Origin: Aggregatimonas sangjinii
GTDB lineage: Bacteria; Bacteroidota; Bacteroidia; Flavobacteriales; Flavobacteriaceae
Reading direction: 5' to 3'
NCBI RefSeq assembly: GCF_005943945.1
Contig: NZ_CP040710.1
Span: 248,001 to 312,000 of the forward strand
DNA: 64,000 bases
The notes beneath the pieces were generated by a model. It saw nothing but the letters and a program-made list of their open reading frames with translations. It was not told where the DNA came from and did not search any database. The translations under genes were made by a program, and so were the position numbers. Of the stretch, positions 1-64,000 are shown in pieces; position 1 is the first letter of the stretch; each line of letters opens with the position of its first letter.

Positions 1-2704
1 AGTCCATTTCCGTGTTGGGCAGTCTGGGGTCTTTTAAAACCGAAAAAGTTTCTTCCAATACCTCGCCATTATAGGTCATTCTCACCTTATAGTCGCCAGG
101 TATCGCCTTAGGGCCAACATTGGGCGACGAGTAAAAAACCATCCCTTCGAAAGTCTGATAGCCCGGATACCTCATATTCCAGATAAGCCGATTTCCACCT
201 GAGGTTACTTTTAAAGGTTTCTCGGCCTCCGGGTCCAATTTGTTTTCCTTGGCAGTGGTAGCGAATTTTTGGATGGGTGTCCCGTCCATTTCGAGAATTT
301 CAATCCGCACGGTATCGGTTTTCTTGCTGTCTTTTATGTAATAATTTATAATGGCCCCGTTAGGATGGTTTTGCCCGTAAAGTTTCGTGTTCGGTTCTCC
401 CCTTCCATCGGATTGTTGCATGCGATAGGCCCGATCTGGTTTGAATAGATGAAAGTCCTTCCCGGCCATTTTCGATGAAAGCTGATGTAATGGCGTTAGG
501 TCATCTATCATCCAAAAACTACGACCATGGGTCGCAGCGATCAAGTCGTTGTCCCGTACCTCAAGATCTCGAATGGCGGTTATGGGCAAATTCAGTTGAA
601 AAGACGACCAATTGGCCCCATCGTCAAAAGAGACGTACATGCCCCATTCGGTTCCGGCGTATAAAAGTCCTTCCCTGGTCTTGTCGGAGCGGATGGCGCG
701 GGTGTAGTGGTTTTTTGCTATTCCAGAAGTGATGACTTTCCATGTTTTTCCATAATCGGCGGTTTTATATATGTATGGTGTATAATCGCCGAATTTGTAG
801 GAGGTCGCCGCGACATAGGCCGTTCCTTTTTGAAATGGGCTGGGGTCGATGCAGTTGATCATGTTCAATTTCGGGCTCATAGCGGCGGGGGGTGTGATGT
901 CTTCCCAGTTGGCACCATTGTCACGGGTAATGTGAATGAGGCCATCATCGCTACCTACCCAAATGACACCTTCTTCCAGTGGCGATTCATTGATGGCAAA
1001 GAGGTTCGAGTAGAATTCCGCTCCAGTATTGTCCTGGGTAATCGGGCCGCCCGAAGACTTTATGGTTTCCGGAAGACCGCGTGTCAGGTCCGGTGAAATG
1101 GTCTTCCAAGTCTGTCCTTCATTGGTAGTGGCATGCAGGAAGTTCGATCCGGCATACAGGGTGTTCTGATCGTGAATGCTAAATTTTACGGGGAAATTCC
1201 AATTAAAGCGGTATTTCATGACTTCGGCTCCCGAGCCTGCGGGATTATCGGGCCAAATGTTGATGGAACGGGTTTGGTCGATGCTGTGATCGGTGCGCAT
1301 CATATATCCTTTATAGGTGCCTCCGTACACAATATCCGTATTCTTTGGATCGGGAGCCAAGTGCGCACTTTCGCCACCCGCGGTAGGTTCCCAATCGCGT
1401 TCTGTAATAGTGGCTCCCGAGCTACGACTTTTTATGCGCACGGTACTATTGTCTTGTTGCGCCCCGTAAATGCGATACGGAAATGTATTATCGGTCACGA
1501 TTCTGTAGAACTGGGCGGTTGGCTGATTGTAATAGGTAGACCAATTGTTACCACCGTCATTCGAGATTTGGGCCCCGCCATCATCGGCGATGACCATGCG
1601 CTTATTGTTTTCCGGGTCTATCCAAAGGTCGTGGTGGTCTCCATGGGGCGCATTCTTTAATTCGAAAGTTTTGCCACCGTCGGTCGAAACCCCGTAACTC
1701 ACGTTCATTACATAGAGCTTGTCTTTGTTTTGGGTATCGGCATAAATGCGCGTATAGTACCAAGCTCGCTGTCGCAGCGCTCTGTTTTCATTTATTTTTT
1801 CCCAAGTCTTTCCGGCATCATCGGAGCGATAGAGTCCGCCGGCCTCTGCCTCTATCAAGGCCCAGACCCTATTGGAGTCTACCGGCGATACGCTTATGCC
1901 CACTATGCCCCATGGTCCTCCGGGCAATCCGGGAAGTTTCGAAATATCGGTCCATGAGTCGCCAGCATCCGTGCTTTTAAACAGTTTACTGCCCGGGCCG
2001 CCGCTATCCATTCGGTAGCCGTTGCGTTTCATTTCCCAAGTGGCGGCATAGAGTATTCTGGGATTGTTGGGGTCCAAGACTAGATCGCCTCCACCGGCCT
2101 TATCACTCTCATATAGGATTTTTTCCCAGTTCAAACCTCCGTCTGTCGAGCGGAAAATACCACGCATCTCATTGGGTTTCCACAGGTTGCCAATTGCGGC
2201 GACGTAGACGATATCGGGATTGGTGGGGTGAATTCGAATTCGTGCGATATGTTCCGATTCCTTAAGACCTATAAATTTCCAGGTTTCGCCGGCATCGGTA
2301 CTTTTCCAAAGTCCGTTGCCAGAGGAAACATTCCCCCTCAACGTCTGTTCGCCTTCACCTACGTAAATAATATTAGGATCCGACTCGGAAACGGCAACCG
2401 CCCCGATCGAACCGCCAAAGTAGCCATCGGAAATACAACTCCAGCTACTGCCAGCATCGGTCGTTTTCCATACACCTCCGCCAGCGGTACCCATGTAGTA
2501 TAGGTCCGGGTCTCCAATTACACCGGATACCGTTCCTGCCCTTCCTCCCCGAAAAGGGCCTATCAGGCGCCATTCCAAACTGTTGTACAGCGATTCCGGG
2601 TAACTCGTGATAGCGTCATTTTTATTTTTTTTGCGTTGTGCGCTCGATTCCCAAGAAAAACCTAAAAGAAGAATCGCGAAAAGATAGAAAAGTATTTTTT
2701 TCAT
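1..2704 (-). CDS. VPS10/sortilin-type beta-propeller secreted protein (3' end outside window)
   Basis: Reading the minus strand from ATG at 2704 gives an open frame of about 900 codons that runs off the left edge, so the C-terminus is missing. The N-terminus is a signal peptide (MKKILFYLFAILLLGFSW, cleavage probably near ESSAQ), so the product is exported. After it comes a GPFRGGRAG segment and then many BNR/Asp-box-like repeats of the type S/T-D-x-G-x-x-W (for example STDAGETWK, STDGGLNWEK, SDDAGKTWEK, DDGANWSS), which build seven- to ten-bladed propellers. The family is usually annotated as glycosyl hydrolase (BNR repeat) or VPS10 domain protein of about 1000 residues; a true hydrolase activity is not shown by the sequence. 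The last part seen resembles the post-propeller Ig-like region. No sugar-degradation partner is visible next to it. Confidence 0.85.
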   Translation of the reverse strand, partial: MKKILFYLFAILLLGFSWESSAQRKKNKNDAITSYPESLYNSLEWRLIGPFRGGRAGTVSGVIGDPDLYYMGTAGGGVWKTTDAGSSWSCISDGYFGGSIGAVAVSESDPNIIYVGEGEQTLRGNVSSGNGLWKSTDAGETWKFIGLKESEHIARIRIHPTNPDIVYVAAIGNLWKPNEMRGIFRSTDGGLNWEKILYESDKAGGGDLVLDPNNPRILYAATWEMKRNGYRMDSGGPGSKLFKSTDAGDSWTDISKLPGLPGGPWGIVGISVSPVDSNRVWALIEAEAGGLYRSDDAGKTWEKINENRALRQRAWYYTRIYADTQNKDKLYVMNVSYGVSTDGGKTFELKNAPHGDHHDLWIDPENNKRMVIADDGGAQISNDGGNNWSTYYNQPTAQFYRIVTDNTFPYRIYGAQQDNSTVRIKSRSSGATITERDWEPTAGGESAHLAPDPKNTDIVYGGTYKGYMMRTDHSIDQTRSINIWPDNPAGSGAEVMKYRFNWNFPVKFSIHDQNTLYAGSNFLHATTNEGQTWKTISPDLTRGLPETIKSSGGPITQDNTGAEFYSNLFAINESPLEEGVIWVGSDDGLIHITRDNGANWEDITPPAAMSPKLNMINCIDPSPFQKGTAYVAATSYKFGDYTPYIYKTADYGKTWKVITSGIAKNHYTRAIRSDKTREGLLYAGTEWGMYVSFDDGANWSSFQLNLPITAIRDLEVRDNDLIAATHGRSFWMIDDLTPLHQLSSKMAGKDFHLFKPDRAYRMQQSDGRGEPNTKLYGQNHPNGAIINYYIKDSKKTDTVRIEILEMDGTPIQKFATTAKENKLDPEAEKPLKVTSGGNRLIWNMRYPGYQTFEGMVFYSSPNVGPKAIPGDYKVRMTYNGEVLEETFSVLKDPRLPNTEMD

Positions 2705-3095
2705 AAGGTTAGGTCAATTTGATTATTCTAAAAATAGCGAAGTCCTACCGTTTTTCAATCAATTGAAGATGTGAAAATCTCATAGAACGAGAAGCTTCTA
2801 GGCGACTGTTCGTTCTTTTTATCATATGGGCCGTATGATTGGTAGGAAACATCAATTTCAAAATATCATGAAGAAATGGAGAACAGGGGGGTAAATGAAA
2901 GGAATTTTTTTAGGATTAGAAAGCTACCCGGAAGACGCTCTAAAGGCCGTATTCCTATTCCAAAGGATCAATAAATTTGCATTGGCCCGATGCCGGATTC
3001 CTGGGCTCTGGGTCACCACATTTTAGAGTGTATATATATAAGGTATCGGTTAAAATTAAAAATTCACCTACTTTTGTTGCATCAAAAAAGCATAT
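2705..3095. other. Divergent intergenic region with candidate topA promoter
   Basis: This 391-base gap separates the outward-reading propeller gene from topA. Two exact matches to the Bacteroidota -7 element TAnnTTTG lie on the plus strand: TAAATTTG at 2972-2979 and TACTTTTG at 3069-3076. The second would give a leader of only about 10-15 bases before the topA ATG. No clear -33 TTTG is placed at the right distance for either. Nothing gene-like is seen in the rest. Confidence 0.4.
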
Positions 3096-5588
3096 ATGGC
3101 CAAGAATCTGGTAATAGTAGAGTCGCCTGCAAAGGCAAAAACGATTGAAAAATTCTTAGGGAAGGATTATAAGGTAGAGTCTAGTTTTGGACATATCGCC
3201 GATCTGCCTTCCAAAGAGTTGGGTGTTGATGTTGATAATGATTTTAGTCCAAAATATATTATCGATGACGATAAAAAGGCCTTGGTCAAAAAATTAAAGG
3301 ACCTTGCTAAAAAAGCCGATACGATTTGGCTGGCGAGTGATGAAGACCGTGAGGGGGAGGCTATTTCATGGCATTTGTCGGAAACCTTGGGCCTTGAAAA
3401 GGATAAGACCAGACGTATTGTTTTTAATTCGATTACCAAAAACGCCATTCAGAAGGCGATTGCCAATCCACGGGAAATCAACTATGACCTTGTTAATGCG
3501 CAGCAGGCGAGAAGGGTATTGGATCGCTTGGTCGGCTATCAACTATCCCCGGTTTTGTGGAAAAAAATTAAACCGGGCCTTTCCGCAGGTAGGGTACAGT
3601 CGGTAGCGGTACGTTTGATCGTAGAACGGGAAAGGGATATCGAAGAATTTACCCCTGAGGCATCCTTTAAAATTTCCGCACAATTCAAAACCTCCTCGGG
3701 AGCTGTTTTCGCGGCCAAAGTGAACAAGACCTTTGCTTCGAAAGCCGAAGCCGAGGCTTTTCTTAAAAAGAATATTGATGCCGACTTTTCTGTCGGGAGC
3801 TTGGACAAAAAGCCGGCGAAGAAATCGCCTTCGGCCCCGTTTACCACATCAACCTTACAGCAGGAAGCGTCGCGTAAGCTTTATTTTTCCGTAGGCCGAA
3901 CCATGCAGGTCGCCCAACGTTTGTATGAAGCCGGTTTGATTACTTATATGAGAACCGATAGCGTAAACCTTTCCGGTGAGGCGATAGCGGCTGCTAAAGA
4001 GGCCATTATCGAAAATTACGGCGAGAAATATCACACTGTACGAAATTTTAAAGGAAAGGCAAAAGGTGCCCAAGAGGCACATGAGGCCATTCGTCCGACC
4101 AACATGGCAATGCACTCGCCATCCTTGGAACGCGACCAGTCCAAACTATACGAATTGATTTGGAAAAGGGCGATCGCCTCTCAGATGAGCGACGCGCAAT
4201 TAGAGCGCACCAACGTTAAGATTGCCGCCAATACCCATAAAGAGGAATTCTCGGCGAACGGGGAGGTCATCAAGTTCGATGGTTTTTTGAAGGTGTATAT
4301 GGAAAGTAGCGATGAAGAGGATACCGCCGAAGAGCAGGAGGGCATGTTGCCGGCAATGAAAGTAGGTGAGAAGCTTGATAACAACCACATCACGGCTACA
4401 GAACGTTTTTCCAGACCTCCGTACCGGTTTACGGAAGCGTCTTTGGTAAAGAAACTGGAAGAACTTGGTATTGGAAGACCGTCTACCTACGCACCTACCA
4501 TTTCCACCATTCAGAATAGGGGCTATGTCGAGAAAGGAACCGTTGAAGGCACCGAAAGAAAGTATGTGCAGTTGTTGCTTGAAGCCGACACCTTGAAAGA
4601 AGCGGAACTCAGCGAGATGGTCGGTTCTGATAAAGGAAAGCTGGTGCCTACGGATATCGGTATGATCGTGAACGATTTTCTGGTAAGCAATTTTGCGAAT
4701 ATATTGGATTACAACTTTACGGCGAACGTTGAAGAAAGTTTTGATGAGATTGCCGATGGTTCACAGGATTGGAAGAAAATGATGAAGGACTTTTACAAAG
4801 ACTTTCATCCCAATGTGCTGGACGTAGAGGAAAATGCCGACCGTGCAAGCGGGGAACGGGTTTTGGGAAAAGACCCGAAAACAGGACGTCAGGTATCGGT
4901 ACGGTTGGGCCGTTTCGGACCTATGGTGCAAATAGGAACGGTAGAGGAGGAAGAAAAGCCAAAGTTCGCTAGTCTGTTACCCGATCAATCGTTAAACACG
5001 ATTACGTATGATGAGGCCATGGAACTGTTCACGCTCCCAAGAAAGTTGGGCGTCTATAAAGGTGAGGAGGTAGAGGCCAATGTCGGACGCTTCGGGCCCT
5101 ATGTGCGTTATGGTAAAAAGTTCGTGTCCTTGGCGAAAGGGGAAAGCGCCTTTGATGTTGATATGGAGCGGGCAACGGAATTGATCAAAGAAAAGGAAAA
5201 AGCCGATGCGCCCATAACCGTATACGAGGGTAAGGACGTCACCAAAGGAACAGGTCGTTTCGGACCTTTTATCAAATGGGACGGCATGTTCATCAACGTG
5301 AACAAAAAATATGACTTCGATAATCTTTCACAAGATGATATCGTAGAACTTATCGAGGTAAAAAAGCAGAAAGAAATCGATAAGGTTGTACAGAACTGGG
5401 AGGATGAAGGCATCCGAATCGAAAAGGCGCGTTGGGGCAGGCACAATGTCATCAAAGGAAAGGTCAAGGTAGAATTGGCCAAAACCGTAGATGTAACCAA
5501 AATGACGCTGGAGCAGGCACAAACGTTGATCGAAAAGAAAACGCCTAAGAAAAAGGCAAAGGCAAAACCTAAGGCGAAGAAGAAATAG
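3096..5588 (+). CDS. topA: DNA topoisomerase I (type IA)
   Basis: Relaxes negatively supercoiled DNA through a 5'-phosphotyrosyl intermediate. The Toprim domain is at the N-terminus with catalytic Glu9 (VIVESPAKAKTIEKFLG) and the acidic triad SDEDREGE at about residues 81-88. The type IA core follows with SAGRVQS at about 163-169 and the active-site tyrosine in ITYMRTDS at about Tyr284. Instead of zinc ribbons, the C-terminal third carries three topo C-terminal repeats of the GRFGPxVxxG type (about residues 606-735), and the protein ends in a Lys-rich tail (KKKAKAKPKAKKK), as is usual in Bacteroidota. Length 830 aa is normal for the family. The ATG at 3096 is the only sensible start. It is the first gene of a plus-strand run leading into gldK. 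Confidence 0.97.
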   Translation: MAKNLVIVESPAKAKTIEKFLGKDYKVESSFGHIADLPSKELGVDVDNDFSPKYIIDDDKKALVKKLKDLAKKADTIWLASDEDREGEAISWHLSETLGLEKDKTRRIVFNSITKNAIQKAIANPREINYDLVNAQQARRVLDRLVGYQLSPVLWKKIKPGLSAGRVQSVAVRLIVERERDIEEFTPEASFKISAQFKTSSGAVFAAKVNKTFASKAEAEAFLKKNIDADFSVGSLDKKPAKKSPSAPFTTSTLQQEASRKLYFSVGRTMQVAQRLYEAGLITYMRTDSVNLSGEAIAAAKEAIIENYGEKYHTVRNFKGKAKGAQEAHEAIRPTNMAMHSPSLERDQSKLYELIWKRAIASQMSDAQLERTNVKIAANTHKEEFSANGEVIKFDGFLKVYMESSDEEDTAEEQEGMLPAMKVGEKLDNNHITATERFSRPPYRFTEASLVKKLEELGIGRPSTYAPTISTIQNRGYVEKGTVEGTERKYVQLLLEADTLKEAELSEMVGSDKGKLVPTDIGMIVNDFLVSNFANILDYNFTANVEESFDEIADGSQDWKKMMKDFYKDFHPNVLDVEENADRASGERVLGKDPKTGRQVSVRLGRFGPMVQIGTVEEEEKPKFASLLPDQSLNTITYDEAMELFTLPRKLGVYKGEEVEANVGRFGPYVRYGKKFVSLAKGESAFDVDMERATELIKEKEKADAPITVYEGKDVTKGTGRFGPFIKWDGMFINVNKKYDFDNLSQDDIVELIEVKKQKEIDKVVQNWEDEGIRIEKARWGRHNVIKGKVKVELAKTVDVTKMTLEQAQTLIEKKTPKKKAKAKPKAKKK

Positions 5589-5681
5589 GCAATTGTTCCT
5601 GATAGCAGTTTTGTTGCATTTTGGAGTTCTGAGTTTTGAATTTGAATTTTGTTTTTCAAACCACAAACGTTTAACAATCCC

Positions 5682-6839
5682 ATGGCATATGATTTTTTGG
5701 CGCCAGTATCCGATAGTGTTCTGGCGCATTGCGAATTACTTTCTCCACAGGCGCTGGGTAAGAACATTAGAATGCATAGCGCAAAAAAGGGCCTCCCCGA
5801 TATGGCAAATTCTTCAGTTGCCCTACTAGGGGTAAAGGAATCCCGGAATGCATATGAAAAAAAAATGGAGAAACTCGATGTTTCGGCTATTCGTCAGCAA
5901 TTGCACAAATTGATGATGGGCAATTGGGTTACGGGCATCATCGATCTAGGGGATATCGAAGAAGGGGAAACCGTTGAGGACACCTATTTCTTGGTCAAGG
6001 AAGTTGTTTCAGGGCTTTTGAAGCAAAATATTATCCCTATAATCATCGGGGCTACCCAGGATATTACTTATCCTGTATATCGAGCGTTCGACGGCGTGCA
6101 TGATATGATCAATATCGTATCGGTCGACAGTCGTTTTGATTTTGGTATTGAAGATGAGCTGGTTTCCTCACACTCGTATATGAGCAAGATCATCACGGAG
6201 AAACCCAACAATCTCTTCAATTTTTCGAATATCGGGTATCAAAGCTATTTCAACGCCCAAGAGGAAATGGACTTGATGGACCGCTTATTTTTTGATGCCT
6301 ATCGGTTGGGAGAGATTTCCAGCGATATTACTTTGGCCGAACCTGTATTGAGAAATGCGCATATGGTCAGTCTAGACGCTAGAGCTATTCGAGCGGCCGA
6401 AGTAGGGTATGCCAATGGGTTTTCGCCGAACGGTTTCGATGGAAAGGAGATTTGTGCCATCGCGCGTTATGCAGGCCTTAGCGAAAAAGTAATGGCATTC
6501 GGGTTGTATGAGATGGAGAATTCCAACCAAAGCGCACAACTTATGGCGCAGATTATCTGGTATTTCATCGAGGGACTCAATTTTAGAGTCATGGAGTCAC
6601 CAACCAAGGATAATACGGACTACACGAAATATACGGTCCCTACCGAAACAGAGCAGTTGGTCTTCTTTAAAAGCCATCTTACCGAAAGATGGTGGGTAGA
6701 GGTGCCATCAATATTGACTTCACATACTAAAGTCCATCAACCCTCGTTATTACCCTGCACCAAAAAGGACTATTTGGAAGCTTGCGACCAAAACATTCCC
6801 GAGCGGTGGTATAAGGCCTATAAGAAAGGCTTTAACTAA
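5682..6839 (+). CDS. Arginase/formimidoylglutamase-fold protein with degenerate metal site
   Basis: The 385-residue product has the ureohydrolase (arginase superfamily) fold, recognisable from the ordered motifs, and sits between topA and gldK. The family binds two Mn ions through GGDHS, DAHxD and SFDxDxxDP. Here the equivalents, numbering from ATG 5682, are IGATQD (about 122-127; His replaced by Gln126), DSRFD (149-153; His replaced by Arg151) and SLDARAIRA (230-238; second Asp replaced by Arg234). Three of six ligands are therefore lost, so hydrolysis is doubtful and a structural or regulatory role is more likely. An upstream TTG (5649) in frame would add 11 residues, but MAYDFLAPVS looks like the natural N-terminus. 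Automatic annotation as formimidoylglutamase would be misleading. Confidence 0.82.
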   Translation: MAYDFLAPVSDSVLAHCELLSPQALGKNIRMHSAKKGLPDMANSSVALLGVKESRNAYEKKMEKLDVSAIRQQLHKLMMGNWVTGIIDLGDIEEGETVEDTYFLVKEVVSGLLKQNIIPIIIGATQDITYPVYRAFDGVHDMINIVSVDSRFDFGIEDELVSSHSYMSKIITEKPNNLFNFSNIGYQSYFNAQEEMDLMDRLFFDAYRLGEISSDITLAEPVLRNAHMVSLDARAIRAAEVGYANGFSPNGFDGKEICAIARYAGLSEKVMAFGLYEMENSNQSAQLMAQIIWYFIEGLNFRVMESPTKDNTDYTKYTVPTETEQLVFFKSHLTERWWVEVPSILTSHTKVHQPSLLPCTKKDYLEACDQNIPERWYKAYKKGFN

Positions 6840-6961
6840 TTCAATTTTTTTTAAAAGGATTGTTAACTTCAATACAATAATTTGATCAAAACACAGTTTT
6901 AGAGTGTAGAAAAAATATTGTATTTGCAGTTTATAACCAGAATCGAAATTTAACCTAAAGT

Positions 6962-8317
6962 ATGAAAAAGCTATTGTTATCATCTATAGCGTTTGTTTTT
7001 TTGCTCACGAGTTGTGGGTCCAAAACAAAAGGAGAGCTAGTCGGAGCCCAAGGAAAAAAGTGGTATCCGGAAAAACCTTATGGTATGGAACTGATCCCGC
7101 GGGGGGCTTTCATCATGGGTAAATCTGAAGAAGACCAAGCCAAGGTTCTCAACGCACCGACCAAAACCGTAACGGTACGCTCATTTTATATGGACGATAC
7201 CGAAATCACCAACAGCGAATACCGTCAGTTTGTAGAATGGGTTCAGGATTCTATCGTTAGAACCAGATTGGCAGTACTTGCCGACGAACTGGGCCTGACC
7301 GAAGAAGATGGTGGTATCGGAGAATATGCGTTCAAGGATACCGATACGGCAAAAACTTCGGCATATCAAAAATATATGTTGGATAATTATATGGATTTCG
7401 ATAATCGTCCTTTGAGCAGAGACCAGGATTTGGTTTGGGATATCAATGATTACCCCGACGAGTACTATGTTGAGGTGATGGATTCCTTATATATTCCTGA
7501 AGAAGAATCGTATAACGGACAGCGTACCGTAGACGTTACCAAACTGAAATACAAATACAGTTGGATGGACATCGAGGCTGCTGCAAGGTCTAAAACCGGC
7601 CGTAGAAAAGATTTTATCCGTAATGAGGAATTGGAAATCTATCCCGACACTACCGTTTGGATCCGTGATTTCGAATACTCGTACAACGAGCCCATGCACA
7701 ACGATTACTTTTGGCACGATGCATATAGCGATTATCCAGTTGTCGGTGTGAATTGGAAGCAAGCACAGGCTTTTTGTAACTGGAGAACCAAGTTTAAAAA
7801 CGATGACCAGAAAAGTCGAGGGAGGCAGTTCGTGAATAAATTTAGATTGCCTACGGAGGCTGAGTGGGAATATGCCGCTCGTGGTGGTATCGAAGGAGGT
7901 ACTTACCCTTGGGGTGGTCCTTATGTGATCAGCGACACGGGTTGCTTTATGGCCAATTTTAAACCACAACGTGGTGATTACGCAGCCGATGCAGCATTGT
8001 ATACAGTAGAAGCGAAGTCTTATGAGCCGAACGATTTTAACCTGTACAACATGGCGGGTAATGTTTCGGAATGGACAAACTCCAGCTACGATCCCAGTTC
8101 GTACGATTACGTTTCTACTATGAATCCTAACGGGGGTGATGGCGCCAACGCTAGAAAGGTCATCAGAGGCGGTTCCTGGAAAGATGTCGCGTACTTCCTA
8201 CAAGTGAGTACGAGAGATTATGAATATGCAGATTCTGCCCGTAGTTATGTAGGTTTCCGAACCGTTCAGGATTATATGGGTGAAGAGGATTCGACAACAG
8301 GTAACAACGGTTTGTAA
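6962..8317 (+). CDS. gldK: Gliding motility lipoprotein GldK (FGE-sulfatase fold)
   Basis: GldK is an outer-membrane-associated lipoprotein that forms the periplasmic ring of the type IX secretion/gliding machinery with GldN. The N-terminus MKKLLLSSIAFVFLLTSCGS is a lipoprotein signal with the lipidated cysteine at residue 18. The remainder is a formylglycine-generating-enzyme (FGE/SUMF1) fold: IPRGAFIMG near residue 47, FRLPTEAEWEYAARGG at about 294-309, NMAGNVSEW near 363 and RGGSWKD at about 402-408. In GldK the fold is structural rather than catalytic (family knowledge). Length 451 aa is typical. It is the first gene of the gldKLMN cluster, with 213 bases to gldL. Confidence 0.95.
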   Translation: MKKLLLSSIAFVFLLTSCGSKTKGELVGAQGKKWYPEKPYGMELIPRGAFIMGKSEEDQAKVLNAPTKTVTVRSFYMDDTEITNSEYRQFVEWVQDSIVRTRLAVLADELGLTEEDGGIGEYAFKDTDTAKTSAYQKYMLDNYMDFDNRPLSRDQDLVWDINDYPDEYYVEVMDSLYIPEEESYNGQRTVDVTKLKYKYSWMDIEAAARSKTGRRKDFIRNEELEIYPDTTVWIRDFEYSYNEPMHNDYFWHDAYSDYPVVGVNWKQAQAFCNWRTKFKNDDQKSRGRQFVNKFRLPTEAEWEYAARGGIEGGTYPWGGPYVISDTGCFMANFKPQRGDYAADAALYTVEAKSYEPNDFNLYNMAGNVSEWTNSSYDPSSYDYVSTMNPNGGDGANARKVIRGGSWKDVAYFLQVSTRDYEYADSARSYVGFRTVQDYMGEEDSTTGNNGL

Positions 8318-8531
8318 GAACTTAACGGAAAACCAGTACTGAATAAATCCATGTTTCTTGGTATTTGATTCCATAAAGTGGGAAACTACTTTTAGAAAGT
8401 CGAAAAAACCGATTGAAGAAACGTTAACGTATACAAAATAACACACATTAAATCCAAACATCCCTTTGGTTGGGGAAAAACGAAAACCAAATTTTATCAT
8501 TAACATTAAACCTTAAATTAAATCTTAAATT

Positions 8532-9185
8532 ATGGCACAGTCAAAATCAACAAAAAAATTATTCAACATGGCCTACGGCCTTGGTGCTTCGGTAGTAATT
8601 ATCGGTGCATTGTTCAAAATTCTTCACTGGGAGTTAGGACCGCTTAATGGTGGTGTTCTTCTTGCGATAGGACTTATTACAGAGGCACTTATTTTTGCGA
8701 TCAGTGCATTCGAACCAGTAGACGACGAGTACGATTGGTCTTTGGTATATCCTGAGTTGGCCGACGGCACGGCAAGTGGCAAAAAGAGCAACGAAGCTGC
8801 TGAAATCAAACAAGCTGAAGCTTCTTTATCCGCCAAGTTGGATGAGATGCTAAGAGAGGCCGGTGTAGACGCCAACTTGATGTCTAGCCTTGGTGACAGT
8901 ATCAAGAACTTCGAAGGTGCCGCTAAAGGTATCGCTCCAACAGTCGATGCAATGGAATCTACGAAGAAATACTCTGAGGAAATGGTACATGCCGCTTCTC
9001 AAATGGAGTCTTTGAATAGCTTATACAAAGTACAGTTAGAGAGTGCAAGCAAGCAAGCTTCGGTTAACGAAGAAGTGGTACAGAACGCATCTGCCCTTAA
9101 AGATCAGATGGAGTCGTTGGCGACCAACCTATCTTCTTTGAACGGAGTGTATGGTGGAATGCTTTCTGCAATGTCTAAAAACTAA
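8532..9185 (+). CDS. gldL: Gliding motility / T9SS motor protein GldL
   Basis: GldL is the inner-membrane ion-driven motor subunit of the type IX secretion and gliding machinery and works with GldM. Two transmembrane helices lie at the N-terminus: about residues 13-31 (MAYGLGASVVIIGALFKIL) and about 40-60 (GGVLLAIGLITEALIFAISAF). The second holds Glu51, which corresponds to the conserved membrane glutamate needed for motor function in the family. The rest is a cytoplasmic, helix-rich, Ala/Ser/Gln-rich tail to residue 217, the expected length. ATG at 8532 is preceded by an A-rich leader with no clear Shine-Dalgarno. gldM follows after 56 bases; an AT-rich inverted repeat (AAACTAA...TTAGTTT) lies right after the stop. 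Confidence 0.95.
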   Translation: MAQSKSTKKLFNMAYGLGASVVIIGALFKILHWELGPLNGGVLLAIGLITEALIFAISAFEPVDDEYDWSLVYPELADGTASGKKSNEAAEIKQAEASLSAKLDEMLREAGVDANLMSSLGDSIKNFEGAAKGIAPTVDAMESTKKYSEEMVHAASQMESLNSLYKVQLESASKQASVNEEVVQNASALKDQMESLATNLSSLNGVYGGMLSAMSKN

Positions 9186-9241
9186 TTAGTAGTTAGTTTA
9201 TTACCCCAAATCAATTAACAATTAAAAACTAATTAGAAAAC

Positions 9242-10810
9242 ATGGCAGGAGGAAAACAAACACCACGTCAGAAGATGATTAACCTAATGTATCTGGTTTT
9301 CATCGCGATGTTGGCACTGAACATGAGTAAAGAAGTACTTTCGGCTTTCGGTCTGATGAACGAAAAGCTAGAGGCTTCCAATACAAAGACCGGAGAGGAC
9401 AATATGGCGTTCTTTACGGGCTTGGAGACGAAAGCATCGGAAGATGCTACTAAATACGGGCCTTTGTTAGAGAAGGCGCAGGAAATCAAAGGATTGTCTG
9501 CAGCGTATTATACCTACTTAGATGAGTTGAAGGCCGATTTAAAAGGCCAAGTCGATGATCCAAAGGATTACATGACCATGGATCAAGCCGATTACACGAA
9601 CCAATTGTTCTTCTCAGGAGACAACCTTTCCGAAAAAGGACAGGAATTCCTGAAAAAGCTTAACGATTACAGAACGTCAGTAGTAAAGGCGATACCTGCG
9701 AGTATGGCCGGTATCAAAGCTTCTGCCGAGAGTCGTTTTGAGACTGGAGACAAAGATGGTAAGGTAGAAAAATCCGATGGTACAAAGGCCGATTGGATGA
9801 ACTATCACTTTGAAGGATATCCTTTAGTAGCGTCTATTACAAAGATCACTTCTTTGCAAGCGGACATCAAAGCTATCGAAGAGGCTGCCTTGAAGAATAT
9901 GTTGGCCGGTGAATTGACAGAGCAGGTTTCTCTAAAGAACTTTGCTACCTCTTTGCAGGGAAGTAAGTCAGCTTATTACGCTGGTGAGAAGTATGATGGC
10001 AAGATCATCATTAGCAAGACCGATAATTCGTCTACCCCAGTTAGGGCAGAGTTGACCTTGGACGGTAGAAAATTGAGCGAAGGTTCCGATTATAAAATCG
10101 AGGCCGGTGGTATCAAAATGTTGATCGGTGCCGGTAGTCCTGGTGATCATACTGTTGCGGGAACCATGTATTTCCAGCAGGATGGTGAAGAGGTTCCTGT
10201 TGAGGTCAAGAATTCGTTCGCGGTAATTTCTAAACCGAATGCTGCTTTAATTGCCGCAGATAAGATGAACGTAGTGTATCGCGGTGTTGCGAACCCAATG
10301 TCTATCTCTATCCCTGGTATTCCGAATAACAAGGTTAGGGCATCTGCTCCCGGTCTTAAAGCCGTAAGTGGTAGTAAATATGTCATGAATCCTCAAAAAG
10401 GACGAACAGTTACGATTACTGCATCAGGTACGTTACCAGATGGTCAGGGTGTTTCTTCTAAGTCTGAATTCAGGATCAAGGATATTCCACGACCTGCAGG
10501 TTCTTTGAGCAAGCAAGCCGGTAGCATCAAGTTGCCACGTAAAAACGTTGAAATCGGTACCGTAGGTGCTGTATTGGAAGACTTCGATTTTGATTTGAAC
10601 ATGAAAGTTAGTGGGTTCAAATTCAAAGTACCGGGTCAGCCCACCGTAAGTGTTTCCGGTAGTAAGTTGGATGGTAGGGCCAAATCGGCGCTAAAACGTG
10701 CCAAGAGAGGTGACGCTGTCCAGATATTCGATATCAACGCTTACATCAGTAATAACAAGAGCTACAAGTTGAAGAAAGTATCTCCGGTTGTTATTGAGTT
10801 GACGAACTAA
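9242..10810 (+). CDS. gldM: Gliding motility / T9SS motor protein GldM
   Basis: GldM is the periplasm-spanning partner of GldL that carries motion from the inner membrane to the GldK/GldN ring. The N-terminus MAGGKQTPRQKMINLMYLVF contains the short cytoplasmic segment, followed by a single transmembrane helix at about residues 12-32 (MINLMYLVFIAMLALNMSKE). The remaining 490 residues form a long periplasmic region of an N-terminal helical part and successive beta-rich Ig-like domains, ending with LKKVSPVVIELTN. The length of 522 aa and start sequence match the family. A strong terminator-like hairpin follows the stop codon, before gldN. Confidence 0.95.
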   Translation: MAGGKQTPRQKMINLMYLVFIAMLALNMSKEVLSAFGLMNEKLEASNTKTGEDNMAFFTGLETKASEDATKYGPLLEKAQEIKGLSAAYYTYLDELKADLKGQVDDPKDYMTMDQADYTNQLFFSGDNLSEKGQEFLKKLNDYRTSVVKAIPASMAGIKASAESRFETGDKDGKVEKSDGTKADWMNYHFEGYPLVASITKITSLQADIKAIEEAALKNMLAGELTEQVSLKNFATSLQGSKSAYYAGEKYDGKIIISKTDNSSTPVRAELTLDGRKLSEGSDYKIEAGGIKMLIGAGSPGDHTVAGTMYFQQDGEEVPVEVKNSFAVISKPNAALIAADKMNVVYRGVANPMSISIPGIPNNKVRASAPGLKAVSGSKYVMNPQKGRTVTITASGTLPDGQGVSSKSEFRIKDIPRPAGSLSKQAGSIKLPRKNVEIGTVGAVLEDFDFDLNMKVSGFKFKVPGQPTVSVSGSKLDGRAKSALKRAKRGDAVQIFDINAYISNNKSYKLKKVSPVVIELTN

Positions 10811-10822
10811 TAATGAGTACAG

Positions 10823-10857
10823 ACCGAACGGCATTAAGCCGTTCGGTTCTTTTAAAT
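10823..10857 (+). terminator. Terminator-like hairpin between gldM and gldN
   Basis: A 10-bp perfect stem, ACCGAACGGC (10823-10832) pairing with GCCGTTCGGT (10838-10847) around the loop ATTAA, is followed by TCTTTT and then an AT-rich stretch ending in TTTTTTT. It lies 12 bases after the gldM stop and 19 bases before the gldN ATG. It has the form of an intrinsic terminator or attenuator inside the operon. Confidence 0.7.
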
Positions 10858-10866
10858 TTTTTTGAG

Positions 10867-11769
10867 ATGAATTGGAAAAATGTTTTAGTAATCGGAGCAG
10901 TAGCCTTGTTGCCTGCTTCAATGATGGCTCAGGCCAACATTCTGAATGCCAAGAAACCAGAGGAAATCGGTAAAAAGACCGAAGCCCAAAAGGCCTTGGA
11001 TAATGATGCTCCCTTAGAGTACGGTTATGTTGATGACAGGGATATTCTCTGGTCAAAGACCGTCTGGGAAGTAATAGATCTTGACGAACGTGTCAACTTT
11101 CCCCTATACTATCCTACCGATACGGTAGATATCGGGGCCGACAGACGTTCTTTATACGATGTTTTGATCAAGAACATCAAGAACGGTAAATTGGAAGATG
11201 TTTACGTAGACTCTTATTTTACCGAAAAAAGAAACTTCGGTGACCTATCGGCAACGCTTAGAGCTGTCGATACCCTTGAGTACGGTTATGAGCAGATCAA
11301 CGCCGGTGAAGAGCTTTCTCCTGAATATATCACGGAAAGAGATCTTGGAGCTGCCGATGTCGAGGAGTACCGTATCAAAGGAATCTGGTATTTTGACAAG
11401 CGTCAAGGCGAATTGAAATATCGCTTGCTTGGGATTGCACCAGTTGCTCCCGACGTAAACTTTATAGACGATGAGTCTATGGATCCAGCCGATGCGAAAG
11501 TTGAATTATTCTGGGTATGGTACCCAGGGGCAAGACAGATTTTGCACGAAGCAAAGGTCTTCAATCAACGCAATTCAGCACAGCCCATCTCTTTCGATAT
11601 GCTTTTGAACTCACGTAGGTTCAATGGTGTCATCTATCGGGAAGATAATGTGCATGGAGACCGAAAAGTCAACGATTACATTGCTGACAATGCATTGTTT
11701 CAACTACTTGAAGCCAAACGAATCAAGGAAGTTATCCGAGACAGAGAGCAAGATATGTGGGCGTATTAA
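10867..11769 (+). CDS. gldN: Gliding motility protein GldN
   Basis: GldN is a periplasmic protein that forms rings with GldK beneath the outer membrane and is needed for type IX secretion. I chose ATG 10867 because it starts a clean signal peptide (MNWKNVLVIGAVALLPASMMAQ, cleavage after AQ). The open frame extends back to an ATG at 10813, but that stretch encodes the upstream hairpin and would put 18 unlikely residues before the signal. The mature part contains the usual GldN region with conserved aromatic and acidic residues (YGYVDDRDILWSKTVWEVIDLDERVNFPLYYP split over residues about 38-70). It is the last gene of the cluster and is followed by a clear terminator. The mature length of about 280 aa is normal. 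Confidence 0.94.
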   Translation: MNWKNVLVIGAVALLPASMMAQANILNAKKPEEIGKKTEAQKALDNDAPLEYGYVDDRDILWSKTVWEVIDLDERVNFPLYYPTDTVDIGADRRSLYDVLIKNIKNGKLEDVYVDSYFTEKRNFGDLSATLRAVDTLEYGYEQINAGEELSPEYITERDLGAADVEEYRIKGIWYFDKRQGELKYRLLGIAPVAPDVNFIDDESMDPADAKVELFWVWYPGARQILHEAKVFNQRNSAQPISFDMLLNSRRFNGVIYREDNVHGDRKVNDYIADNALFQLLEAKRIKEVIRDREQDMWAY

Positions 11770-11800
11770 CACCCAAGAATATTCCAATTCAAAATAATAG

Positions 11801-11831
11801 AAGCCCTGACAGTAATGTTGGGGCTTTTTTT
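11801..11831 (+). terminator. Intrinsic terminator after gldN
   Basis: The stem AAGCCCTGAC / GTTGGGGCTT (two G-T wobbles) surrounds the loop AGTAAT and is followed by a run of T. It lies 31 bases after the gldN stop and fits a rho-independent terminator for the gldKLMN transcript. Confidence 0.8.
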
Positions 11832-11907
11832 GTTCGTCTTTGCCAGAACCTCATTTGCTTCAAACAAGCAAGGCCTCGCAATGACTGCTAATAACTACCT
11901 TTGTGCT

Positions 11908-12963
11908 ATGTTAGATTATCTAGTAGTTGGTTTAGGTCTTGCAGGCGTTTCTTTCTGCGAAACCCTGGAACGCAGCGGAAAGACCTTTACCGTTATTAAT
12001 GATTCCTCACAGCAAGCCTCGAAAGTCGCTGGGGGAATGTTTAACCCGGTAATCTTAAAACGGTTTACCGGAGTATGGAATGCCGAAGAACAGCTTGCGG
12101 AGATGCTTCCGTTTTATAGCGCCTTGGAGAAGAAATTAGGGCTAGGGCTTATCGAAACCTTTGGGGTCATGCGCCGTTTTGCATCGGTCGAAGAGCAGAA
12201 TGATTGGTTCTCGGCCGCGGATAAGAGCGCGTTGCAACCGTATCTATCTACCAAAATCCACCCGAATAAAAATCCAGCGATAAAGGCGCCATTTGGTTTT
12301 GGAGAAGTACTCGGTACGGGTAAAATAGATTGTGCCAAGCTATTGACCAGTTATAATAATCATCTCGAAAAGAATAACACGATTATCTCTGAAACCTTCG
12401 ACTATGACGAATTGCAAGTAGTATCCGATAGTATAACCTACAAAGGATTGAGGGCCAAACAAATCGTTTTTGCCGAAGGGTATGGCATGCACCGCAATCC
12501 GTATTTCAATTATCTCCCATTGACGGGGACCAAAGGGGAGTACTTGATTATAAAAGCTCCGCAACTAAACGAATCAAATGCGATTAAGGCGTCCATTTTT
12601 GTGATTCCAGAGGGAAACGACCGCTACCGGATCGGCGCAACCTACAAATGGAAGGACAAAACGAATCAACCGACCGATGGTGCCAAAACAGAGTTGATCG
12701 ATAAACTGGATGCCTTGGTAAGCTGTGATTATAAGGTTGTAAATCAATTGGCCGGGATACGCCCCACGGTAACCGATAGAAGGCCACTGGTCGGAAAGCA
12801 TCCGAAATATACTAATATATATGTGTTGAACGGGTTTGGTTCCAGAGGGGTCATGATAGGGCCATGGGCCTCACGAAGGCTGCTGCATTTTATTGAGGAA
12901 GGAAAACCTTTGACTCCAGAGATGGATATCTCAAGATTTACGGCGAAGTATTATTCGAAATAG
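11908..12963 (+). CDS. FAD-dependent oxidoreductase (DAO/glycine oxidase-like)
   Basis: The 351-residue product has a dinucleotide-binding beta-alpha-beta at its very N-terminus (MLDYLVVGLGLAGVSFCETL, GxGxxG type) and a C-terminal DAO-like FAD motif (NQLAGIRPTVTDRRPLVG, then VLNGFGSRGVMIGPWASRRLL), as in ThiO/DadA-type amine oxidoreductases and the FAD half of MnmC. The substrate cannot be told from the sequence. The frame is open back to 11815, but ATG 11908 starts directly at the nucleotide-binding strand and is preceded by an exact TAnnTTTG (TACCTTTG, 11896-11903), which would give an almost leaderless message. The 3' end overlaps the convergent DUF983 gene by 26 bases. Confidence 0.85.
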   Translation: MLDYLVVGLGLAGVSFCETLERSGKTFTVINDSSQQASKVAGGMFNPVILKRFTGVWNAEEQLAEMLPFYSALEKKLGLGLIETFGVMRRFASVEEQNDWFSAADKSALQPYLSTKIHPNKNPAIKAPFGFGEVLGTGKIDCAKLLTSYNNHLEKNNTIISETFDYDELQVVSDSITYKGLRAKQIVFAEGYGMHRNPYFNYLPLTGTKGEYLIIKAPQLNESNAIKASIFVIPEGNDRYRIGATYKWKDKTNQPTDGAKTELIDKLDALVSCDYKVVNQLAGIRPTVTDRRPLVGKHPKYTNIYVLNGFGSRGVMIGPWASRRLLHFIEEGKPLTPEMDISRFTAKYYSK

Positions 12964-13342
12964 GTTTGGCGGCATCGGGGTCGTACTTGAAAAACAGGTT
13001 GATCCAAATATTCCGCGATAGTCTAATAATCACCGGCATAAAGGCGACCATAGTAATAACGATGGCTATAAATGAGGTGAAGAGCGAAGTGCCCATGATT
13101 AATTTTGAAATTACAAAGGCAGCGACTGCGAAGGCAATACCCACTGCATAGCTGACGTACATTGCACCGTAGAAAAAAGAGGGTTCGATTTTATACTTGG
13201 TACCGCAATGTGAACAACGTTCGTTCATTTTGAACAAATGCCCCGGTTTGTACGGGTTTTTTGAAACATACATACTTTCCAAATGGCATTTGGGGCAACT
13301 TCCGGTTAAAATGCTATATAATTTAGTTCCTTTTCGTAACAT
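12938..13342 (-). CDS. DUF983 family membrane protein
   Basis: This is a small membrane protein of 134 aa. The N-terminal half has two Cys pairs that look like a zinc ribbon: CPKCH at residues 15-19 and CSHCG at about 43-47. It is followed by two hydrophobic helices (about residues 59-80 and 87-107) and a short charged tail. This layout is diagnostic of DUF983, a family widespread in Bacteroidota and Alphaproteobacteria with no settled function. The gene is convergent with the FAD oxidoreductase, overlapping it by 26 bases, and divergent from the ABC-F gene. Confidence 0.88.
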   Translation of the reverse strand: MLRKGTKLYSILTGSCPKCHLESMYVSKNPYKPGHLFKMNERCSHCGTKYKIEPSFFYGAMYVSYAVGIAFAVAAFVISKLIMGTSLFTSFIAIVITMVAFMPVIIRLSRNIWINLFFKYDPDAAKPISNNTSP

Positions 13343-13609
13343 TCACTGCTTTTTTTTATTGTATACCTATCTTAATACACTTCCTTTCCTTTAATAGTCC
13401 AATGGCGAGGTTCGGACCTGCACGTCCATTAAGAGTGTAAGTTCAAGAGGAAAAACATACCTTTGCAACTTCTTTATGTAAAGGTACTGGTTTGCCTTTT
13501 TTTATCACACGATTTACTATAATATCAATTGATATAGTAATCGGAATATTCTGAATTTTTGAACCTTCATGTGAGGTGTAGACTAGAATCCGTTTTTGAT
13601 TTATAAATT

Positions 13610-15526
13610 ATGTTGAACGTCCATAATCTTTCCGTTGCTTTCGGTGGTGAATATCTTTTTGAGGAAATCTCATTCCGTTTGAACGGGGGTGACCGTGTGG
13701 GCCTTATCGGAAAGAACGGGGCGGGTAAATCCACCTTGTTGAAGCTGCTTGTAAAAGATATGCCGTTGGACACGGGGGTGATTGCCATGGAGAAGGACAT
13801 CAAAATAGGTTTCCTTAGACAGGACATCGATTTTGAGCAGGGGCGAACGGTTTTGGAAGAGGCGTACCAGGCTTTTGAGGAAATCAAAAGGTTGGAGGCG
13901 AAGTTGGACCATATTAACCAGCAACTGGCCGAGCGAACCGACTATGAATCTGAAAGCTATAATCAGTTGATTATCGATTTGAGCGATATTACCCATCACT
14001 ATGAGATTATCGGGGGGTATAATTACCAAGGGGAGACCGAGAAAATTTTACTGGGACTGGGTTTTAAACGGGAAGATTTCACTAAAAAAACGGACACCTT
14101 TTCCGGTGGATGGCGCATGCGTATCGAGCTGGCCAAGTTGCTCTTGCAAAGTAATGATGTACTACTCCTGGATGAGCCTACCAACCACTTGGATATCGAA
14201 TCGATTATCTGGTTGGAACAATTTCTGAATTCCTTTCCGGGAGCGGTAATGATCGTTTCGCACGATAAGATGTTTTTGGACAATGTTACGAACCGTACCA
14301 TTGAGATATCCTTGGGCAGAATATACGATTACAACAAGCCCTATACCGAATTCCTAAAACTTCGCGGTGAAATCAAGGAACAGCAGATGAACGCCCAAAA
14401 GAACCAGGATAGGGAGATACAGCAGGCGGAACGGTTGATTGAGAAATTCAGGGCGAAAAGCAGCAAAGCCTCCATGGCGCAATCGTTGATCAAGAAACTG
14501 GATAAGATGGACCGCATAGAGGTCGATGAAGACGACAATGCGGTAATGAACGTTCGTTTTCCGGTATCGATTACGCCGGGGAAGGTGGTGGCGGAAATCG
14601 AAGGCCTTTCTAAAAGTTACGGCGACAATCATGTTTTGAGCGATATCGATTTGCTTTTGGAAAGGGATAGTAAAACGGCCTTTGTCGGTCAGAATGGGCA
14701 GGGGAAATCCACTTTGGCAAAAATTATGGTAGGGGAAATCGACCATAAGGGCAAAGTAAAGCTGGGCCACAATGTCCAGATCGGATATTTTGCCCAAAAC
14801 CAAGCAGAATACCTTGATGGTAATAAAACGGTGCTCGACACGATGATCGATGCCGCGAATGAAAAAAATAGGAGCAAGGTACGCGATATACTGGGTTCGT
14901 TTCTCTTTCGGGGCGATGAGGTCGAGAAATATGTAAAGGTACTATCAGGAGGCGAGCGCAACAGGCTGGCCTTGGCGAAAATGTTATTACAGCCCTTTAA
15001 TGTTTTGGTGATGGATGAGCCGACCAATCACTTGGATATTAAATCAAAGAACGTGCTCAAGGAAGCCTTAAAGAATTTTGACGGAACGCTTATTTTGGTA
15101 TCGCACGACAGGGATTTTCTTCAAGGCCTTACCAATAAGGTATACGAGTTTAAGGATAGAAAGATAAAAGCGTATTTGGGCGATATCGATTATTACTTGG
15201 AACAGCGAAAAGCACAAGATTTTAGGGCCATTGAAAAAAAGCAGCAACAGGCCAAGGTGGTTGCCAAAACAAAACAATCTACCAACGATTTTAAGGATCA
15301 GAAAAAAGTGAAATCCCTTAAAAATCAATTGAGTTCGGTCGAGTCCAAAATTTCGCAATTGGAAAAGGAAATCGCGAAAATAGACCACGAACTTTTAATG
15401 GAATATGACAAAACGATTGCCCAGCCCAACTTTTTTGAGACCTATCAACAAAAAAAATCAAGATTGGAAAGGTTGATGGAAAAGTGGGAAGAGATGTCCT
15501 CGGCACTCGAATCGGTTACCTCTTGA
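13610..15526 (+). CDS. ABC-F family ATP-binding protein (translation factor type)
   Basis: A soluble tandem-ATPase protein of 638 aa without membrane helices. The first nucleotide-binding domain has Walker A GKNGAGKS (residues 34-41), the signature FSGGWRMRIELAK and Walker B LLLDEPTNHLD. The second has GQNGQGKS, LSGGERNRLALAK and VLVMDEPTNHLD. A charged linker of about 70 residues lies between them (the ABC-F P-site tRNA-interacting motif region), and the C-terminus is a Lys/Glu-rich coiled coil of the Uup/YheS type. Such proteins bind the ribosomal E site and relieve stalling. An exact TAnnTTTG (TACCTTTG) lies at 13458-13465, about 145 bases upstream. Most likely a Uup/YheS-type housekeeping factor rather than an antibiotic-resistance one, but this is inference. 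Confidence 0.92.
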   Translation: MLNVHNLSVAFGGEYLFEEISFRLNGGDRVGLIGKNGAGKSTLLKLLVKDMPLDTGVIAMEKDIKIGFLRQDIDFEQGRTVLEEAYQAFEEIKRLEAKLDHINQQLAERTDYESESYNQLIIDLSDITHHYEIIGGYNYQGETEKILLGLGFKREDFTKKTDTFSGGWRMRIELAKLLLQSNDVLLLDEPTNHLDIESIIWLEQFLNSFPGAVMIVSHDKMFLDNVTNRTIEISLGRIYDYNKPYTEFLKLRGEIKEQQMNAQKNQDREIQQAERLIEKFRAKSSKASMAQSLIKKLDKMDRIEVDEDDNAVMNVRFPVSITPGKVVAEIEGLSKSYGDNHVLSDIDLLLERDSKTAFVGQNGQGKSTLAKIMVGEIDHKGKVKLGHNVQIGYFAQNQAEYLDGNKTVLDTMIDAANEKNRSKVRDILGSFLFRGDEVEKYVKVLSGGERNRLALAKMLLQPFNVLVMDEPTNHLDIKSKNVLKEALKNFDGTLILVSHDRDFLQGLTNKVYEFKDRKIKAYLGDIDYYLEQRKAQDFRAIEKKQQQAKVVAKTKQSTNDFKDQKKVKSLKNQLSSVESKISQLEKEIAKIDHELLMEYDKTIAQPNFFETYQQKKSRLERLMEKWEEMSSALESVTS

Positions 15527-15702
15527 CGAAAATAAGAGGTCTTCAAACTAGCTCACCACAAAAAACACCACTTTCACAACATATACGGGCGTTTCACCGA
15601 TATTTTTTGTCCTTCGACCGAGTTTTAGCGTTATTTGTAGGGTGATTCCTCCCAATGTAGGATTTACCAAACCCTAAACCCGAATTAAAAATATCAAGAC
15701 CT

Positions 15703-16593
15703 ATGAAGAAGTTGTTTTCTACCCTTGTGTTAGTATTGTTAACGGTAACAACAATCCTTGCCGAAGTTCCCAAAAAAGAAAAAAAGGCACTTATCGAATT
15801 TTTTGAAAGTACCAATGGGGCAGCATGGACCCAGCCATGGGATTTAAGTACTCCGGTAGATACGTGGTACGGCGTCAAGGTATTTAACAACCACGTGGTC
15901 GAAATCAATTTATTTCGAAATAACCTTCAGGGAACCATTCCGGAGAGTATTTATAAGTTGAAGAACTTAAGGGTGCTCAATTTGGCCTTCAATGGTATAA
16001 AAGGGGTACTACCTAGCAAGATGATTAAACTTAAAAACCTGGAAGTCGTTAAGGTAGAAATGAATAAAATTAAGGGCGAGCTTCCAGAAAAGATGGGTAA
16101 TATGGAAAGTTTGGTGGAATTTACCGCTTTCAATAATTTTTTGTCGGGAGCCATTCCTCAAAGTCTTGGTGCTATTCAGGGCTTGAGAATTTTGAATTTA
16201 TCCAGTAATGATCTTGAAGGAACCATACCCGAATCGTTGGGGAATTTGGCAAGTCTAGAGAATTTGGGTCTTTTTGAGAATAAGTTGAATGGAGCTATTC
16301 CGCACGAAATAGGCAAGTTGTATAAATTAAAGGAGCTGGTGTTGGCGAATAATCAGTTGGGTGGCGATATCCCTGTTGAGTTCGGCCAATTGGCCAGTTT
16401 GAAGGTACTGCAGATTCAGAACAACAAGTTCGATTCATTCAAAAACCTGCAACTTATGGACACCCAGGACATGCTTGTACTCGACTTCGGCAATGGCGGG
16501 GAGAAAATCGACTTTAAGAAATTCGACTTTAGCAAAACCCGGATGGCCGATACAAAATTCGAGGATGGCGAAGAGGTAGACGATAAAAACTAA
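15703..16593 (+). CDS. Secreted plant-type leucine-rich-repeat protein
   Basis: A signal peptide (MKKLFSTLVLVLLTVTTILAE) precedes an N-terminal cap of about 40 residues with the W-rich stretch NGAAWTQPWDL, which resembles the LRRNT_2 cap of plant receptors. About seven 24-residue repeats follow from residue about 66, of the plant-specific form LxxLxLxxNxLxGxIPxxLGxLxx (for example LRILNLSSNDLEGTIPESLG). The repeats end in a partial eighth and an acidic tail (KFEDGEEVDDKN). The protein is exported and probably binds another protein or glycan at the surface; no partner is indicated by the neighbours. No T9SS C-terminal sorting domain is visible. Confidence 0.88.
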   Translation: MKKLFSTLVLVLLTVTTILAEVPKKEKKALIEFFESTNGAAWTQPWDLSTPVDTWYGVKVFNNHVVEINLFRNNLQGTIPESIYKLKNLRVLNLAFNGIKGVLPSKMIKLKNLEVVKVEMNKIKGELPEKMGNMESLVEFTAFNNFLSGAIPQSLGAIQGLRILNLSSNDLEGTIPESLGNLASLENLGLFENKLNGAIPHEIGKLYKLKELVLANNQLGGDIPVEFGQLASLKVLQIQNNKFDSFKNLQLMDTQDMLVLDFGNGGEKIDFKKFDFSKTRMADTKFEDGEEVDDKN

Positions 16594-16719
16594 ACCGCTA
16601 CATCTCGAATACGCCGCGGTAGAATAAGATAGGTGTTCACAGTATCAGTGGATAGGATTGGAAATGTAGGAAAACGTTTTTCATCCCACTCGAGCATCGA
16701 GCATCTAACACCTAACACA

Positions 16720-17400
16720 TCACTCAACAATAACGATCTTACCACCGAAGACCTTATCCCGTTCCACATCCTTGGGATTGCCATGAATATAGATGTAGCC
16801 GCCTGCTCGCACTTTGGCTTCCACATGATCTGAGGCCTTAACGTTGGCGCGACCCCCTGCATTGACGACGACTTTCGTTTTTTCGGTATTGAGTTTTTCG
16901 TTTTCGACCCTACCACCTGTATTCACCATCACCTCTTGGGTCGCACTGCTTCCGTTCAGAATGATTTCACTTCCCGATATCGATTTCACATACACATCGT
17001 CCAAAGCGATTTTTAGGTTGATCTTACCGCCTTCCTGGGCTTTGATTTCCACACGTTCCCCTTTTATGGTCTCGTCGGAGATAATCTTGGCATTCTCATT
17101 GGCATCTATCAATGTTAAAGGCTCGGAATAATATAGGGTGCCTTGGGCTTCATCACCATCCATAAAGTTATCGAACTCCATCTTTATCTTCAGAAGACCG
17201 TCCTTATTTGAAATATTTATCTCGTCCTGGTCGTCGCCCGTGATGACCAACTTATTCTCGGTGCCTTTGACCAGTTTCACCACAATGCGGTCGTAGGCTT
17301 TGACCATTGTAAAGGGTTCGAGCTCCTTCGTGGTAGCTTTTTGCGCAATACCGACGTAAGATATCACGGATGCGAATAAAATGGCTAGTATGTTTTTCAT
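16720..17400 (-). CDS. DUF2807 (GIN/auto-transporter adhesin head) protein
   Basis: A 226-residue exported protein. ATG at 17400 begins a signal peptide (MKNILAILFASVISYVGIAQ); the frame extends 22 residues further upstream but that stretch has no signal character. The mature part is a repetitive beta-helix-like domain: FTMVKAYDRIVVKLVKG near the start, then short strands such as GGKINLKIALDDVYVKSISGSEI and NAGGRANVKASDHVEAKVRAGG. These features define the DUF2807/GIN family, common in Bacteroidota and of unknown function. It is divergent from the FGE-fold gene at 17506 and convergent with the LRR gene. Confidence 0.85.
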   Translation of the reverse strand: MKNILAILFASVISYVGIAQKATTKELEPFTMVKAYDRIVVKLVKGTENKLVITGDDQDEINISNKDGLLKIKMEFDNFMDGDEAQGTLYYSEPLTLIDANENAKIISDETIKGERVEIKAQEGGKINLKIALDDVYVKSISGSEIILNGSSATQEVMVNTGGRVENEKLNTEKTKVVVNAGGRANVKASDHVEAKVRAGGYIYIHGNPKDVERDKVFGGKIVIVE

Positions 17401-17505
17401 CAGAAATGTTTTAGTGTTCCAACATCTTTTGCAAAGGTCGTTCCAAAGGATATAATAATATCGCAAAGTAATTAAAATTCGATATTTTTAAAAAAAAATA
17501 GTCAA

Positions 17506-18522
17506 GTGGATAGCCGCGCTACAAATCGATATACAATACAAACCTTAAGAATTTTGGCCCTTTTTGTGGTATGGAGTACTTCTGGGCAGGAGACTGATTT
17601 GCGGAATGATGCTACTATCGATTCGACCATAAAAAGTTTTAGTGAACAGATACCTGAAACGGAAGTTCAATTTGACATGCTGCTAGTGCCCAAAGGGAAT
17701 TTCGTAATGGGAAGCCCTGAGAACGAAATTGGCCGAAATCCCGATGAAGGACCTCAAAAAGAAGTAGTCGTAGATTCCTTTTATATGGGTAAATACGAAG
17801 TGACTTGGGAAATCTTTGAACTATTCTTCAAACAGAACAAACAGCTTTTCGCCAAATTGGATGATGACCGGGTCATTAAAATCGATGCGATTACAAGACC
17901 AAGCCCTCCATATGAAGATCCCTCTTACGGTATGGGGAAAGAAGGTTTTCCAGCCGTCAGTATGTCGGCCTACTCGGCCTTGGTCTTTTGTAAATGGTTG
18001 AGTACGGTTACCGGGAGATTTTATCGATTGCCCACCGAGGCCGAATGGGAATACGCCGCCCGTGCCGGAAGCACTACGCCCTACCATTTTGAAAACCCAG
18101 AAGATATAGACACCTATGCGGTTTATTACCAAAATGCCGAAGGCAAGTATGCAGCCGTTGGCAGTAAGGCTCCGAATGCGTGGGGATTATATGATATGCA
18201 CGGGAATGTGGCCGAATGGACGTTGGACGAGTACAGAGCGGATAGCTACGCCGAAATGGAGCCGGACAACCCTTGGGTAACCCCGACCGTTATCCATCCT
18301 AGAGTGATACGGGGTGGTTCGTGGGATGACGATGCCGATGCCTTGCGTTCTGCCGCAAGACGAGGTTCTTCCCTTAAATTGCAAAAACGGGATCCTCAAA
18401 TTCCTAAAAGCTTTTGGTGGTTCACCGACGCGAATTTTGTCGGATTTCGATTAGTGAGTCCCGCTAAACAGCCTTCTGTTGACGCCCAGAAAAAGTTTTG
18501 GCAAACGGTGTTGGACGAATAA
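17506..18522 (+). CDS. FGE-sulfatase (SUMF1)-fold exported protein
   Basis: A 338-residue product starting at GTG; an in-frame stop lies 31 bases upstream and no ATG is available before the signal-like segment LRILALFVVWSTSGQ. The body is a formylglycine-generating-enzyme-type domain: MLLVPKGNFVMGSPENEIG near residue 59, VVVDSFYMGKYEVTWEIFE, YRLPTEAEWEYAARAG at about 173-188, LYDMHGNVAEWTLDEY and VIRGGSWDDDADALRSAARR. It is related in fold to GldK and GldJ but is shorter and has no lipobox, so it is not a gliding lipoprotein. No cysteine equivalent to the FGE copper site is evident. The YceI gene follows after 28 bases and is probably cotranscribed. Confidence 0.85.
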   Translation: MDSRATNRYTIQTLRILALFVVWSTSGQETDLRNDATIDSTIKSFSEQIPETEVQFDMLLVPKGNFVMGSPENEIGRNPDEGPQKEVVVDSFYMGKYEVTWEIFELFFKQNKQLFAKLDDDRVIKIDAITRPSPPYEDPSYGMGKEGFPAVSMSAYSALVFCKWLSTVTGRFYRLPTEAEWEYAARAGSTTPYHFENPEDIDTYAVYYQNAEGKYAAVGSKAPNAWGLYDMHGNVAEWTLDEYRADSYAEMEPDNPWVTPTVIHPRVIRGGSWDDDADALRSAARRGSSLKLQKRDPQIPKSFWWFTDANFVGFRLVSPAKQPSVDAQKKFWQTVLDE

Positions 18523-18550
18523 GCGCGAATCGAACTAGCAGTACTATTCT

Positions 18551-19093
18551 ATGAGGAATACGGTAAAAAATTTTCTTCTGGCCTTGTTTTTATGTTGTAG
18601 CTGGATGGTTACGGCACAGGAGTCCTATACACTGTCCGCTGAGAGTGTATTGACCATCTCCGGTACGTCTACCGTTCATGATTGGGAAGTGGCCGCCAAT
18701 TCGTTTATGGGAAGCCTTACAGCTGACGGTGACCAGGTCAACGATCTGAAAATCGAGGTTCCAGTTGTCGGAATTAAAAGTGAACGAGGGCCTACGATGG
18801 ATAATAAGATGTACGCTGCCTTAAAGGCCGAAGCACATCCGAGTGTTTATTTTTCAATGAAAGGGGTTACGGACCCTAACGCAATGCATGGTATGCTTAC
18901 CATTGCTGGGGTCGAAAAAGAGGTGGAAATAGTGGTAAATATGCTTCAAGAGGAAGGAAAGATGAGTGTGTCGGGAGCACAGGACTTACGGTTGCAGGAC
19001 TTTGGAATGGAGCCGCCTACCGCTATGTTCGGTCAGATAGTGGTGGGAGCGTCGGTAACCGTCAGTTTCGACTTGGCTTTTGTGAGGAATTAG
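18551..19093 (+). CDS. YceI family periplasmic protein
   Basis: A 180-residue protein with a signal peptide (MRNTVKNFLLALFLCCSWMVTAQ). The mature part begins with SYTLSAESVLTISGTSTVHDWEV and continues with DNKMYAALKAEAHPSVYFSM and LTIAGVEKEVEIVV. These are characteristic of the YceI lipocalin-like barrel that binds polyprenoids or amphiphilic lipids. Probably cotranscribed with the FGE-fold gene. It ends about 370 bases before the tRNA-Arg that reads toward it. Confidence 0.88.
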   Translation: MRNTVKNFLLALFLCCSWMVTAQESYTLSAESVLTISGTSTVHDWEVAANSFMGSLTADGDQVNDLKIEVPVVGIKSERGPTMDNKMYAALKAEAHPSVYFSMKGVTDPNAMHGMLTIAGVEKEVEIVVNMLQEEGKMSVSGAQDLRLQDFGMEPPTAMFGQIVVGASVTVSFDLAFVRN

Positions 19094-19115
19094 TATTGTT
19101 CGCCTGATTATACTT

Positions 19116-19453
19116 ATCACAGCAGAACTACCTAGCGGTGTTGCTAGGCGGCTCAATGGTGCAAATAGGAAACCGCGGGCCGGCGTCCTGGTTCTTCGTT
19201 TTCCTCCAAGATTCCGAAAAAGGTAGATTTTTTTTGTAAAACAAAGAACCACACCAAAAAAGGCGTGGTCTCATGCTTGTAGTAATCGCGACAGGATTAC
19301 CTGCAGTGTTCCTAGGCGGCTCCCTTGTGAAAATGTAAAGCCCACCGGCTACCGCCGATGTTTTTTGTTTCACTCCAAGATCGGAAAGCTTGGGGCTTTC
19401 CATCTTTCCGTAAAACAGAAAATCCATCCGCCAAAGGGCGGATGGATTTTCTG
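19116..19453 (-). repeat. Two decayed tandem copies of a tRNA-3'-end-linked unit
   Basis: Two related stretches, about 19116-19284 and 19285-19453, each begin with a degraded copy of the tRNA-Arg 3' end (plus-strand ATCACAGCAGAACT and ATCGCGACAGGATT, compare ATCGCAGCAGGATT in the tRNA). Each then has CTAGGCGGCTC, a T-rich stretch, CTCCAAGAT, GTAAAACA and a hairpin. The offsets from one tail to the next (about 169 and 177 bases) are nearly equal, so they look like tandem duplications or successive insertions at the tRNA 3' end. Read on the minus strand the two bodies encode similar peptide fragments (LSDLGVKQKT / SESWRKTKNQ; REPPRNTAGN / IEPPSNTARV), which suggests a decayed short coding unit. 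Confidence 0.6.
19411..19453 (-). terminator. Intrinsic terminator of tRNA-Arg
   Basis: A perfect 17-bp inverted repeat, CAGAAAATCCATCCGCC (19416-19432) and GGCGGATGGATTTTCTG (19437-19453), with a four-base loop lies just 3' of the tRNA. On the minus strand the hairpin is followed by TTTTAC. Confidence 0.8.
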
Positions 19454-19460
19454 CATTAAG

Positions 19461-19534
19461 TGATCGCAGCAGGATTCGAACCTGCGACCGTCTGCTTAGA
19501 AGGCAGATGCTCTATCCAGCTGAGCTATGCGACC
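19461..19534 (-). tRNA. tRNA-Arg (anticodon TCT)
   Basis: On the minus strand the sequence from 19534 folds as a complete tRNA. It has a GGTCGCA acceptor pairing with TGCGATC (one G-T), a D-arm GCTCAGCTGGATAGAGC, an anticodon stem TCTGC/GCAGA with loop CTTCTAA (anticodon TCT), and a T-arm GCAGGTTCGAATCCTGC. The discriminator is A and CCA is not encoded. A perfect hairpin terminator follows. Confidence 0.97.
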
Positions 19535-20039
19535 AAAAAACATTTTTTCAAATGTGCGTGCGAAGGTACTAAAAATTCTAGATTGCAAAAGCCAAAAGTA
19601 AACTGAAATCATATATTGTTGACAATACAGCGATTTTTTTACTTTTTTGTGATTAGGGGTATTATTTAATTAAAAACTGACCATTTATTTTAACATGCAC
19701 AACACAGTTGTACGTTATCTGGCTAAAAAAGTAGTTCAACTAATAAATCATTTCATCTTAAGACTGATTTTAATATTTGCATAGAATAATGTGAAGCTAA
19801 AAAACGTATCGGTAATACCTTTATACGTTTTTATGTAGACTATGTTCGTATAAATGTTAATTTTGTTAACGTATTAATATATTTTCCTTTACCCCCGAAT
19901 CTTCAAACATAAACGCACTAAATTAAAAGACAAGAAATTTCTTGTTTTAAAGATTTTGGATTTAGCTCTTTTCCATCGCACTGATGGTAATTAAATGTGT
20001 CAAGGGTACTTTTGAAAGTAAAAGCGATTATTAGCTTCA
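19535..20039 (+). promoter_or_regulatory. AT-rich control region upstream of the exopolysaccharide locus
   Basis: About 500 bases without a gene. An exact TAnnTTTG (TAATTTTG) lies at 19858-19865, about 175 bases before the first exopolysaccharide gene. A perfect 16-base palindrome ACAAGAAATTTCTTGT at 19930-19945 sits between this element and the start codon, in a good place for an operator. The segment is much more AT-rich than the region to its left and marks the entry to the polysaccharide locus. Confidence 0.45.
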
Positions 20040-21401
20040 ATGAAAAGATTCAGGAATTCAGATTTAATTATTCCAATTTCCATTGTAATACATCTGAGTA
20101 TTATAAATGGAATACTTTATATGCTTACCCGCGAAACATACTCGCACCTTTATCATATTCTATATTACAACTTTAGCTGGTTATTGATTTCTTATTTACT
20201 TCATTACTATCCGACGGAAAGGAATGAAAAATTTATGACACGGATTCATAAGCATTTGCAAGTGCTTTTCTTCTATTCGTTGGCGTATTTTGCCGGTTTC
20301 GGCTTTTTTGATATCCCAATAGGCTATCTCCCTTACCAGTCTTTTGTTTTCTTGCTCATAGCCCTCAGTATTACCTGGTATCGGGTAATGTTTTTCTGGC
20401 TTAGGGGCAAATATCGGATGGTTGGAGGTAATTCTGCCAAGCTAGTAGTTATTGGAAAGGACAGTAGCCTCTACAAGGTCCGTGACGTATTTGATCAGCC
20501 TAATTTAGGATATCGGTATCATGGTTATTTTGATGATTCGGATAATGATGAAGACGACAGGTATTATTTAGGAAAGGTAATCGATTGTTTTAAATACATT
20601 TTGGAGAACAATATCGACGAAATTTACTGTGTTGCTTCAAAATTCAATCACTTGGAATTGAAAAACCTCATTAATTTTGCCGATAATAATCTAATCAAGT
20701 TCAAAGTAATCCTCGATAATAAGGATATCTTTTCAAGAGCAATGTCTATCGAATCTTACGAGAACATTCCTGTTCTAAATTTAAGAAAAGTACCATTGGA
20801 TACAGAGTACGCCCGAATCATGAAGCGTACGTTCGATATCGTCTTCTCTTCATTCGTAATCGTTGGCGTTCTTTCTTGGCTTACACCTTTGTTGTTTGTT
20901 TTAATTAAATTAGAATCTCCCGGTAAACTCTACTTCAAGCAAAAGCGGCACGGCTTAAAACGAAAGGTATTTTGGTGCTACAAGTTCAGGTCGATGACCA
21001 CTAACAAGAATGCCGATAAACAGATGGCCACTAAAAATGATAATAGAATTACGAAAATCGGAAAATTCATGCGTAAAACTAGCATAGACGAGCTACCGCA
21101 GTTCTTTAATGTTTTTATGGGCGACATGAGTGTCGTTGGCCCAAGGCCGCATATGGAGCTTCAAACTTGGGACTATGAAATATCAGTGGATAAATATCTG
21201 GTCCGACATTTTGTAAAACCCGGGATTACCGGACTTGCCCAGATAAAAGGATATCGTGGTGAGATCGTGGAAAAGGCCGACATATTGAATAGAGTGCGTT
21301 TAGATATCTTCTATGTTGAGAAATGGAATCTTGGATTGGACTTGCTAATCTTGTTTCGAACGATTTACAATGTATTTAGTGGAGAGGACAAGGCGTATTA
21401 A
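20040..21401 (+). CDS. Undecaprenyl-phosphate sugar phosphotransferase (WcaJ-like, initiating enzyme)
   Basis: Transfers a sugar-1-phosphate to undecaprenyl phosphate at the inner membrane, the first step of repeat-unit assembly. The N-terminal half has four hydrophobic helices (about residues 11-30, 40-55, 78-95 and 100-118) and a CoA-binding-like domain (KLVVIGKDSSLYKV). The C-terminal catalytic domain begins at about residue 261 (MKRTFDIVFSSFVIVG, with the re-entrant helix) and contains FKQKRHGLKRKVFWCYKFRSM, KTSIDELPQFFNVFMGDMSVVGPRP and HFVKPGITGLAQIKGYRGE, the signature of the bacterial sugar transferase family. Length 453 aa is usual. It is the first gene of the locus. The sugar (glucose, galactose or an amino sugar) cannot be assigned. 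Confidence 0.92.
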   Translation: MKRFRNSDLIIPISIVIHLSIINGILYMLTRETYSHLYHILYYNFSWLLISYLLHYYPTERNEKFMTRIHKHLQVLFFYSLAYFAGFGFFDIPIGYLPYQSFVFLLIALSITWYRVMFFWLRGKYRMVGGNSAKLVVIGKDSSLYKVRDVFDQPNLGYRYHGYFDDSDNDEDDRYYLGKVIDCFKYILENNIDEIYCVASKFNHLELKNLINFADNNLIKFKVILDNKDIFSRAMSIESYENIPVLNLRKVPLDTEYARIMKRTFDIVFSSFVIVGVLSWLTPLLFVLIKLESPGKLYFKQKRHGLKRKVFWCYKFRSMTTNKNADKQMATKNDNRITKIGKFMRKTSIDELPQFFNVFMGDMSVVGPRPHMELQTWDYEISVDKYLVRHFVKPGITGLAQIKGYRGEIVEKADILNRVRLDIFYVEKWNLGLDLLILFRTIYNVFSGEDKAY

Positions 21402-21435
21402 TTATATAGGAAATCATCTATCTAAGGTCAAACTA

Positions 21436-21498
21436 ACGTATGTATCTTGCGGTAAATAAGCAAAAGAGCAAAGTTGAACGGTTTTTTTTGGGGTAAAG
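21436..21498 (+). promoter_or_regulatory. Leader element shared with the region upstream of the second wzc-like gene
   Basis: The segment starting ACGTATGTATCTTGC (21436-21450) is repeated at 43639-43653, followed in both by TAAATA, then AAGTTsAACGG and a T-rich run ending in TTGGG at matching spacing. It precedes the Wza-like gene by about 80 bases. Conservation in two otherwise unrelated intergenic regions points to a control element of the polysaccharide operons. Confidence 0.5.
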
Positions 21499-21577
21499 TC
21501 CCAAATCATTTACTTTTCCGAACATTATACCCTTTCAAGGTCAATAGCATTCATGACACAGAAACCATTAGGATAAT

Positions 21578-22453
21578 ATGAAATCAATTATAATCAAGAG
21601 GCTCTATCTCAATAAGAACCAGAACTACGCATTTAAGTTTTTAAAGGGAATGGTCGATGACAGACAAGACATAGAAAGATGTATTAAGCTCTTCGTTTTG
21701 GCAATAGCTGGCCTATTTTTCTTTACATCATGCGGTAGTGGACGGAATGCTATTTATTTTGATGAGCCAACGAATGTGGTTTTCGGAAAGAATAGCACTG
21801 ACCTTGAACCTGTAATTCAGTTAAATGACTTGCTTAGTATTGTCGTAAGCAGTGTCAACCCCGATGCAGCTGATTTGTTCAACCCATCTCGGAACGGTAC
21901 GGAGCAATCCTCGACAAATTCGGGAAACACGACAAGAGCCTCGGGATATTTGGTGGATCAAGACGGTTTTATCAATTTTCCGATACTGGGTAAAATAGAA
22001 GTTGCGGGCAGAACGAAAAAGGAGGTGAGGGATGAAATTACCAACCAACTGGTGGAGCAAAAATTGTTATTGGAACCCATTGTTGACATTCGTTATTTGA
22101 ATTACAAGGTTTCGATCTTAGGTGAAGTCAAAAATCCATCGGTCTTAAACGTTCCGAGTGAAAAAATATCGCTTTTAGAAGCACTCGGAATGGCAGGAGA
22201 CATAACTATTTATGGTCGAAGGGACAATGTTACATTGATTCGCGAGGAAGACGGGGTAAAACGAATACGTAAAATCGACTTGACTACGAACGAGATTTTC
22301 AGCTCGCCATATTATTATTTACAGTCGAACGATATTGTTTACGTACAACCTAACAAAGCAAAAGTTTCTAGTTCAACCGGCACCAAAGAATGGATTCCTG
22401 TTATTTTAAGTGCCATTTCGTTAGCTATAATTATAGCCATAAACGTGAAATAA
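21578..22453 (+). CDS. Polysaccharide export lipoprotein (Wza-like)
   Basis: Outer-membrane exporter subunit of a Wzy-dependent system. A lipobox (LFFFTSCGS) places the lipidated Cys at about residue 51 from ATG 21578; ATG 21650 would shorten the N-terminus by 24 residues and is equally possible, since the leader MKSIIIKRLYLNKNQ is unusual. Then comes the poly_export domain (LEPVIQLNDLLSIVVSSVNPD ... YLVDQDGFINFPILGKIEVAG) and an SLBB domain (YKVSILGEVKNPSVLNVPSEKISLLEALGMAGDITIYG). The C-terminus is a hydrophobic helix (WIPVILSAISLAIIIAINVK). Normally it partners with the Wzc-like kinase, here two genes downstream. Confidence 0.9.
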   Translation: MKSIIIKRLYLNKNQNYAFKFLKGMVDDRQDIERCIKLFVLAIAGLFFFTSCGSGRNAIYFDEPTNVVFGKNSTDLEPVIQLNDLLSIVVSSVNPDAADLFNPSRNGTEQSSTNSGNTTRASGYLVDQDGFINFPILGKIEVAGRTKKEVRDEITNQLVEQKLLLEPIVDIRYLNYKVSILGEVKNPSVLNVPSEKISLLEALGMAGDITIYGRRDNVTLIREEDGVKRIRKIDLTTNEIFSSPYYYLQSNDIVYVQPNKAKVSSSTGTKEWIPVILSAISLAIIIAINVK

Positions 22454-22579
22454 ACAATTTAACTACCAATCTGTATTGTTTGGTCATCGAGATCGTCAAA
22501 TTATTGGATTGCTTAAAATTTTAATGTAGACGTTTAAAATCATTTGTATCAACAGAAATCACAACCTAATCTTCGCCCC

Positions 22580-23341
22580 ATGAACAAAAGTCGCGTTTTA
22601 GAATGTTTGGGTTATCCTGTTTTTACCGACGAACTTGAGAGTTTGTTAACAAAAAATAAGGTACTTGTCAATACCATTAATCAATATTCATACTGTATCG
22701 CGCAACAAGACCCTGAGTTCGAAAAATCATTGAAAGGAAGTGAGGTTTTGCTTCCTGATGGAATTGGAATCGTACTTGCAGCCAAACTATTGAAAAAAAG
22801 GAGTATCAAAAAAATAGCAGGTGCCGATCTTCATTCTTTTCTGCTAAAAAAAATGGATGATGAATGTGGTTCTTGTTTTTATCTCGGAGCATCAATAGAA
22901 ACATTAGAAAAAATAGAAGCGCGAATACATGCCGAATATCCCAATATAAAAGTTGGAAGTTATTCTCCCCCATATAAAAAAAAATTTACCGAACAGGATA
23001 ATAGGGACATGCTTAAACAAGTAAATCAGTTTCGACCTCAGGTATTGTTCATTGGGATGACTGCTCCCAAGCAAGAAAAATGGGCATTTGCCCATAAATA
23101 TGAACTTGACAGTAATATCATATGTTCAATTGGTGCAGTATTTGATTTTTATGCCGGCACTGTGAAGCGGCCTGGTAAAATATGGATTTCCTTAGGGCTA
23201 GAATGGTTAGGCCGTTTGATTAAAGAGCCCAAACGAATGTGGAAAAGATATATCTATTACGGGGCTATTTTTGGTTTTTATTTGGTCAAAGAAAAAATCA
23301 ATAGTCTTTTCAAATTAGGTCGTTATAAATTCGCAAATTAA
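22580..23341 (+). CDS. WecG/TagA/CpsF family glycosyltransferase
   Basis: A membrane-associated GT26 transferase that typically adds the second sugar (for example ManNAc or ManNAcA) to the lipid-linked primer. Motifs: LLPDGIGIVLAAKLLKK (about residues 56-72), YLGAS, VLFIGMTAPKQEKWAF and the C-terminal SIGAVFDFYAGTVKRPGKIW ... GLEWLGRLIKEPKRMWKRY, which closes the active site at the membrane. ATG 22580 gives 253 aa and matches the family N-terminus; the frame extends back to a TTG at 22544. Its place just after the Wza-like gene and next to the initiating enzyme fits an early assembly step. A second, truncated member lies at the right end of the window. Confidence 0.9.
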   Translation: MNKSRVLECLGYPVFTDELESLLTKNKVLVNTINQYSYCIAQQDPEFEKSLKGSEVLLPDGIGIVLAAKLLKKRSIKKIAGADLHSFLLKKMDDECGSCFYLGASIETLEKIEARIHAEYPNIKVGSYSPPYKKKFTEQDNRDMLKQVNQFRPQVLFIGMTAPKQEKWAFAHKYELDSNIICSIGAVFDFYAGTVKRPGKIWISLGLEWLGRLIKEPKRMWKRYIYYGAIFGFYLVKEKINSLFKLGRYKFAN

Positions 23342-23376
23342 CGCTGTTGGATGACCTGTTCTAAAAATATTACCTA

Positions 23377-25794
23377 ATGTTAAGCAACGATACATACAGT
23401 AACCATAAAGATAATTTGTTCAGTATTTTAGCGGACAAGTTCGTGCCCTTCTGGCCTTTATTTTTAGGACTTTTTTTGTTAGGATTATTATCCGCTTGGA
23501 CGTATTTGTTTTTATCGACTCCAACATATTCTGTCTCTGCTGCTTTAATCATAAATGATGAAAAGAAGGGGGTTGATGATTCTGAAATCATGGAGTCAAT
23601 CAATGTCTTTACTTCTAAAAAAATTGTTGAGAATGAAGTCGAAGTGCTGCACTCTAAAGAATTGATCAATGAGGTGGTTTACGAGTTGAATTTATATACC
23701 CAAGTATTTGAAAAAGGTCTGTTTAAAAATACCCCTGTGTATGATACATCTCCAATTCATATAAGATTAAAAAGTCCTAATGATTCTAGATATTATCAAG
23801 ATGACAATAAAACGAGTTTTGATTTTGACAGTGCGAAGAACCTTATACGAATCGACGATAAAAGTTACCCTATAGGCGAGTGGGTCGAAAATCCATTTGG
23901 TGGCGATCCTATCAAATTCATTAGAAATACCGCCTTCGAAGAATCATCCGATGACCAAAAATCCTATTATTTTACATTCATACACCCAAAACTAGTATCG
24001 GCCAGTATCTACAATAAGCTTTACGTTGGTTCATCAAGTAAACTATCTACCGTAGTTCGAATGACGTACGAAGATGCGAATACGACGCGGGGAGAAGATA
24101 TCGTAAACCAACTTATTAAATCATACATACAGCAATCTACAAGGGAGCGTGACACACTAGCTTCGAACACACTGGCGTTCGTAGAGAATCGAATGGAACA
24201 GGTGGGCATTGAATTGAACGAAGTAGAGAAGGAGTTGGAAGTCTATAGATCATCAGAGGGTGTTGTTAATATCAGTAAGCAAGGAAGTCTCTATTTAGAT
24301 AACGTGGGCAATTATGATAGAAGAATAGGGGACATTGAGTTACAGCTCGCAGTTCTACAAAAAGTGCAGAACTATGTGGTCTCCAAGAACAAAAGTTCCG
24401 GAATAGTTCCTTCTACCTTAGGTATAAACGACCCTATACTATCACAGCTTTTAGACCGTCTTTATAACGCTGAAATTGAATATGAGGAACTCCGCAAAAC
24501 TACGGCCGAAAACAACCCTATTCTAGTTGCCGTTAAAAATAGAATCGATCAAATACGGCCTAGTATTTTAGAAAATGTAAACAGTCAAAAAGCAAACTTA
24601 AGAACAAGCCTTGCCAACTTGAACTCGTCTAGCGGAAAATACAATTCGGCCCTTCAATTACTGCCTGAGCAAGAAAGAAAATTGGTGGAAATTACGCGAA
24701 AGAAAAAAAACATATCTGAGCTTTATGATTTTCTAGCCCAAAAACGGGAAGAAACAGCACTTTCCTATGCGCCTACACAAGGTGATGCTAGAATTATAGA
24801 GGGGGCCGAAGCATCATTGAGACCGGTTAGTCCCAAAAAAACAGTTGTATACGCAATTGCACTTTTGCTCTCATTTGCAATCGGTATACTCATCGTGTCA
24901 GGTAAAGAATTAATTTCCTCCAAGGTTTTATTTCGTTCTGCAGTAGAGCGCTATTCCAAACTTCCAGTAATTGGGGAACTTGCATTTTTAGACCAAAATA
25001 GCACCGAATTATTAGTAAATGAACATAAAGATGTTTTCATACTAGATCAGTTTAGGCACCTTTTATCATCATTAGGCATATATCAGCGTTCATCAAGATT
25101 GAAGACGCTTATGGTAACTTCCAGCATTGCAGGTGAAGGTAAAAGTTACGTGAGTGCCAATCTTGCGCAGACCTTAGCATTTTCTGGCAAAAGGGTAGCG
25201 CTCGTAGATATGGATTTGAGAAACGCCTCCCTTACTACCATTTTCAATTTAGAAGAGGAAGAGGGGGTGAGTGATTTCTTATCCAATAAAGCCGTTATGA
25301 ATACTATAGTTCATAAGTCTGACTGTGAAGAATTGTACATTCTACCATGTGGCGAAAAAACATTCGCATCCTCCGAACTTTTGGCCAGTAAAAAACTTGA
25401 AGAACTTTTTGAAACGTTATATGACACTTTCGATTATGTCGTTGTTGATACGCCACCTATATCTATGGTTTCCGATGCCGCTATCATCAATGAGTTCGGT
25501 GACAAAACACTGATAGTGGTAAGACACGGCTATACTCCTAAACACGTTGCGAAGCGTATTGATGAAAACCTAAACAATAAAAATTTTAAAAATTGCAATA
25601 TTGTATTCAATGCGGTAAAGCAGAGAGGTGTCGCAACTGAGAATTATGGTTACGGCCATGGATATGGGTACGACCTCGTGAAACCTCAAAAATCGGATAC
25701 CTTCTTAAATGGAATAATCGATTTCTTTAAACTAAGGCCTACCCTAGAGGCTCTAAAAAAATTGGCGCATGTGATTCAATTTACTAGAAAGTAG
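23377..25794 (+). CDS. Wzc-like polysaccharide co-polymerase / bacterial tyrosine kinase (copy 1)
   Basis: Inner-membrane protein that sets chain length and couples polymerisation to export, with a cytoplasmic BY-kinase domain. Transmembrane segments lie at about residues 24-47 and 487-508, with a large periplasmic Wzz-type coiled-coil domain between them. The kinase has Walker A SSIAGEGKS (Lys589), Walker A' LVDMD (609-613) and Walker B VVVDTPP (688-694). A Tyr-rich C-terminal cluster (ENYGYGHGYGYD, Tyr757-765) is the likely autophosphorylation site. Length 805 aa. A paralogue of nearly the same size lies at 43925. Members dephosphorylated by Wzb-type phosphatases are known, but no phosphatase gene is seen in this window. 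Confidence 0.93.
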   Translation: MLSNDTYSNHKDNLFSILADKFVPFWPLFLGLFLLGLLSAWTYLFLSTPTYSVSAALIINDEKKGVDDSEIMESINVFTSKKIVENEVEVLHSKELINEVVYELNLYTQVFEKGLFKNTPVYDTSPIHIRLKSPNDSRYYQDDNKTSFDFDSAKNLIRIDDKSYPIGEWVENPFGGDPIKFIRNTAFEESSDDQKSYYFTFIHPKLVSASIYNKLYVGSSSKLSTVVRMTYEDANTTRGEDIVNQLIKSYIQQSTRERDTLASNTLAFVENRMEQVGIELNEVEKELEVYRSSEGVVNISKQGSLYLDNVGNYDRRIGDIELQLAVLQKVQNYVVSKNKSSGIVPSTLGINDPILSQLLDRLYNAEIEYEELRKTTAENNPILVAVKNRIDQIRPSILENVNSQKANLRTSLANLNSSSGKYNSALQLLPEQERKLVEITRKKKNISELYDFLAQKREETALSYAPTQGDARIIEGAEASLRPVSPKKTVVYAIALLLSFAIGILIVSGKELISSKVLFRSAVERYSKLPVIGELAFLDQNSTELLVNEHKDVFILDQFRHLLSSLGIYQRSSRLKTLMVTSSIAGEGKSYVSANLAQTLAFSGKRVALVDMDLRNASLTTIFNLEEEEGVSDFLSNKAVMNTIVHKSDCEELYILPCGEKTFASSELLASKKLEELFETLYDTFDYVVVDTPPISMVSDAAIINEFGDKTLIVVRHGYTPKHVAKRIDENLNNKNFKNCNIVFNAVKQRGVATENYGYGHGYGYDLVKPQKSDTFLNGIIDFFKLRPTLEALKKLAHVIQFTRK

Positions 25795-25813
25795 TTGCTA
25801 TTATACGGATCTT

Positions 25814-27136
25814 ATGCTTCAATATATACTTGCTTTTCTTTCAATACTCACTTTTGGCTATTTTATTTTTAAAAGACCAACAGTGGAAACATACATCTTG
25901 TTTGTTGCCTACTCCTTGCCGTTTCTCGATACTAAAATTTTACCCTTGGCCTATGGTTTTGTGAAAGTTTTTGATGTAGTTACCGTAATTTCACTCGTAT
26001 TATTTTTTAAAGAATTCATCAGTTTTAAAACATCTCAAAAAGGGAAGATTTATTCTGTTCTAGTGGTCCTGTTTTGGGTGTTTTTGCTGCTTAGTAAAAT
26101 AAATTCGGACTACCCCTTTAACAATCTTTATTTTATTTACCAGCCTTTTACTATTTTCATTTTTGCCCGATTCCTTCTTGTTTATTTAGAACAGGAACCC
26201 AAAGCTTTCTATAAATTTATCTCGGCCTTTCAGTTAAGTGTTATTCTTTTGGCAGGAGTCGTGTTCGTGCAACTGTTTATTGGGCCGAATTTCTCTTACC
26301 TAGCTGATTTTAATAAGAATGTCATAGATTTGGACAGTGGTTTTATCAGATACCCCGGCCTCTTTCAGGACTCCCAGACTTGTGGGCAATTTTTAGCATT
26401 GGGCAGCTTTAGCTTACTTTATTTAAGGCCTCAAAGCAGCCTTAAAAAGAAAAGGCTACACTTTCTATTTTTTGCGCTCACGACTATCGCTATCTATTTA
26501 GCTGCAAGTCGTTCGGCTATTGGTGGATTTGGCATGGGTGTCCTACTACTTGTATTGTTTCAAAATAGCAAAATAAAATTGCTTGTCGGTTCTATTGCCA
26601 TAGGTCTTATTCTTTTTGTTTTTATACTAGAACCAAAGGAAGGTATTTTCAGCAGAACGGATTCTATTTCGGAAGACTACTTATTTCGGAAGTCTATTTG
26701 GGATGAGACAGGAGAGATAATCGCACAGTATCCCCTTTTGGGTATCGGTTTTGGAAATTTTCAAAAGTATATCAAAAGATATAAACAGGATTTATACTTG
26801 CAAACCGAATCTGGTGGAGAATTGTATTATTTTAACCAACCGGAAAACGGATATTTAAAAGTATTGGTAGAGCAGGGTTATCTCGGATTTTTCATTTTCT
26901 TATCCTTAATACTTATTCCAACGATTAAAGGCGTTCAAAATGCTCTAAGTGGCAAGATAGAGAAACAGACTATCTATCCTATGGCATCGATCTTGTCTTG
27001 GGCCGTTGCATTCAATACGAATTATTCGTTATTGGACTATCGGATTTTATTGGCAGTCGGCACTTTTGTGTGTCTAATCATATTTAGTACGGAAGCCAAA
27101 ACATCTCATCTGACTGAGTCATTTTATGAAACATAA
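25814..27136 (+). CDS. O-antigen polymerase/ligase-like membrane protein (Wzy-like, copy 1)
   Basis: A 440-residue integral membrane protein with about ten to twelve hydrophobic helices. A larger extracytoplasmic loop late in the protein contains SEDYLFRKSIWDETGEIIAQYPLLGIGFGNFQKYIKRY, the RxxxW...PLxGxGxGNF pattern of the Wzy/O-antigen ligase (PF04932) family. It would polymerise lipid-linked repeat units on the periplasmic side. It follows the Wzc-like gene by 19 bases and overlaps the next gene by 11, so it is part of the same operon. Confidence 0.85.
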   Translation: MLQYILAFLSILTFGYFIFKRPTVETYILFVAYSLPFLDTKILPLAYGFVKVFDVVTVISLVLFFKEFISFKTSQKGKIYSVLVVLFWVFLLLSKINSDYPFNNLYFIYQPFTIFIFARFLLVYLEQEPKAFYKFISAFQLSVILLAGVVFVQLFIGPNFSYLADFNKNVIDLDSGFIRYPGLFQDSQTCGQFLALGSFSLLYLRPQSSLKKKRLHFLFFALTTIAIYLAASRSAIGGFGMGVLLLVLFQNSKIKLLVGSIAIGLILFVFILEPKEGIFSRTDSISEDYLFRKSIWDETGEIIAQYPLLGIGFGNFQKYIKRYKQDLYLQTESGGELYYFNQPENGYLKVLVEQGYLGFFIFLSLILIPTIKGVQNALSGKIEKQTIYPMASILSWAVAFNTNYSLLDYRILLAVGTFVCLIIFSTEAKTSHLTESFYET

Positions 27137-28223
27137 AATATTAATCGGAATTCCACCTACGAGACACGTTATTTTGGGCCTAGATGAACTTTCAGGGCTT
27201 GAGGGACTAGGGTATGTGTGCCACCAAATACCTTATTCCAGAAATAAATGGAATATTAGCTTACTGAACAGAATGTATGGTGTTATACTAAATGCATTCA
27301 AAGTACTCATTGAGCTATACAAACAAAAGCCGGATATTTTATATCTAAATTCAAGATTGGATGTAAATGGTTCTTTGCGTGACGCGTTTTCAATTTTGGT
27401 GTTTCGGTATTTATATTTTCTTCCTTTAAAAATCGTAATCAAGTCCCATGGGTCCGATTTAAGTATCCTTAAAAAAAAATCGTTTATTTTCAAAAAGTTT
27501 GCGATTCCTGTTTTGATGTCGAAAGTAGATGCTTGGTTGTTTTTGTCCAAGGATGAAGTTGAGGGGCTTTTAAAGTACAAGCCCGAGTTGAAAAATAAGG
27601 TATTCGTTACGTATAATATTATAAACCCCAAGCGCTCGGTGTATTCGGAAAGCTTTCAGAAAAAATACAACCTACCTAAGAACAAGTTCAAATTTCTGTA
27701 CGTAGGCCGCATGGTTTATGAAAAAGGTGTATTTGCAATTTTAGATGGGATAGCAAAATTTTCAAAAAAAGAAGACTGCGTTTTTCTAATGGTGGGCAAT
27801 GGGGAAGAACTTGAAAACTTGAAATCAAAAGCCGTTGAGTTAGGTGTTTCAGAGAATATTATATTTACCGGTTTTATTGAAGAAGTAGAATGCGACCATT
27901 TTTATGCCAATTCAGATGCACTGATTTTTCCATCACTTGATGAGGGCTTTGCTATGGCTCTGTTTAAGTCCGTTGTTGCCGGTCTACCCATTATTACAAC
28001 TCAAATTAGAGCTGCAAAAGACCAACTAATCGCTCCCGACAACTGTTTATGGGTCGATGGTAAATCGGGCGATTCGGTAGCAGCTGCTTTAGCGGAACTT
28101 TATGAGAACAAAGCCCTCAGAAATTCAATGCGATACAATAATGTAAAACTTGGAGAAAAGTTCAATAGAACGAATGTTTCTGAAGATATGCATACTGTAT
28201 TCCAAAAAATTTATCAGCATTAG
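27126..28223 (+). CDS. Glycosyltransferase family 4
   Basis: A 365-residue GT-B enzyme. The C-terminal nucleotide-sugar domain begins near residue 190 with FKFLYVGRMVYEKGVFAILDGI and contains the E-x7-E region (SDALIFPSLDEGFAMALFKSVVAGLPIITT, about residues 258-287). The N-terminal acceptor domain is more divergent (PPTRHVILGLDELSGLEGLGY; IVIKSHGSDL). It probably adds one sugar of the repeat unit from a nucleotide sugar in the cytoplasm; donor and acceptor cannot be read from the sequence. Its ATG overlaps the polymerase stop by 11 bases, indicating translational coupling. Confidence 0.88.
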   Translation: MKHKILIGIPPTRHVILGLDELSGLEGLGYVCHQIPYSRNKWNISLLNRMYGVILNAFKVLIELYKQKPDILYLNSRLDVNGSLRDAFSILVFRYLYFLPLKIVIKSHGSDLSILKKKSFIFKKFAIPVLMSKVDAWLFLSKDEVEGLLKYKPELKNKVFVTYNIINPKRSVYSESFQKKYNLPKNKFKFLYVGRMVYEKGVFAILDGIAKFSKKEDCVFLMVGNGEELENLKSKAVELGVSENIIFTGFIEEVECDHFYANSDALIFPSLDEGFAMALFKSVVAGLPIITTQIRAAKDQLIAPDNCLWVDGKSGDSVAAALAELYENKALRNSMRYNNVKLGEKFNRTNVSEDMHTVFQKIYQH

Positions 28224-28251
28224 AACTATGAATAAATTTGTACGGTAAGAT

Positions 28252-29673
28252 ATGCTGTTTAATTCCTTCAACTTTTTATTGTTCTTTCCGGCGGTATGCC
28301 TATTGTACTATATAACGAACAAAAAGTATAAATGGCTTCTGCTTTTAGTGGCCAGTTACTTTTTTTATATGAATTGGCAGCCGACCTATGCCATTCTGAT
28401 TTTCTTTTCGACAATCGTGACCTACCTATGCGCCTATAAGATAGAAAAAACAGAAAAAAAGTGGCATAAAAAGAAATACTTGATTGCAAGTTTAATAATC
28501 AATCTTTCTATTTTATTTCTTTTCAAATACTATAATTTTTTCAATACTTCCGTGTTCGGACTTTTGCAAGAATTGGGTATTAGAGTACAGTTGCCCAATT
28601 TTAAATATTTACTACCTGTAGGTATTTCTTTTTACACTTTTCAAGCCGTAGGGTATACCATAGATGTATATCGAGGCGATATCAAACACGAGAAACATTT
28701 TGGTGTCTATGCTTTATTTGTATCATTTTTTCCTCAATTGGTCGCGGGCCCTATTGAAAGGGCAAAAAATCTATTGCCTCAATTTAAGACCTATAAAAAA
28801 TTCGATTATGAAAAGGCGGTAGTAGGGGTTAAGTTGATGGTGTGGGGCTTCTTTATGAAACTTGTAGTAGCCGATAGGCTTGCCATTTATGTTAACTCGG
28901 TGTACGGTAATGTAGAGTACCACAGTTCAATTTCGTTATTGACTGCAACTCTTTTTTTTGCTGTTCAGATTTATTGCGATTTTGCTGGTTATAGTAATAT
29001 AGCTATTGGCTGTGCCAAGGTTATGGGTTTTGATTTAATGACTAATTTTAGAAGGCCTTATTTTGCACAATCATGTGCGGAATTTTGGCAAAGATGGCAT
29101 ATTTCACTATCAACTTGGTTTAGGGATTACGTCTACATCCCTCTTGGCGGCAATCAGGTAAGTAAGAATAGAAACTATATCAATATATTGATAACCTTTG
29201 TGGTAAGCGGGCTTTGGCATGGAGCAAATTGGACTTTTGTAATCTGGGGTGCGCTAAACGGATTTTATCAGATCGTGTTTAAAATCTTCAGATTTAACCC
29301 TGGTAAAAAAGGCCGTAAGGAAAGACGGCCTTTTACGTATCTCTCCAATATAATTTTAACCTTCGTGCTGATTTGTTTTTCATGGATCTTTTTTAGGGCT
29401 GATAGTTTCTCCCATGCTTTTGAAATTATTAAGAGAATGGTTTCTGAACTAGGGCCGATTTTTATAGGTGATAACAGCTCTTTTGTGTATGGTATTTTTG
29501 GTATTCTCTTATTATTTCTAAAAGATGGTTTTGATGAATTTTTACCTGAAAAAAAGATTTTCTTTAGTAGCTCCTACAGATCGGTAAGAACCCTGTCTTA
29601 TGCCGTTGTTGTTATATTGATTATGATGATCGGTGTCTTTGATGGGGGACAGTTCATATATTTTCAATTTTAA
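28252..29673 (+). CDS. MBOAT family O-acyltransferase (AlgI/DltB-like)
   Basis: A 473-residue membrane protein with about ten helices that passes acyl groups across the inner membrane to a periplasmic polysaccharide. Family marks are FFPQLVAGPIERAKNLLPQF (about residues 161-180), FCAEFWQRWHISLSTWFRDYVYIPLGG-like segment (about 272-301) and the catalytic histidine in SGLWHGANWTFV (His323). It resembles AlgI and other EPS O-acetylases. The likely partner is the SGNH-fold protein at 30756. A perfect 10-bp hairpin ending in TTTT (29307-29334) lies inside the reading frame, in a Lys/Arg-rich loop. Confidence 0.92.
   Translation: MLFNSFNFLLFFPAVCLLYYITNKKYKWLLLLVASYFFYMNWQPTYAILIFFSTIVTYLCAYKIEKTEKKWHKKKYLIASLIINLSILFLFKYYNFFNTSVFGLLQELGIRVQLPNFKYLLPVGISFYTFQAVGYTIDVYRGDIKHEKHFGVYALFVSFFPQLVAGPIERAKNLLPQFKTYKKFDYEKAVVGVKLMVWGFFMKLVVADRLAIYVNSVYGNVEYHSSISLLTATLFFAVQIYCDFAGYSNIAIGCAKVMGFDLMTNFRRPYFAQSCAEFWQRWHISLSTWFRDYVYIPLGGNQVSKNRNYINILITFVVSGLWHGANWTFVIWGALNGFYQIVFKIFRFNPGKKGRKERRPFTYLSNIILTFVLICFSWIFFRADSFSHAFEIIKRMVSELGPIFIGDNSSFVYGIFGILLLFLKDGFDEFLPEKKIFFSSSYRSVRTLSYAVVVILIMMIGVFDGGQFIYFQF
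29307..29334 (+). other. Terminator-like hairpin inside the MBOAT reading frame
   Basis: AAAAGGCCGT (29307-29316) pairs perfectly with ACGGCCTTTT (29325-29334) around an eight-base loop. It encodes the GKKGRKERRPF loop of the protein and is followed by only four T, so termination would be weak. Confidence 0.5.
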
Positions 29674-29900
29674 CAAAAAAGAAAATGTAATCGAAAACTC
29701 ATGGGCAATAGCTTTTTCCGAAATAATATGGATTTTATTTTAATTGACTTGTACTTTGGATTTTGAACGATTGGTGGCCCCATGTAACAATCCGATTTCG
29801 TAGCCGGAGGTTAAAACAAAGTTTTTGGATAACGCGGAACATTTGTCAAAAGACAATATTTTTAAAGACTTAACTTGCATTAACTTTAGCTTGTAAAATC

Positions 29901-30752
29901 ATGAAAAATTCTTTTTTAAAACTCCGAGTGCTGCTTATATCGGTATTCTTGGTTTTCATAGATTGTAAAAATGATGATGATTCACCACCATTGCCAACCG
30001 GACGAACCAAATCTTTTGCGGTTATCAGTACCGATTTGTCCGATATAGAAGGTACAGTTGAATTTGTAGAAAATGACAATAACTCAACTGACATAAATTT
30101 TAACTTGCAGAACGCATCTGCTGATTTTAATAACCCTATTTATTTAAGAAGAAAAACAGCGTTCCAAGGAGGTGGCATTGCCGCTGCATTGGGTAATTTG
30201 GACGGTGTAACGGGTAAAAGTAGTTTTAATATTTCAAAATTAGCCGACGGTCAAAATATTACTTACGACCAATTACTATCATATGATGGTTATATCGCCA
30301 TCGAATTAAATGGTGATGTTTCCGGAGAACTCGCCGCTTCGGCTCATATTGGCCCTAATGAACTTACTGGAAACAAAGTAACCTATACCATGTTGTTTAC
30401 CGAAGATTTTAGCTATTCAGGACAGGCTACTTTCGCAGAAAGGGTTAACGGCACAAGTTCTTTAATAGTTAGCCTATTGGACAGTAATACAAATGCAAGC
30501 TACCCTTCCCATATGCATAGTAGCGAGCAAGAATCGAACAATAGTATACTTTTAACTTTGTCTTCAGTTGAAAGTAAGTTTAAAGGTCACGGCTTTAGCG
30601 AAATTAGTGTTTTAGAGGATGGGGTGCCAATTATGTACAATGATTTATTGGAGTTGAATGCTTCAATCGATATTCATGATTTTGATGATCCTAGTAAGGT
30701 CATCTCATCCGGTGGTATCGGGAGTAACCCAAATGCAATAGTTCAAAATTGA
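29901..30752 (+). CDS. Putative lipoprotein with CHRD-like repeats
   Basis: A 283-residue product with a lipoprotein-like signal (MKNSFLKLRVLLISVFLVFIDCKNDDD; lipidated Cys about residue 24 followed by Asp, which favours inner-membrane or atypical sorting by Enterobacteria rules that may not apply here). Two repeated halves follow. Each has a beta-rich segment with GGGIAAALGNLDGVTGKSSF or SSEQESNNSILLTLSSVESK, then LADGQNITYDQLLSYDGYIAIEL or LEDGVPIMYNDLLELNASIDI. This resembles the CHRD family of extracytoplasmic domains. Function unknown. It lies 4 bases before the SGNH-like gene and behind the MBOAT gene, so it may belong to the acylation unit. Confidence 0.65.
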   Translation: MKNSFLKLRVLLISVFLVFIDCKNDDDSPPLPTGRTKSFAVISTDLSDIEGTVEFVENDNNSTDINFNLQNASADFNNPIYLRRKTAFQGGGIAAALGNLDGVTGKSSFNISKLADGQNITYDQLLSYDGYIAIELNGDVSGELAASAHIGPNELTGNKVTYTMLFTEDFSYSGQATFAERVNGTSSLIVSLLDSNTNASYPSHMHSSEQESNNSILLTLSSVESKFKGHGFSEISVLEDGVPIMYNDLLELNASIDIHDFDDPSKVISSGGIGSNPNAIVQN

Positions 30753-30755
30753 AAG

Positions 30756-31676
30756 TTGAAAAAATTTGTAAAACATCTGTTATTGGGTTTACTGGCTATA
30801 GCATTGCTCGACTTTGCAATAGGTAGTTCGCTAGAGCATTTTTATTTCAAACAAGATTCCGGGTTTCAATACCGTACGACCTATTCCTTAAATCATGTAA
30901 AAGATGATCTGATGATTTTTGGATCGTCAAGAGCCAATCACCATTATGTCCCGCACGTATTTGAATCTGAATTGGATGTAAGTTGTTATAATACCGGCAG
31001 AGATGGGACTTATTTCTTTTATCAAACGGCTCTTTTAAAAACAATGTTAAAAAGACATCGACCAAAGGTTATAGTTTATGATTTCTACGGAAGTTTTGAG
31101 TATTCACAAAGCGACTATGATAGACTATCTTCCTTGTTGCCCTACTACGAGCAACATGAAGAAATTCAAGAAGTTTTAGCACTTAAAGGACCATTTGAAA
31201 AACTCAAAACGCTTTCAAAAATTTACCCATATAATTCTTTGTTATTAAATATAATAAAGGGCAACATGGAATTTAATAAAGAAAGGAGTAAAGACTTTAA
31301 GGGGTATGTTCCCTTACCTAACGTTTGGAACAATACGCTAGAGCCATTAAAAACTGCAAGCGAATATCAGTTCGATCAAAATAAGCTAAAGGCCTTTGAA
31401 GAGTTCATATACCTGTGTAAAAAGAACAATATTGAGTTATACGTAGTTGTTTCTCCCGTGTTTTACGAGTATGAATCTGATTTTTCAATTGCTACTTGTG
31501 AAAAAATTTGTTCAGAACAAAATATTCCATTTTACGATTTTACAAAAAACCATGCGTTTTTACGAAAACCGGAATGGTATGCCGATATCTTACATTTAAA
31601 TCAAATTGGGGCCAAAAAGTTTTCAGGGATGATCGCAGATTCATTACAGGTAAATAGCGGTCATTTAAAGAAGTAA
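30756..31676 (+). CDS. SGNH/AlgJ-DltD-like membrane-anchored protein
   Basis: A 306-residue protein starting at TTG 4 bases after the previous stop. An N-terminal helix (about residues 7-24, LLLGLLAIALLDFAIGSSL) anchors it, with the rest in the periplasm. MIFGSSRANHHYVP (GSSR at 56-59) carries the nucleophile serine and DILHLNQIGAKKF (Asp277, His280) the other catalytic residues of an SGNH-type fold, as in DltD, AlgJ and AlgX. These act with MBOAT proteins to transfer acyl groups to polysaccharide. The MBOAT gene two positions upstream supports that pairing. Direct acyl-transfer activity is inference. Confidence 0.8.
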   Translation: MKKFVKHLLLGLLAIALLDFAIGSSLEHFYFKQDSGFQYRTTYSLNHVKDDLMIFGSSRANHHYVPHVFESELDVSCYNTGRDGTYFFYQTALLKTMLKRHRPKVIVYDFYGSFEYSQSDYDRLSSLLPYYEQHEEIQEVLALKGPFEKLKTLSKIYPYNSLLLNIIKGNMEFNKERSKDFKGYVPLPNVWNNTLEPLKTASEYQFDQNKLKAFEEFIYLCKKNNIELYVVVSPVFYEYESDFSIATCEKICSEQNIPFYDFTKNHAFLRKPEWYADILHLNQIGAKKFSGMIADSLQVNSGHLKK

Positions 31677-31680
31677 CGCT

Positions 31681-31701
31681 TAAAAATCACAATGATTTTT
31701 A
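31681..31701. terminator. Bidirectional terminator-like hairpin
   Basis: TAAAAATCA and TGATTTTTA pair perfectly around a CAA loop, lying exactly between the convergent SGNH-like and acyltransferase genes. The AT-rich stem has A runs on one side and T runs on the other, so it could work for both strands. Confidence 0.5.
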
Positions 31702-32313
31702 ATGCTTATTTCTAAATGCGATTAACTCATTTTCAGTATATCTTTTTTCATATGGATATAATTTCCTTTCATGCTCTAGTATTTCTTCTATGCTAAATCG
31801 GTACTTCAGTATTCTTGCAGGCACACCACCGATTATCGAATAAGGAGCACATGATTTATTAACCACCGCGCCTGCGGAAATTATAGCCCCTCTTCCTATT
31901 CTTACTCCGGAAAGTACGGTAACATTGATTCCCAACCAATTATCGCCCTCAATCACCACATCTTGATCATTTTCAGGCTTTTTTTCGTAGTCATTGTTGA
32001 ACATAAAATGACCCACCTTATCGATTCTGTGATTTCCAGAAATTATTTTTACATACGGAGCGATATCCACTTTTTTTCCGATTATTACTTTTGCGTTAGT
32101 TGAATAGATTACCGCATATCTGGCAATTTTTAGGTCACCTTCAAAATAAAAATTAGATACTCCTTTAAATACCGAAGTAGATGGTTTGATCATAACGTTG
32201 CGACCACACTTGCCCATTGCTTTTTTTGTAAAAAAACCCCAAAATTTATCACTAAAAAATTCAATTGATTTTTCTAGAATAATAAAGTTCTCTAGTATTT
32301 TTTTAATTAGCAT
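31699..32313 (-). CDS. Hexapeptide-repeat acyltransferase (LacA/CatB-like)
   Basis: A 204-residue left-handed beta-helix acyltransferase, the only minus-strand gene in the first polysaccharide block. The helical region spans about residues 38-170: VMIKPSTSVFKG, AVIYSTNAKVIIGKKVDIAPYVKIISGNH (catalytic His in SGNH), then VVIEGDNWLGINVTVLSGVRIGRGAIISAGAVVNKS and APYSIIGGVPARILKYRFS at the end, the usual CoA-binding and C-terminal signature. It probably O-acetylates a cytoplasmic sugar intermediate. About 300 gene-free bases lie upstream, so it has its own promoter and may be a later insertion. Confidence 0.9.
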   Translation of the reverse strand: MLIKKILENFIILEKSIEFFSDKFWGFFTKKAMGKCGRNVMIKPSTSVFKGVSNFYFEGDLKIARYAVIYSTNAKVIIGKKVDIAPYVKIISGNHRIDKVGHFMFNNDYEKKPENDQDVVIEGDNWLGINVTVLSGVRIGRGAIISAGAVVNKSCAPYSIIGGVPARILKYRFSIEEILEHERKLYPYEKRYTENELIAFRNKH

Positions 32314-32620
32314 ATAAACAATAGATTTACTTGCCTCGAGGAATTATTAAAATCGGAGTTGTTAGCATTATTTTAACTAAATATATGTATTCTTAGCACA
32401 ATTGTGCTCGGGAACGGAGTTTTATGCAGATAATCCTCATAATAATAAAATGAATTTTTGATGATAGGTCTATTTATTCATAACGAACGTATTTAGTAAA
32501 TCATATGTTACTAGTTAGGAGTTTAAATGAATCATCAAGGAAAAAATATCCAAAAATTTCGCGTGTTTCTATAAAACTATTTTATTCCTCAGTTCTATAA
32601 CCTCTAAATATTCTTAGGTC
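32314..32620. other. Gene-free AT-rich divergent region
   Basis: About 307 bases between the minus-strand acyltransferase and the flippase. Very AT-rich. No exact TAnnTTTG and no convincing hairpin were found on reading both strands; it must hold the promoters of two divergent genes. Confidence 0.5.
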
Positions 32621-34051
32621 ATTAAAGTAAAGTCACAGTTATATAAGAATAGTTTTTGGGGACTTGCAGGTTCTTTGCTTCAGAACTTTTTTTTGAGCCT
32701 TTTTTTTATTTTACTTGCTCGACATTATTCTATTGAAGATTGGTCAAAATATTTAATAGCAACTAGTGTCTATCAGATGGTGGCGGCAATCTCCACTATG
32801 GGTTTAGGCCAATGGTTTATTCGTGAAGTCGTAAATGCCGATGATAAAAATATATTAGTAGCAAAGTTTTTAAAAATGCAAACCTACTTCGGTTTCTTTT
32901 TTTTTGCAATCAATCTGATCATTGTCCTCGCCATCTACGATGACTTCACAATGCGCTTGCTTTCTTTTCTCTTTGCTTTTAATGTTGTCTTTGACAACAT
33001 TATCTATTCCATTAAGAATATCAATATCGCTCAATTTGCCCAAAAGAAAACGGTAGCCGTATTATCAATAGAAGCATGCGCCAAATTCGCACTTGCCTGC
33101 TTGGTATATGTTTTTCCAATTTCGATAGTAACACTTGCCATATTACTTGTCTTGCTAAGACTGGTCTCCTTAAACTTATTTCTCAGGATAGGTGCTCCTG
33201 CTGGAATAAAATTAATGGGTTTCTGGAAGGTAAGATTACCACTCAATAATATCGTCGTAATCATAAAAGAGTATTGGCCATTTGCGGTCATAGGTAGTGC
33301 CTATATTGTATACTGGAAAATAGCCACCTTGATTATTTCAAAAAAATTACCACTTGAAGCTGTTGCCGATTTCGAAAACTCCTTTAAAGTATTTTCTTTA
33401 GCGCAGCTGCTGCCGGTAGTAATCGCATCTACAGCTCTTCCTAGAATGGTAAGTCTTTTCAAAGAACAAAAGATAGATGAACTCCGAAAATTGTATATGA
33501 ATTTATTTTGGTTTTTTTGTATCTACGGTATAGGAACCTATACATTTATGTACTCTTTTGGTTTTCAAATTATACCGTTTTTATTTGGTGAAAAGTACGG
33601 TGAAACTGCAATCTACACCCAAGAAATATTCTTGACCATGTTAATAATGCCTACCACTTTTTTACAAGCCCAACTTTTGATTACGATGAAATTGGAAAAG
33701 CTTGATATGTGGTTCAATATTAAAAGGTTGGTTTTAAATGTGCTCATTTGTCTTGTTGGCCTTTATTACGTTAAGTCCTTGTCGGTTGTTAATTATTCAA
33801 TTTTTATATCTTTCGTTGTATTACATATATCCCAAGATGTTACGCTTACACGAAAAAAATTATTGCGTGTTTCTGAAACTATTAAATTTTTTGGGATTAC
33901 AGCATTACTCATTCTGTGCTATTTTTGGTTATCAAAATTTCTCAATCCTGTTATTCTTTTTTGTTCATTCTGGATAGTTATTTGCACCATATACTACTTT
34001 TTGTACGGAAAATCGATGTTAGATTTCAGAAAAGATAAAACCGATATTTAA
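32621..34051 (+). CDS. Polysaccharide flippase (Wzx/MOP family, copy 1) with unusual start
   Basis: A membrane protein with about twelve to fourteen helices of the MOP/oligosaccharide flippase type that moves lipid-linked repeat units across the inner membrane. The first conventional start is TTG 32675 (458 aa), but the frame is open to a TAG at 32615 and the 18 codons before the TTG read KVKSQLYKNSFWGLAGS, which joins to LLQNFFLSLFFILLARHYS as a typical Wzx N-terminus. No ATG, GTG or TTG exists in that stretch; ATT at 32621 is the only known rare start. I therefore extend the gene, with low certainty about the exact start. Confidence 0.8.
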   Translation: MKVKSQLYKNSFWGLAGSLLQNFFLSLFFILLARHYSIEDWSKYLIATSVYQMVAAISTMGLGQWFIREVVNADDKNILVAKFLKMQTYFGFFFFAINLIIVLAIYDDFTMRLLSFLFAFNVVFDNIIYSIKNINIAQFAQKKTVAVLSIEACAKFALACLVYVFPISIVTLAILLVLLRLVSLNLFLRIGAPAGIKLMGFWKVRLPLNNIVVIIKEYWPFAVIGSAYIVYWKIATLIISKKLPLEAVADFENSFKVFSLAQLLPVVIASTALPRMVSLFKEQKIDELRKLYMNLFWFFCIYGIGTYTFMYSFGFQIIPFLFGEKYGETAIYTQEIFLTMLIMPTTFLQAQLLITMKLEKLDMWFNIKRLVLNVLICLVGLYYVKSLSVVNYSIFISFVVLHISQDVTLTRKKLLRVSETIKFFGITALLILCYFWLSKFLNPVILFCSFWIVICTIYYFLYGKSMLDFRKDKTDI

Positions 34052-34264
34052 GTGATGAGCTTCCCATGCCTTTTTAAAATTGAATTTATAACCATCTCAG
34101 CGACTATGATTTGTTGATGATAATTTAATTGTTTACCAACATGAATGTTATCTTTGACCCCGCCTTTTAAAAGTGAATTGTAGAAAAGACAAAAACGCAA
34201 TTGGAATTTTCACTAAAACCAAATCAACGTTTTAAGGTAAATCGTTTCAAGCGGTATTCTTTGA

Positions 34265-35350
34265 TTGTCACAAAGAGTGATTGCAGTTATAAACTATACA
34301 CATATGTCCGGTCAAAATTTTAACAGTCAAATAAAATTTTATTTGCCAAAAGGTCAAATTAATGATGCTACGGCATATTATATCGACTTAATTAAAAATG
34401 CCTTTGTTCGCTCGAATTTTAGGGTATCTACTTTTCACAAGAATGATTTTGAACTCGAGGATTCCGATTATATTGTAGTCGTAAGCCCTAAAGATTTTCT
34501 TGGTGTTTACAGAAGAAATCGGAAAGCGAAAATAATCATATGGTTCCAAGGATTACTTCCAGAAGAAAACAAGATGCTAATGGGTGCAAATTTGTTCCAA
34601 AAATTACGTTTCCCAATTTACAATTGGATGGAGCGGAAAACCATACACCATAGCTATTTTAATTTTTTCGTGTCCGATAGAATGAAAAGACATTTCAGCG
34701 AAAAATACGCCTACGACAACAGTAATTTTTTAATCATTCCATGTTACAATAAAAATCTTAAGCGAGAATATTTTTCTTCAAGTATAAAACCGAAAACCAG
34801 TTTTGTTTATGCGGGTGGTATTTACCCATGGCAGTGTTTTGCCGAAACGATAGCTATCTATAAGGAAGTCGAAAGAAAGAATAACAATGCTTTCTTGACC
34901 GTTCTTACAAAAGATCAGGAAAAGGCCGAAAATATGATCAAAATGGAGGGCATAAAAAATTACAAGATCAATTATGTCAGCCTAGAGGAAGTCATGCATG
35001 AACTGGGGAACCATAAATATGGATTTTTATTGAGGGAGGATAACATTGTAAATAACTGTGCGACCCCGACGAAGATGAATACCTATTTGTCAGCTGGTCT
35101 CATGCCAATTCATACCTATGCGGTACATTCATTTAACGAGCATATTAATTTAGATAAATTTGAAATCAAAGGAAATCTGGAATCTGAAAAATCAAAATTA
35201 GCGGAAGAGATACTGGTACACGACGACATTCAAATCGATTACAATACGTATTATGATGTTTGTCATTCGAATTTTAAGGAGTATTTTGACGATACCCATT
35301 ATATTGAAAAGATTACGTCTGAATTAATATCAAGAATACATGCAAATTAA
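34265..35350 (+). CDS. Glycosyltransferase (GT-B type, divergent)
   Basis: A 361-residue protein with a GT-B outline. The N-terminal domain has a hydrophobic strand IAVINYTH, IIIWFQGLLPEEN and a segment FNFFVSDRMKRHF typical of capsular glycosyltransferases. The C-terminal domain begins with TSFVYAGGIYPWQCFAETIAIYKEV and ends with NNCATPTKMNTYLSAGLMPI, which sits where GT4 enzymes have the nucleotide-binding E-x7-E. The match is weaker than for the other transferases here, and the donor is unknown. The start is uncertain: TTG 34265 comes right after an in-frame stop, and GTG 34277 is an alternative. The 3' end overlaps wecB by 11 bases. Confidence 0.7.
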   Translation: MSQRVIAVINYTHMSGQNFNSQIKFYLPKGQINDATAYYIDLIKNAFVRSNFRVSTFHKNDFELEDSDYIVVVSPKDFLGVYRRNRKAKIIIWFQGLLPEENKMLMGANLFQKLRFPIYNWMERKTIHHSYFNFFVSDRMKRHFSEKYAYDNSNFLIIPCYNKNLKREYFSSSIKPKTSFVYAGGIYPWQCFAETIAIYKEVERKNNNAFLTVLTKDQEKAENMIKMEGIKNYKINYVSLEEVMHELGNHKYGFLLREDNIVNNCATPTKMNTYLSAGLMPIHTYAVHSFNEHINLDKFEIKGNLESEKSKLAEEILVHDDIQIDYNTYYDVCHSNFKEYFDDTHYIEKITSELISRIHAN

Positions 35351-36467
35351 AAACCTTATCATTTTCGGTACGCGTCCAGAAGCGATCAAAATGGCGCCTT
35401 TGGTCAAGGAGTTTTTAAGCGACACGCGTTTTGAAACCAAAGTATGTGTCACTGCCCAACATCGCGAAATGTTGGATCAGGTTCTGAATTTTTTCGAAAT
35501 CAAGCCCGATTATGATTTAAACCTTATGAAACCCGGACAGAACCTTTACGGACTAACTGCCGATATCATAACAGGTTTGCAACCTGTTTTGGAAGAATTT
35601 CAACCCGATTATGTGTATGTGCATGGTGATACCACAACTACGATGGGCGCTAGTATCGCTTCCTTTTACGCGGGGGCCAAAATATGCCATGTAGAAGCAG
35701 GCCTTCGAACTTTTAATAAGAAATCGCCATTTCCGGAAGAAATCAATAGAACGATTACGGGTCATGTCGCGGATTATCATTTTGCTCCGACCCAAACATC
35801 ATATGATAATTTAATCCGTGAGAATGTTTTGGCTAAAACTATTTTGATTACGGGAAATACGGTCATAGACGCACTGTTGGAAAGTGTCGATAAAGTTGAT
35901 ACGTTGGAAAATGAGGAGATTGAAAACCTGAAAAGTCAAATTGATACGACCAAACGTCTGATTCTGGTTACGGGACATAGACGTGAAAACCATGGACAAG
36001 GTTTTATAAATATCTGCTCGGCCTTAAAAAAAATAGGGGAATCTGTTGACGATGTGCAAATCATATATCCTGTGCATCTAAACCCTAAAGTTCAAGAACC
36101 TGTTTACGAAATCTTGGGGGATAGTGATTTTATTAAATTAATTGATCCCTTGGCCTATCCGGCCTTCGTCTGGTTGATGAACAAGTGCCATTTGGTAATT
36201 ACCGATAGCGGTGGTGTTCAAGAAGAAGCTCCCAGCCTGGGCAAACCGGTTCTAGTGATGCGGAATACCACCGAACGACCGGAGGCTGTTGAAGCGGGAA
36301 CCGTAGTGTTAGTAGGAACCGACAAAGAGAAAATTGTAAAGGAAACCTTAAATCTGCTAGGTAATGACGACCTGTATAAAAAAATGAGTAAACTACATAA
36401 TCCTTATGGAGATGGTCACGCCAGTAAGCGTATCGTTCAATTCATTAGTGAAATAGCATCTAAATAG
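35340..36467 (+). CDS. wecB: UDP-N-acetylglucosamine 2-epimerase (non-hydrolysing)
   Basis: Interconverts UDP-GlcNAc and UDP-ManNAc in the cytoplasm, supplying a ManNAc-type donor; the WecG/TagA transferase at 22580 commonly uses such a donor, which gives the two genes a joint meaning. The N-terminus has IIFGTRPEAIKMAPLVKE (about residues 7-24), then YVHGDTTTTMGAS, HVEAGLRTFNKKSPFPEEINR, VTGHRRENHGQG and DSGGVQEEAPSLGKPVLVMRNTTERPEA near residues 280-310, all signature blocks of the family. Length 375 aa is usual. No UDP-ManNAc dehydrogenase (wecC) is seen nearby. Overlaps the previous gene by 11 bases and is convergent with the sulfotransferase. Confidence 0.95.
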   Translation: MQIKNLIIFGTRPEAIKMAPLVKEFLSDTRFETKVCVTAQHREMLDQVLNFFEIKPDYDLNLMKPGQNLYGLTADIITGLQPVLEEFQPDYVYVHGDTTTTMGASIASFYAGAKICHVEAGLRTFNKKSPFPEEINRTITGHVADYHFAPTQTSYDNLIRENVLAKTILITGNTVIDALLESVDKVDTLENEEIENLKSQIDTTKRLILVTGHRRENHGQGFINICSALKKIGESVDDVQIIYPVHLNPKVQEPVYEILGDSDFIKLIDPLAYPAFVWLMNKCHLVITDSGGVQEEAPSLGKPVLVMRNTTERPEAVEAGTVVLVGTDKEKIVKETLNLLGNDDLYKKMSKLHNPYGDGHASKRIVQFISEIASK

Positions 36468-36494
36468 TAACGCCTTGATGATTTTCTAGCTCGG

Positions 36495-37271
36495 TCAGAT
36501 TTTCTTGTTAAGACGTAGTTTCGGATATTTATTTAAGTCTACCAAGCTATATCCAAAATCGTTAACGATCTTTTCAAATTCTTCAATACTCTTTTTCTTT
36601 TGATATCTTTTCAGGAATTGCCAAGATTTATCTTTATTCCAGCGATCAAAATATTTGCCATTAAAATTCTTGAAATTATTGACAAATGAAATATCGGTAT
36701 CTAAAAAATCTTCAACTTCCTTTATCACTTTCTCCGGAGAGGCAACCATTTCTTCGTAGCTAAAATAGAGCTCTTTATTTATTTTTTTTCTATCATTTCG
36801 ATATATTTCATGGGCAGTGACCCAATGCTTGATCAAATTAGGTACGGAGGTTCTGCTCCATTTTTTAGTGGCCAAGGAGACGGCTATCGGATGTCTTGAA
36901 ATCGTAATAAAATAAGCTTTAGGAAATAACTCTTGAAAAAAGCGCATTCTGATCAAATTCGGAGGCGATTTTTCAATCCAAAAAGGTTTTTCCTTGTCCC
37001 AATATTTTCCCCATTCCTTTAAAATTTTTTCCCTGTTTCCCGGAGTTATCAAAGCACTGGTTTCATCTAATCTAGAGTTCTGGTCGAATGCGAATTTACC
37101 CGGTCCCCCGAAATCCATATCCGGCGGGAAAACACTTTGTAGATGCTGGCCCTCATCCTCAAATATACCCGTATCGTGAAAACCTGAAAAATGTTCTGAA
37201 TTGCTAAGGGTCTTATGTAAAATGGAAGTCCCACTTCTATGTAAACCACATATGAAAACGAGTTTCTGCAT
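36495..37271 (-). CDS. PAPS-dependent sulfotransferase
   Basis: A 258-residue cytoplasmic sulfotransferase of the Sulfotransfer family. The N-terminal 5'-phosphosulfate loop is FICGLHRSGTSILHKTL (residues 6-22) and the 3'-phosphate-binding strand and helix are FITISRHPIAVSLATKKWSR (about 129-148). The middle contains ERNREKILKEWGKYW-type helical region and the C-terminus is Lys-rich. It would move sulfate from PAPS to a sugar hydroxyl or another acceptor. It lies on the same strand as and downstream of cysQ-DUF2061-cysCDN, which makes PAPS and removes PAP, and between two exopolysaccharide blocks, so a polysaccharide acceptor is likely (inference). Confidence 0.88.
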   Translation of the reverse strand: MQKLVFICGLHRSGTSILHKTLSNSEHFSGFHDTGIFEDEGQHLQSVFPPDMDFGGPGKFAFDQNSRLDETSALITPGNREKILKEWGKYWDKEKPFWIEKSPPNLIRMRFFQELFPKAYFITISRHPIAVSLATKKWSRTSVPNLIKHWVTAHEIYRNDRKKINKELYFSYEEMVASPEKVIKEVEDFLDTDISFVNNFKNFNGKYFDRWNKDKSWQFLKRYQKKKSIEEFEKIVNDFGYSLVDLNKYPKLRLNKKI

Positions 37272-37447
37272 TGATATTTTTTTACAAATGTATAATTAAT
37301 CATCCGAGCTTAACAACGGACGCGCCACATAATTCTACTCGACTGTTCGTACTTTTAAGAAGAATGTAACTATCCTAATCCTACTTTGCGGATAAACCAA
37401 GCCATAAAGAATTTTTGGAAACTGACCTTGCCCGACTGCGTCGTTCA

Positions 37448-37474
37448 AAAACATGCTCCCGAAGCAGCAGTTTT
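37448..37474 (-). terminator. Weak hairpin downstream of cysN
   Basis: On the minus strand, just after the cysN stop, AAAACTGCTGCTTCGGGAGC forms a short stem (TGCT/AGCA) with flanking AAAC/GTTT and is followed by T-rich sequence. It could separate cysN from the sulfotransferase gene, but the stem is short and imperfect. Confidence 0.35.
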
Positions 37475-37487
37475 AGGGTGATTTAGA

Positions 37488-38744
37488 TTAAACAATCATA
37501 CCAGCCGCGACGGTTTCATGCGTGCCGTCGTCAACTAGAATAATACTGCCGGTCACTCTATTTTCCCTATAAGAATCGACCATTAGGGGTTTCGTTGTTC
37601 GAATTCTTACTTTACAAATATCATTCATGTCTATTTGTGAATCATCCGCTTTTCGGGCAAGCGTATTAATGTCTATTTTGTAAATGACCTCTTTGATCAT
37701 TGCTTTTTGCTCGTTCGAGGTATGTCTTATGCTATATTTGGCTCTTGGTTTGGCCGAATCATTATGTAACCAACACAGCATAACTTCTATATCCTGTAAT
37801 CCTTCGGGTTGATTTTTTGATCTTACGATCATATCGCCCCGACTAATGTCGATGTCGTCTTCCAAGGTAATGGCGACCGACATTGGGGCAAAGGCTTCGT
37901 TGATTTCACCGGAAGGGCCGCCGATCGATTTGATGACGGAAGTGAAGCCGGATGGCATGACGGTAATTTCATCACCTGTTCTAAGAATGCCACTTGCCAT
38001 TCTACCGGCATAGCCTCTATAATCCAAAAAACCTTCGCGTTGCGGGCGTAGAACCGTTTGAACCGGAAAACGGGCATCGACTTTGTTTATATCGCTGCTA
38101 ATGTGCATCGTTTCCAATGTATGAAGCAATGGGCCACCCTGATACCAGGGCATATGCTCCGATCTATGAACCACATTATCGCCCAACAAAGCGCTTATAG
38201 GTATAAATCGGATGTCCGTAATTAACAACTTCGAAGAAAATTCTTCGAATTGTTTTAAAATAGTATTGTATACTACTTCCTTAAAATCGACCAAATCCAT
38301 CTTGTTTATGCAAACAATAACATGCGGAATTCTGAGAAGGGAAGCTATGAACGCATGCCGTTTGGTCTGTTCTATAACACCATGACGGGCGTCAACTAAA
38401 ATTATGGCCGCATTCGCCGTAGAGGCACCGGTTACCATATTTCTAGTATACTGAATGTGACCGGGAGTATCCGCGATTATGAATTTTCTCTTTGGTGTCG
38501 TGAAATAACGATAGGCTACATCTATGGTAATTCCCTGTTCGCGTTCGTCCCGAAGTCCGTCGGTGAATAGTGCAAGGTCAACACCTTCGTGGCCTTTTTG
38601 TTTGCTGGTATTTTCAATGGCCTCAAGTTGATCTTCAAAAATCGACTTAGAGTCGTATAATAGTCGTCCAATTAAAGTACTCTTGCCGTCATCTACGCTT
38701 CCTGCGGTAGTAAACCTTAATAATTGATTATTCGTTATTTCCAT
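37488..38744 (-). CDS. cysN: Sulfate adenylyltransferase subunit 1 (GTPase)
   Basis: The GTPase subunit that drives APS formation by CysD. It has the translation-factor GTPase layout: G1 AGSVDDGKST (residues 14-23), REQGITIDVAYRYF (G2), ADTPGH (G3, about 93-98) and CINKMDLVDF (G4, about 147-156), followed by two beta-barrel domains. It ends at residue 418 without a fused APS kinase, which is encoded separately by cysC. It follows cysD on the same strand with 63 bases between them. Confidence 0.96.
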   Translation of the reverse strand: MEITNNQLLRFTTAGSVDDGKSTLIGRLLYDSKSIFEDQLEAIENTSKQKGHEGVDLALFTDGLRDEREQGITIDVAYRYFTTPKRKFIIADTPGHIQYTRNMVTGASTANAAIILVDARHGVIEQTKRHAFIASLLRIPHVIVCINKMDLVDFKEVVYNTILKQFEEFSSKLLITDIRFIPISALLGDNVVHRSEHMPWYQGGPLLHTLETMHISSDINKVDARFPVQTVLRPQREGFLDYRGYAGRMASGILRTGDEITVMPSGFTSVIKSIGGPSGEINEAFAPMSVAITLEDDIDISRGDMIVRSKNQPEGLQDIEVMLCWLHNDSAKPRAKYSIRHTSNEQKAMIKEVIYKIDINTLARKADDSQIDMNDICKVRIRTTKPLMVDSYRENRVTGSIILVDDGTHETVAAGMIV

Positions 38745-38807
38745 TATAAATCGTTGAATTTGCTGATCATTTCCGCATTATCGAAAAGGGCGTTGATTTT
38801 GTCGAGA

Positions 38808-39713
38808 TTAAAAATATCCTTGCTTTTTTCGATCTTCCATAGCCGTCTCTGAGCGTTTGTCATCTGTTCTGTTACCACGTTCGGTTTGCCGCATCGATGA
38901 TACTTCCTGCACAATCTTTTCTAGTGTATCGGCCTCCGATTCTATTCCTCCGGTAATGGTAATATCACCTAAAGTGCGAAATCTGATTTTTTTGGTCAGT
39001 ATTTCTTCATCTTTCTCCAGTACCAAGAACTCCGAATTCGGAATCCATGAATTACTTCGCCAGACCACTTCTCTTTGATGCGCAAGATAGAGTGACGGAA
39101 TGGCTATGTTTTCTCTCTTTATGTAATTCCAAACATCCATCTCTGTAAAATTACTGATGGGGAAAGCACGAAAGTGCTCTCCTTCTTGATACTTGCCGTT
39201 GAAAATATTCCAAAGCTCTGGCCGTTGGTTTTTTGGGTCCCATTGCCCAAAATCGTCCCGATGGGAAAAAAATCGCTCTTTCGCCCGCGCCTTTTCCTCA
39301 TCCCTTCGTCCGCCTCCAATTGCACAATCGATTTTGTGTTCCTCTATGGCATCTAACAAAGTTGTTATTTGCAAGGCGTTGCGAGTAGCATTTTTACCTT
39401 TTTCCTCGGTTACCCTACCTTCATCGATCGACTCTTGAACCAAGCCCACGATTAAGCGTGCGTTTAATTCGGTCACCAGATCGTCGCGAAATTTTATCGT
39501 TTCGGGAAAGTTGTGTCCTGTATCCACATGCATAAGCGCAAAGGGAATTTTGGAGGGGTAAAATGCCTTTTTCGCCAAATGGGTAATAAGGATTGAATCT
39601 TTCCCACCTGAAAATAGTATTACCGGATTTTGGAACTGTGCCCAAACCTCCCTTAAAATGAATATCGCTTCAGATTCCAATTCATCCAAATAATTTAAAT
39701 AGTACTTGCCCAT
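38808..39713 (-). CDS. cysD: Sulfate adenylyltransferase subunit 2
   Basis: Catalytic ATP sulfurylase subunit that adenylates sulfate to APS. PP-loop motif LFSGGKDSI is at residues 33-41, after the typical start MGKYYLNYLDELESEAIFILREV. GGRRDEEKARAKERFFSHRD, WNIFNG and FPISNFTEMDVWNYI follow, and the C-terminus ends in the family-typical MEDRKKQGYF. Length 301 aa is normal. It lies 12 bases after cysC, so the operon is compact. No PAPS or APS reductase (cysH) is present beside it. Confidence 0.96.
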   Translation of the reverse strand: MGKYYLNYLDELESEAIFILREVWAQFQNPVILFSGGKDSILITHLAKKAFYPSKIPFALMHVDTGHNFPETIKFRDDLVTELNARLIVGLVQESIDEGRVTEEKGKNATRNALQITTLLDAIEEHKIDCAIGGGRRDEEKARAKERFFSHRDDFGQWDPKNQRPELWNIFNGKYQEGEHFRAFPISNFTEMDVWNYIKRENIAIPSLYLAHQREVVWRSNSWIPNSEFLVLEKDEEILTKKIRFRTLGDITITGGIESEADTLEKIVQEVSSMRQTERGNRTDDKRSETAMEDRKKQGYF

Positions 39714-39725
39714 ATTCTGAGAATC

Positions 39726-40310
39726 TTAGATTTTACTTTCGATTTTTTTTATGATTAAATCTACCGCTTGCGCTATGGTATGATCATCGGTTAATTCGAT
39801 ATCAGGTTGCACCGGTGCCTCGTAAGGTGCTGAAATACCGGTCATATTTTTTATTTCCCCTTTTCGTGCCTTTGCATAAAGGCCTTTGACATCCCTCTTT
39901 TCGCACAGTTGTAAACTGGTATTTACAAAGACCTCGACATAATTATCATTTCCTACGGTATTCTTTATAAAAAGTCTATCTTTTGTATATGGGGCGACAA
40001 AAGCAGCTAGCACAACAATTCCGGCATCGATAAAAAGTTTAGCGATTTCACCTATTCGTCTGTTGTTCTCCGATCTATCTTCCGGACTAAAGGAGAGTCC
40101 TCTATTTATTCCTTTACGGATGTTATCACCATCAAGAACGTACGTTTTTATTTTTTTCTCGAAAAGCCTTTGCTCTAGGGCATTTGCAATGGTAGATTTT
40201 CCCGAACCGGATAATCCCGTAAAGAAAATGAGAAAAGAATTGTGTCCGTTCGCTTTTCTTCTGTCCTCTCTACCGACCTTGTAAGAATGTTTGGTTATAT
40301 TTTTATCCAT
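39726..40310 (-). CDS. cysC: Adenylylsulfate (APS) kinase
   Basis: Phosphorylates APS to PAPS, the donor for sulfotransferases. From ATG 40310 the protein has 194 residues. The P-loop is FFTGLSGSGKSTIANAL (Gly32-Thr40), followed by YVLDGDNIRKGINRGLSFSPEDRSENNRRIGEIAKLF, FVAPYTKDR and VNTSLQLCEKRDVKGLYAKARKGEIKNMTGISAPYE, all family blocks. The frame is open 10 codons further to a TTG (40340), but the ATG 8 bases inside the end of the upstream gene is preferred and implies translational coupling. Confidence 0.96.
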   Translation of the reverse strand: MDKNITKHSYKVGREDRRKANGHNSFLIFFTGLSGSGKSTIANALEQRLFEKKIKTYVLDGDNIRKGINRGLSFSPEDRSENNRRIGEIAKLFIDAGIVVLAAFVAPYTKDRLFIKNTVGNDNYVEVFVNTSLQLCEKRDVKGLYAKARKGEIKNMTGISAPYEAPVQPDIELTDDHTIAQAVDLIIKKIESKI

Positions 40311-40722
40311 TTGCTTTTCGTGTTCTTTCGGACAATCCAAAATTTATTTTGTACCAAGTGCGCTCATGTAGATAGTACAACAACATTTTTGTGATTACCT
40401 CTAAGACGCCTATTTTCAGTCCTGTCAAAGGATTTCCAGAAATGAGCCAAGAAAGCATCACCGTATCCAGAGTGCCAATTATGCGCCAGGAAATAGTCTT
40501 GATAATGTGCCTTTTACGACTTTCCCTGACGTTAATTTTAAACCAAACCCTTTCATGAACATAATATAATATCAGTTTAGTGATTACTTCTGAAAAGCCG
40601 ATTTTTAAACCGGTCAACGGATTTCCTGTAATCAACCATGATAATAAAATCGTATCTAAAGTGCCAACCGCCCGCCAAGTAAAGGTTTTCGCAAGGTGTC
40701 TTTTATAGGAAACTTTGCTCAT
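40303..40722 (-). CDS. Tandem DUF2061 membrane protein
   Basis: A 139-residue protein made of two copies of DUF2061, at about residues 7-64 and 70-127. Each copy reads KxxxKTxxWRxxGTLDTxxLSWLIxGNPLTGLKIGxxEVITKxxLYYxHERxWxKIN. Each has a hydrophobic segment around TLDTILLSWLITG and a second around VITKLILYYVHE, so about four membrane passes in all. DUF2061 has no established function. The gene overlaps cysQ by 4 bases and cysC by 8, so it is firmly part of the sulfate-activation operon and presumably helps it, for instance by moving sulfate or a nucleotide across the membrane (inference). Confidence 0.88.
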   Translation of the reverse strand: MSKVSYKRHLAKTFTWRAVGTLDTILLSWLITGNPLTGLKIGFSEVITKLILYYVHERVWFKINVRESRKRHIIKTISWRIIGTLDTVMLSWLISGNPLTGLKIGVLEVITKMLLYYLHERTWYKINFGLSERTRKANG

Positions 40723-41519
40723 TGGTTACTCACTAGAAAATAAGGGTTTAAAAGATTTTCCTTGTTGTAAGTTACCTCTTTCTGAGTATGTTGTGAGATT
40801 ACTTTTACCCCAACAGCAGAGCAAATAGCATGCCCGGCAGCAGTGTCCCATTCCATAGTTGGTGCAAATCTCGGATACACATCGGCCTTGCCCTCTGCGA
40901 CCAAACAGAATTTTAAGGAACTTCCTTTAGAGACAATTTCAACTTCGGGGAATTCTTGCTTTAATTCTTCTGTAAAATAAATAGTATCATCATTCATATG
41001 TGACCGGCTAGCTACGACTCTTATTGATAAGCTTTTATTGGAATTAGGATAAATACGATCAATTTCATCATTTAGTTTATTCGTTACGACATGTTCTAAG
41101 TCTAAAACTGTTTTGAATGCCTTTTTTTCGTCAACTACGGCATAATAAAGTTCCCTTGTGACGGGTACATAGATTACTCCAAAAACCGGGATTCCGTGAT
41201 TGCATAGCGCTATATTTACGGTGAATTCCCCATTTCTTTTTATAAACTCTTTTGTTCCGTCTAGCGGATCAACAATCCAACAAGACGTCCATTCTTTTCT
41301 TGTGGAATAAGCCAATTGCTTGCTCTCCTCGCTAATGATGGGAAGGTCCGTCTCATTTAAGATTCCTACGATTTTTGCATTTGCTGCACTATCCGCAACG
41401 GTAAGTGGTGAATCATCTTTTTTATAATCAACATGAATTTCATCTTGATTGTAGACCTTCAATATCGCCTTACCACCTTCGATTGCCGCTTGTATTGCTG
41501 TTTGATATATTCGTTTCAT
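40719..41519 (-). CDS. cysQ: 3'(2'),5'-bisphosphate nucleotidase
   Basis: Hydrolyses PAP, the by-product of PAPS use, to AMP and phosphate. A 266-residue inositol-monophosphatase-fold enzyme. Metal-binding motifs are ISEESKQ (Glu of the first site), WIVDPLDGTKEFIKRNGEF (DPLDGT at about 85-90) and EWDTAAGHAICSAVG near residues 222-236. It is the first gene of the minus-strand sulfate operon and overlaps the DUF2061 gene by 4 bases (ATGA type). PAP recycling is needed where a sulfotransferase consumes PAPS, as here. Confidence 0.95.
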   Translation of the reverse strand: MKRIYQTAIQAAIEGGKAILKVYNQDEIHVDYKKDDSPLTVADSAANAKIVGILNETDLPIISEESKQLAYSTRKEWTSCWIVDPLDGTKEFIKRNGEFTVNIALCNHGIPVFGVIYVPVTRELYYAVVDEKKAFKTVLDLEHVVTNKLNDEIDRIYPNSNKSLSIRVVASRSHMNDDTIYFTEELKQEFPEVEIVSKGSSLKFCLVAEGKADVYPRFAPTMEWDTAAGHAICSAVGVKVISQHTQKEVTYNKENLLNPYFLVSNQ

Positions 41520-42021
41520 AGGGAATTTTCATGTTTATTCACATGCTGGGAAAAAAGCCTTTGAACCGATTCGATAAAATCAAATTTTAAAGAATATCCA
41601 TTAAAGGCAAATAGGGAACGAAAGTAAAAGCTTTTACAAAAGAATAAAAATTAAACCCTGAATAATCGGGCAACATCAAAAAGCTTCGTTCAATTAGCAA
41701 TTATCGCACTAAGGAAGAAATATTTGAATTGAATTAGGGTTGTTGCACTACGGGGTTGTTACATTATAGTATACTTAAGATTTTTATGTAGAGTAGTAAA
41801 ACGATATTGCCTTCGTATTAGGGGGAATACTCTTTTATGAAAGTATAAGATGGGTTTTATTGCTGTTAAATCAACCGTACCTTGCTTTTTATCGAACAAT
41901 AGGGTTTATATATCGAGAATATTGAGGTGTAAGTCGAAAAAAAAATAAGCAACTGCCATATTGAAGTAATTTTACAAGTTAAATTAGTAGGTCAAGAGAT
42001 ACGACTAATAAGAAAAAAGCT
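41520..42021. other. Gene-free divergent control region between sulfate operon and block C
   Basis: About 500 AT-rich bases between the starts of cysQ (minus) and the fibre-like protein gene (plus). An imperfect palindrome CATGT...ACATG lies at 41531-41546 close to cysQ. No exact TAnnTTTG with a good -33 partner was seen on either strand. Nothing coding is recognised. Confidence 0.5.
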
Positions 42022-43506
42022 ATGAAAAATCTTTTTGTATTTTTTTTAGTACTGGTTTGTACCAACTTTGGTACGGCCCAAGTTAAGATAGGTGACAATC
42101 CTCAATCGCTTGACCCAACATCCATATTAGAGCTGGAAAGCAATTCTAAGGTATTGGTTATAAGTCGAATGCCGGAGGCTGAGATATTAGGTCTAACCCC
42201 TTTGCAGGGTGCCGTGGTCTACAATACCGATGCATCTTGTATCTTTTACTACGATGGTTCGAATTGGAATAATTTATGTAACGGTGGTAGCACGGGAAAC
42301 ATATCCTGGGGAACGATTACCGGTAATTTGACCGATCAAGCGGATTTGGCCGATGAATTACAAAACTACGTTGATCTAACAACTGAGCAATCGATTGCGG
42401 GAGAGAAAACACTTACCGAAAAGTTCACCGTAGATACGGGCACCCCGACCGACCGGGTCGCCGAATTCCTGGGCCGTGTAAAAGGTGAGGACGGTACGGC
42501 CCCGGAGGACTTCGTTACCAAAGCGCAATTAGATGCTTCTGGCGGAGGAGGTGGTGGTGGAGGCACTTGGGGCTCGATTACCGGTACGCTCTCCGATCAA
42601 ATGGATTTAGCCGCTGCATTTCAGAATTATGTAGATCTTGCTACCGCCCAATCGATAGCAGGTGAAAAAACACTTACCGAAAAGTTCACCGTAGATACGG
42701 GTACTACGACCGATCAGGTCGCCGAATTTTTAGGCCGTGTAAAAGGTGAGGACGGGACGGCTCCGGAAGACTTTGTTACCAAAGCACAGCTAGATGCTTC
42801 ACCTGGAGGCGGCGGTGGAACTTGGGGCTCGATTACCGGTACGCTCTCCGATCAAACGGATTTGGCCGCTACATTTCAGAATTATGTAGACCTTTCTACC
42901 GCTCAATCGATAGCAGGCGAGAAGACGCTTACCGAAAAGTTTACCGTAAATACGGGTGGTATGAACGACCAGGTCGCCGAATTTCTGGGCCGTGTAAAAG
43001 GCGAAAATGGTACCGAATTAGATGACTTTGTCACAAGGCGTCAATTGAATGCGGTTGTTGCAACAGGAGCGAGTGGTGAAGAAGGATCAATTTTTTTTGC
43101 AGGAACGGACACAGGGCTTACTGAAAACAATGATCAATTATTTTGGGACAATACCATTAATCAACTTAAGGTGGGCAATAACGTTCTTCCAAATCAAAAT
43201 GGCTCAACTAATTCTACACTAAATATACAAGGTTCGGTCTCAAAACGTATAACCTTTGGTGAAACCATATTGAACGAAACGCATCATACAGTTATTATTA
43301 ATGACCCAGCCCTGACCGCCGCAGTAATTGTTTTACCACCCGCTAACACATGTACAGGCCGAGTATACATTATAAAGAAAAGACCTAACATAGCAATCAC
43401 GATTCAAGGGGATTATATTGACAGAAACTATGTTACTACTACTGTAATGAATGATAATATTCTACACATACAGAGTAATGGTTTTCAATGGGAGCAGATC
43501 AACTAG
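42022..43506 (+). CDS. Secreted fibre-like repeat protein (copy 1)
   Basis: A 494-residue exported protein. Signal peptide MKNLFVFFLVLVCTNFGTAQ is followed by a head domain of about 70 residues beginning VKIGDNPQSLDPTSILELE, with two conserved Cys (CIFYYDGSNWNNLC). Three repeats of about 86 residues follow, each running WGSITGTLSDQ - DLxxxFQNYVDL - QSIAGEKTLTEKFTVDTG - VAEFLGRVKGEDG - DFVTKAQLDAS, joined by Gly-rich linkers. Such modules occur in phage tail-fibre-like and trimeric surface proteins. The C-terminal part starts with GEEGSIFFAGTDTGLTENNDQLFWDN and is shared with the larger paralogue at 53926. No T9SS sorting domain is visible at the C-terminus. The role in the polysaccharide locus is unknown. 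Confidence 0.75.
   Translation: MKNLFVFFLVLVCTNFGTAQVKIGDNPQSLDPTSILELESNSKVLVISRMPEAEILGLTPLQGAVVYNTDASCIFYYDGSNWNNLCNGGSTGNISWGTITGNLTDQADLADELQNYVDLTTEQSIAGEKTLTEKFTVDTGTPTDRVAEFLGRVKGEDGTAPEDFVTKAQLDASGGGGGGGGTWGSITGTLSDQMDLAAAFQNYVDLATAQSIAGEKTLTEKFTVDTGTTTDQVAEFLGRVKGEDGTAPEDFVTKAQLDASPGGGGGTWGSITGTLSDQTDLAATFQNYVDLSTAQSIAGEKTLTEKFTVNTGGMNDQVAEFLGRVKGENGTELDDFVTRRQLNAVVATGASGEEGSIFFAGTDTGLTENNDQLFWDNTINQLKVGNNVLPNQNGSTNSTLNIQGSVSKRITFGETILNETHHTVIINDPALTAAVIVLPPANTCTGRVYIIKKRPNIAITIQGDYIDRNYVTTTVMNDNILHIQSNGFQWEQIN
42307..43056 (+). repeat. Three ~258-bp tandem coding repeats
   Basis: Units begin at 42307, 42568 and 42823 (each at TGG of the WGSITG / WGTITG motif). The second and third are nearly identical in long stretches. 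Unit ends differ in the Gly linker, giving 261 and 255 bases. They encode the repeats of the fibre-like protein. Confidence 0.85.
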
Positions 43507-43924
43507 CAACTACGTTCAATAAAACGATTGATTACGTTTCACCATCCTTAAGATTTAGTTTTTAGTAGATAGGATGAGGTTTAGGTCGTTAAACAATATG
43601 GTTAACGGCCATTTAAATTAATTTTCGAGTGTTCCAAAACGTATGTATCTTGCCATAAATACCTTAAAACTCTAAGTTCAACGGGTTTATTTGGGAACCG
43701 ATCATCTATCGGGTAATTTTCGCAATTAAATTAAAAAGTTATTAGATTATTTTAATTATGCCCAAAGCGAAGAATGTCGTCTTATTGACAAACTTAAAAG
43801 AAATCATAAATTCAACTAAATGGCGTTGAGAGAGTGATCTTATGTGCTGTAATAGACTGATTCGCTGTTGTCTTAGGCGACATTTTTTGAAGTATAGTTA
43901 TTAATTAAAAATAAAATTCCCTAT
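43507..43924 (+). promoter_or_regulatory. Leader of the second wzc-like gene, with shared element
   Basis: About 418 bases without a gene. At 43639-43700 it repeats the element found at 21436-21498: ACGTATGTATCTTGC, then TAAATA, AAGTTCAACGG and TTTATTTGGG at matching spacing. The rest shows no coding potential. Confidence 0.5.
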
Positions 43925-46339
43925 ATGTACGAAGAGAACAAATCGAGTGCTGACGAGAACATCTTACGAATGCTCTTAGCCATGTTTTTACCTTATTGGC
44001 CGTTGTTTGCACTATTGATTCCCGTTTGTTTTATCGGGGCCTGGGGATACCTTAAAACTACTACTCCAGTCTATGAAGCTTCGGCAACTCTTATCATTAA
44101 AGATGAAAACAAAGGCGTAGATGATGCGAAGGTTTTGGAAGCCATGAATCCCTTTGACTCAAAGAAAATAGTTGAAAACGAACTCGAAATCATAAAGTCA
44201 AGAACCATAATGACTCAAGTGGTTAAAGGGTTACAATTATATGCACCTTTTTATGAAGATAAATTGTACGGCTCTAAGGAAGCGTATACTACTTCGCCAA
44301 TAGCAGTTGAACTAAGAAATCCGGAAAATATCGTTCTACCATCAGGTGGAGAACCTTTAAAGTTTTATTTCGAATATGATTCGGTTAAGAACTCAGTTGA
44401 AATCGATAACAAGTCATACCCAATTGGCGAATGGGTTGAAGGCCCTATTTTTGGAGAAACAAGGTTCGAGTTAAATGAGAATAAATCAGAAAATGCTGAA
44501 CGAGCGATTTACTATACCTTCATGAATCCTAAAAAGCTTAGCATAAGTCTTTTAGGAAGCTTGGAAGCCAGTCCCACGGATAAATTATCGACGGTTGTTC
44601 GACTTACTTACCGCGATCCTATACCGCAAAGAGGTGAGAATATACTGAATCATTTGATTGCGGCGTACAATCAAAAAGCTATTTCCGACCGGGATGAACT
44701 TGCCTCGAACACACTTACCTTCATTGATGAGCGTATGAGTGAAGTTGAAAAAGAGCTCAATGCGCTTGAATCTTCGATTCAACGCTTTAGGTCGGAAAAG
44801 GGTGTAGTTGATTTAAGTGAACAAGGAAAACTTTATCTATACGACGTTGGCGAATACGACCGCCAAATAGCGAGGATAGATAGGCAACTTGCCGTTTTGA
44901 ACAAAGTTCAACAATATGTAATTTCTAAAAAAAACCAATCCGGTATCGTACCATCTACTCTAGGGGTAGAAGACCGTGTTTTATCTCAATTGTTAGAGAA
45001 ACTATATGATTCAGAAGTAGAATATGAGAAATTACGAAAAACGACTGCAGAGAACAACCCAATTCTTACCTCATTAGCCGATGAAATCAATAAGATAAGA
45101 CCTAGCATACTCGAGAATATACGAAATCAAAAAAATAACCTTACCACAAGTTTGAGTAGCTTAAATTCCAATGCTGATCAATCTGCCTCGGCACTCAAGA
45201 ATATTCCGGAAAAAGAACGAGCGTTGTTAGAGATTGAAAGGGGGAAAGAAATCAAAAACGAACTCTATTCATTTTTGCAGCAAAAAAGAGAAGAAACAGC
45301 CCTTAGTTATGCACCAAATGGTGGTGACGGAAGAATTGTTGATTTGGCGCAATCCTCCGCAGGTCCTGTTTCACCGAATTCTTCACTTATTTATTTGGTG
45401 GCTTTGGTGTTGGCTTTCGGGATAGGGTTGGGTTATATCATTTTTAAAGAGATGCTGAACAAAAATGTGCTATTCCGTTCAGAAATTGAAAATGCTATCG
45501 ATGCACCTGTGGTTTTAGAGTTGCCACATTTAGATGACGTAAAAGAGTCGCAAAAATCTACGAATTTCATAACCAATATATTTTATAGACTAGGGCTAAG
45601 GAATATTCTTCGTTCAAATCGGCAAACTATTAAAACAAAACAAAATGAGGCAGTACTAATACATCATTTTAGACAACTTGGGTCCTCAATGGGTTTGTAT
45701 AGCCGTGTTTTCAAGAAAAAGAAAATTTTGGTTACCTCAAGTATTGAAGGTGAGGGAAAAAGCTTTGTTAGTACCAACCTCTCCTTTAGTCTAGCTCAAT
45801 CAGGTAAAAAAGTAGCTCTTGTCGATATGGATTTTTTGAAACCCCAAACATCCCGTTACTTTAAGCTCCTCAATCAGAGAGGTGTTTTAGATTATTTATC
45901 ACATAAAGCGGAGTACGCGAAGATTTTGACTAATTCACATGGGAATAAAAATCTATATATAGTTCCTGTTGGAAATAGGGTTGATGACCATACCCAGCTT
46001 CTTTTAAATGGAAAATTAGAGGTTCTTTTTAAAGAATTATCCAGTGATTTCGATTACGTGATAATCGACTCGGCTCCGGTAAATCTTGTGGCCGATGTTA
46101 AACTATTGGCAGAGTACAGCGATGAAACTATTTACGTTATACGACACGGTAATACACCTTTGAAAATTCTCAAGCATTTAGATGACTCCGAGACTTTGGA
46201 GAATCTTAATAATGTGTCGGTTGTTTTTAATGGAATAAAACAAAGAGGCCTCGTTAAAGGCGATTACAATTATGGTTATGGTTTGAACACTAAATTATAT
46301 GGAGAGGCGTATGGTGCTGAAATGGAATCAAAATCATAA
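43925..46339 (+). CDS. Wzc-like polysaccharide co-polymerase / bacterial tyrosine kinase (copy 2)
   Basis: An 804-residue paralogue of the protein at 23377, alignable over its whole length. Transmembrane segments are at about residues 19-41 and 484-506, with the periplasmic Wzz-type coiled-coil region between (shared blocks such as KTTAENNPI and SGIVPSTLG). The kinase has Walker A SSIEGEGKS (Lys612), Walker A' LVDMDF and Walker B YVIIDSAPV. The tyrosine tail is KGDYNYGYGLNTKLYGEAYG. A linker of about 20-30 residues before the kinase (FITNIFYRLGLRNILRSNR) is absent from copy 1. It would pair with the Wzy and Wzx of block C; no second Wza-like gene is seen, so the exporter may be shared. Confidence 0.92.
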   Translation: MYEENKSSADENILRMLLAMFLPYWPLFALLIPVCFIGAWGYLKTTTPVYEASATLIIKDENKGVDDAKVLEAMNPFDSKKIVENELEIIKSRTIMTQVVKGLQLYAPFYEDKLYGSKEAYTTSPIAVELRNPENIVLPSGGEPLKFYFEYDSVKNSVEIDNKSYPIGEWVEGPIFGETRFELNENKSENAERAIYYTFMNPKKLSISLLGSLEASPTDKLSTVVRLTYRDPIPQRGENILNHLIAAYNQKAISDRDELASNTLTFIDERMSEVEKELNALESSIQRFRSEKGVVDLSEQGKLYLYDVGEYDRQIARIDRQLAVLNKVQQYVISKKNQSGIVPSTLGVEDRVLSQLLEKLYDSEVEYEKLRKTTAENNPILTSLADEINKIRPSILENIRNQKNNLTTSLSSLNSNADQSASALKNIPEKERALLEIERGKEIKNELYSFLQQKREETALSYAPNGGDGRIVDLAQSSAGPVSPNSSLIYLVALVLAFGIGLGYIIFKEMLNKNVLFRSEIENAIDAPVVLELPHLDDVKESQKSTNFITNIFYRLGLRNILRSNRQTIKTKQNEAVLIHHFRQLGSSMGLYSRVFKKKKILVTSSIEGEGKSFVSTNLSFSLAQSGKKVALVDMDFLKPQTSRYFKLLNQRGVLDYLSHKAEYAKILTNSHGNKNLYIVPVGNRVDDHTQLLLNGKLEVLFKELSSDFDYVIIDSAPVNLVADVKLLAEYSDETIYVIRHGNTPLKILKHLDDSETLENLNNVSVVFNGIKQRGLVKGDYNYGYGLNTKLYGEAYGAEMESKS

Positions 46340-46395
46340 GTGGCGGCATAAATGTTATTATGCTAGATAGTATTGTCGGAGCAGGAATACAAAAC

Positions 46396-47095
46396 ATGAA
46401 AGAACAATTGAAATCTTTTGTAAGGAAATCACCTTTTCTATTGAAGGCAATTAGAAATTTTAGAGAAGGTAAAATGTTTGAGAAATCATATTTAAAATCC
46501 ATTCAAGGAAATGATAATGTTCTTAAAATTGAAACTTCGGCTCGACTGAACAACTGTAAAATTGATATCATCGGCAATTCAAACTACATTAGCATCGAGG
46601 ACGAAAGTGTTTTGAACAATGTTGTCATATTCATTAGAGGTAACAAAAATCAAATTATCATCTCAAGAGAAGTAAAGTTCAATCGCGGTGGGGAGTTATG
46701 GTTCGAAGATGATTTTTGCGAATTGTTTATTGGTGAAAATTCAACATTTGAAGACACGCATATTGCCGTAACGGAACCAAAGTCGAAGTGCACCATAGGT
46801 AAAGATTGTATGTTTGCAAACAATATCGATATTAGAACCGGCGATTCGCATTCGATCATTGATATTAAAAGTCAGAAAAGAATTAATCTTGCGGAGAACG
46901 TTAGCATAGCGGATCATGTATGGGTGGGTGCCCATGCTTCTATACTCAAGGGATCAAGCTTAGCGCCAAATTCAAATTGTAGCAACTAGATCCGTGGTAA
47001 CCAAACGCTTTGAAGAAGGAGGAGTAATTATTGCCGGAATACCTGCAAAGGTGGTTAAACAGGATATCACATGGGATAGAAAAAGAATTTACTAG
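46396..47095 (+). pseudogene. Hexapeptide acyltransferase with C-terminal frameshift
   Basis: The frame starting at ATG 46396 (or 46360) encodes a left-handed beta-helix acyltransferase: NVLKIETSARLNNCKIDIIGN, then VWVGAHASILKGSSLAPNS, but stops at 46989. In the +1 frame the sequence continues seamlessly as IVATRSVVTKRFEEGGVIIAGIPAKVVKQDITWDRKRIY to a stop at 47095, which is the expected family C-terminus (AGxPAKVV). An extra A in the triplet AAA at 46974-46976 explains the break. The fault removes the CoA-pantetheine contact and last coil, so the gene is probably inactive unless the frame is restored or the base is a sequencing error. Confidence 0.8.
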
Positions 47096-47151
47096 ATAGC
47101 CTTCAACCAATTATTTCCTCGGACAAAACAAGAAAAACACATCCCATAGGT

Positions 47152-48510
47152 TTGATTCAAAAAATTAAAAACATTCTTTTCGGAGGGCACGAACGAACCG
47201 CAAAGGCCAATAAGAATATTTTAGGCTCTTTTATAATAAAAGTGGTCAGTATTGTAATTAGCTTGGTCGTTGTGCCACTTACGCTTAATTACGTGAATCC
47301 TTCTAGATACGGTATTTGGCTCACACTTAGCTCAATCGTTGCTTGGTTCAGCTTTTTTGATATCGGTATTACCCACGGTTTAAGAAATAAATATGCAGAG
47401 GCAAGAGCTAAAGGTGACAATAAAAGTGCCCAAATTTATATCAGCACTACTTACGGAATCTTAGCCATTGTTTTCATAACGATCTGGCTGTTATTTCTAG
47501 TAATCAATCCTTTTTTGGATTGGTCTGATTTATTAAAACTTTCCCCGGAATACGGTTCCGATGTTTCAAAACTGGCTCTAATAGTCTTTACTTACTTCTG
47601 TATGCAGTTTGTACTAAGAACAATTACTACCATTATTTCTGCGGATCAAGAGCCGGCCAAAGCCTCACTGATCGATGTAATCGGCCAAATCATTTCATTG
47701 GTGGTCATAGTGATACTTGTGAAAACGACTGAGGGTTCCTTGGTAAACCTTGGCATTGCGCTTTGTGCTTCACCACTTTTGGCACTTATTGGAGCTAATA
47801 TTTTCTTTTTCAAAGGAAAATATCGCGAATTCAAACCTACATTCTCAAAGGTGAAATTTTCGTACGCGAAGAGTCTTTTTAATCTTGGTGTCGTGTTCTT
47901 TATTATTCAAATTGCTGGCTTAATACAGTTCGAATCCGCCAATGTTATCATTTCTAGAAACTTTGGTCCCGCCGATGTAACCGATTACAATATCGTTTTT
48001 AAATACTTCGGGGTTTTAAGCATGGGATTTACTATTTTTTTAACGCCATTTTGGTCAGCGGCCACTGAAGCATATGTTAAAAATGATATTGGGTGGATAA
48101 GGGATAGTATGAAAAAATATAATGTCCTTAATATTTTCTTTGTCCTTCTCGGGATTATCATGTTGTTTTTTGCCGACGACATCTACGATTTATGGTTGGG
48201 GGAAGAAACCGTAAACATCGACTTTTTATTATCGCTTTGGGGCCTGATATTTTTTACCGTTTCTATTTTCGGATCAAAATATGTTAGTTTTTTAAACGGA
48301 ATCAGTGCACTTCGCCTTCAATTTTGGGCGAGCGTGGTAAGCCCTGTAGTATACTTAATCTTAACTTTAGTTTTTATTGAATATTTCAAGATGGGAGTTT
48401 ATGCATTATTTGTGGCATCCGTAGTTGCGAATTTCAATGCCTTTATCTTAGCACCTATTCAATATCACATGATAATCAATAAAGGCAAAAAGGGAATTTG
48501 GATTAGGTAG
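47152..48510 (+). CDS. Polysaccharide flippase (Wzx/MOP family, copy 2)
   Basis: A 452-residue membrane protein with about twelve to fourteen helices, starting at TTG 47152; no ATG fits the N-terminus MIQKIKNILFGGHERTAKANKNILGSFIIKVVSIVISLVVVPL, of which KNILGSFIIK and LTLNYVNPSRYGIWLTLSSIVAWFSFFDIGITHGLRNKYAEA are typical MOP-superfamily O-antigen flippase features. It would flip the lipid-linked repeat unit made by the block C transferases. Only distantly similar to copy 1. Confidence 0.9.
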   Translation: MIQKIKNILFGGHERTAKANKNILGSFIIKVVSIVISLVVVPLTLNYVNPSRYGIWLTLSSIVAWFSFFDIGITHGLRNKYAEARAKGDNKSAQIYISTTYGILAIVFITIWLLFLVINPFLDWSDLLKLSPEYGSDVSKLALIVFTYFCMQFVLRTITTIISADQEPAKASLIDVIGQIISLVVIVILVKTTEGSLVNLGIALCASPLLALIGANIFFFKGKYREFKPTFSKVKFSYAKSLFNLGVVFFIIQIAGLIQFESANVIISRNFGPADVTDYNIVFKYFGVLSMGFTIFLTPFWSAATEAYVKNDIGWIRDSMKKYNVLNIFFVLLGIIMLFFADDIYDLWLGEETVNIDFLLSLWGLIFFTVSIFGSKYVSFLNGISALRLQFWASVVSPVVYLILTLVFIEYFKMGVYALFVASVVANFNAFILAPIQYHMIINKGKKGIWIR

Positions 48511-48535
48511 TGCTGAGCGCCAAGAAAATAATCAA

Positions 48536-49729
48536 ATGAAGAACGATAGTTTTAAAACAAGGCTTACCAGGAACCTATGGAGCAATTTTAAGGATATCTT
48601 CTATTCCGAGCGTATTGAAGATACGGCTGTAATACAGAACCTTAATTTTACGGCTACAAGAAAACAAAAAAAGGCTATAGTATGTTATTTGACCGTAAGT
48701 TATACTGCAGATTGGGGTAATCAAAATATAGGAAGAACACAGCCTTTGGAGATTCTGTCTATCGTAAAGGTTTTATCTGATCTTGATTATGCAATCGATG
48801 TAGTAAATTGTAACGACATGCGCGCGTTGCCCATCATCGCATCAAAAGATTATCATCTTGTTTTTGGTTTTGGGGAAGTGTTTTATCAACTTACCCTTAA
48901 GCACCCGAATGCGATGTCTATTATTTATATGACCGAGCATCATCCAGATTTTGCCGACCGTGAAGAGAAGAAGCGCATCGCATATTTTTACGAACGTCAT
49001 CAAAAGAAAGCGCGCATTGTAAGAAGCGGTAATTACTATAAATCTCATTATTTTAACCAGCAATATTCCCATTTGGTGACCCTGGGTGAGGTTGATCCTT
49101 TTTTAAAAGAGTATAAATCTCCTTTTACCATATTTCCCACAGGTGTGGTAAATACTAATTTTGTATTTGAAAAAAGAGATCACGTCACTACAAGAAATCA
49201 TTTCTTATGGCTAGGTTCTTTTGGTGCAGTGCACAAAGGGCTGGATTTATTATTGGATGTTTTTGAGAATCGAGATGATCTTGTTTTACATATTGCCGGC
49301 TTGTCGGAAGAAGATGAAGCGCTTTTAACACCTAAGAAAAGAGCGAATATTATAAACCACGGATATCTTAATGTTAAAACAGAAACTTTTCTGGAATTAG
49401 TCAAAAATTGCAGTTTCAATATATTGCCATCCTGCTCTGAAGGGTTTTCCACAGCGATTACAACTGGTATGTTTCATGGCTTAATCCCAATTGTAATGCG
49501 AGATACGGGATTTAACCGTTTAAAGAATAACGCTATTTTTTTAGAAGACTACAAAGTACCTTATTTAAATCAAAAATTAACTGAAATTTCCGCAAGGCCC
49601 TCTAAAGAGTTAGCGAATTTCAGTAAGAGTGTTTTTGAATTCGCGCATGAAAATTTTTCCAATTCCGCTTTTGAAATGAACTTTAAAGAAATCATTGATA
49701 CAATAATGAAAAATGAACAAAATGATTAA
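48536..49729 (+). CDS. Glycosyltransferase (GT4-like)
   Basis: A 397-residue GT-B protein. The N-terminal part is unusual, with YLTVSYTADWGNQNIGRTQPLEILSIVKVLSDLDYAIDVVNC. The C-terminal domain has HFLWLGSFGAVHKGLDLLLDVFENR (about residues 220-245), then VKNCSFNILPSCSEGFSTAITTGMFHGLIPIV with the E-x7-E-like nucleotide-sugar site replaced by a shorter form. It probably adds a sugar of the second repeat unit. It overlaps the next gene by 17 bases, so both are cotranslated. Confidence 0.82.
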   Translation: MKNDSFKTRLTRNLWSNFKDIFYSERIEDTAVIQNLNFTATRKQKKAIVCYLTVSYTADWGNQNIGRTQPLEILSIVKVLSDLDYAIDVVNCNDMRALPIIASKDYHLVFGFGEVFYQLTLKHPNAMSIIYMTEHHPDFADREEKKRIAYFYERHQKKARIVRSGNYYKSHYFNQQYSHLVTLGEVDPFLKEYKSPFTIFPTGVVNTNFVFEKRDHVTTRNHFLWLGSFGAVHKGLDLLLDVFENRDDLVLHIAGLSEEDEALLTPKKRANIINHGYLNVKTETFLELVKNCSFNILPSCSEGFSTAITTGMFHGLIPIVMRDTGFNRLKNNAIFLEDYKVPYLNQKLTEISARPSKELANFSKSVFEFAHENFSNSAFEMNFKEIIDTIMKNEQND

Positions 49730-50957
49730 AGTCGTTCATTTACAAACACATCTGCCTTCTTCGGGAAATGCAGCTTTTCGACTGCACCAAGCGCTGAATC
49801 AAAATGGTGTGCATTCAAGAATGCTATCTTTGACATCGGATGTAGCGCCAAACACCAATTTAAATCACCTGAATCTAAAAGCCACAATTGTGGCAAGGTT
49901 GAACAGTAAATTTCACAATCGTCATAATGAAAATGTTATTGAGAAGTTCGGTCTTTTTTCATATCCCGTTTTAGGTACTGATATTTCAAATCACCACTTT
50001 GTACGTGAAGCTGATGTAATCTATATTCACTGGGTGCTCGCAGGTTTTTTGAACTTCTCCGGCCTTGAGAAACTTATGAAATTAGGCAAACCGATTATTT
50101 TTTTTATGCACGATATGTGGACCATAACAGGGGGTTGTCATCACAGTTTTACCTGCACAAAGTATTCAGGAACCTGTAGTAAGTGTCAAATGTTCGAAAA
50201 TGCCAAAACAAACGGGCTTCCTGCAAAAGAACTGCGAAAAAAGGTACGGTTATACCACAAATACGATAATTTAAACTTTGTCTCTCCCAGTAACTGGCTC
50301 TACGAGCTCGCAAAGAAATCGGTTTTAACAAAAGACAAGCCGCTTTTTCATATTCCCAATCTTGTTGATACTACAATCTTCAAACCCGCGGATAAAAAGA
50401 CGGTTCGACAGATTTTAAATTTGCCAAATACTGGAACTCTTATTGGTTTTGGAGCCATTTCACCAAAAAGTCCCTATAAAGGCTGGTCTTACTTAAAGAA
50501 AGCCTTCGAGCTTGTAGCTGAACAAGGAAGGGAAGATATTGGTATAGTGATTTTCGGTAGTGATTATGATCAAGAAATAGAGCAGGCACTACCTTTTAAA
50601 TGCTACTTTGTCGGGCGACTAAGGGATGAGTATTCATCCGCATTGGTATATAATGCCGTCGATCTTTTTGTAGCGCCATCGCTTGCCGAAACCTTCGGCT
50701 TGGTGATTCTAGAGTCGCTGCGTTGCGGCACTCCCGTTGTAGCCTTTAAAACTGGCGGAATACCCGAGTTGATACGTCATAAAAAAAATGGCTACCTAGC
50801 CAAGTATAAAGATAGTTTAGACCTTGCCGAAGGAATTTTGTTCTGTCTCAATATGTTAAGCAGCGGTGAAGCCTTGCCGGAATTTGATACCGAAGTGATC
50901 GTCAAACAACATTTAGCGCTTTATAAACAAATAGCACCAAATAAATTCATTGGTTGA
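49713..50957 (+). CDS. Glycosyltransferase family 4
   Basis: A 414-residue GT-B enzyme. N-terminal features are KVVHLQTHLPSSGNAAFRLHQAL and FMHDMWTITGGCHHSFTCTKYSGTCSKC, a Cys-rich segment typical of GT4 proteins of this subfamily. The C-terminal domain has LIGFGAISPKSPYKGWSYLKKAFELV and DLFVAPSLAETFGLVILESLRCGTPVVAFKTGGIPELI, the E-x7-E donor site at about residues 325-360. It starts 17 bases inside the previous gene. The donor sugar is unknown. Confidence 0.9.
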   Translation: MNKMIKVVHLQTHLPSSGNAAFRLHQALNQNGVHSRMLSLTSDVAPNTNLNHLNLKATIVARLNSKFHNRHNENVIEKFGLFSYPVLGTDISNHHFVREADVIYIHWVLAGFLNFSGLEKLMKLGKPIIFFMHDMWTITGGCHHSFTCTKYSGTCSKCQMFENAKTNGLPAKELRKKVRLYHKYDNLNFVSPSNWLYELAKKSVLTKDKPLFHIPNLVDTTIFKPADKKTVRQILNLPNTGTLIGFGAISPKSPYKGWSYLKKAFELVAEQGREDIGIVIFGSDYDQEIEQALPFKCYFVGRLRDEYSSALVYNAVDLFVAPSLAETFGLVILESLRCGTPVVAFKTGGIPELIRHKKNGYLAKYKDSLDLAEGILFCLNMLSSGEALPEFDTEVIVKQHLALYKQIAPNKFIG

Positions 50958-50958
50958 A

Positions 50959-52257
50959 ATGGCAAATTCTCCTAAGGAAATATTTAAAGGGCTGGGTGCG
51001 GATTTTCACCAAAAACCAGTGTACTATTATTTTTGGGGCGGCATTTTACTTTATATGCTAGGTTTCGCTATTTCTACAACTCCAAGCCCAATCTATATCA
51101 TTTGCGATTTACTACGGGTAGTTGGTATTTTGATTTTTGTTGTTTCAGCTACTCAGATGATATCGTATTCCTTTGAAAATAGGTACCTGAAAGTCATTTA
51201 CACGCTGTATTTAGTTTGGATGGGAATAATTGTTTTTCGAGGTTTAAAATTAGAATATGAATTCACCAAAGATTTACTATTTGATCCTTTTATGGGAGTA
51301 TTTCTATATTTCGCCCCTCTTTTTCTTCTTTTTCCCAAAACACATTTATTTTACAAGGCTACCTTCAAAATGCTCATTTTTGCAGCCTTGCTATTTGGTG
51401 TTTTCATGTTGTATTCTTCAGTAGACCTTTTAAATTTGAAATATGAGTTGGGGCGGGACACGCTTGAATATTACGTTAAGTTATTAGGACTTCCTGTTGG
51501 GTTTCTTATACTAACATATCCCTATCAAAATAAACAACGTAGATTTATAGCGGTTTTTGTGATATTATTAGTTTTTTTATCAGCCACATATAGGGCTAGA
51601 AGGGGATTAATGTTTATGTCTGGCACCGTATTTATTTTTACTTCTTTTATTTATATCCTAAAAAATAAAAAACAATTTTTAACCATAATTTTTGGCACAT
51701 TATTACTGTTATTATTTTCTGGGTTTGCCTACACACTTTTTGGAACAGGGGATTCTATTATTTTAAACAAAGTAACGGAACGCTTAGATGAAGATACTCG
51801 TACTGGTGTAGAAGAATATTTTTATGCCGATATGCAATTACGCGATTGGATCGTTGGTAGAGGCATGAGTGGTCTTGTCGCGGCACCAATAGATTTAGAT
51901 CCTTCGGAGGAGCATCCTGGCTATCGTGAAGGAGTTGAGACCGATTACCTTACCATTATTTTAAAAGGTGGGATAATTGGTCTCGGGCTATTACTGTTGA
52001 TTGCAATTCCTGCGATAATCAAAGGTTTATTCTTTTCAAAAAACTTGCTTTCAAAAGCTGCTGGATTTTGGATTTTACTTTGGCTTGTTTCGCTATACCC
52101 GTCTACTGTAACTTCATTTACGTTAAGCTATATATTGGTTTGGATTTCAATTGGCATTTGCTATTCGGATACCATTCGCCTTAGTTCAGAGGAAATCGTA
52201 GCTCAATACTTAAATCCGGCCAAACGAAAAATGGAAAGTAAGAAGAAATATTTATAA
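50959..52257 (+). CDS. Wzy-like polysaccharide polymerase (copy 2)
   Basis: An integral membrane protein of 432 residues from ATG 50959, one base after the previous stop; a TTG 9 bases earlier is possible. About ten hydrophobic helices are seen. The late extracytoplasmic loop contains LRDWIVGRGMSGLVAAPIDLDPSEEHPGYREGVETDYLTIILKGGIIGLGLLLL, which has the shape of Wzy/O-antigen polymerase loops (GxG...ExDYLxILxxGGIIG). No close sequence match to copy 1 is visible. It would polymerise the repeat unit of block C. Confidence 0.8.
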   Translation: MANSPKEIFKGLGADFHQKPVYYYFWGGILLYMLGFAISTTPSPIYIICDLLRVVGILIFVVSATQMISYSFENRYLKVIYTLYLVWMGIIVFRGLKLEYEFTKDLLFDPFMGVFLYFAPLFLLFPKTHLFYKATFKMLIFAALLFGVFMLYSSVDLLNLKYELGRDTLEYYVKLLGLPVGFLILTYPYQNKQRRFIAVFVILLVFLSATYRARRGLMFMSGTVFIFTSFIYILKNKKQFLTIIFGTLLLLLFSGFAYTLFGTGDSIILNKVTERLDEDTRTGVEEYFYADMQLRDWIVGRGMSGLVAAPIDLDPSEEHPGYREGVETDYLTIILKGGIIGLGLLLLIAIPAIIKGLFFSKNLLSKAAGFWILLWLVSLYPSTVTSFTLSYILVWISIGICYSDTIRLSSEEIVAQYLNPAKRKMESKKKYL

Positions 52258-52280
52258 CCGCTCGCAGTAACACATACCTT

Positions 52281-53600
52281 ATGCCCTTACCTAAAGTTCT
52301 TATTCTCAATCAACCGTTCGTCAATGATACCGGGGGTGGAATTACCTTATCGAATCTCTTTTCAGGTTGGGACAAAGATAAGCTGGCGGTTGCATGCCTG
52401 GGCTATGTGCTGACTCCTCATATAGACCCGACAGTTTGCAACAACTATTATCAATTAGGTGATGAGGAGCGAAAGTGGATTTTTCCCTTTAATATTTTAA
52501 GTAGAACCTATAAAAGTGGCCCTATAAAATTTACGGATACTTCAAAAAAAAATATAGTTGAAGAAGTTTCAAAATCGAAAACCAGAGTAGGCTTTCTTAA
52601 CACATATTTAAATCCCTTTTTAGAATTTACGGGTCTTTCACAGATAATTACCAGGACAACATTATCTCCAAAATTCAAAAGATGGCTTGATGAGTATTCT
52701 CCTGACGTAATTTATTTACAATGCTCTACACGTGAAAGTATCTTGTTCTGCATAGAAGTCTTAAAATATTTAAAAAAGCCCAGCGTATTTCACATGATGG
52801 ATGATTGGCCAATGCTTATAGGCATAAAGGGCTTTTTCGGATCTTATTGGAAGAATAGAATCGATAAGGAATTTAAAGAACTGCTAAACTTGGCAGATAC
52901 GCATTTAAGTATATGTGATTATATGGCGGAAGCATACAAAATTAGATATGGTATTGATTTTGTTACTTTTCATAATCCGATCGACATTGATTTTTGGCAA
53001 AAGGGTCAAAAAAAACAATATGCACTGAACGGTACCCCTAAACTGATGTATGCCGGCCGTATAGGTTTAGGTATTGATGATTCCTTAAAAACAGTGGCGA
53101 AGGCCATAGAAAAAATTAATACGGAGCTCCAAATGAATATTCAATTTATAATTCAATCGATTGCAGCGCCTTCTTGGATAAATAACTATTCAGTGGTGGT
53201 ACACAAAAACTTTGTGCCCTACTCTCAATTACCTTTCGAATTTGGCTCGGTTGATTTTTTAATCTTACCTTATGATTTTAGTCCTGAATCCTTAGCCTAC
53301 ATTAAATATTCAATGCCTACGAAAGCTTCCGAGTATATGGCAAGTGGGACACCTATTATAATTTATGCACCGCAAGAAACTGCTTTGGTAGATTATGCAC
53401 AGCGAAACAAGTGGGCGACCCTGGTCACGGATCAAGCAGAAAATAAATTGGTTGAAGGGTTAAAAAAAATAATCTTAGACGATAATTATCGCCGAAAACT
53501 GGCAGAAATAGCTACGAACGTTGCCATTGAGAGACATGATATTAGAACTGTAGGAAAAGATTTTCAAAAAATTCTTTCAGAAACTGCGCGGAAAAATTAA
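52281..53600 (+). CDS. Glycosyltransferase (GT4-like)
   Basis: A 439-residue GT-B protein. It starts with KVLILNQPFVNDTGGGITLSNLFSGW, an N-terminal acceptor domain with a GGG loop. HMMDDWPMLIGIKGFFGSYWKNRI lies mid-protein. The donor domain has KLMYAGRIGLGIDDSLKTVAKAIEKI and YSMPTKASEYMASGTPIIIYAPQETALVDYA, matching the acidic nucleotide-sugar site of GT4 enzymes. It completes the run of three consecutive transferases around the second polymerase. Confidence 0.87.
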   Translation: MPLPKVLILNQPFVNDTGGGITLSNLFSGWDKDKLAVACLGYVLTPHIDPTVCNNYYQLGDEERKWIFPFNILSRTYKSGPIKFTDTSKKNIVEEVSKSKTRVGFLNTYLNPFLEFTGLSQIITRTTLSPKFKRWLDEYSPDVIYLQCSTRESILFCIEVLKYLKKPSVFHMMDDWPMLIGIKGFFGSYWKNRIDKEFKELLNLADTHLSICDYMAEAYKIRYGIDFVTFHNPIDIDFWQKGQKKQYALNGTPKLMYAGRIGLGIDDSLKTVAKAIEKINTELQMNIQFIIQSIAAPSWINNYSVVVHKNFVPYSQLPFEFGSVDFLILPYDFSPESLAYIKYSMPTKASEYMASGTPIIIYAPQETALVDYAQRNKWATLVTDQAENKLVEGLKKIILDDNYRRKLAEIATNVAIERHDIRTVGKDFQKILSETARKN

Positions 53601-53925
53601 GAAAATGAAATAGCCGACAACCTTAGGTGACTACATGTCTCCCTTGAATGCTTCGCGGTTAACGACAGATTATCGAAAAATTGGTATTCCTATTTTCAAA
53701 AAATCTATTTTTGCAATCCTATTCAAATTGAAACCTTAGTTTTTTAGTAAGAGTAGTTGATAATTAATTTGATGTTTTGTCTTTAAAAACTTAGGACTGA
53801 AGAAAAGTAGGGTTTTTGAGGAGTTAGAGGTTTTAGAATAGTACTAGTTTATATAAAAAACAGAAGGGCAAATATCTAATTTTCAATATATTATATAACG
53901 AAGAGTACTTCCAAAGTTGTAAATA
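53601..53925 (+). promoter_or_regulatory. Promoter region of the large fibre-like protein
   Basis: About 325 gene-free bases. TATTTTTG at 53706-53713 is an exact TAnnTTTG, with TTG at 53681-53683 upstream (22 bases apart), a plausible Bacteroidota promoter. It would leave a leader of about 205 bases before the start codon at 53926. No clear hairpin was found. Confidence 0.45.
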
Positions 53926-56622
53926 ATGGAAAACACTGTCCCCCCATTCATTGTATTTCACAAACAAAGTGTAGTGATTGTGCTTTTTCTTTTATCGCTT
54001 GGTAGCACCTTTGCTCAGGTAAAAATAGGGGATAACCCTCAAAGTATCGATTCCGCTTCGCTTTTAGAACTTGAAGGCACTGATAAGACAATGGTTTTGT
54101 CAAGAATCACAACTACACAAATGCAAGCCATAACTCCCTTGCAAGGTGCGATAGTTTACAATATTGAAGAGCAATGTGTTTTTTATTACAACGGTTTGGC
54201 TTGGATGAACCTTTGTAAGGATGCAAGTGGATTTTCAATAGTAGATAACGGAAACAATACTTACACGGTTAATGATGGTATCAATCCCGAATTTACATTT
54301 TCAACCAACACGGAAACCATTACCAATATCGTACAAAACCCAGATGGCACATACACCTATACCAACGAAGCGGGTGAGGAAACGCTTATAGCAACTAGTG
54401 CCACGGGTACTAGTACTTTTTCGATAACGGATAATGGAAATAATACCTACACGTTCAACGATGGTACTATTCCGGCATTTACACTTTCGGCCAATCCGGA
54501 AACCATTACCAATATCGTACAAAACCCAGATGGAACCTACACCTATACCAACGAAGCGGGTGAGGAAACGCTTATAGCAACTAGTGCCACAGGTACTAGT
54601 ACTTTATCGATTACGGATAACGGAAACAATACCTATACATTCAACGATGGTACCATTCCGGCCTTTACACTTTCGGCCAATCTCGAAACCATTACCAATA
54701 TTGTGCAAAATCCTAACGGAACATTTACATATACGAATGAAGCCGGCGAAGAAACCGTGATTGCCAATGGCTCTGGTACAGGTATGAGCACTTTATCAAT
54801 AGTGGATAATGGCGATAATACCTACACCGTAAATGACGGCGTAAATCCCGAATTCACTATTATAGCGACTCCGGAAACCGTTACGAATATTACCCAAAAT
54901 ACAGACGGGTCGTACACTTATACCAATGAAGCTGGTGAGGAAACCATTATTGCTTCAAGCGCCTTAACGATTACCGATAATGGGGATAACACCTATACGT
55001 TCAATGATGGAACAAATCCGGCATTTACCATTACAGCGACTCCGGAAACCGTCACGAATATTACCCAGAATACAGACGGGTCGTACACTTATACCAATGA
55101 AGCCGGAGAGGAAACCATTATTGCTTCAAGCGCCTTGACGATTACCGATAATGGCGATAACACCTATACTGTCAATGATGGAACAAATCCCTCATTTACC
55201 ATTACAGCGACTCCGGAAACCGTCACGAATATCACCCAGAATACTGATGGGACGTATACCTATACTAATGAAGCTGGAGAGGAAGCAACTATTGCTTCAA
55301 GTGCACTCGCGATTACTGATAATGGCGATAATACCTATACCGTAGATGACGGCGTAAATCCTGAATTTATAATCACAGCTAAACCAGAAACGATTACCAG
55401 TATCACCGAAAATACTAATGGAACCTACACCTATACCAATGAATCCAACCAAGAAGTTATCATCTCATTGAGTGGCACTAGTGAAGAAGGTTCTGTTTTT
55501 TTTGCCGATAATTCTAACGGTTTTGGAGAAAATAACACGCAGTTCTTCTGGGACAATATAAATGAACGCCTAGGTATTGGAACAAATACAAATCTTACCG
55601 ATAAACTTACTTTAAATGGCACCTTAGGTATCGCCGATGGCAGCGTATCGGAACCGTCATATCGTTTTTCGGCCGACCCTGATACTGGTATTTTTAGGAG
55701 TGATGATAATGAAATAGGTTTTACTGTCGGTGGTACTTCAAATATGAAGCTAACAGAAACCGGCTTATACTTAAATAATGCTTTGCCTATTGACCCATCA
55801 TTAACTGACATGCCTTTATTGATAAGAGCAAACGAAGGCGAACTATTTGGTTTACAGCGTACCAATGGCGATTTAAAGTGGATTCTTAATCTTCGCGAGC
55901 AGACTTCCAGTGTTCGTGGTGGATTATCCTTTGTTGAATTAGGGATTAATTCCAGATTTTTTATTGAAAATACAAGAAATCCTTCAGGACCGGATTTTGG
56001 CAGGATTGGAATCAATACTGACAATCCGCAAGAAACATTACATGTTGTTGGGAACATGAGGGTCACTGACTTACCTCCATCCGCACCCAATGATAATATC
56101 GTAACCGTTGACGAGTTTGGCCGTTTTCATAAATCGACTAACACAGTAGCATCAAGGTCGGCTAAAAATTCAGAAATTAATTTCATGGCTCGGTGGATGA
56201 ATACATTGATAAATATTCCACTTACAAACGGAAGAGCCACATTACCCATTTTCGGTGTTGAAGATATTAATGACGGGGGTGGAAATTATTGCCAAGTGGT
56301 CGAAAATGAATTACATGTCAAAACAAACGGAGTCTATGAAATTAAGGCAACAATTGCACTAAGCGGAAATCTGCAATCAAACGGTCTACCTGCTAATACC
56401 TATGCTCGAATTTCTGTGAATGACGTCGAAAAAGGCGCAATAAATGTAGCTGGCTATAGTGGGGCGACAGATTCAAATTCGCTTTCAAGTATTCATTTGA
56501 ACGACATTTTAAAACTTCAAACTGGTGATAAAGTCGCCATTACGTTATTTAGCAATGCAAGCGCTTCTGCAATTAATTTGGCAGGTTCTAAAACATCTAA
56601 TTTTACAATTATCAAGCGATAA
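53926..56622 (+). CDS. Secreted fibre-like repeat protein with C1q-like C-terminus (copy 2)
   Basis: An 898-residue exported protein. A long signal (MENTVPPFIVFHKQSVVIVLFLLSLGSTFAQ) precedes the same head domain as in the 42022 protein (VKIGDNPQSIDSASLLELE; CVFYYNGLAWMNLC). Then come seven repeats of about 57-62 residues (about 103-517): SITDNGNNTYTFNDG - PxFT - ETxTNITQNTDGSYTYTNEAGEETxIA. A GEEGSVFFADNSNGFGENNTQFFWDN module follows, then ERLGIGTNTNLTDKLTLNGTLGI and RFSADPDTGIFRSDDNEIGF as in phage tail-fibre stems. The C-terminal 150 residues (INFMARWMNT ... GVYEIKATIALSG ... DKVAITLFSNAS) resemble a C1q/TNF-like jelly-roll head. A trimeric surface fibre is likely by analogy; the function is unknown. 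Confidence 0.75.
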   Translation: MENTVPPFIVFHKQSVVIVLFLLSLGSTFAQVKIGDNPQSIDSASLLELEGTDKTMVLSRITTTQMQAITPLQGAIVYNIEEQCVFYYNGLAWMNLCKDASGFSIVDNGNNTYTVNDGINPEFTFSTNTETITNIVQNPDGTYTYTNEAGEETLIATSATGTSTFSITDNGNNTYTFNDGTIPAFTLSANPETITNIVQNPDGTYTYTNEAGEETLIATSATGTSTLSITDNGNNTYTFNDGTIPAFTLSANLETITNIVQNPNGTFTYTNEAGEETVIANGSGTGMSTLSIVDNGDNTYTVNDGVNPEFTIIATPETVTNITQNTDGSYTYTNEAGEETIIASSALTITDNGDNTYTFNDGTNPAFTITATPETVTNITQNTDGSYTYTNEAGEETIIASSALTITDNGDNTYTVNDGTNPSFTITATPETVTNITQNTDGTYTYTNEAGEEATIASSALAITDNGDNTYTVDDGVNPEFIITAKPETITSITENTNGTYTYTNESNQEVIISLSGTSEEGSVFFADNSNGFGENNTQFFWDNINERLGIGTNTNLTDKLTLNGTLGIADGSVSEPSYRFSADPDTGIFRSDDNEIGFTVGGTSNMKLTETGLYLNNALPIDPSLTDMPLLIRANEGELFGLQRTNGDLKWILNLREQTSSVRGGLSFVELGINSRFFIENTRNPSGPDFGRIGINTDNPQETLHVVGNMRVTDLPPSAPNDNIVTVDEFGRFHKSTNTVASRSAKNSEINFMARWMNTLINIPLTNGRATLPIFGVEDINDGGGNYCQVVENELHVKTNGVYEIKATIALSGNLQSNGLPANTYARISVNDVEKGAINVAGYSGATDSNSLSSIHLNDILKLQTGDKVAITLFSNASASAINLAGSKTSNFTIIKR
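54232..55476 (+). repeat. Seven tandem coding repeats (~171-189 bp)
   Basis: Repeats encoding the DNGNNTYT ... YTYTNEAGEE unit. The first three units carry a Ser/Thr-Gly linker (TSATGTST type) and are about 186 bases; the last four are 171 bases and lack it. Neighbouring units are almost identical over long stretches, so recent expansion is likely. Confidence 0.85.
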
Positions 56623-56742
56623 TCGATAAAATGTTACGTTAAATTCTGTTTGTGACAAAAATCCAAATATGTAAATTTCGTTTATTCCTGGTTGCTATTT
56701 TTAATTGGCAGATTATTTTCGTCGCAAAATCTTAGAAGACAT

Positions 56743-57663
56743 ATGAATCCAGTGGTTATAGGCATACCAACTTACAAAAGACCGATAATGCTTGAGAAAT
56801 TGATTCTCAGTATTTACGATAGCCAGATAAACCAAGATTTGATTGATACCATATGTATTGTAGTAGTTGATAACGATAAGGGACGTACAGCGGAGTCTGT
56901 AATTAAATCCCTCAAGAAGAAATGTGCCCCTCCTTTTACGCTTCACTATTTCAACTTCGCTAAGAAAGGCCTTACGCATGTGAGAAATGAGATTTTAAAA
57001 CAATCATTGAAATTTAATCCAGAATATATCGCATTTGTCGATGATGATGAATATGTCACTAGAAATTGGTTAAATGAACTTGTTAAAACAATGATTCATA
57101 TGAATGCCGATATGGTTCTTGGGCCTAATCTTCCTGTTTTTGAAAAAGCAGTTCCGGAATATATCGCACGTTGGTTCTATGTGGAAAATTTCGAAACAAA
57201 TACACAGATAGAACTCGTTGAATCAAATAACCTACTGATAAAAGCCAAGTTTCTTAATGACCATAAACTCCGTTTCGATTCTAGATTTGATCAAACGGGC
57301 GGGGAAGATACTTTTTTTGGTGTTCAGGCCATTCAAAAAGGAGCTCGAATTTTTTGGTCACACAATGCCATTGTATACGAAACAATACCTGAAAAAAGAG
57401 CTACCTTAAAATGGGTGATGCGCAGAATTTACAGGGCAGCATCGACTTTTACGTATATTCTTAAGTTAAAAAAAGCATATGTAATGCTTGTAAGGAAATT
57501 CTTCATCAGCATACTTTATTTAGGATTCGGAATTTGCAGTTTGGTCTTTTTACCATTTTCTAGTAAACATAAATACTTGGGATTGATTAAAATCAGTGAA
57601 GCACTCGGAGGTTTTGCGGGAATGATAAATATTAGGTACAAAGAATATGCAACCGATAATTGA
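56743..57663 (+). CDS. Glycosyltransferase family 2
   Basis: A 306-residue GT-A enzyme from ATG 56743 (frame open to TTG 56692). The N-terminus VVIGIPTYKRPIMLEKLILSI is the nucleotide-binding strand, with IVVVDNDKGRTAESVIKSL and the acidic metal site YIAFVDDDEYVTRNWLNEL (DDD at about 99-101). ESNNLLIKAKF and RFDQTGGEDTFFGVQAIQKGARIFW (catalytic ED) follow. A hydrophobic C-terminal segment (FFISILYLGFGICSLVFLPF) may attach it to the membrane. It probably extends the repeat unit in the cytoplasm. Confidence 0.9.
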   Translation: MNPVVIGIPTYKRPIMLEKLILSIYDSQINQDLIDTICIVVVDNDKGRTAESVIKSLKKKCAPPFTLHYFNFAKKGLTHVRNEILKQSLKFNPEYIAFVDDDEYVTRNWLNELVKTMIHMNADMVLGPNLPVFEKAVPEYIARWFYVENFETNTQIELVESNNLLIKAKFLNDHKLRFDSRFDQTGGEDTFFGVQAIQKGARIFWSHNAIVYETIPEKRATLKWVMRRIYRAASTFTYILKLKKAYVMLVRKFFISILYLGFGICSLVFLPFSSKHKYLGLIKISEALGGFAGMINIRYKEYATDN

Positions 57664-58104
57664 GATTAAAATAACCTATTAGAACTACATATTAAGAGTT
57701 TTATGACCTAATTCCGTGCTGCTAATCATAAATTTTGACGGTTCTCGGACAAACAGTTTTATTGATATTGGTCAGATTTAAGTTTATCTCGAAGTTAATC
57801 TGGTCAATTATCGATTATTTCACCTTTTAGCATGAGATACGGGCTTTGTGCTATAATAATTTTGTTATTTTGTTACCACTAAACGGGTCACCCGAAAAAG
57901 GACAATTTTTCAAGTCAGATGAATTTAAAATTCGAAACAATTGAAAACTGTCTTAAAAAGCAATAGACTGCCAAAATTTTCTATATTGAAAGTTTAAATC
58001 CTTAAAATCTGGATAAAACGTTCCTGAAACGAAGAGATTTGAATATGGATTGGATACTGTTTAGAGTTGTTGCGAATTTTAGTGATTAAATCAAGACCTT
58101 ATCT
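57664..58104 (+). other. Gene-free AT-rich region with weak promoter candidate
   Basis: About 440 bases. TAATTTTG at 57857-57864 matches TAnnTTTG exactly but no -33 element is placed at the usual distance; the leader would be about 235 bases. No coding sequence or strong hairpin is recognised. Confidence 0.35.
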
Positions 58105-59010
58105 ATGCCTGTACCTATTGCACTCTTCACCTATAAAAGACTGGATACTCTAAAACAGACTATTATCCATTTGAGACAGAACAAAATGGCTTCTGAATCT
58201 GATTTGTATATTTTTTGCGATGGTGCCAAAAATCCTATCGACGAACCCCATGTGAAAAAGGTACATAGATATATCGAGAGTGTAGATGGTTTTAAAAAAG
58301 TATACATCGTAAAGTCAAAAAAAAATAGAGGTTGTGCCAATTCCATTATCAAAGGTGTATCCGATGTCTTGGCCGAGCACGAAAGTGTAATCGTCGTCGA
58401 AGACGATTTGTTTACTACCCCCAATTTTCTTTGCTTTATGAATAAGGCACTTGAGGTTTATCAACACAATGAGAGAGTTTTGTCTATCTCTGGGTATTCA
58501 CTGGATTTGGACAGCAAGGAAAGAAGACCAAATGACACCTACTTTCTTCCTAGGGGTTGGCCGTGGGGCTGGGCCACTTGGAAAACCAGATGGGAAAATG
58601 TTGACTGGGAAGTTAAAGATTATGAAGAACACAGGCGAAGCTCCAAAAAGAGAAAAGAATTCTCTCGTGGAGGTTCGGACTTGAACCGAATGCTTCGGAA
58701 ACAGATGGAGGGAGAGTTGGATGCTTGGGATATCAGATGGTTTTACCACCAGTACAAAACCGATACTTTGACTCTGTACCCGACTCATTCCAAGGTGATT
58801 AACGTGGGGTTTGATGCCATGGCCACGCACAGCAAAACATCAAATAAGAGATTCTTTCCTGTCCTTGACGAGTCTTCTTCCTGCGATTTTAAATTTAACG
58901 ATGAGGTTGAAATTGACAAGGAAACACACCGTCTTTTTTTGACCAAGATGGGCCTTAGGGCCAGGATTCTAGCCAAAGTTGGATATTATTTGGATAAGAC
59001 CGTCAAATAA
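58105..59010 (+). CDS. Glycosyltransferase (GT-A, GT2-like)
   Basis: A 301-residue protein of the sugar transferase type with MPVPIALFTYKRLDTLKQTIIHL (N-terminal strand and loop), LYIFCDGAKN, the acidic metal motif VIVVEDDLFTTPNFL (EDD at about residues 97-99) and LPRGWPWGWATWKTRWENVDWE, an aromatic-rich segment found in capsular glycosyltransferases. WDIRWFYHQYKTDTLTLYPTHSKVINVGFDAMATH follows. Donor and acceptor cannot be predicted. It starts a new run leading to the L-FucNAc genes. Confidence 0.85.
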   Translation: MPVPIALFTYKRLDTLKQTIIHLRQNKMASESDLYIFCDGAKNPIDEPHVKKVHRYIESVDGFKKVYIVKSKKNRGCANSIIKGVSDVLAEHESVIVVEDDLFTTPNFLCFMNKALEVYQHNERVLSISGYSLDLDSKERRPNDTYFLPRGWPWGWATWKTRWENVDWEVKDYEEHRRSSKKRKEFSRGGSDLNRMLRKQMEGELDAWDIRWFYHQYKTDTLTLYPTHSKVINVGFDAMATHSKTSNKRFFPVLDESSSCDFKFNDEVEIDKETHRLFLTKMGLRARILAKVGYYLDKTVK

Positions 59011-59042
59011 TGGACGGTAAAAATGTTTAACCAATCTAAAAA

Positions 59043-59603
59043 ATGGTCCGTACCCTTAAAAAGATTAGAATTCTTTACCTCAAACATGTCAAGTGGAGAA
59101 AATACGCTATCGGAAAAAATTTCTATGTAGGGCAGCGTGTTTACTTATGGGGGAGAAATGGCATTCGTATAGGAGACAACTTTTATATGGGCAGGGACTC
59201 TCAAATTGAAACCTCTTGCACCATAGGAAACAATGTGATAGTAGGAAACAAGGTTGGCATTATAGGAAAATATGACCACCACTACCAAACACTGGGCCTG
59301 CCCATAAGATTGACACCAAGAATTAGGGATGAGGATTATGCCTGGAAAGGGCTTGAAGAGATAACGCGAATAGAAGATGATGTATGGATTGGGTATGGTG
59401 CCATAATTCTAAGTGGTGTTACTGTAGGATTAGGTTCAATAATTGCAGCGGGTTCCTTGGTAACCAAAAATGTTGAGCCTTACTCTATATATGGCGGTAA
59501 TCCTGCAAAAAAAATCGGAAACAGATTTGACTCTGAAGAAGATTTGAAAAAACATAAAGAACTTTTAAAACTATTGCCAACCCATTTAAAAGGTAAATTG
59601 TAA
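59043..59603 (+). CDS. Hexapeptide-repeat acyltransferase
   Basis: A 186-residue left-handed beta-helix acyltransferase with the family marks GIRIGDNFYMGRDSQIETSCTIGNNVIVGNKVGIIGKYDHH (catalytic His in KYDHHY), RIEDDVWIGYGAIILSGVTVGLGSIIAAGSLVTKNVEPYSIYGGNPAKKIGNRF and a helical tail. It probably acetylates a nucleotide sugar or a glycan in the cytoplasm. Unlike the copy at 46396 it is intact. It follows the GT2-like gene by 32 bases. Confidence 0.92.
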   Translation: MVRTLKKIRILYLKHVKWRKYAIGKNFYVGQRVYLWGRNGIRIGDNFYMGRDSQIETSCTIGNNVIVGNKVGIIGKYDHHYQTLGLPIRLTPRIRDEDYAWKGLEEITRIEDDVWIGYGAIILSGVTVGLGSIIAAGSLVTKNVEPYSIYGGNPAKKIGNRFDSEEDLKKHKELLKLLPTHLKGKL

Positions 59604-59821
59604 AAATGCCCATTGCAAATAGTATCTTGGTATGGATTTTCGTACAACCCATCGATATATTCCAACCGCCAATCGATTTATTAACGTTAAATTTAGGCAT
59701 TCACATTAGTTTTAGCATACAAGAAAATTTCCATCCTTTTATGGAGAATTTAAAGCCTTCCCCGCTATATGGTATCAACCATTTAATTGGGTTTAAATTG
59801 AACAACATATAACCATATAGA

Positions 59822-60826
59822 ATGTTTAAAGACAAAACTTTGTTGATTACAGGGGGTACTGGTTCCTTTGGAAATGCCGTTCTGGCACGCTTTCTCAAGA
59901 CGAATATTAAGGAAATTCGAATTTTTAGTAGAGACGAGAAAAAGCAGCATTACATGAGGGAGACCCTGAACAATCCAAAAGTCAAGTTCTATATTGGAGA
60001 CGTAAGGGACTTTGACAGCATAAACCGGGCAATGCAAGGGGTAGATTATGTTTTTCACGCCGCCGCTTTAAAACAAGTACCCTCTTGTGAGTTTTTTCCT
60101 ATAGAAGCAACAAAAACCAATGTGTTTGGTACTCAAAACACTATTGATGCTGGAGTTGCCAATAAGGTAAAACGGATTATTTGTCTTAGTACTGATAAGG
60201 CTGCTTATCCTATTAACGCTATGGGAATAAGTAAAGCCATGATGGAAAAAGTAGCCGTAGCCGCTTCTCGAAATATCCCTGAAGATGAAACCATTGTCTG
60301 CCTAACTAGATATGGAAATGTAATGGCGTCTAGAGGTTCTGTAATTCCTTTGTTCATTAAACAAATCAAGGATGGGCAACCCATCACCGTCACAGACCCC
60401 AACATGACTCGCTTTTTGATGTCGTTGGAAGAAGCGGTAGATTTGGTGATTTTTGCTTTCAAAAATGGAAATCAGGGAGATTTATTCGTAAATAAAGCGC
60501 CCGCAAGCACAATTGGCGACTTGGCAAACACTATACGTGATATTTTTAAAGCGGATAATGAAATAAAAGAAATCGGGACTCGTCATGGCGAAAAACTATA
60601 TGAAACCCTTTGCACACGCGAAGAGATGTTAAAGGCTGTTGACATGGGTGACTTTTATAGAATTCCTGCTGACAATCGCAATCTTAATTACGGTAGTTAC
60701 TATTTCCAAGGAAAAACTGATATTAGTTTGGTTGAAGATTACCATTCCCATAATACCCTACGCTTGACAACTAATGAATTGAAAAACACCCTGATGAAAT
60801 TGGATTATATAAAAGAGCATTTATGA
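59822..60826 (+). CDS. capE: UDP-GlcNAc 4,6-dehydratase/5-epimerase (CapE/FnlA-like)
   Basis: First enzyme of UDP-N-acetyl-L-fucosamine synthesis: converts UDP-GlcNAc to the 4-keto-6-deoxy intermediate and epimerises C5. A 334-residue SDR enzyme with NAD motif GGTGSFG (residues 11-17), FSRDEKKQHYMRETL, STDK (123-126) and YPINAMGISKAMMEK, where the usual catalytic Tyr of YxxxK is Met134 and Lys138 remains, as is characteristic of CapE. VCLTRYGNVMASRGSVIPLF and TRFLMSLEEAVDLV follow. The ATGA overlap with the next gene shows tight coupling. The 218 bases upstream hold no convincing gene. Confidence 0.92.
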   Translation: MFKDKTLLITGGTGSFGNAVLARFLKTNIKEIRIFSRDEKKQHYMRETLNNPKVKFYIGDVRDFDSINRAMQGVDYVFHAAALKQVPSCEFFPIEATKTNVFGTQNTIDAGVANKVKRIICLSTDKAAYPINAMGISKAMMEKVAVAASRNIPEDETIVCLTRYGNVMASRGSVIPLFIKQIKDGQPITVTDPNMTRFLMSLEEAVDLVIFAFKNGNQGDLFVNKAPASTIGDLANTIRDIFKADNEIKEIGTRHGEKLYETLCTREEMLKAVDMGDFYRIPADNRNLNYGSYYFQGKTDISLVEDYHSHNTLRLTTNELKNTLMKLDYIKEHL

Positions 60827-61248
60827 TGTCTTTTCAATTTATAAAAGGTAATGTTTTTAAGGATGCAAGGGGAAGTCTGAGATTTTTCAACACCTTTAAC
60901 ATGGGTGACATTATCAGAATGTATGAAATTGTTCCAAGTGATGCTGAATTTACAAGAGGATGGCAAGCCCATAAGTACGAAACAAAATGGTTTTATTGTA
61001 GTCAGGGAAGTTTTCAAATTAATGTTGTGAAGATAGACGATTTTCAAAATCCGTCGGTAAAATTGGTGCCCACGGCGTTTCGATTGTCCGAGAAAGAACC
61101 GGTAATTTTGGAGGTTATCGGAGGTGCTGCCACAGCTATTAAAGCTACCGAATCAGATTCTAAACTAACGGTTTTCTCAAACTTCACCTTGGAAGAATCT
61201 AAAAAGGACGATTTTCGTTATGACTTAAAAACTTGGCAACTACAATAA
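60823..61248 (+). CDS. Cupin-fold sugar epimerase-like protein (WxcM/RmlC type)
   Basis: A 141-residue single-domain cupin. Its layout (GNVFKDARGSLRFFNTFNMGDIIRMYEIVPSD, then TRGWQAHKYETKWFYCSQGSFQINVV and VLEVIGGAATAIKA) matches RmlC/WxcM-type small epimerases and sugar-processing cupins. It is inserted between capE and capF, overlapping capE by 4 bases and 4 bases from capF, so it belongs to the pathway. It may add a C3/C5 epimerisation or act as an accessory; which one cannot be decided here. Confidence 0.8.
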   Translation: MMSFQFIKGNVFKDARGSLRFFNTFNMGDIIRMYEIVPSDAEFTRGWQAHKYETKWFYCSQGSFQINVVKIDDFQNPSVKLVPTAFRLSEKEPVILEVIGGAATAIKATESDSKLTVFSNFTLEESKKDDFRYDLKTWQLQ

Positions 61249-61252
61249 ACGT

Positions 61253-62389
61253 ATGGTAAAAAAAATAGGAATCACTGGTCAGGAAGGCTTTTTGGGTAGG
61301 CATTTGTACAATACACTTGGCTTGCATACCGCATGGGAAATCGTTCCCTTTAAACGTTCTTTCTTTAAAGACCCCAAAAAACTTGGTGATTTTGTATCCC
61401 AATGCGATATAATTGTCCACTTGGCGGCCATGAACCGACACGAAGATCCCGAGGTAATCTACAATACGAATGTTGAATTGGTCGAGGTCTTAATCGCTGC
61501 TTGCGTACATACCGGCTCCAAACCACATATTCTGTTCTCAAGCTCGACTCAGGAGGAGAGCAACAGTCGCTATGGCAAGTCTAAAAAAGAGGGTAAAGAG
61601 CTTTTTATAAATTGGGCTAAGCACCGTAATGGCAAATTTACAAGTCTAAGGATACCCAATGTTTTTGGTCCTTTTGGAAAACCGAACTACAACTCTGTGG
61701 TTGCCACCTTTTGTCACAAAATAGTCAGAAACGAAATACCTACGGTTATTCAGGATAATGAGGTGGGTCTCATCTATGTAAACGATTTGATACAACATTT
61801 CGTCAATACGATTAGCGAAACTTCTGCTTCAGAAAAAATAGGTTCAAATAGCTTTGAATTAACTATTGCACCGGATTACCACATCAAAGTATCTAAACTC
61901 CTTTCTTTACTGAATACCTTTAAGAAGGATTATATGGAAAAAGGGATTTTTCCCAACTTGGCAAATTCCTTTGAAAAAGCCTTGTTCAATACTTTTCGTT
62001 GTTATATTCCCCAAAATCACTACCCCGTCAAATACACCCAGCATACCGATCCTCGAGGGAGTTTTGTAGAAATCGCCCGTACCCAAACCAGTGGTCAGTT
62101 TTCATTTTCGACCACAGTACCGGGCATTACACGTGGGAACCACTTCCATACGCGAAAAGCAGAGCGGTTTGCCGTGATTAAAGGAAAGGCACTGATCCAG
62201 TTGCGAAAAGTAGATTCGGAAGAGATTATTGATTACTATTTGGATGGGGAAGAACCAGCTTATGTAGATATGCCTATTTGGTATACCCATAACATAAAGA
62301 ACATTGGGGATGATGAATTGTTAACACTTTTTTGGATCAACGAACCTTACAACCCGGATGATGCGGATACCTTTTTCGTAGAAGTATAA
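61253..62389 (+). CDS. capF: Bifunctional reductase/epimerase CapF-like
   Basis: A 378-residue enzyme with an N-terminal SDR domain (KKIGITGQEGFLGRHLYNTL; IVHLAAMNRHEDPEV; LFSSSTQEESNSRYGKSKKEGKELF; NVFGPFGKPNYNSVVATFCHKIVRNE) and a C-terminal cupin from about residue 255 (HTDPRGSFVEIARTQTSGQFSFSTTVPGITRGNHFHTRKAERFAVIKGKALIQLRKV, metal site HFHxxKxE). It performs C3 epimerisation and C4 reduction in the route to UDP-L-FucNAc. The neighbours capE and capG support this. The start is ATG 61253, 4 bases after the preceding stop. Confidence 0.92.
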   Translation: MVKKIGITGQEGFLGRHLYNTLGLHTAWEIVPFKRSFFKDPKKLGDFVSQCDIIVHLAAMNRHEDPEVIYNTNVELVEVLIAACVHTGSKPHILFSSSTQEESNSRYGKSKKEGKELFINWAKHRNGKFTSLRIPNVFGPFGKPNYNSVVATFCHKIVRNEIPTVIQDNEVGLIYVNDLIQHFVNTISETSASEKIGSNSFELTIAPDYHIKVSKLLSLLNTFKKDYMEKGIFPNLANSFEKALFNTFRCYIPQNHYPVKYTQHTDPRGSFVEIARTQTSGQFSFSTTVPGITRGNHFHTRKAERFAVIKGKALIQLRKVDSEEIIDYYLDGEEPAYVDMPIWYTHNIKNIGDDELLTLFWINEPYNPDDADTFFVEV

Positions 62390-62407
62390 CCTTAAAAAAG
62401 CCAAATT

Positions 62408-63544
62408 TTGCAAAAACTCAAAGTAATGACCGTGGTTGGGACCAGACCCGAAATTATTCGGTTGGCATGTGTTTTAAAAGCCCTAGATGCAAGTGAAGCC
62501 ATAAATCATACGCTTGTTCATACTGGCCAAAACTATGATTATGAGCTCAACGAGATTTTTTTTGAGGATATGGGCATTCGCAAACCCGATTATTTTCTGA
62601 ATGCCGCAGGCAGCGGAGCTGCGGAGACCATTGGCAACATTCTGATTCTTATCGACCCTCTTCTTAAAGAACTTAGCCCTGATGCATTTTTGGTTTTAGG
62701 TGACACCAATAGTTGTCTCTGTGCAATACCTGCCAAAAAAAGAAAAATCCCGGTTTTTCATATGGAAGCAGGAAACCGATGTTTTGACCAACGTGTACCC
62801 GAGGAAACCAATAGGAAAATTGTTGATCATATTGCTGATATCAACCTAACATATAGCGATATCGCCCGCGAATATCTTCTTAGGGAAGGGCTGTCCCCTG
62901 ATCGTGTTATTAAAACCGGGAGCCCCATGTTCGAGGTTTTGAATGAACAAAAGGTCAAAATCGAAGGATCGGAAGTATTAAAAAGGTTGAAATTGAACAA
63001 GAACAAATATTTTTTGGTTTCATCCCACAGGGAAGAGAATATCGGCAATCTCAAAAACTTCAACGGATTAATTGAATCACTCAATCTAATTGCCGAAAAA
63101 TACAATTACCCGGTTATTGTATCGACCCACCCGAGAACTAGAAAAATGTTGGATTCAAAAAATGTAAAAACCCATCCCTTGATCCAATTTTTGAAGCCTT
63201 TGGGATTTTCTGATTATAACGCCCTTCAATGCAATTCTTTTGCAGTGTTGTCCGACAGTGGAACCATTTCAGAAGAATCATCTATCCTTAATTTTCATGC
63301 TTTGAACATACGAGAAGCGCACGAAAGGCCCGAAGCTATGGAAGAAGCTTCTGTTATGATGGTGGGATTGAATCCCGAACGCATTCTGCAAGGTCTGGCG
63401 GCATTGAAAATCCAAAAAAGAAATGGAGATCGCAATTTTCGTCAAGTTGACGATTATTCCATGCCGAATGTCAGTGAGAAAGTAGTTCGAATAATAATTT
63501 CGTACGTAGACTATATTAACCGAACCGTATGGTCCAAAGTCTAA
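62408..63544 (+). CDS. capG: UDP-L-FucNAc C2-epimerase CapG-like
   Basis: A 378-residue member of the UDP-GlcNAc 2-epimerase fold, the last enzyme of the CapEFG route to UDP-N-acetyl-L-fucosamine. N-terminus KVMTVVGTRPEIIRLACVLKAL, then VLGDTNSCLCAIPAKKRKIPVFHMEAGNRCFDQRVPEETNRKIVDHIAD, SSHREENIGN and SDSGTISEESSILNFHALNIREAHERPEAM, as expected. TTG 62408 gives the family N-terminus MQKLKVMTVVGTRPE, so it is preferred over the internal ATG. The 3' end overlaps by 4 bases the convergent gene at the window edge. Confidence 0.93.
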   Translation: MQKLKVMTVVGTRPEIIRLACVLKALDASEAINHTLVHTGQNYDYELNEIFFEDMGIRKPDYFLNAAGSGAAETIGNILILIDPLLKELSPDAFLVLGDTNSCLCAIPAKKRKIPVFHMEAGNRCFDQRVPEETNRKIVDHIADINLTYSDIAREYLLREGLSPDRVIKTGSPMFEVLNEQKVKIEGSEVLKRLKLNKNKYFLVSSHREENIGNLKNFNGLIESLNLIAEKYNYPVIVSTHPRTRKMLDSKNVKTHPLIQFLKPLGFSDYNALQCNSFAVLSDSGTISEESSILNFHALNIREAHERPEAMEEASVMMVGLNPERILQGLAALKIQKRNGDRNFRQVDDYSMPNVSEKVVRIIISYVDYINRTVWSKV

Positions 63545-64000
63545 TGACCAGTAGCGCCAAACTTTTCACGGATTACCCAAAAGATAAATTTAGTATTACC
63601 TACAAGATATCTTTTCCATAGTCGTTTAGGTTCCTGCATCATCCTGTAGAACCATTCAAATCCAATATCCTGCACCCATTTTGGCGCCCTATTGACTTTT
63701 GATGCAATAACATCGAAGGCGCCACCAACGCCCATAGAAACGCTCAAGTTTCCCATTTTATCAAAATTGTTATAAACAAATTCTTCTTTCATTGGAGAAG
63801 GGAGGGCAATCAACAATAATTTTGCATTGGAATCGGCTATATCCTCGACTATTTCATCAATTTGTTCATTCGAAAAATAGCCATTTCTGTATCCTACAAC
63901 TACGGGATTTAGAGATAACTCGTTAAACTTATCCCTTACCTTCGTGACAATATCTTCCTCCGCTCCAAAAAGATAAATTCCTATACCGCTATTTGCGCAG
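63541..64000 (-). CDS. WecG/TagA/CpsF glycosyltransferase (N-terminus outside window)
   Basis: Minus-strand frame open from the right edge of the window: GIGIYLFGAEEDIVTKVRDKFNELS, VVVGYRNGYFSNEQIDEIVED, AKLLLIALPSPMKEEFVYNN, then SVSMGVGGAFDVIASKVNRAPKWVQDIGFEWFYRMMQEPKRLWKRY, which is the C-terminal half and membrane-proximal tail of the family. About 150 residues of the protein lie inside the window. It is convergent with capG, so the polysaccharide locus continues beyond the window on the other strand. A second family member is at 22580. Confidence 0.88.
   Translation of the reverse strand, partial: CANSGIGIYLFGAEEDIVTKVRDKFNELSLNPVVVGYRNGYFSNEQIDEIVEDIADSNAKLLLIALPSPMKEEFVYNNFDKMGNLSVSMGVGGAFDVIASKVNRAPKWVQDIGFEWFYRMMQEPKRLWKRYLVGNTKFIFWVIREKFGATGH

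Follow-up and report, generated by a model that had tools for sequence, protein, structure and literature searches.

The 64,000-nucleotide stretch of the Aggregatimonas sangjinii genome analysed here (hereafter the window; C1:248001-312000, within a single-contig genome of 4.72 Mb) encodes two related fibre-like proteins, which belong to one head family that occurs in two settings, linked either to the T9SS or to exopolysaccharide (EPS) genes, without overlap in our sample. Both window proteins lie in the EPS setting. We propose from sequence comparison, and with slightly less than even confidence, that they are secreted, probably trimeric matrix fibres, an optional accessory of the Wzx/Wzy-type EPS loci of Flavobacteriaceae, and that their tip would bind polysaccharide.

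An earlier note on this DNA had described the two reading frames as secreted proteins with a common signal peptide and a common head containing two cysteines, and the comparison by BLASTP agrees. Signal peptide and head of protein 1 and protein 2 align at 46% identity over 101 aa (E 5e-24), and the surroundings of the FFA module at 33% identity over 108 aa (E 1e-9); the likeness of the two proteins exceeds chance. The GEEGSxFFA module that the note had assigned to both is indeed shared, although its exact spelling holds for protein 1 only (GEEGSIFFA), protein 2 reading SEEGSVFFA. The middle repeats are wholly different, as had been stated: protein 1 has three copies of about 251 nt (71-100% identity to the reference copy) and protein 2 has seven unrelated copies of about 186 nt (65-100%). 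The two proteins are related within the window, but the description as a paralogous pair was too narrow, as a third strong copy of the head is present in the same genome at C1:735 kb, outside the window, where it adjoins a T9SS-sorted protein and has no EPS-gene matches nearby. Coordinates of all features are given in Table 1.

Table 1. Fibre proteins and neighbouring polysaccharide genes, in window positions.
Feature	Position	Strand	Description or basis
Protein 1, alpha-type fibre, 494 aa	42022..43506	+	Signal peptide, head, three-repeat stalk, FFA module, tip I
Signal peptide of protein 1	42022..42078	+	By eye; Gln directly before VKIG
Head of protein 1	42079..42279	+	KIGDNPQ...C...W.NLC; BLASTP match to protein 2
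Stalk of protein 1	42307..43073	+	Three ~251-nt copies, WGSITG...QSIAGEKTLTEKF...AEFLGRVKGE
FFA module of protein 1	43066..43182	+	GEEGSIFFA...ENN..LFWD
Tip I of protein 1	43249..43503	+	C-terminus of LQSNGFQWEQIN type in relatives
Second polysaccharide core	43925..53600	+	Pfam/NCBIfam; kept in L049, L055, L095, L114, L189
Protein 2, gamma-type fibre, 898 aa	53926..56622	+	ORF and BLASTP against protein 1
Signal peptide of protein 2	53926..54015	+	By eye
Head of protein 2	54016..54216	+	BLASTP match to protein 1
Stalk of protein 2	54219..55478	+	Seven ~186-nt copies, DNGNNTYT unit
FFA module of protein 2	55474..55593	+	SEEGSVFFA...ENN..FFWD
Tip II of protein 2	56176..56619	+	Predicted C1q/TNF/BclA-like jelly roll
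Family-2 glycosyltransferase (GT56692)	56692..57663	+	Directly 3' of protein 2

Heads were collected by a search over one genome per species (84,980 species), in which 243 head loci were confirmed and the 80 best of these retained. Head-like sequences were present in 26 of 60 genomes searched, A. sangjinii included (E<=1e-5), some of them being weak members of a broader head family. This broader family is expanded in two genomes of the same order and other families (G038 and G048), with 25 and 23 weaker head matches per genome. All 108 distinct heads have Gln directly before the VKIG motif, a count that is partly built in because one of the two search patterns contained the Gln. Both head cysteines are kept in 107 of the 108, and the remaining head has neither. 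A Gln at the mature N-terminus is in line with the 'Q-rule' described for Bacteroidetes proteins that signal peptidase I cleaves (PMC5837995, PMC10653852). Taken together, the signal peptide (recognised by eye), the Gln and the paired cysteines suggest export from the cytoplasm, but not passage through the outer membrane. No T9SS sorting domain, of the CHU_C/TIGR04131 or Por_secre_tail type, was matched at E<=1 in protein 1 or protein 2.

The head profile matched nothing among PDB sequences at E<=10, and the best Pfam match over 20 heads was DUF2793, at 0.016. The fold of the head weakly matches the trimerisation domains of collagens XV and XVIII (Z 4.9 and 4.6) and, likewise weakly, the N-terminal domain of Mtd (1.6 A over 41 residues, Z 4.4). 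Collagen-like stalks, which need three chains, follow the head in 9 of the 108 proteins, their longest runs ranging from 17 to 711 Gly-X-Y triplets. The run of 711 consecutive triplets belongs to a head protein of Aquimarina mytili (L112:9944-17179), and very long collagen-like stalks are likewise present in L082, L083, L108 and L242. A third, short kind of head protein of 312-330 aa (L059, L064, L088, L091, L105, L106, L120) ends in 'VYRNG.RI.F...GD.IRIVQ'; a small secreted-looking protein is encoded 3' of it, with no EPS match and no directly adjoining T9SS partner.

The FFA module, of consensus G(S/A)xFFA...ENN...(F/Y)WD, is sited after the stalk and before the tip. Tip I has homologous C-termini in 25 rows of the tip comparison, duplicates counted, and weakly matches the fold of phage tailspike and spike domains, the best being the end domain of a tailspike depolymerase (Z 7.2, too low a value to be relied on by itself). 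Model confidence is low for the stalks and for protein 1 (mean pLDDT 41.5). Tip II is predicted to be a jelly roll of the C1q/TNF superfamily over the whole domain: its AlphaFold2 model, with block pLDDT of 53-87, matches C1q/TNF-type folds by Foldseek (E 2e-7) and BclA by VIA (Z 15.5, 2.4 A over 130 residues), and has viral fold matches as well. At the sequence level, the match of tip II to Pfam TNF (E 0.044) falls short of the family cut-off. Four other Pfam families (Integrase_DNA, DUF6953, PAS_4, DUF903) reached the cut-off for protein 2 as a whole, and were set aside as repeat artefacts because no single stretch passed. Given the predicted C1q/BclA fold of tip II, the collagen-like stalks of relatives and the weak match of the head to trimerisation domains, trimerisation of the fibres is likely.

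Neighbouring genes were then examined for 94 head proteins, all distinct and complete, after removal of duplicate C-termini and of head ORFs truncated at a contig end. A T9SS-sorted (CHU_C) partner was found beside 57 of them, and none of these 57 had an EPS-gene match nearby, bearing in mind that our queries fail to detect distant EPS genes (those of L216 were missed), so that the lack of a match is no proof of absence. Among the 37 partner-less head proteins, 13 had at least two EPS-gene matches within about 11 kb, and 16 had at least one. Random 20-kb stretches of the same genomes gave two EPS matches in 0 of 40 and one in 2 of 40, and by tblastn at 1e-8 any match in 0 of 40. The EPS linkage of partner-less fibres differs from that of partner-bearing ones (13/37 vs 0/57, Fisher 1.2e-6) and from that of random stretches (13/37 vs 0/40, Fisher 1.9e-5), both values being an indication only since the rows are related. 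In many loci the partner, of about 385 aa, lies 3' of the fibre, and the copy in A. sangjinii has a CHU_C/T9SS type-B sorting domain. This genome has one full-length partner (C1:731846-732997), beside the third head copy, and seven other matches that cover the C-terminal domain only; no CHU_C partner was found beside protein 1 or protein 2. T9SS-paired fibres, exemplified by the pair at C1:731-736 kb (fibre and CHU_C type-B protein), have the same head, the same kinds of tip and in part the FFA module, but differ from the window fibres by their T9SS-sorted neighbour, by having no EPS-gene match nearby (57/57), and by stalks that are often much longer.

Including the two of the window, 15 EPS-linked fibres were counted, 13 by query matches and two by reading and Pfam: in L073 genes for a GDP-mannose dehydratase and an epimerase adjoin the fibre, and in L216 a pyruvyl transferase, two glycosyltransferases and a Wzy homologue are encoded within 10 kb. 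Fibre-like secreted proteins beside wzx, wzc and glycosyltransferase genes, as the earlier note had seen them in the window, thus recur in other Flavobacteriaceae. The head, however, is common away from polysaccharide genes, the very outcome that the note had named as speaking against its view, and the head alone was rejected as a marker of EPS loci, 57 of the 94 head proteins having a T9SS partner and no EPS-gene match. All 15 EPS-linked fibres have the FFA module (13/13 of those found by query matches, plus L073 and L216), as do 15/57 partner-bearing fibres and 7/24 other partner-less ones, these seven including L073 and L216; as the 94 proteins were gathered by head, FFA module and Wzx, and not at random, these shares are inflated. 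The module is typical of the EPS setting, not peculiar to it, and the better EPS marker is head plus FFA module without a T9SS partner. When 397 genomes of the family were sampled by the FFA module, 45 places were found: 7 were EPS-linked without partner, two of them those of the window, and the stretches around the remaining 38 have a partner and lack EPS matches.

The 11 EPS-linked heads then known do not form one clade. They require 5 changes on the head tree against a mean of 10.6 in shuffles, none of 500 being as low, and are therefore clustered on a tree whose 70 columns give it low resolving power. L073 is the sole EPS-linked case with T9SS-type genes seen beside the fibre: a gene for a PorP/SprF-family T9SS membrane protein (L073:8850-9755) and one for a large secreted protein directly precede its alpha fibre. 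In A. sangjinii, PorP/SprF-family genes are found at 14 places, none of them inside the window.

The EPS-linked fibres fall into three subtypes, with L045 as a mixed case in which tip I stands on a short stalk. The alpha subtype consists of protein 1 and the fibres of L073, L230, L233 and L234, which have a common stalk, in 4, 4, 2 and 1 copies respectively by motif count. All five fibres bearing this stalk are in EPS loci; it is absent from all other of the 94 complete head proteins, and a search of 344 genomes of the family returned it in three (the window's own, G160 and G316), all at places already known. The other alpha fibres share 59-71% identity with protein 1, though the loci have few other genes in common. 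The beta subtype (L054, L066, L216) shares a Wzy-like protein at 58-62% identity, while the flippases of the three loci gave no mutual match. Of 397 genomes searched for this beta Wzy-like protein at E<=1e-30, one has it: G267, the home of L216. The same genome accounts for the single EPS-linked beta fibre in the set of 45 FFA places. The beta fibre thus accompanies the beta Wzy in two genera. EPS clusters bearing a fibre in L045, L054, L216 and L234 adjoin homologous methylmalonyl-CoA mutase-like genes, recognised by eye, which mark a shared EPS hotspot.

The gamma subtype comprises the six EPS-linked fibres with a C1q tip, namely protein 2 and those of L049, L055, L095, L114 and L189; the relatives have fewer stalk copies than protein 2 by motif count. 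Gamma fibres lie between the same two glycosyltransferase genes of one core, with one extra glycosyltransferase in between in L055, and the cores give 10 to 15 reciprocal matches per locus pair. In 4 of the 10 cores counted (L190, L191, L192, L195) the fibre is missing and the GT56692 homologue directly follows the homologue of glycosyltransferase GT52281, from which we conclude that the gamma fibre is an accessory not needed for making the polymer. Sampling matters here, as 4 of the 6 fibre-bearing cores were found through the head; among five gamma cores found by a Wzx search alone (G183, G215, G387, G262, G256; 20 of 23 non-window places read), only that of G183 has a fibre. Outside the ten, the core of L196 extends as far as the GT52281 homologue, without GT56692 homologue or fibre. 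Gamma fibres diverge more than their core (36-71% identity in the shared C-terminal region vs 65-93% for Wzx), and fibre and core co-diverge weakly (Mantel test of the fibre against Wzx, r 0.58, P 0.04; against the glycosyltransferase, r 0.55, P 0.09).

These comparisons also bear on the layout of the window. The earlier note had seen the two fibres as a pair bracketing the second polysaccharide core, and such a unit does not recur: alpha and gamma fibres each stand alone elsewhere, with one head fibre in each of 13/13 other EPS-linked stretches of about 20 kb. For protein 1, the other loci point both ways between the first and the second core: in L230 a sugar transferase and Wzc come after a fibre with the same stalk, and in L045 a related tip follows a homologue of the first core. 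Assigning protein 1 to the first core as its last gene, on the strength of L045, was considered and given up, as L230 and L234 have the same fibre beside a sugar transferase.

By Pfam and NCBIfam, the window's EPS locus agrees with the Wzx/Wzy type in its PF01943 flippase, its Wzc, its glycosyltransferase families and its PF02397 initiating transferase. Its second core encodes Wzc, an acetyltransferase-like protein, Wzx, two glycosyltransferases, a Wzy-like membrane protein and a further glycosyltransferase. The Wzc matches Wzz, GNVR, AAA_31 and TIGR01007 eps_fam above cut-off; the Wzy-like protein (50950-52257) has no match among Pfam and NCBIfam models at E<=1e-3 and owes its name to position and conservation. 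Inside the EPS region, on the minus strand at 36495-41519, are the sulfate activation genes CysN, CysD, adenylyl-sulfate kinase and CysQ, and beside them a gene (36495-37271) that looks sulfotransferase-like by eye and matched no NCBIfam model; given the sulfate activation genes, the polysaccharide of the window may be sulfated. Lipoprotein-like genes without Pfam match and with 38% identity to each other adjoin homologous EPS cores in the window (29901-30752) and in L045 (8727-9572). Just left of the EPS region a tRNA gene on the minus strand (19461-19534) is a possible integration point, and was the sole match of an Rfam scan of positions 19000-64000.

Regulatory signals were searched as well. 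The flavobacterial promoter motif, TTTG-N17-23-TANNTTTG, occurs twice in the window against 4 expected, and not upstream of the fibre genes. Between 41500 and 57000, sigma-70-like sites number 67 vs 51.1 (sd 6.6) in shuffles, scattered and with none assigned, and terminator-like sites 13 vs 11.8, one of them (43866-43882) between protein 1 and Wzc.

How might such fibres work? In the reading we prefer, the head would trimerise the chain, the stalk would act as a spacer of adjustable length, and the tip would bind the polysaccharide of its own locus, or some other ligand at the margin of the slime. The bound fibre would become part of the matrix and help to retain or cross-link the polymer. What holds the fibre would be the T9SS-sorted partner in the T9SS-linked setting, and may be the polysaccharide itself in the EPS-linked one. 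The distribution of the tips speaks against polymer specificity, since both types also occur in or beside T9SS-paired loci without EPS matches: tip I in many of them, and C1q-type tips in L082 and L136 and, by their C-terminal letters, L212, L215 and L222. The tip itself is therefore no polysaccharide signature. A bolder version supposes one trimeric fibre family with exchangeable anchors, the T9SS-sorted partner or the EPS of the own locus, in which beta and gamma fibres would be polymer-specific lectins carried as a cassette with the polymerase, so that fibre type would predict polysaccharide type; we regard this version as rather unlikely.

Of the other explanations the most serious, though we still consider it unlikely on balance, is a surface adhesin that does not bind polysaccharide, but projects beyond the polymer coat to let its tip bind other cells, algae or surfaces; it would be encoded with EPS genes because a polymer-coated cell requires an adhesin of sufficient reach. 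We keep this explanation because T9SS-paired fibres use tips of the same kinds and because the alpha fibre is maintained in EPS loci of unlike make-up, an observation with which recognition of one specific polymer fits poorly. The stalks point the same way, their copies varying by motif count (1-4 in alpha, 1-7 in gamma) while head, module and tip are kept. On the other hand, gamma fibres and beta fibres each go with a single type of core or polymerase, and protein 1 and protein 2 showed no match to a sorting domain or any other anchor.

The predicted tip of protein 2 calls to mind BclA-type spore fibres and C1q-domain proteins, in which a C1q/TNF jelly roll likewise stands at the end of a stalk. 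The collagen-like stalk of BclA-type fibres is also found in relatives of the present head, whereas the repeat stalks of the window are not collagen-like, and the window fibres differ further by their N-terminal head and their Gram-negative setting. The exosporium protein BclA is glycosylated; the BclA-like fold predicted for the tip, together with the glycosyltransferase directly 3' of the gamma fibre, could thus mean that the locus glycosylates the fibre, which would then display the glycan. This seems improbable to us, as the same glycosyltransferase is kept in cores without fibre and the O-glycosylation motif of Bacteroidetes, D[ST][AILMTV], is scarce (0 vs 2.5 expected from shuffles in protein 1, 1 vs 4.9 in protein 2).

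With phage tail fibres and tailspikes (PHROG tail families, N-terminal domain of Mtd) the window fibres share the plan of head, repeat stalk and exchangeable tip. PHROG tail families match parts of the protein 1 stalk (best 1.3e-13), the tip II model has its viral fold matches, and EPS loci are variable and exposed to phages, all of which would suit the tail fibre of a prophage, or a decoy for phages, retained in a locus that varies. We nevertheless give this origin little credence: both fibres have signal peptides and lie in a bacterial EPS locus, no phage genes were recognised by eye among the window ORFs, and no close phage homologue was found, tblastn against 50,697 phage records at E<=1e-3 returning nothing for protein 1 and three partial matches (at most 21% covered) for protein 2. 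Nor do we see more than a slim chance that the fibre genes merely hitch-hike, inserting at recombination-prone EPS loci with no functional tie. The presence or absence of the fibre at one gamma-core site and the common hotspot beside methylmalonyl-CoA mutase-like genes are what one would expect of such insertions, but partner-bearing fibres of the same family are not seen in EPS loci (0/57), the FFA module is found in 15/15 EPS cases, and beta fibre and beta Wzy stay together across two genera. The least probable is that the fibre is an enzyme that processes polysaccharide, either a depolymerase of tailspike type or one that trims chains: EPS loci can encode polymer-trimming enzymes, and tip I resembles the C-terminal part of a tailspike depolymerase (Z 7.2), but the part matched is an end domain, with Z below 8, and no catalytic domain was matched in Pfam, NCBIfam or PDB sequences.

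To return to the matrix fibre that we favour, secreted EPS-tied matrix proteins as such are already known, and it is this fibre family in such a role that would be new. The rbm genes sit between the two vps clusters, and we take the folds of RbmA/RbmC/Bap1, LecB and CdrA to differ from those of the window fibres; proteins of the RbmA, LecB and CdrA type are not phage-like fibres, unlike those of the window. RbmA binds VPS (PMC5605196), and LecB (PMC6522473) and CdrA (PMC7484184) act with Psl; RbmA/RbmC/Bap1 with VPS, and LecB and CdrA with Psl, are secreted, bind their own exopolysaccharide and shape the matrix, binding that for the window fibres is our proposal. Some animal C1q-domain proteins are lectins (PMC6409975). 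Among titles and abstract beginnings of the openly licensed literature, we found no description of fibres of this sort in EPS loci.

How marine flavobacteria hold their exopolysaccharide is, to our knowledge, poorly understood. The fibre genes, as an optional part of EPS loci, put names to candidate matrix proteins whose binding of polymer can be tested, and a natural contrast is at hand in fibres of one family that either have a T9SS-sorted partner or lack it.
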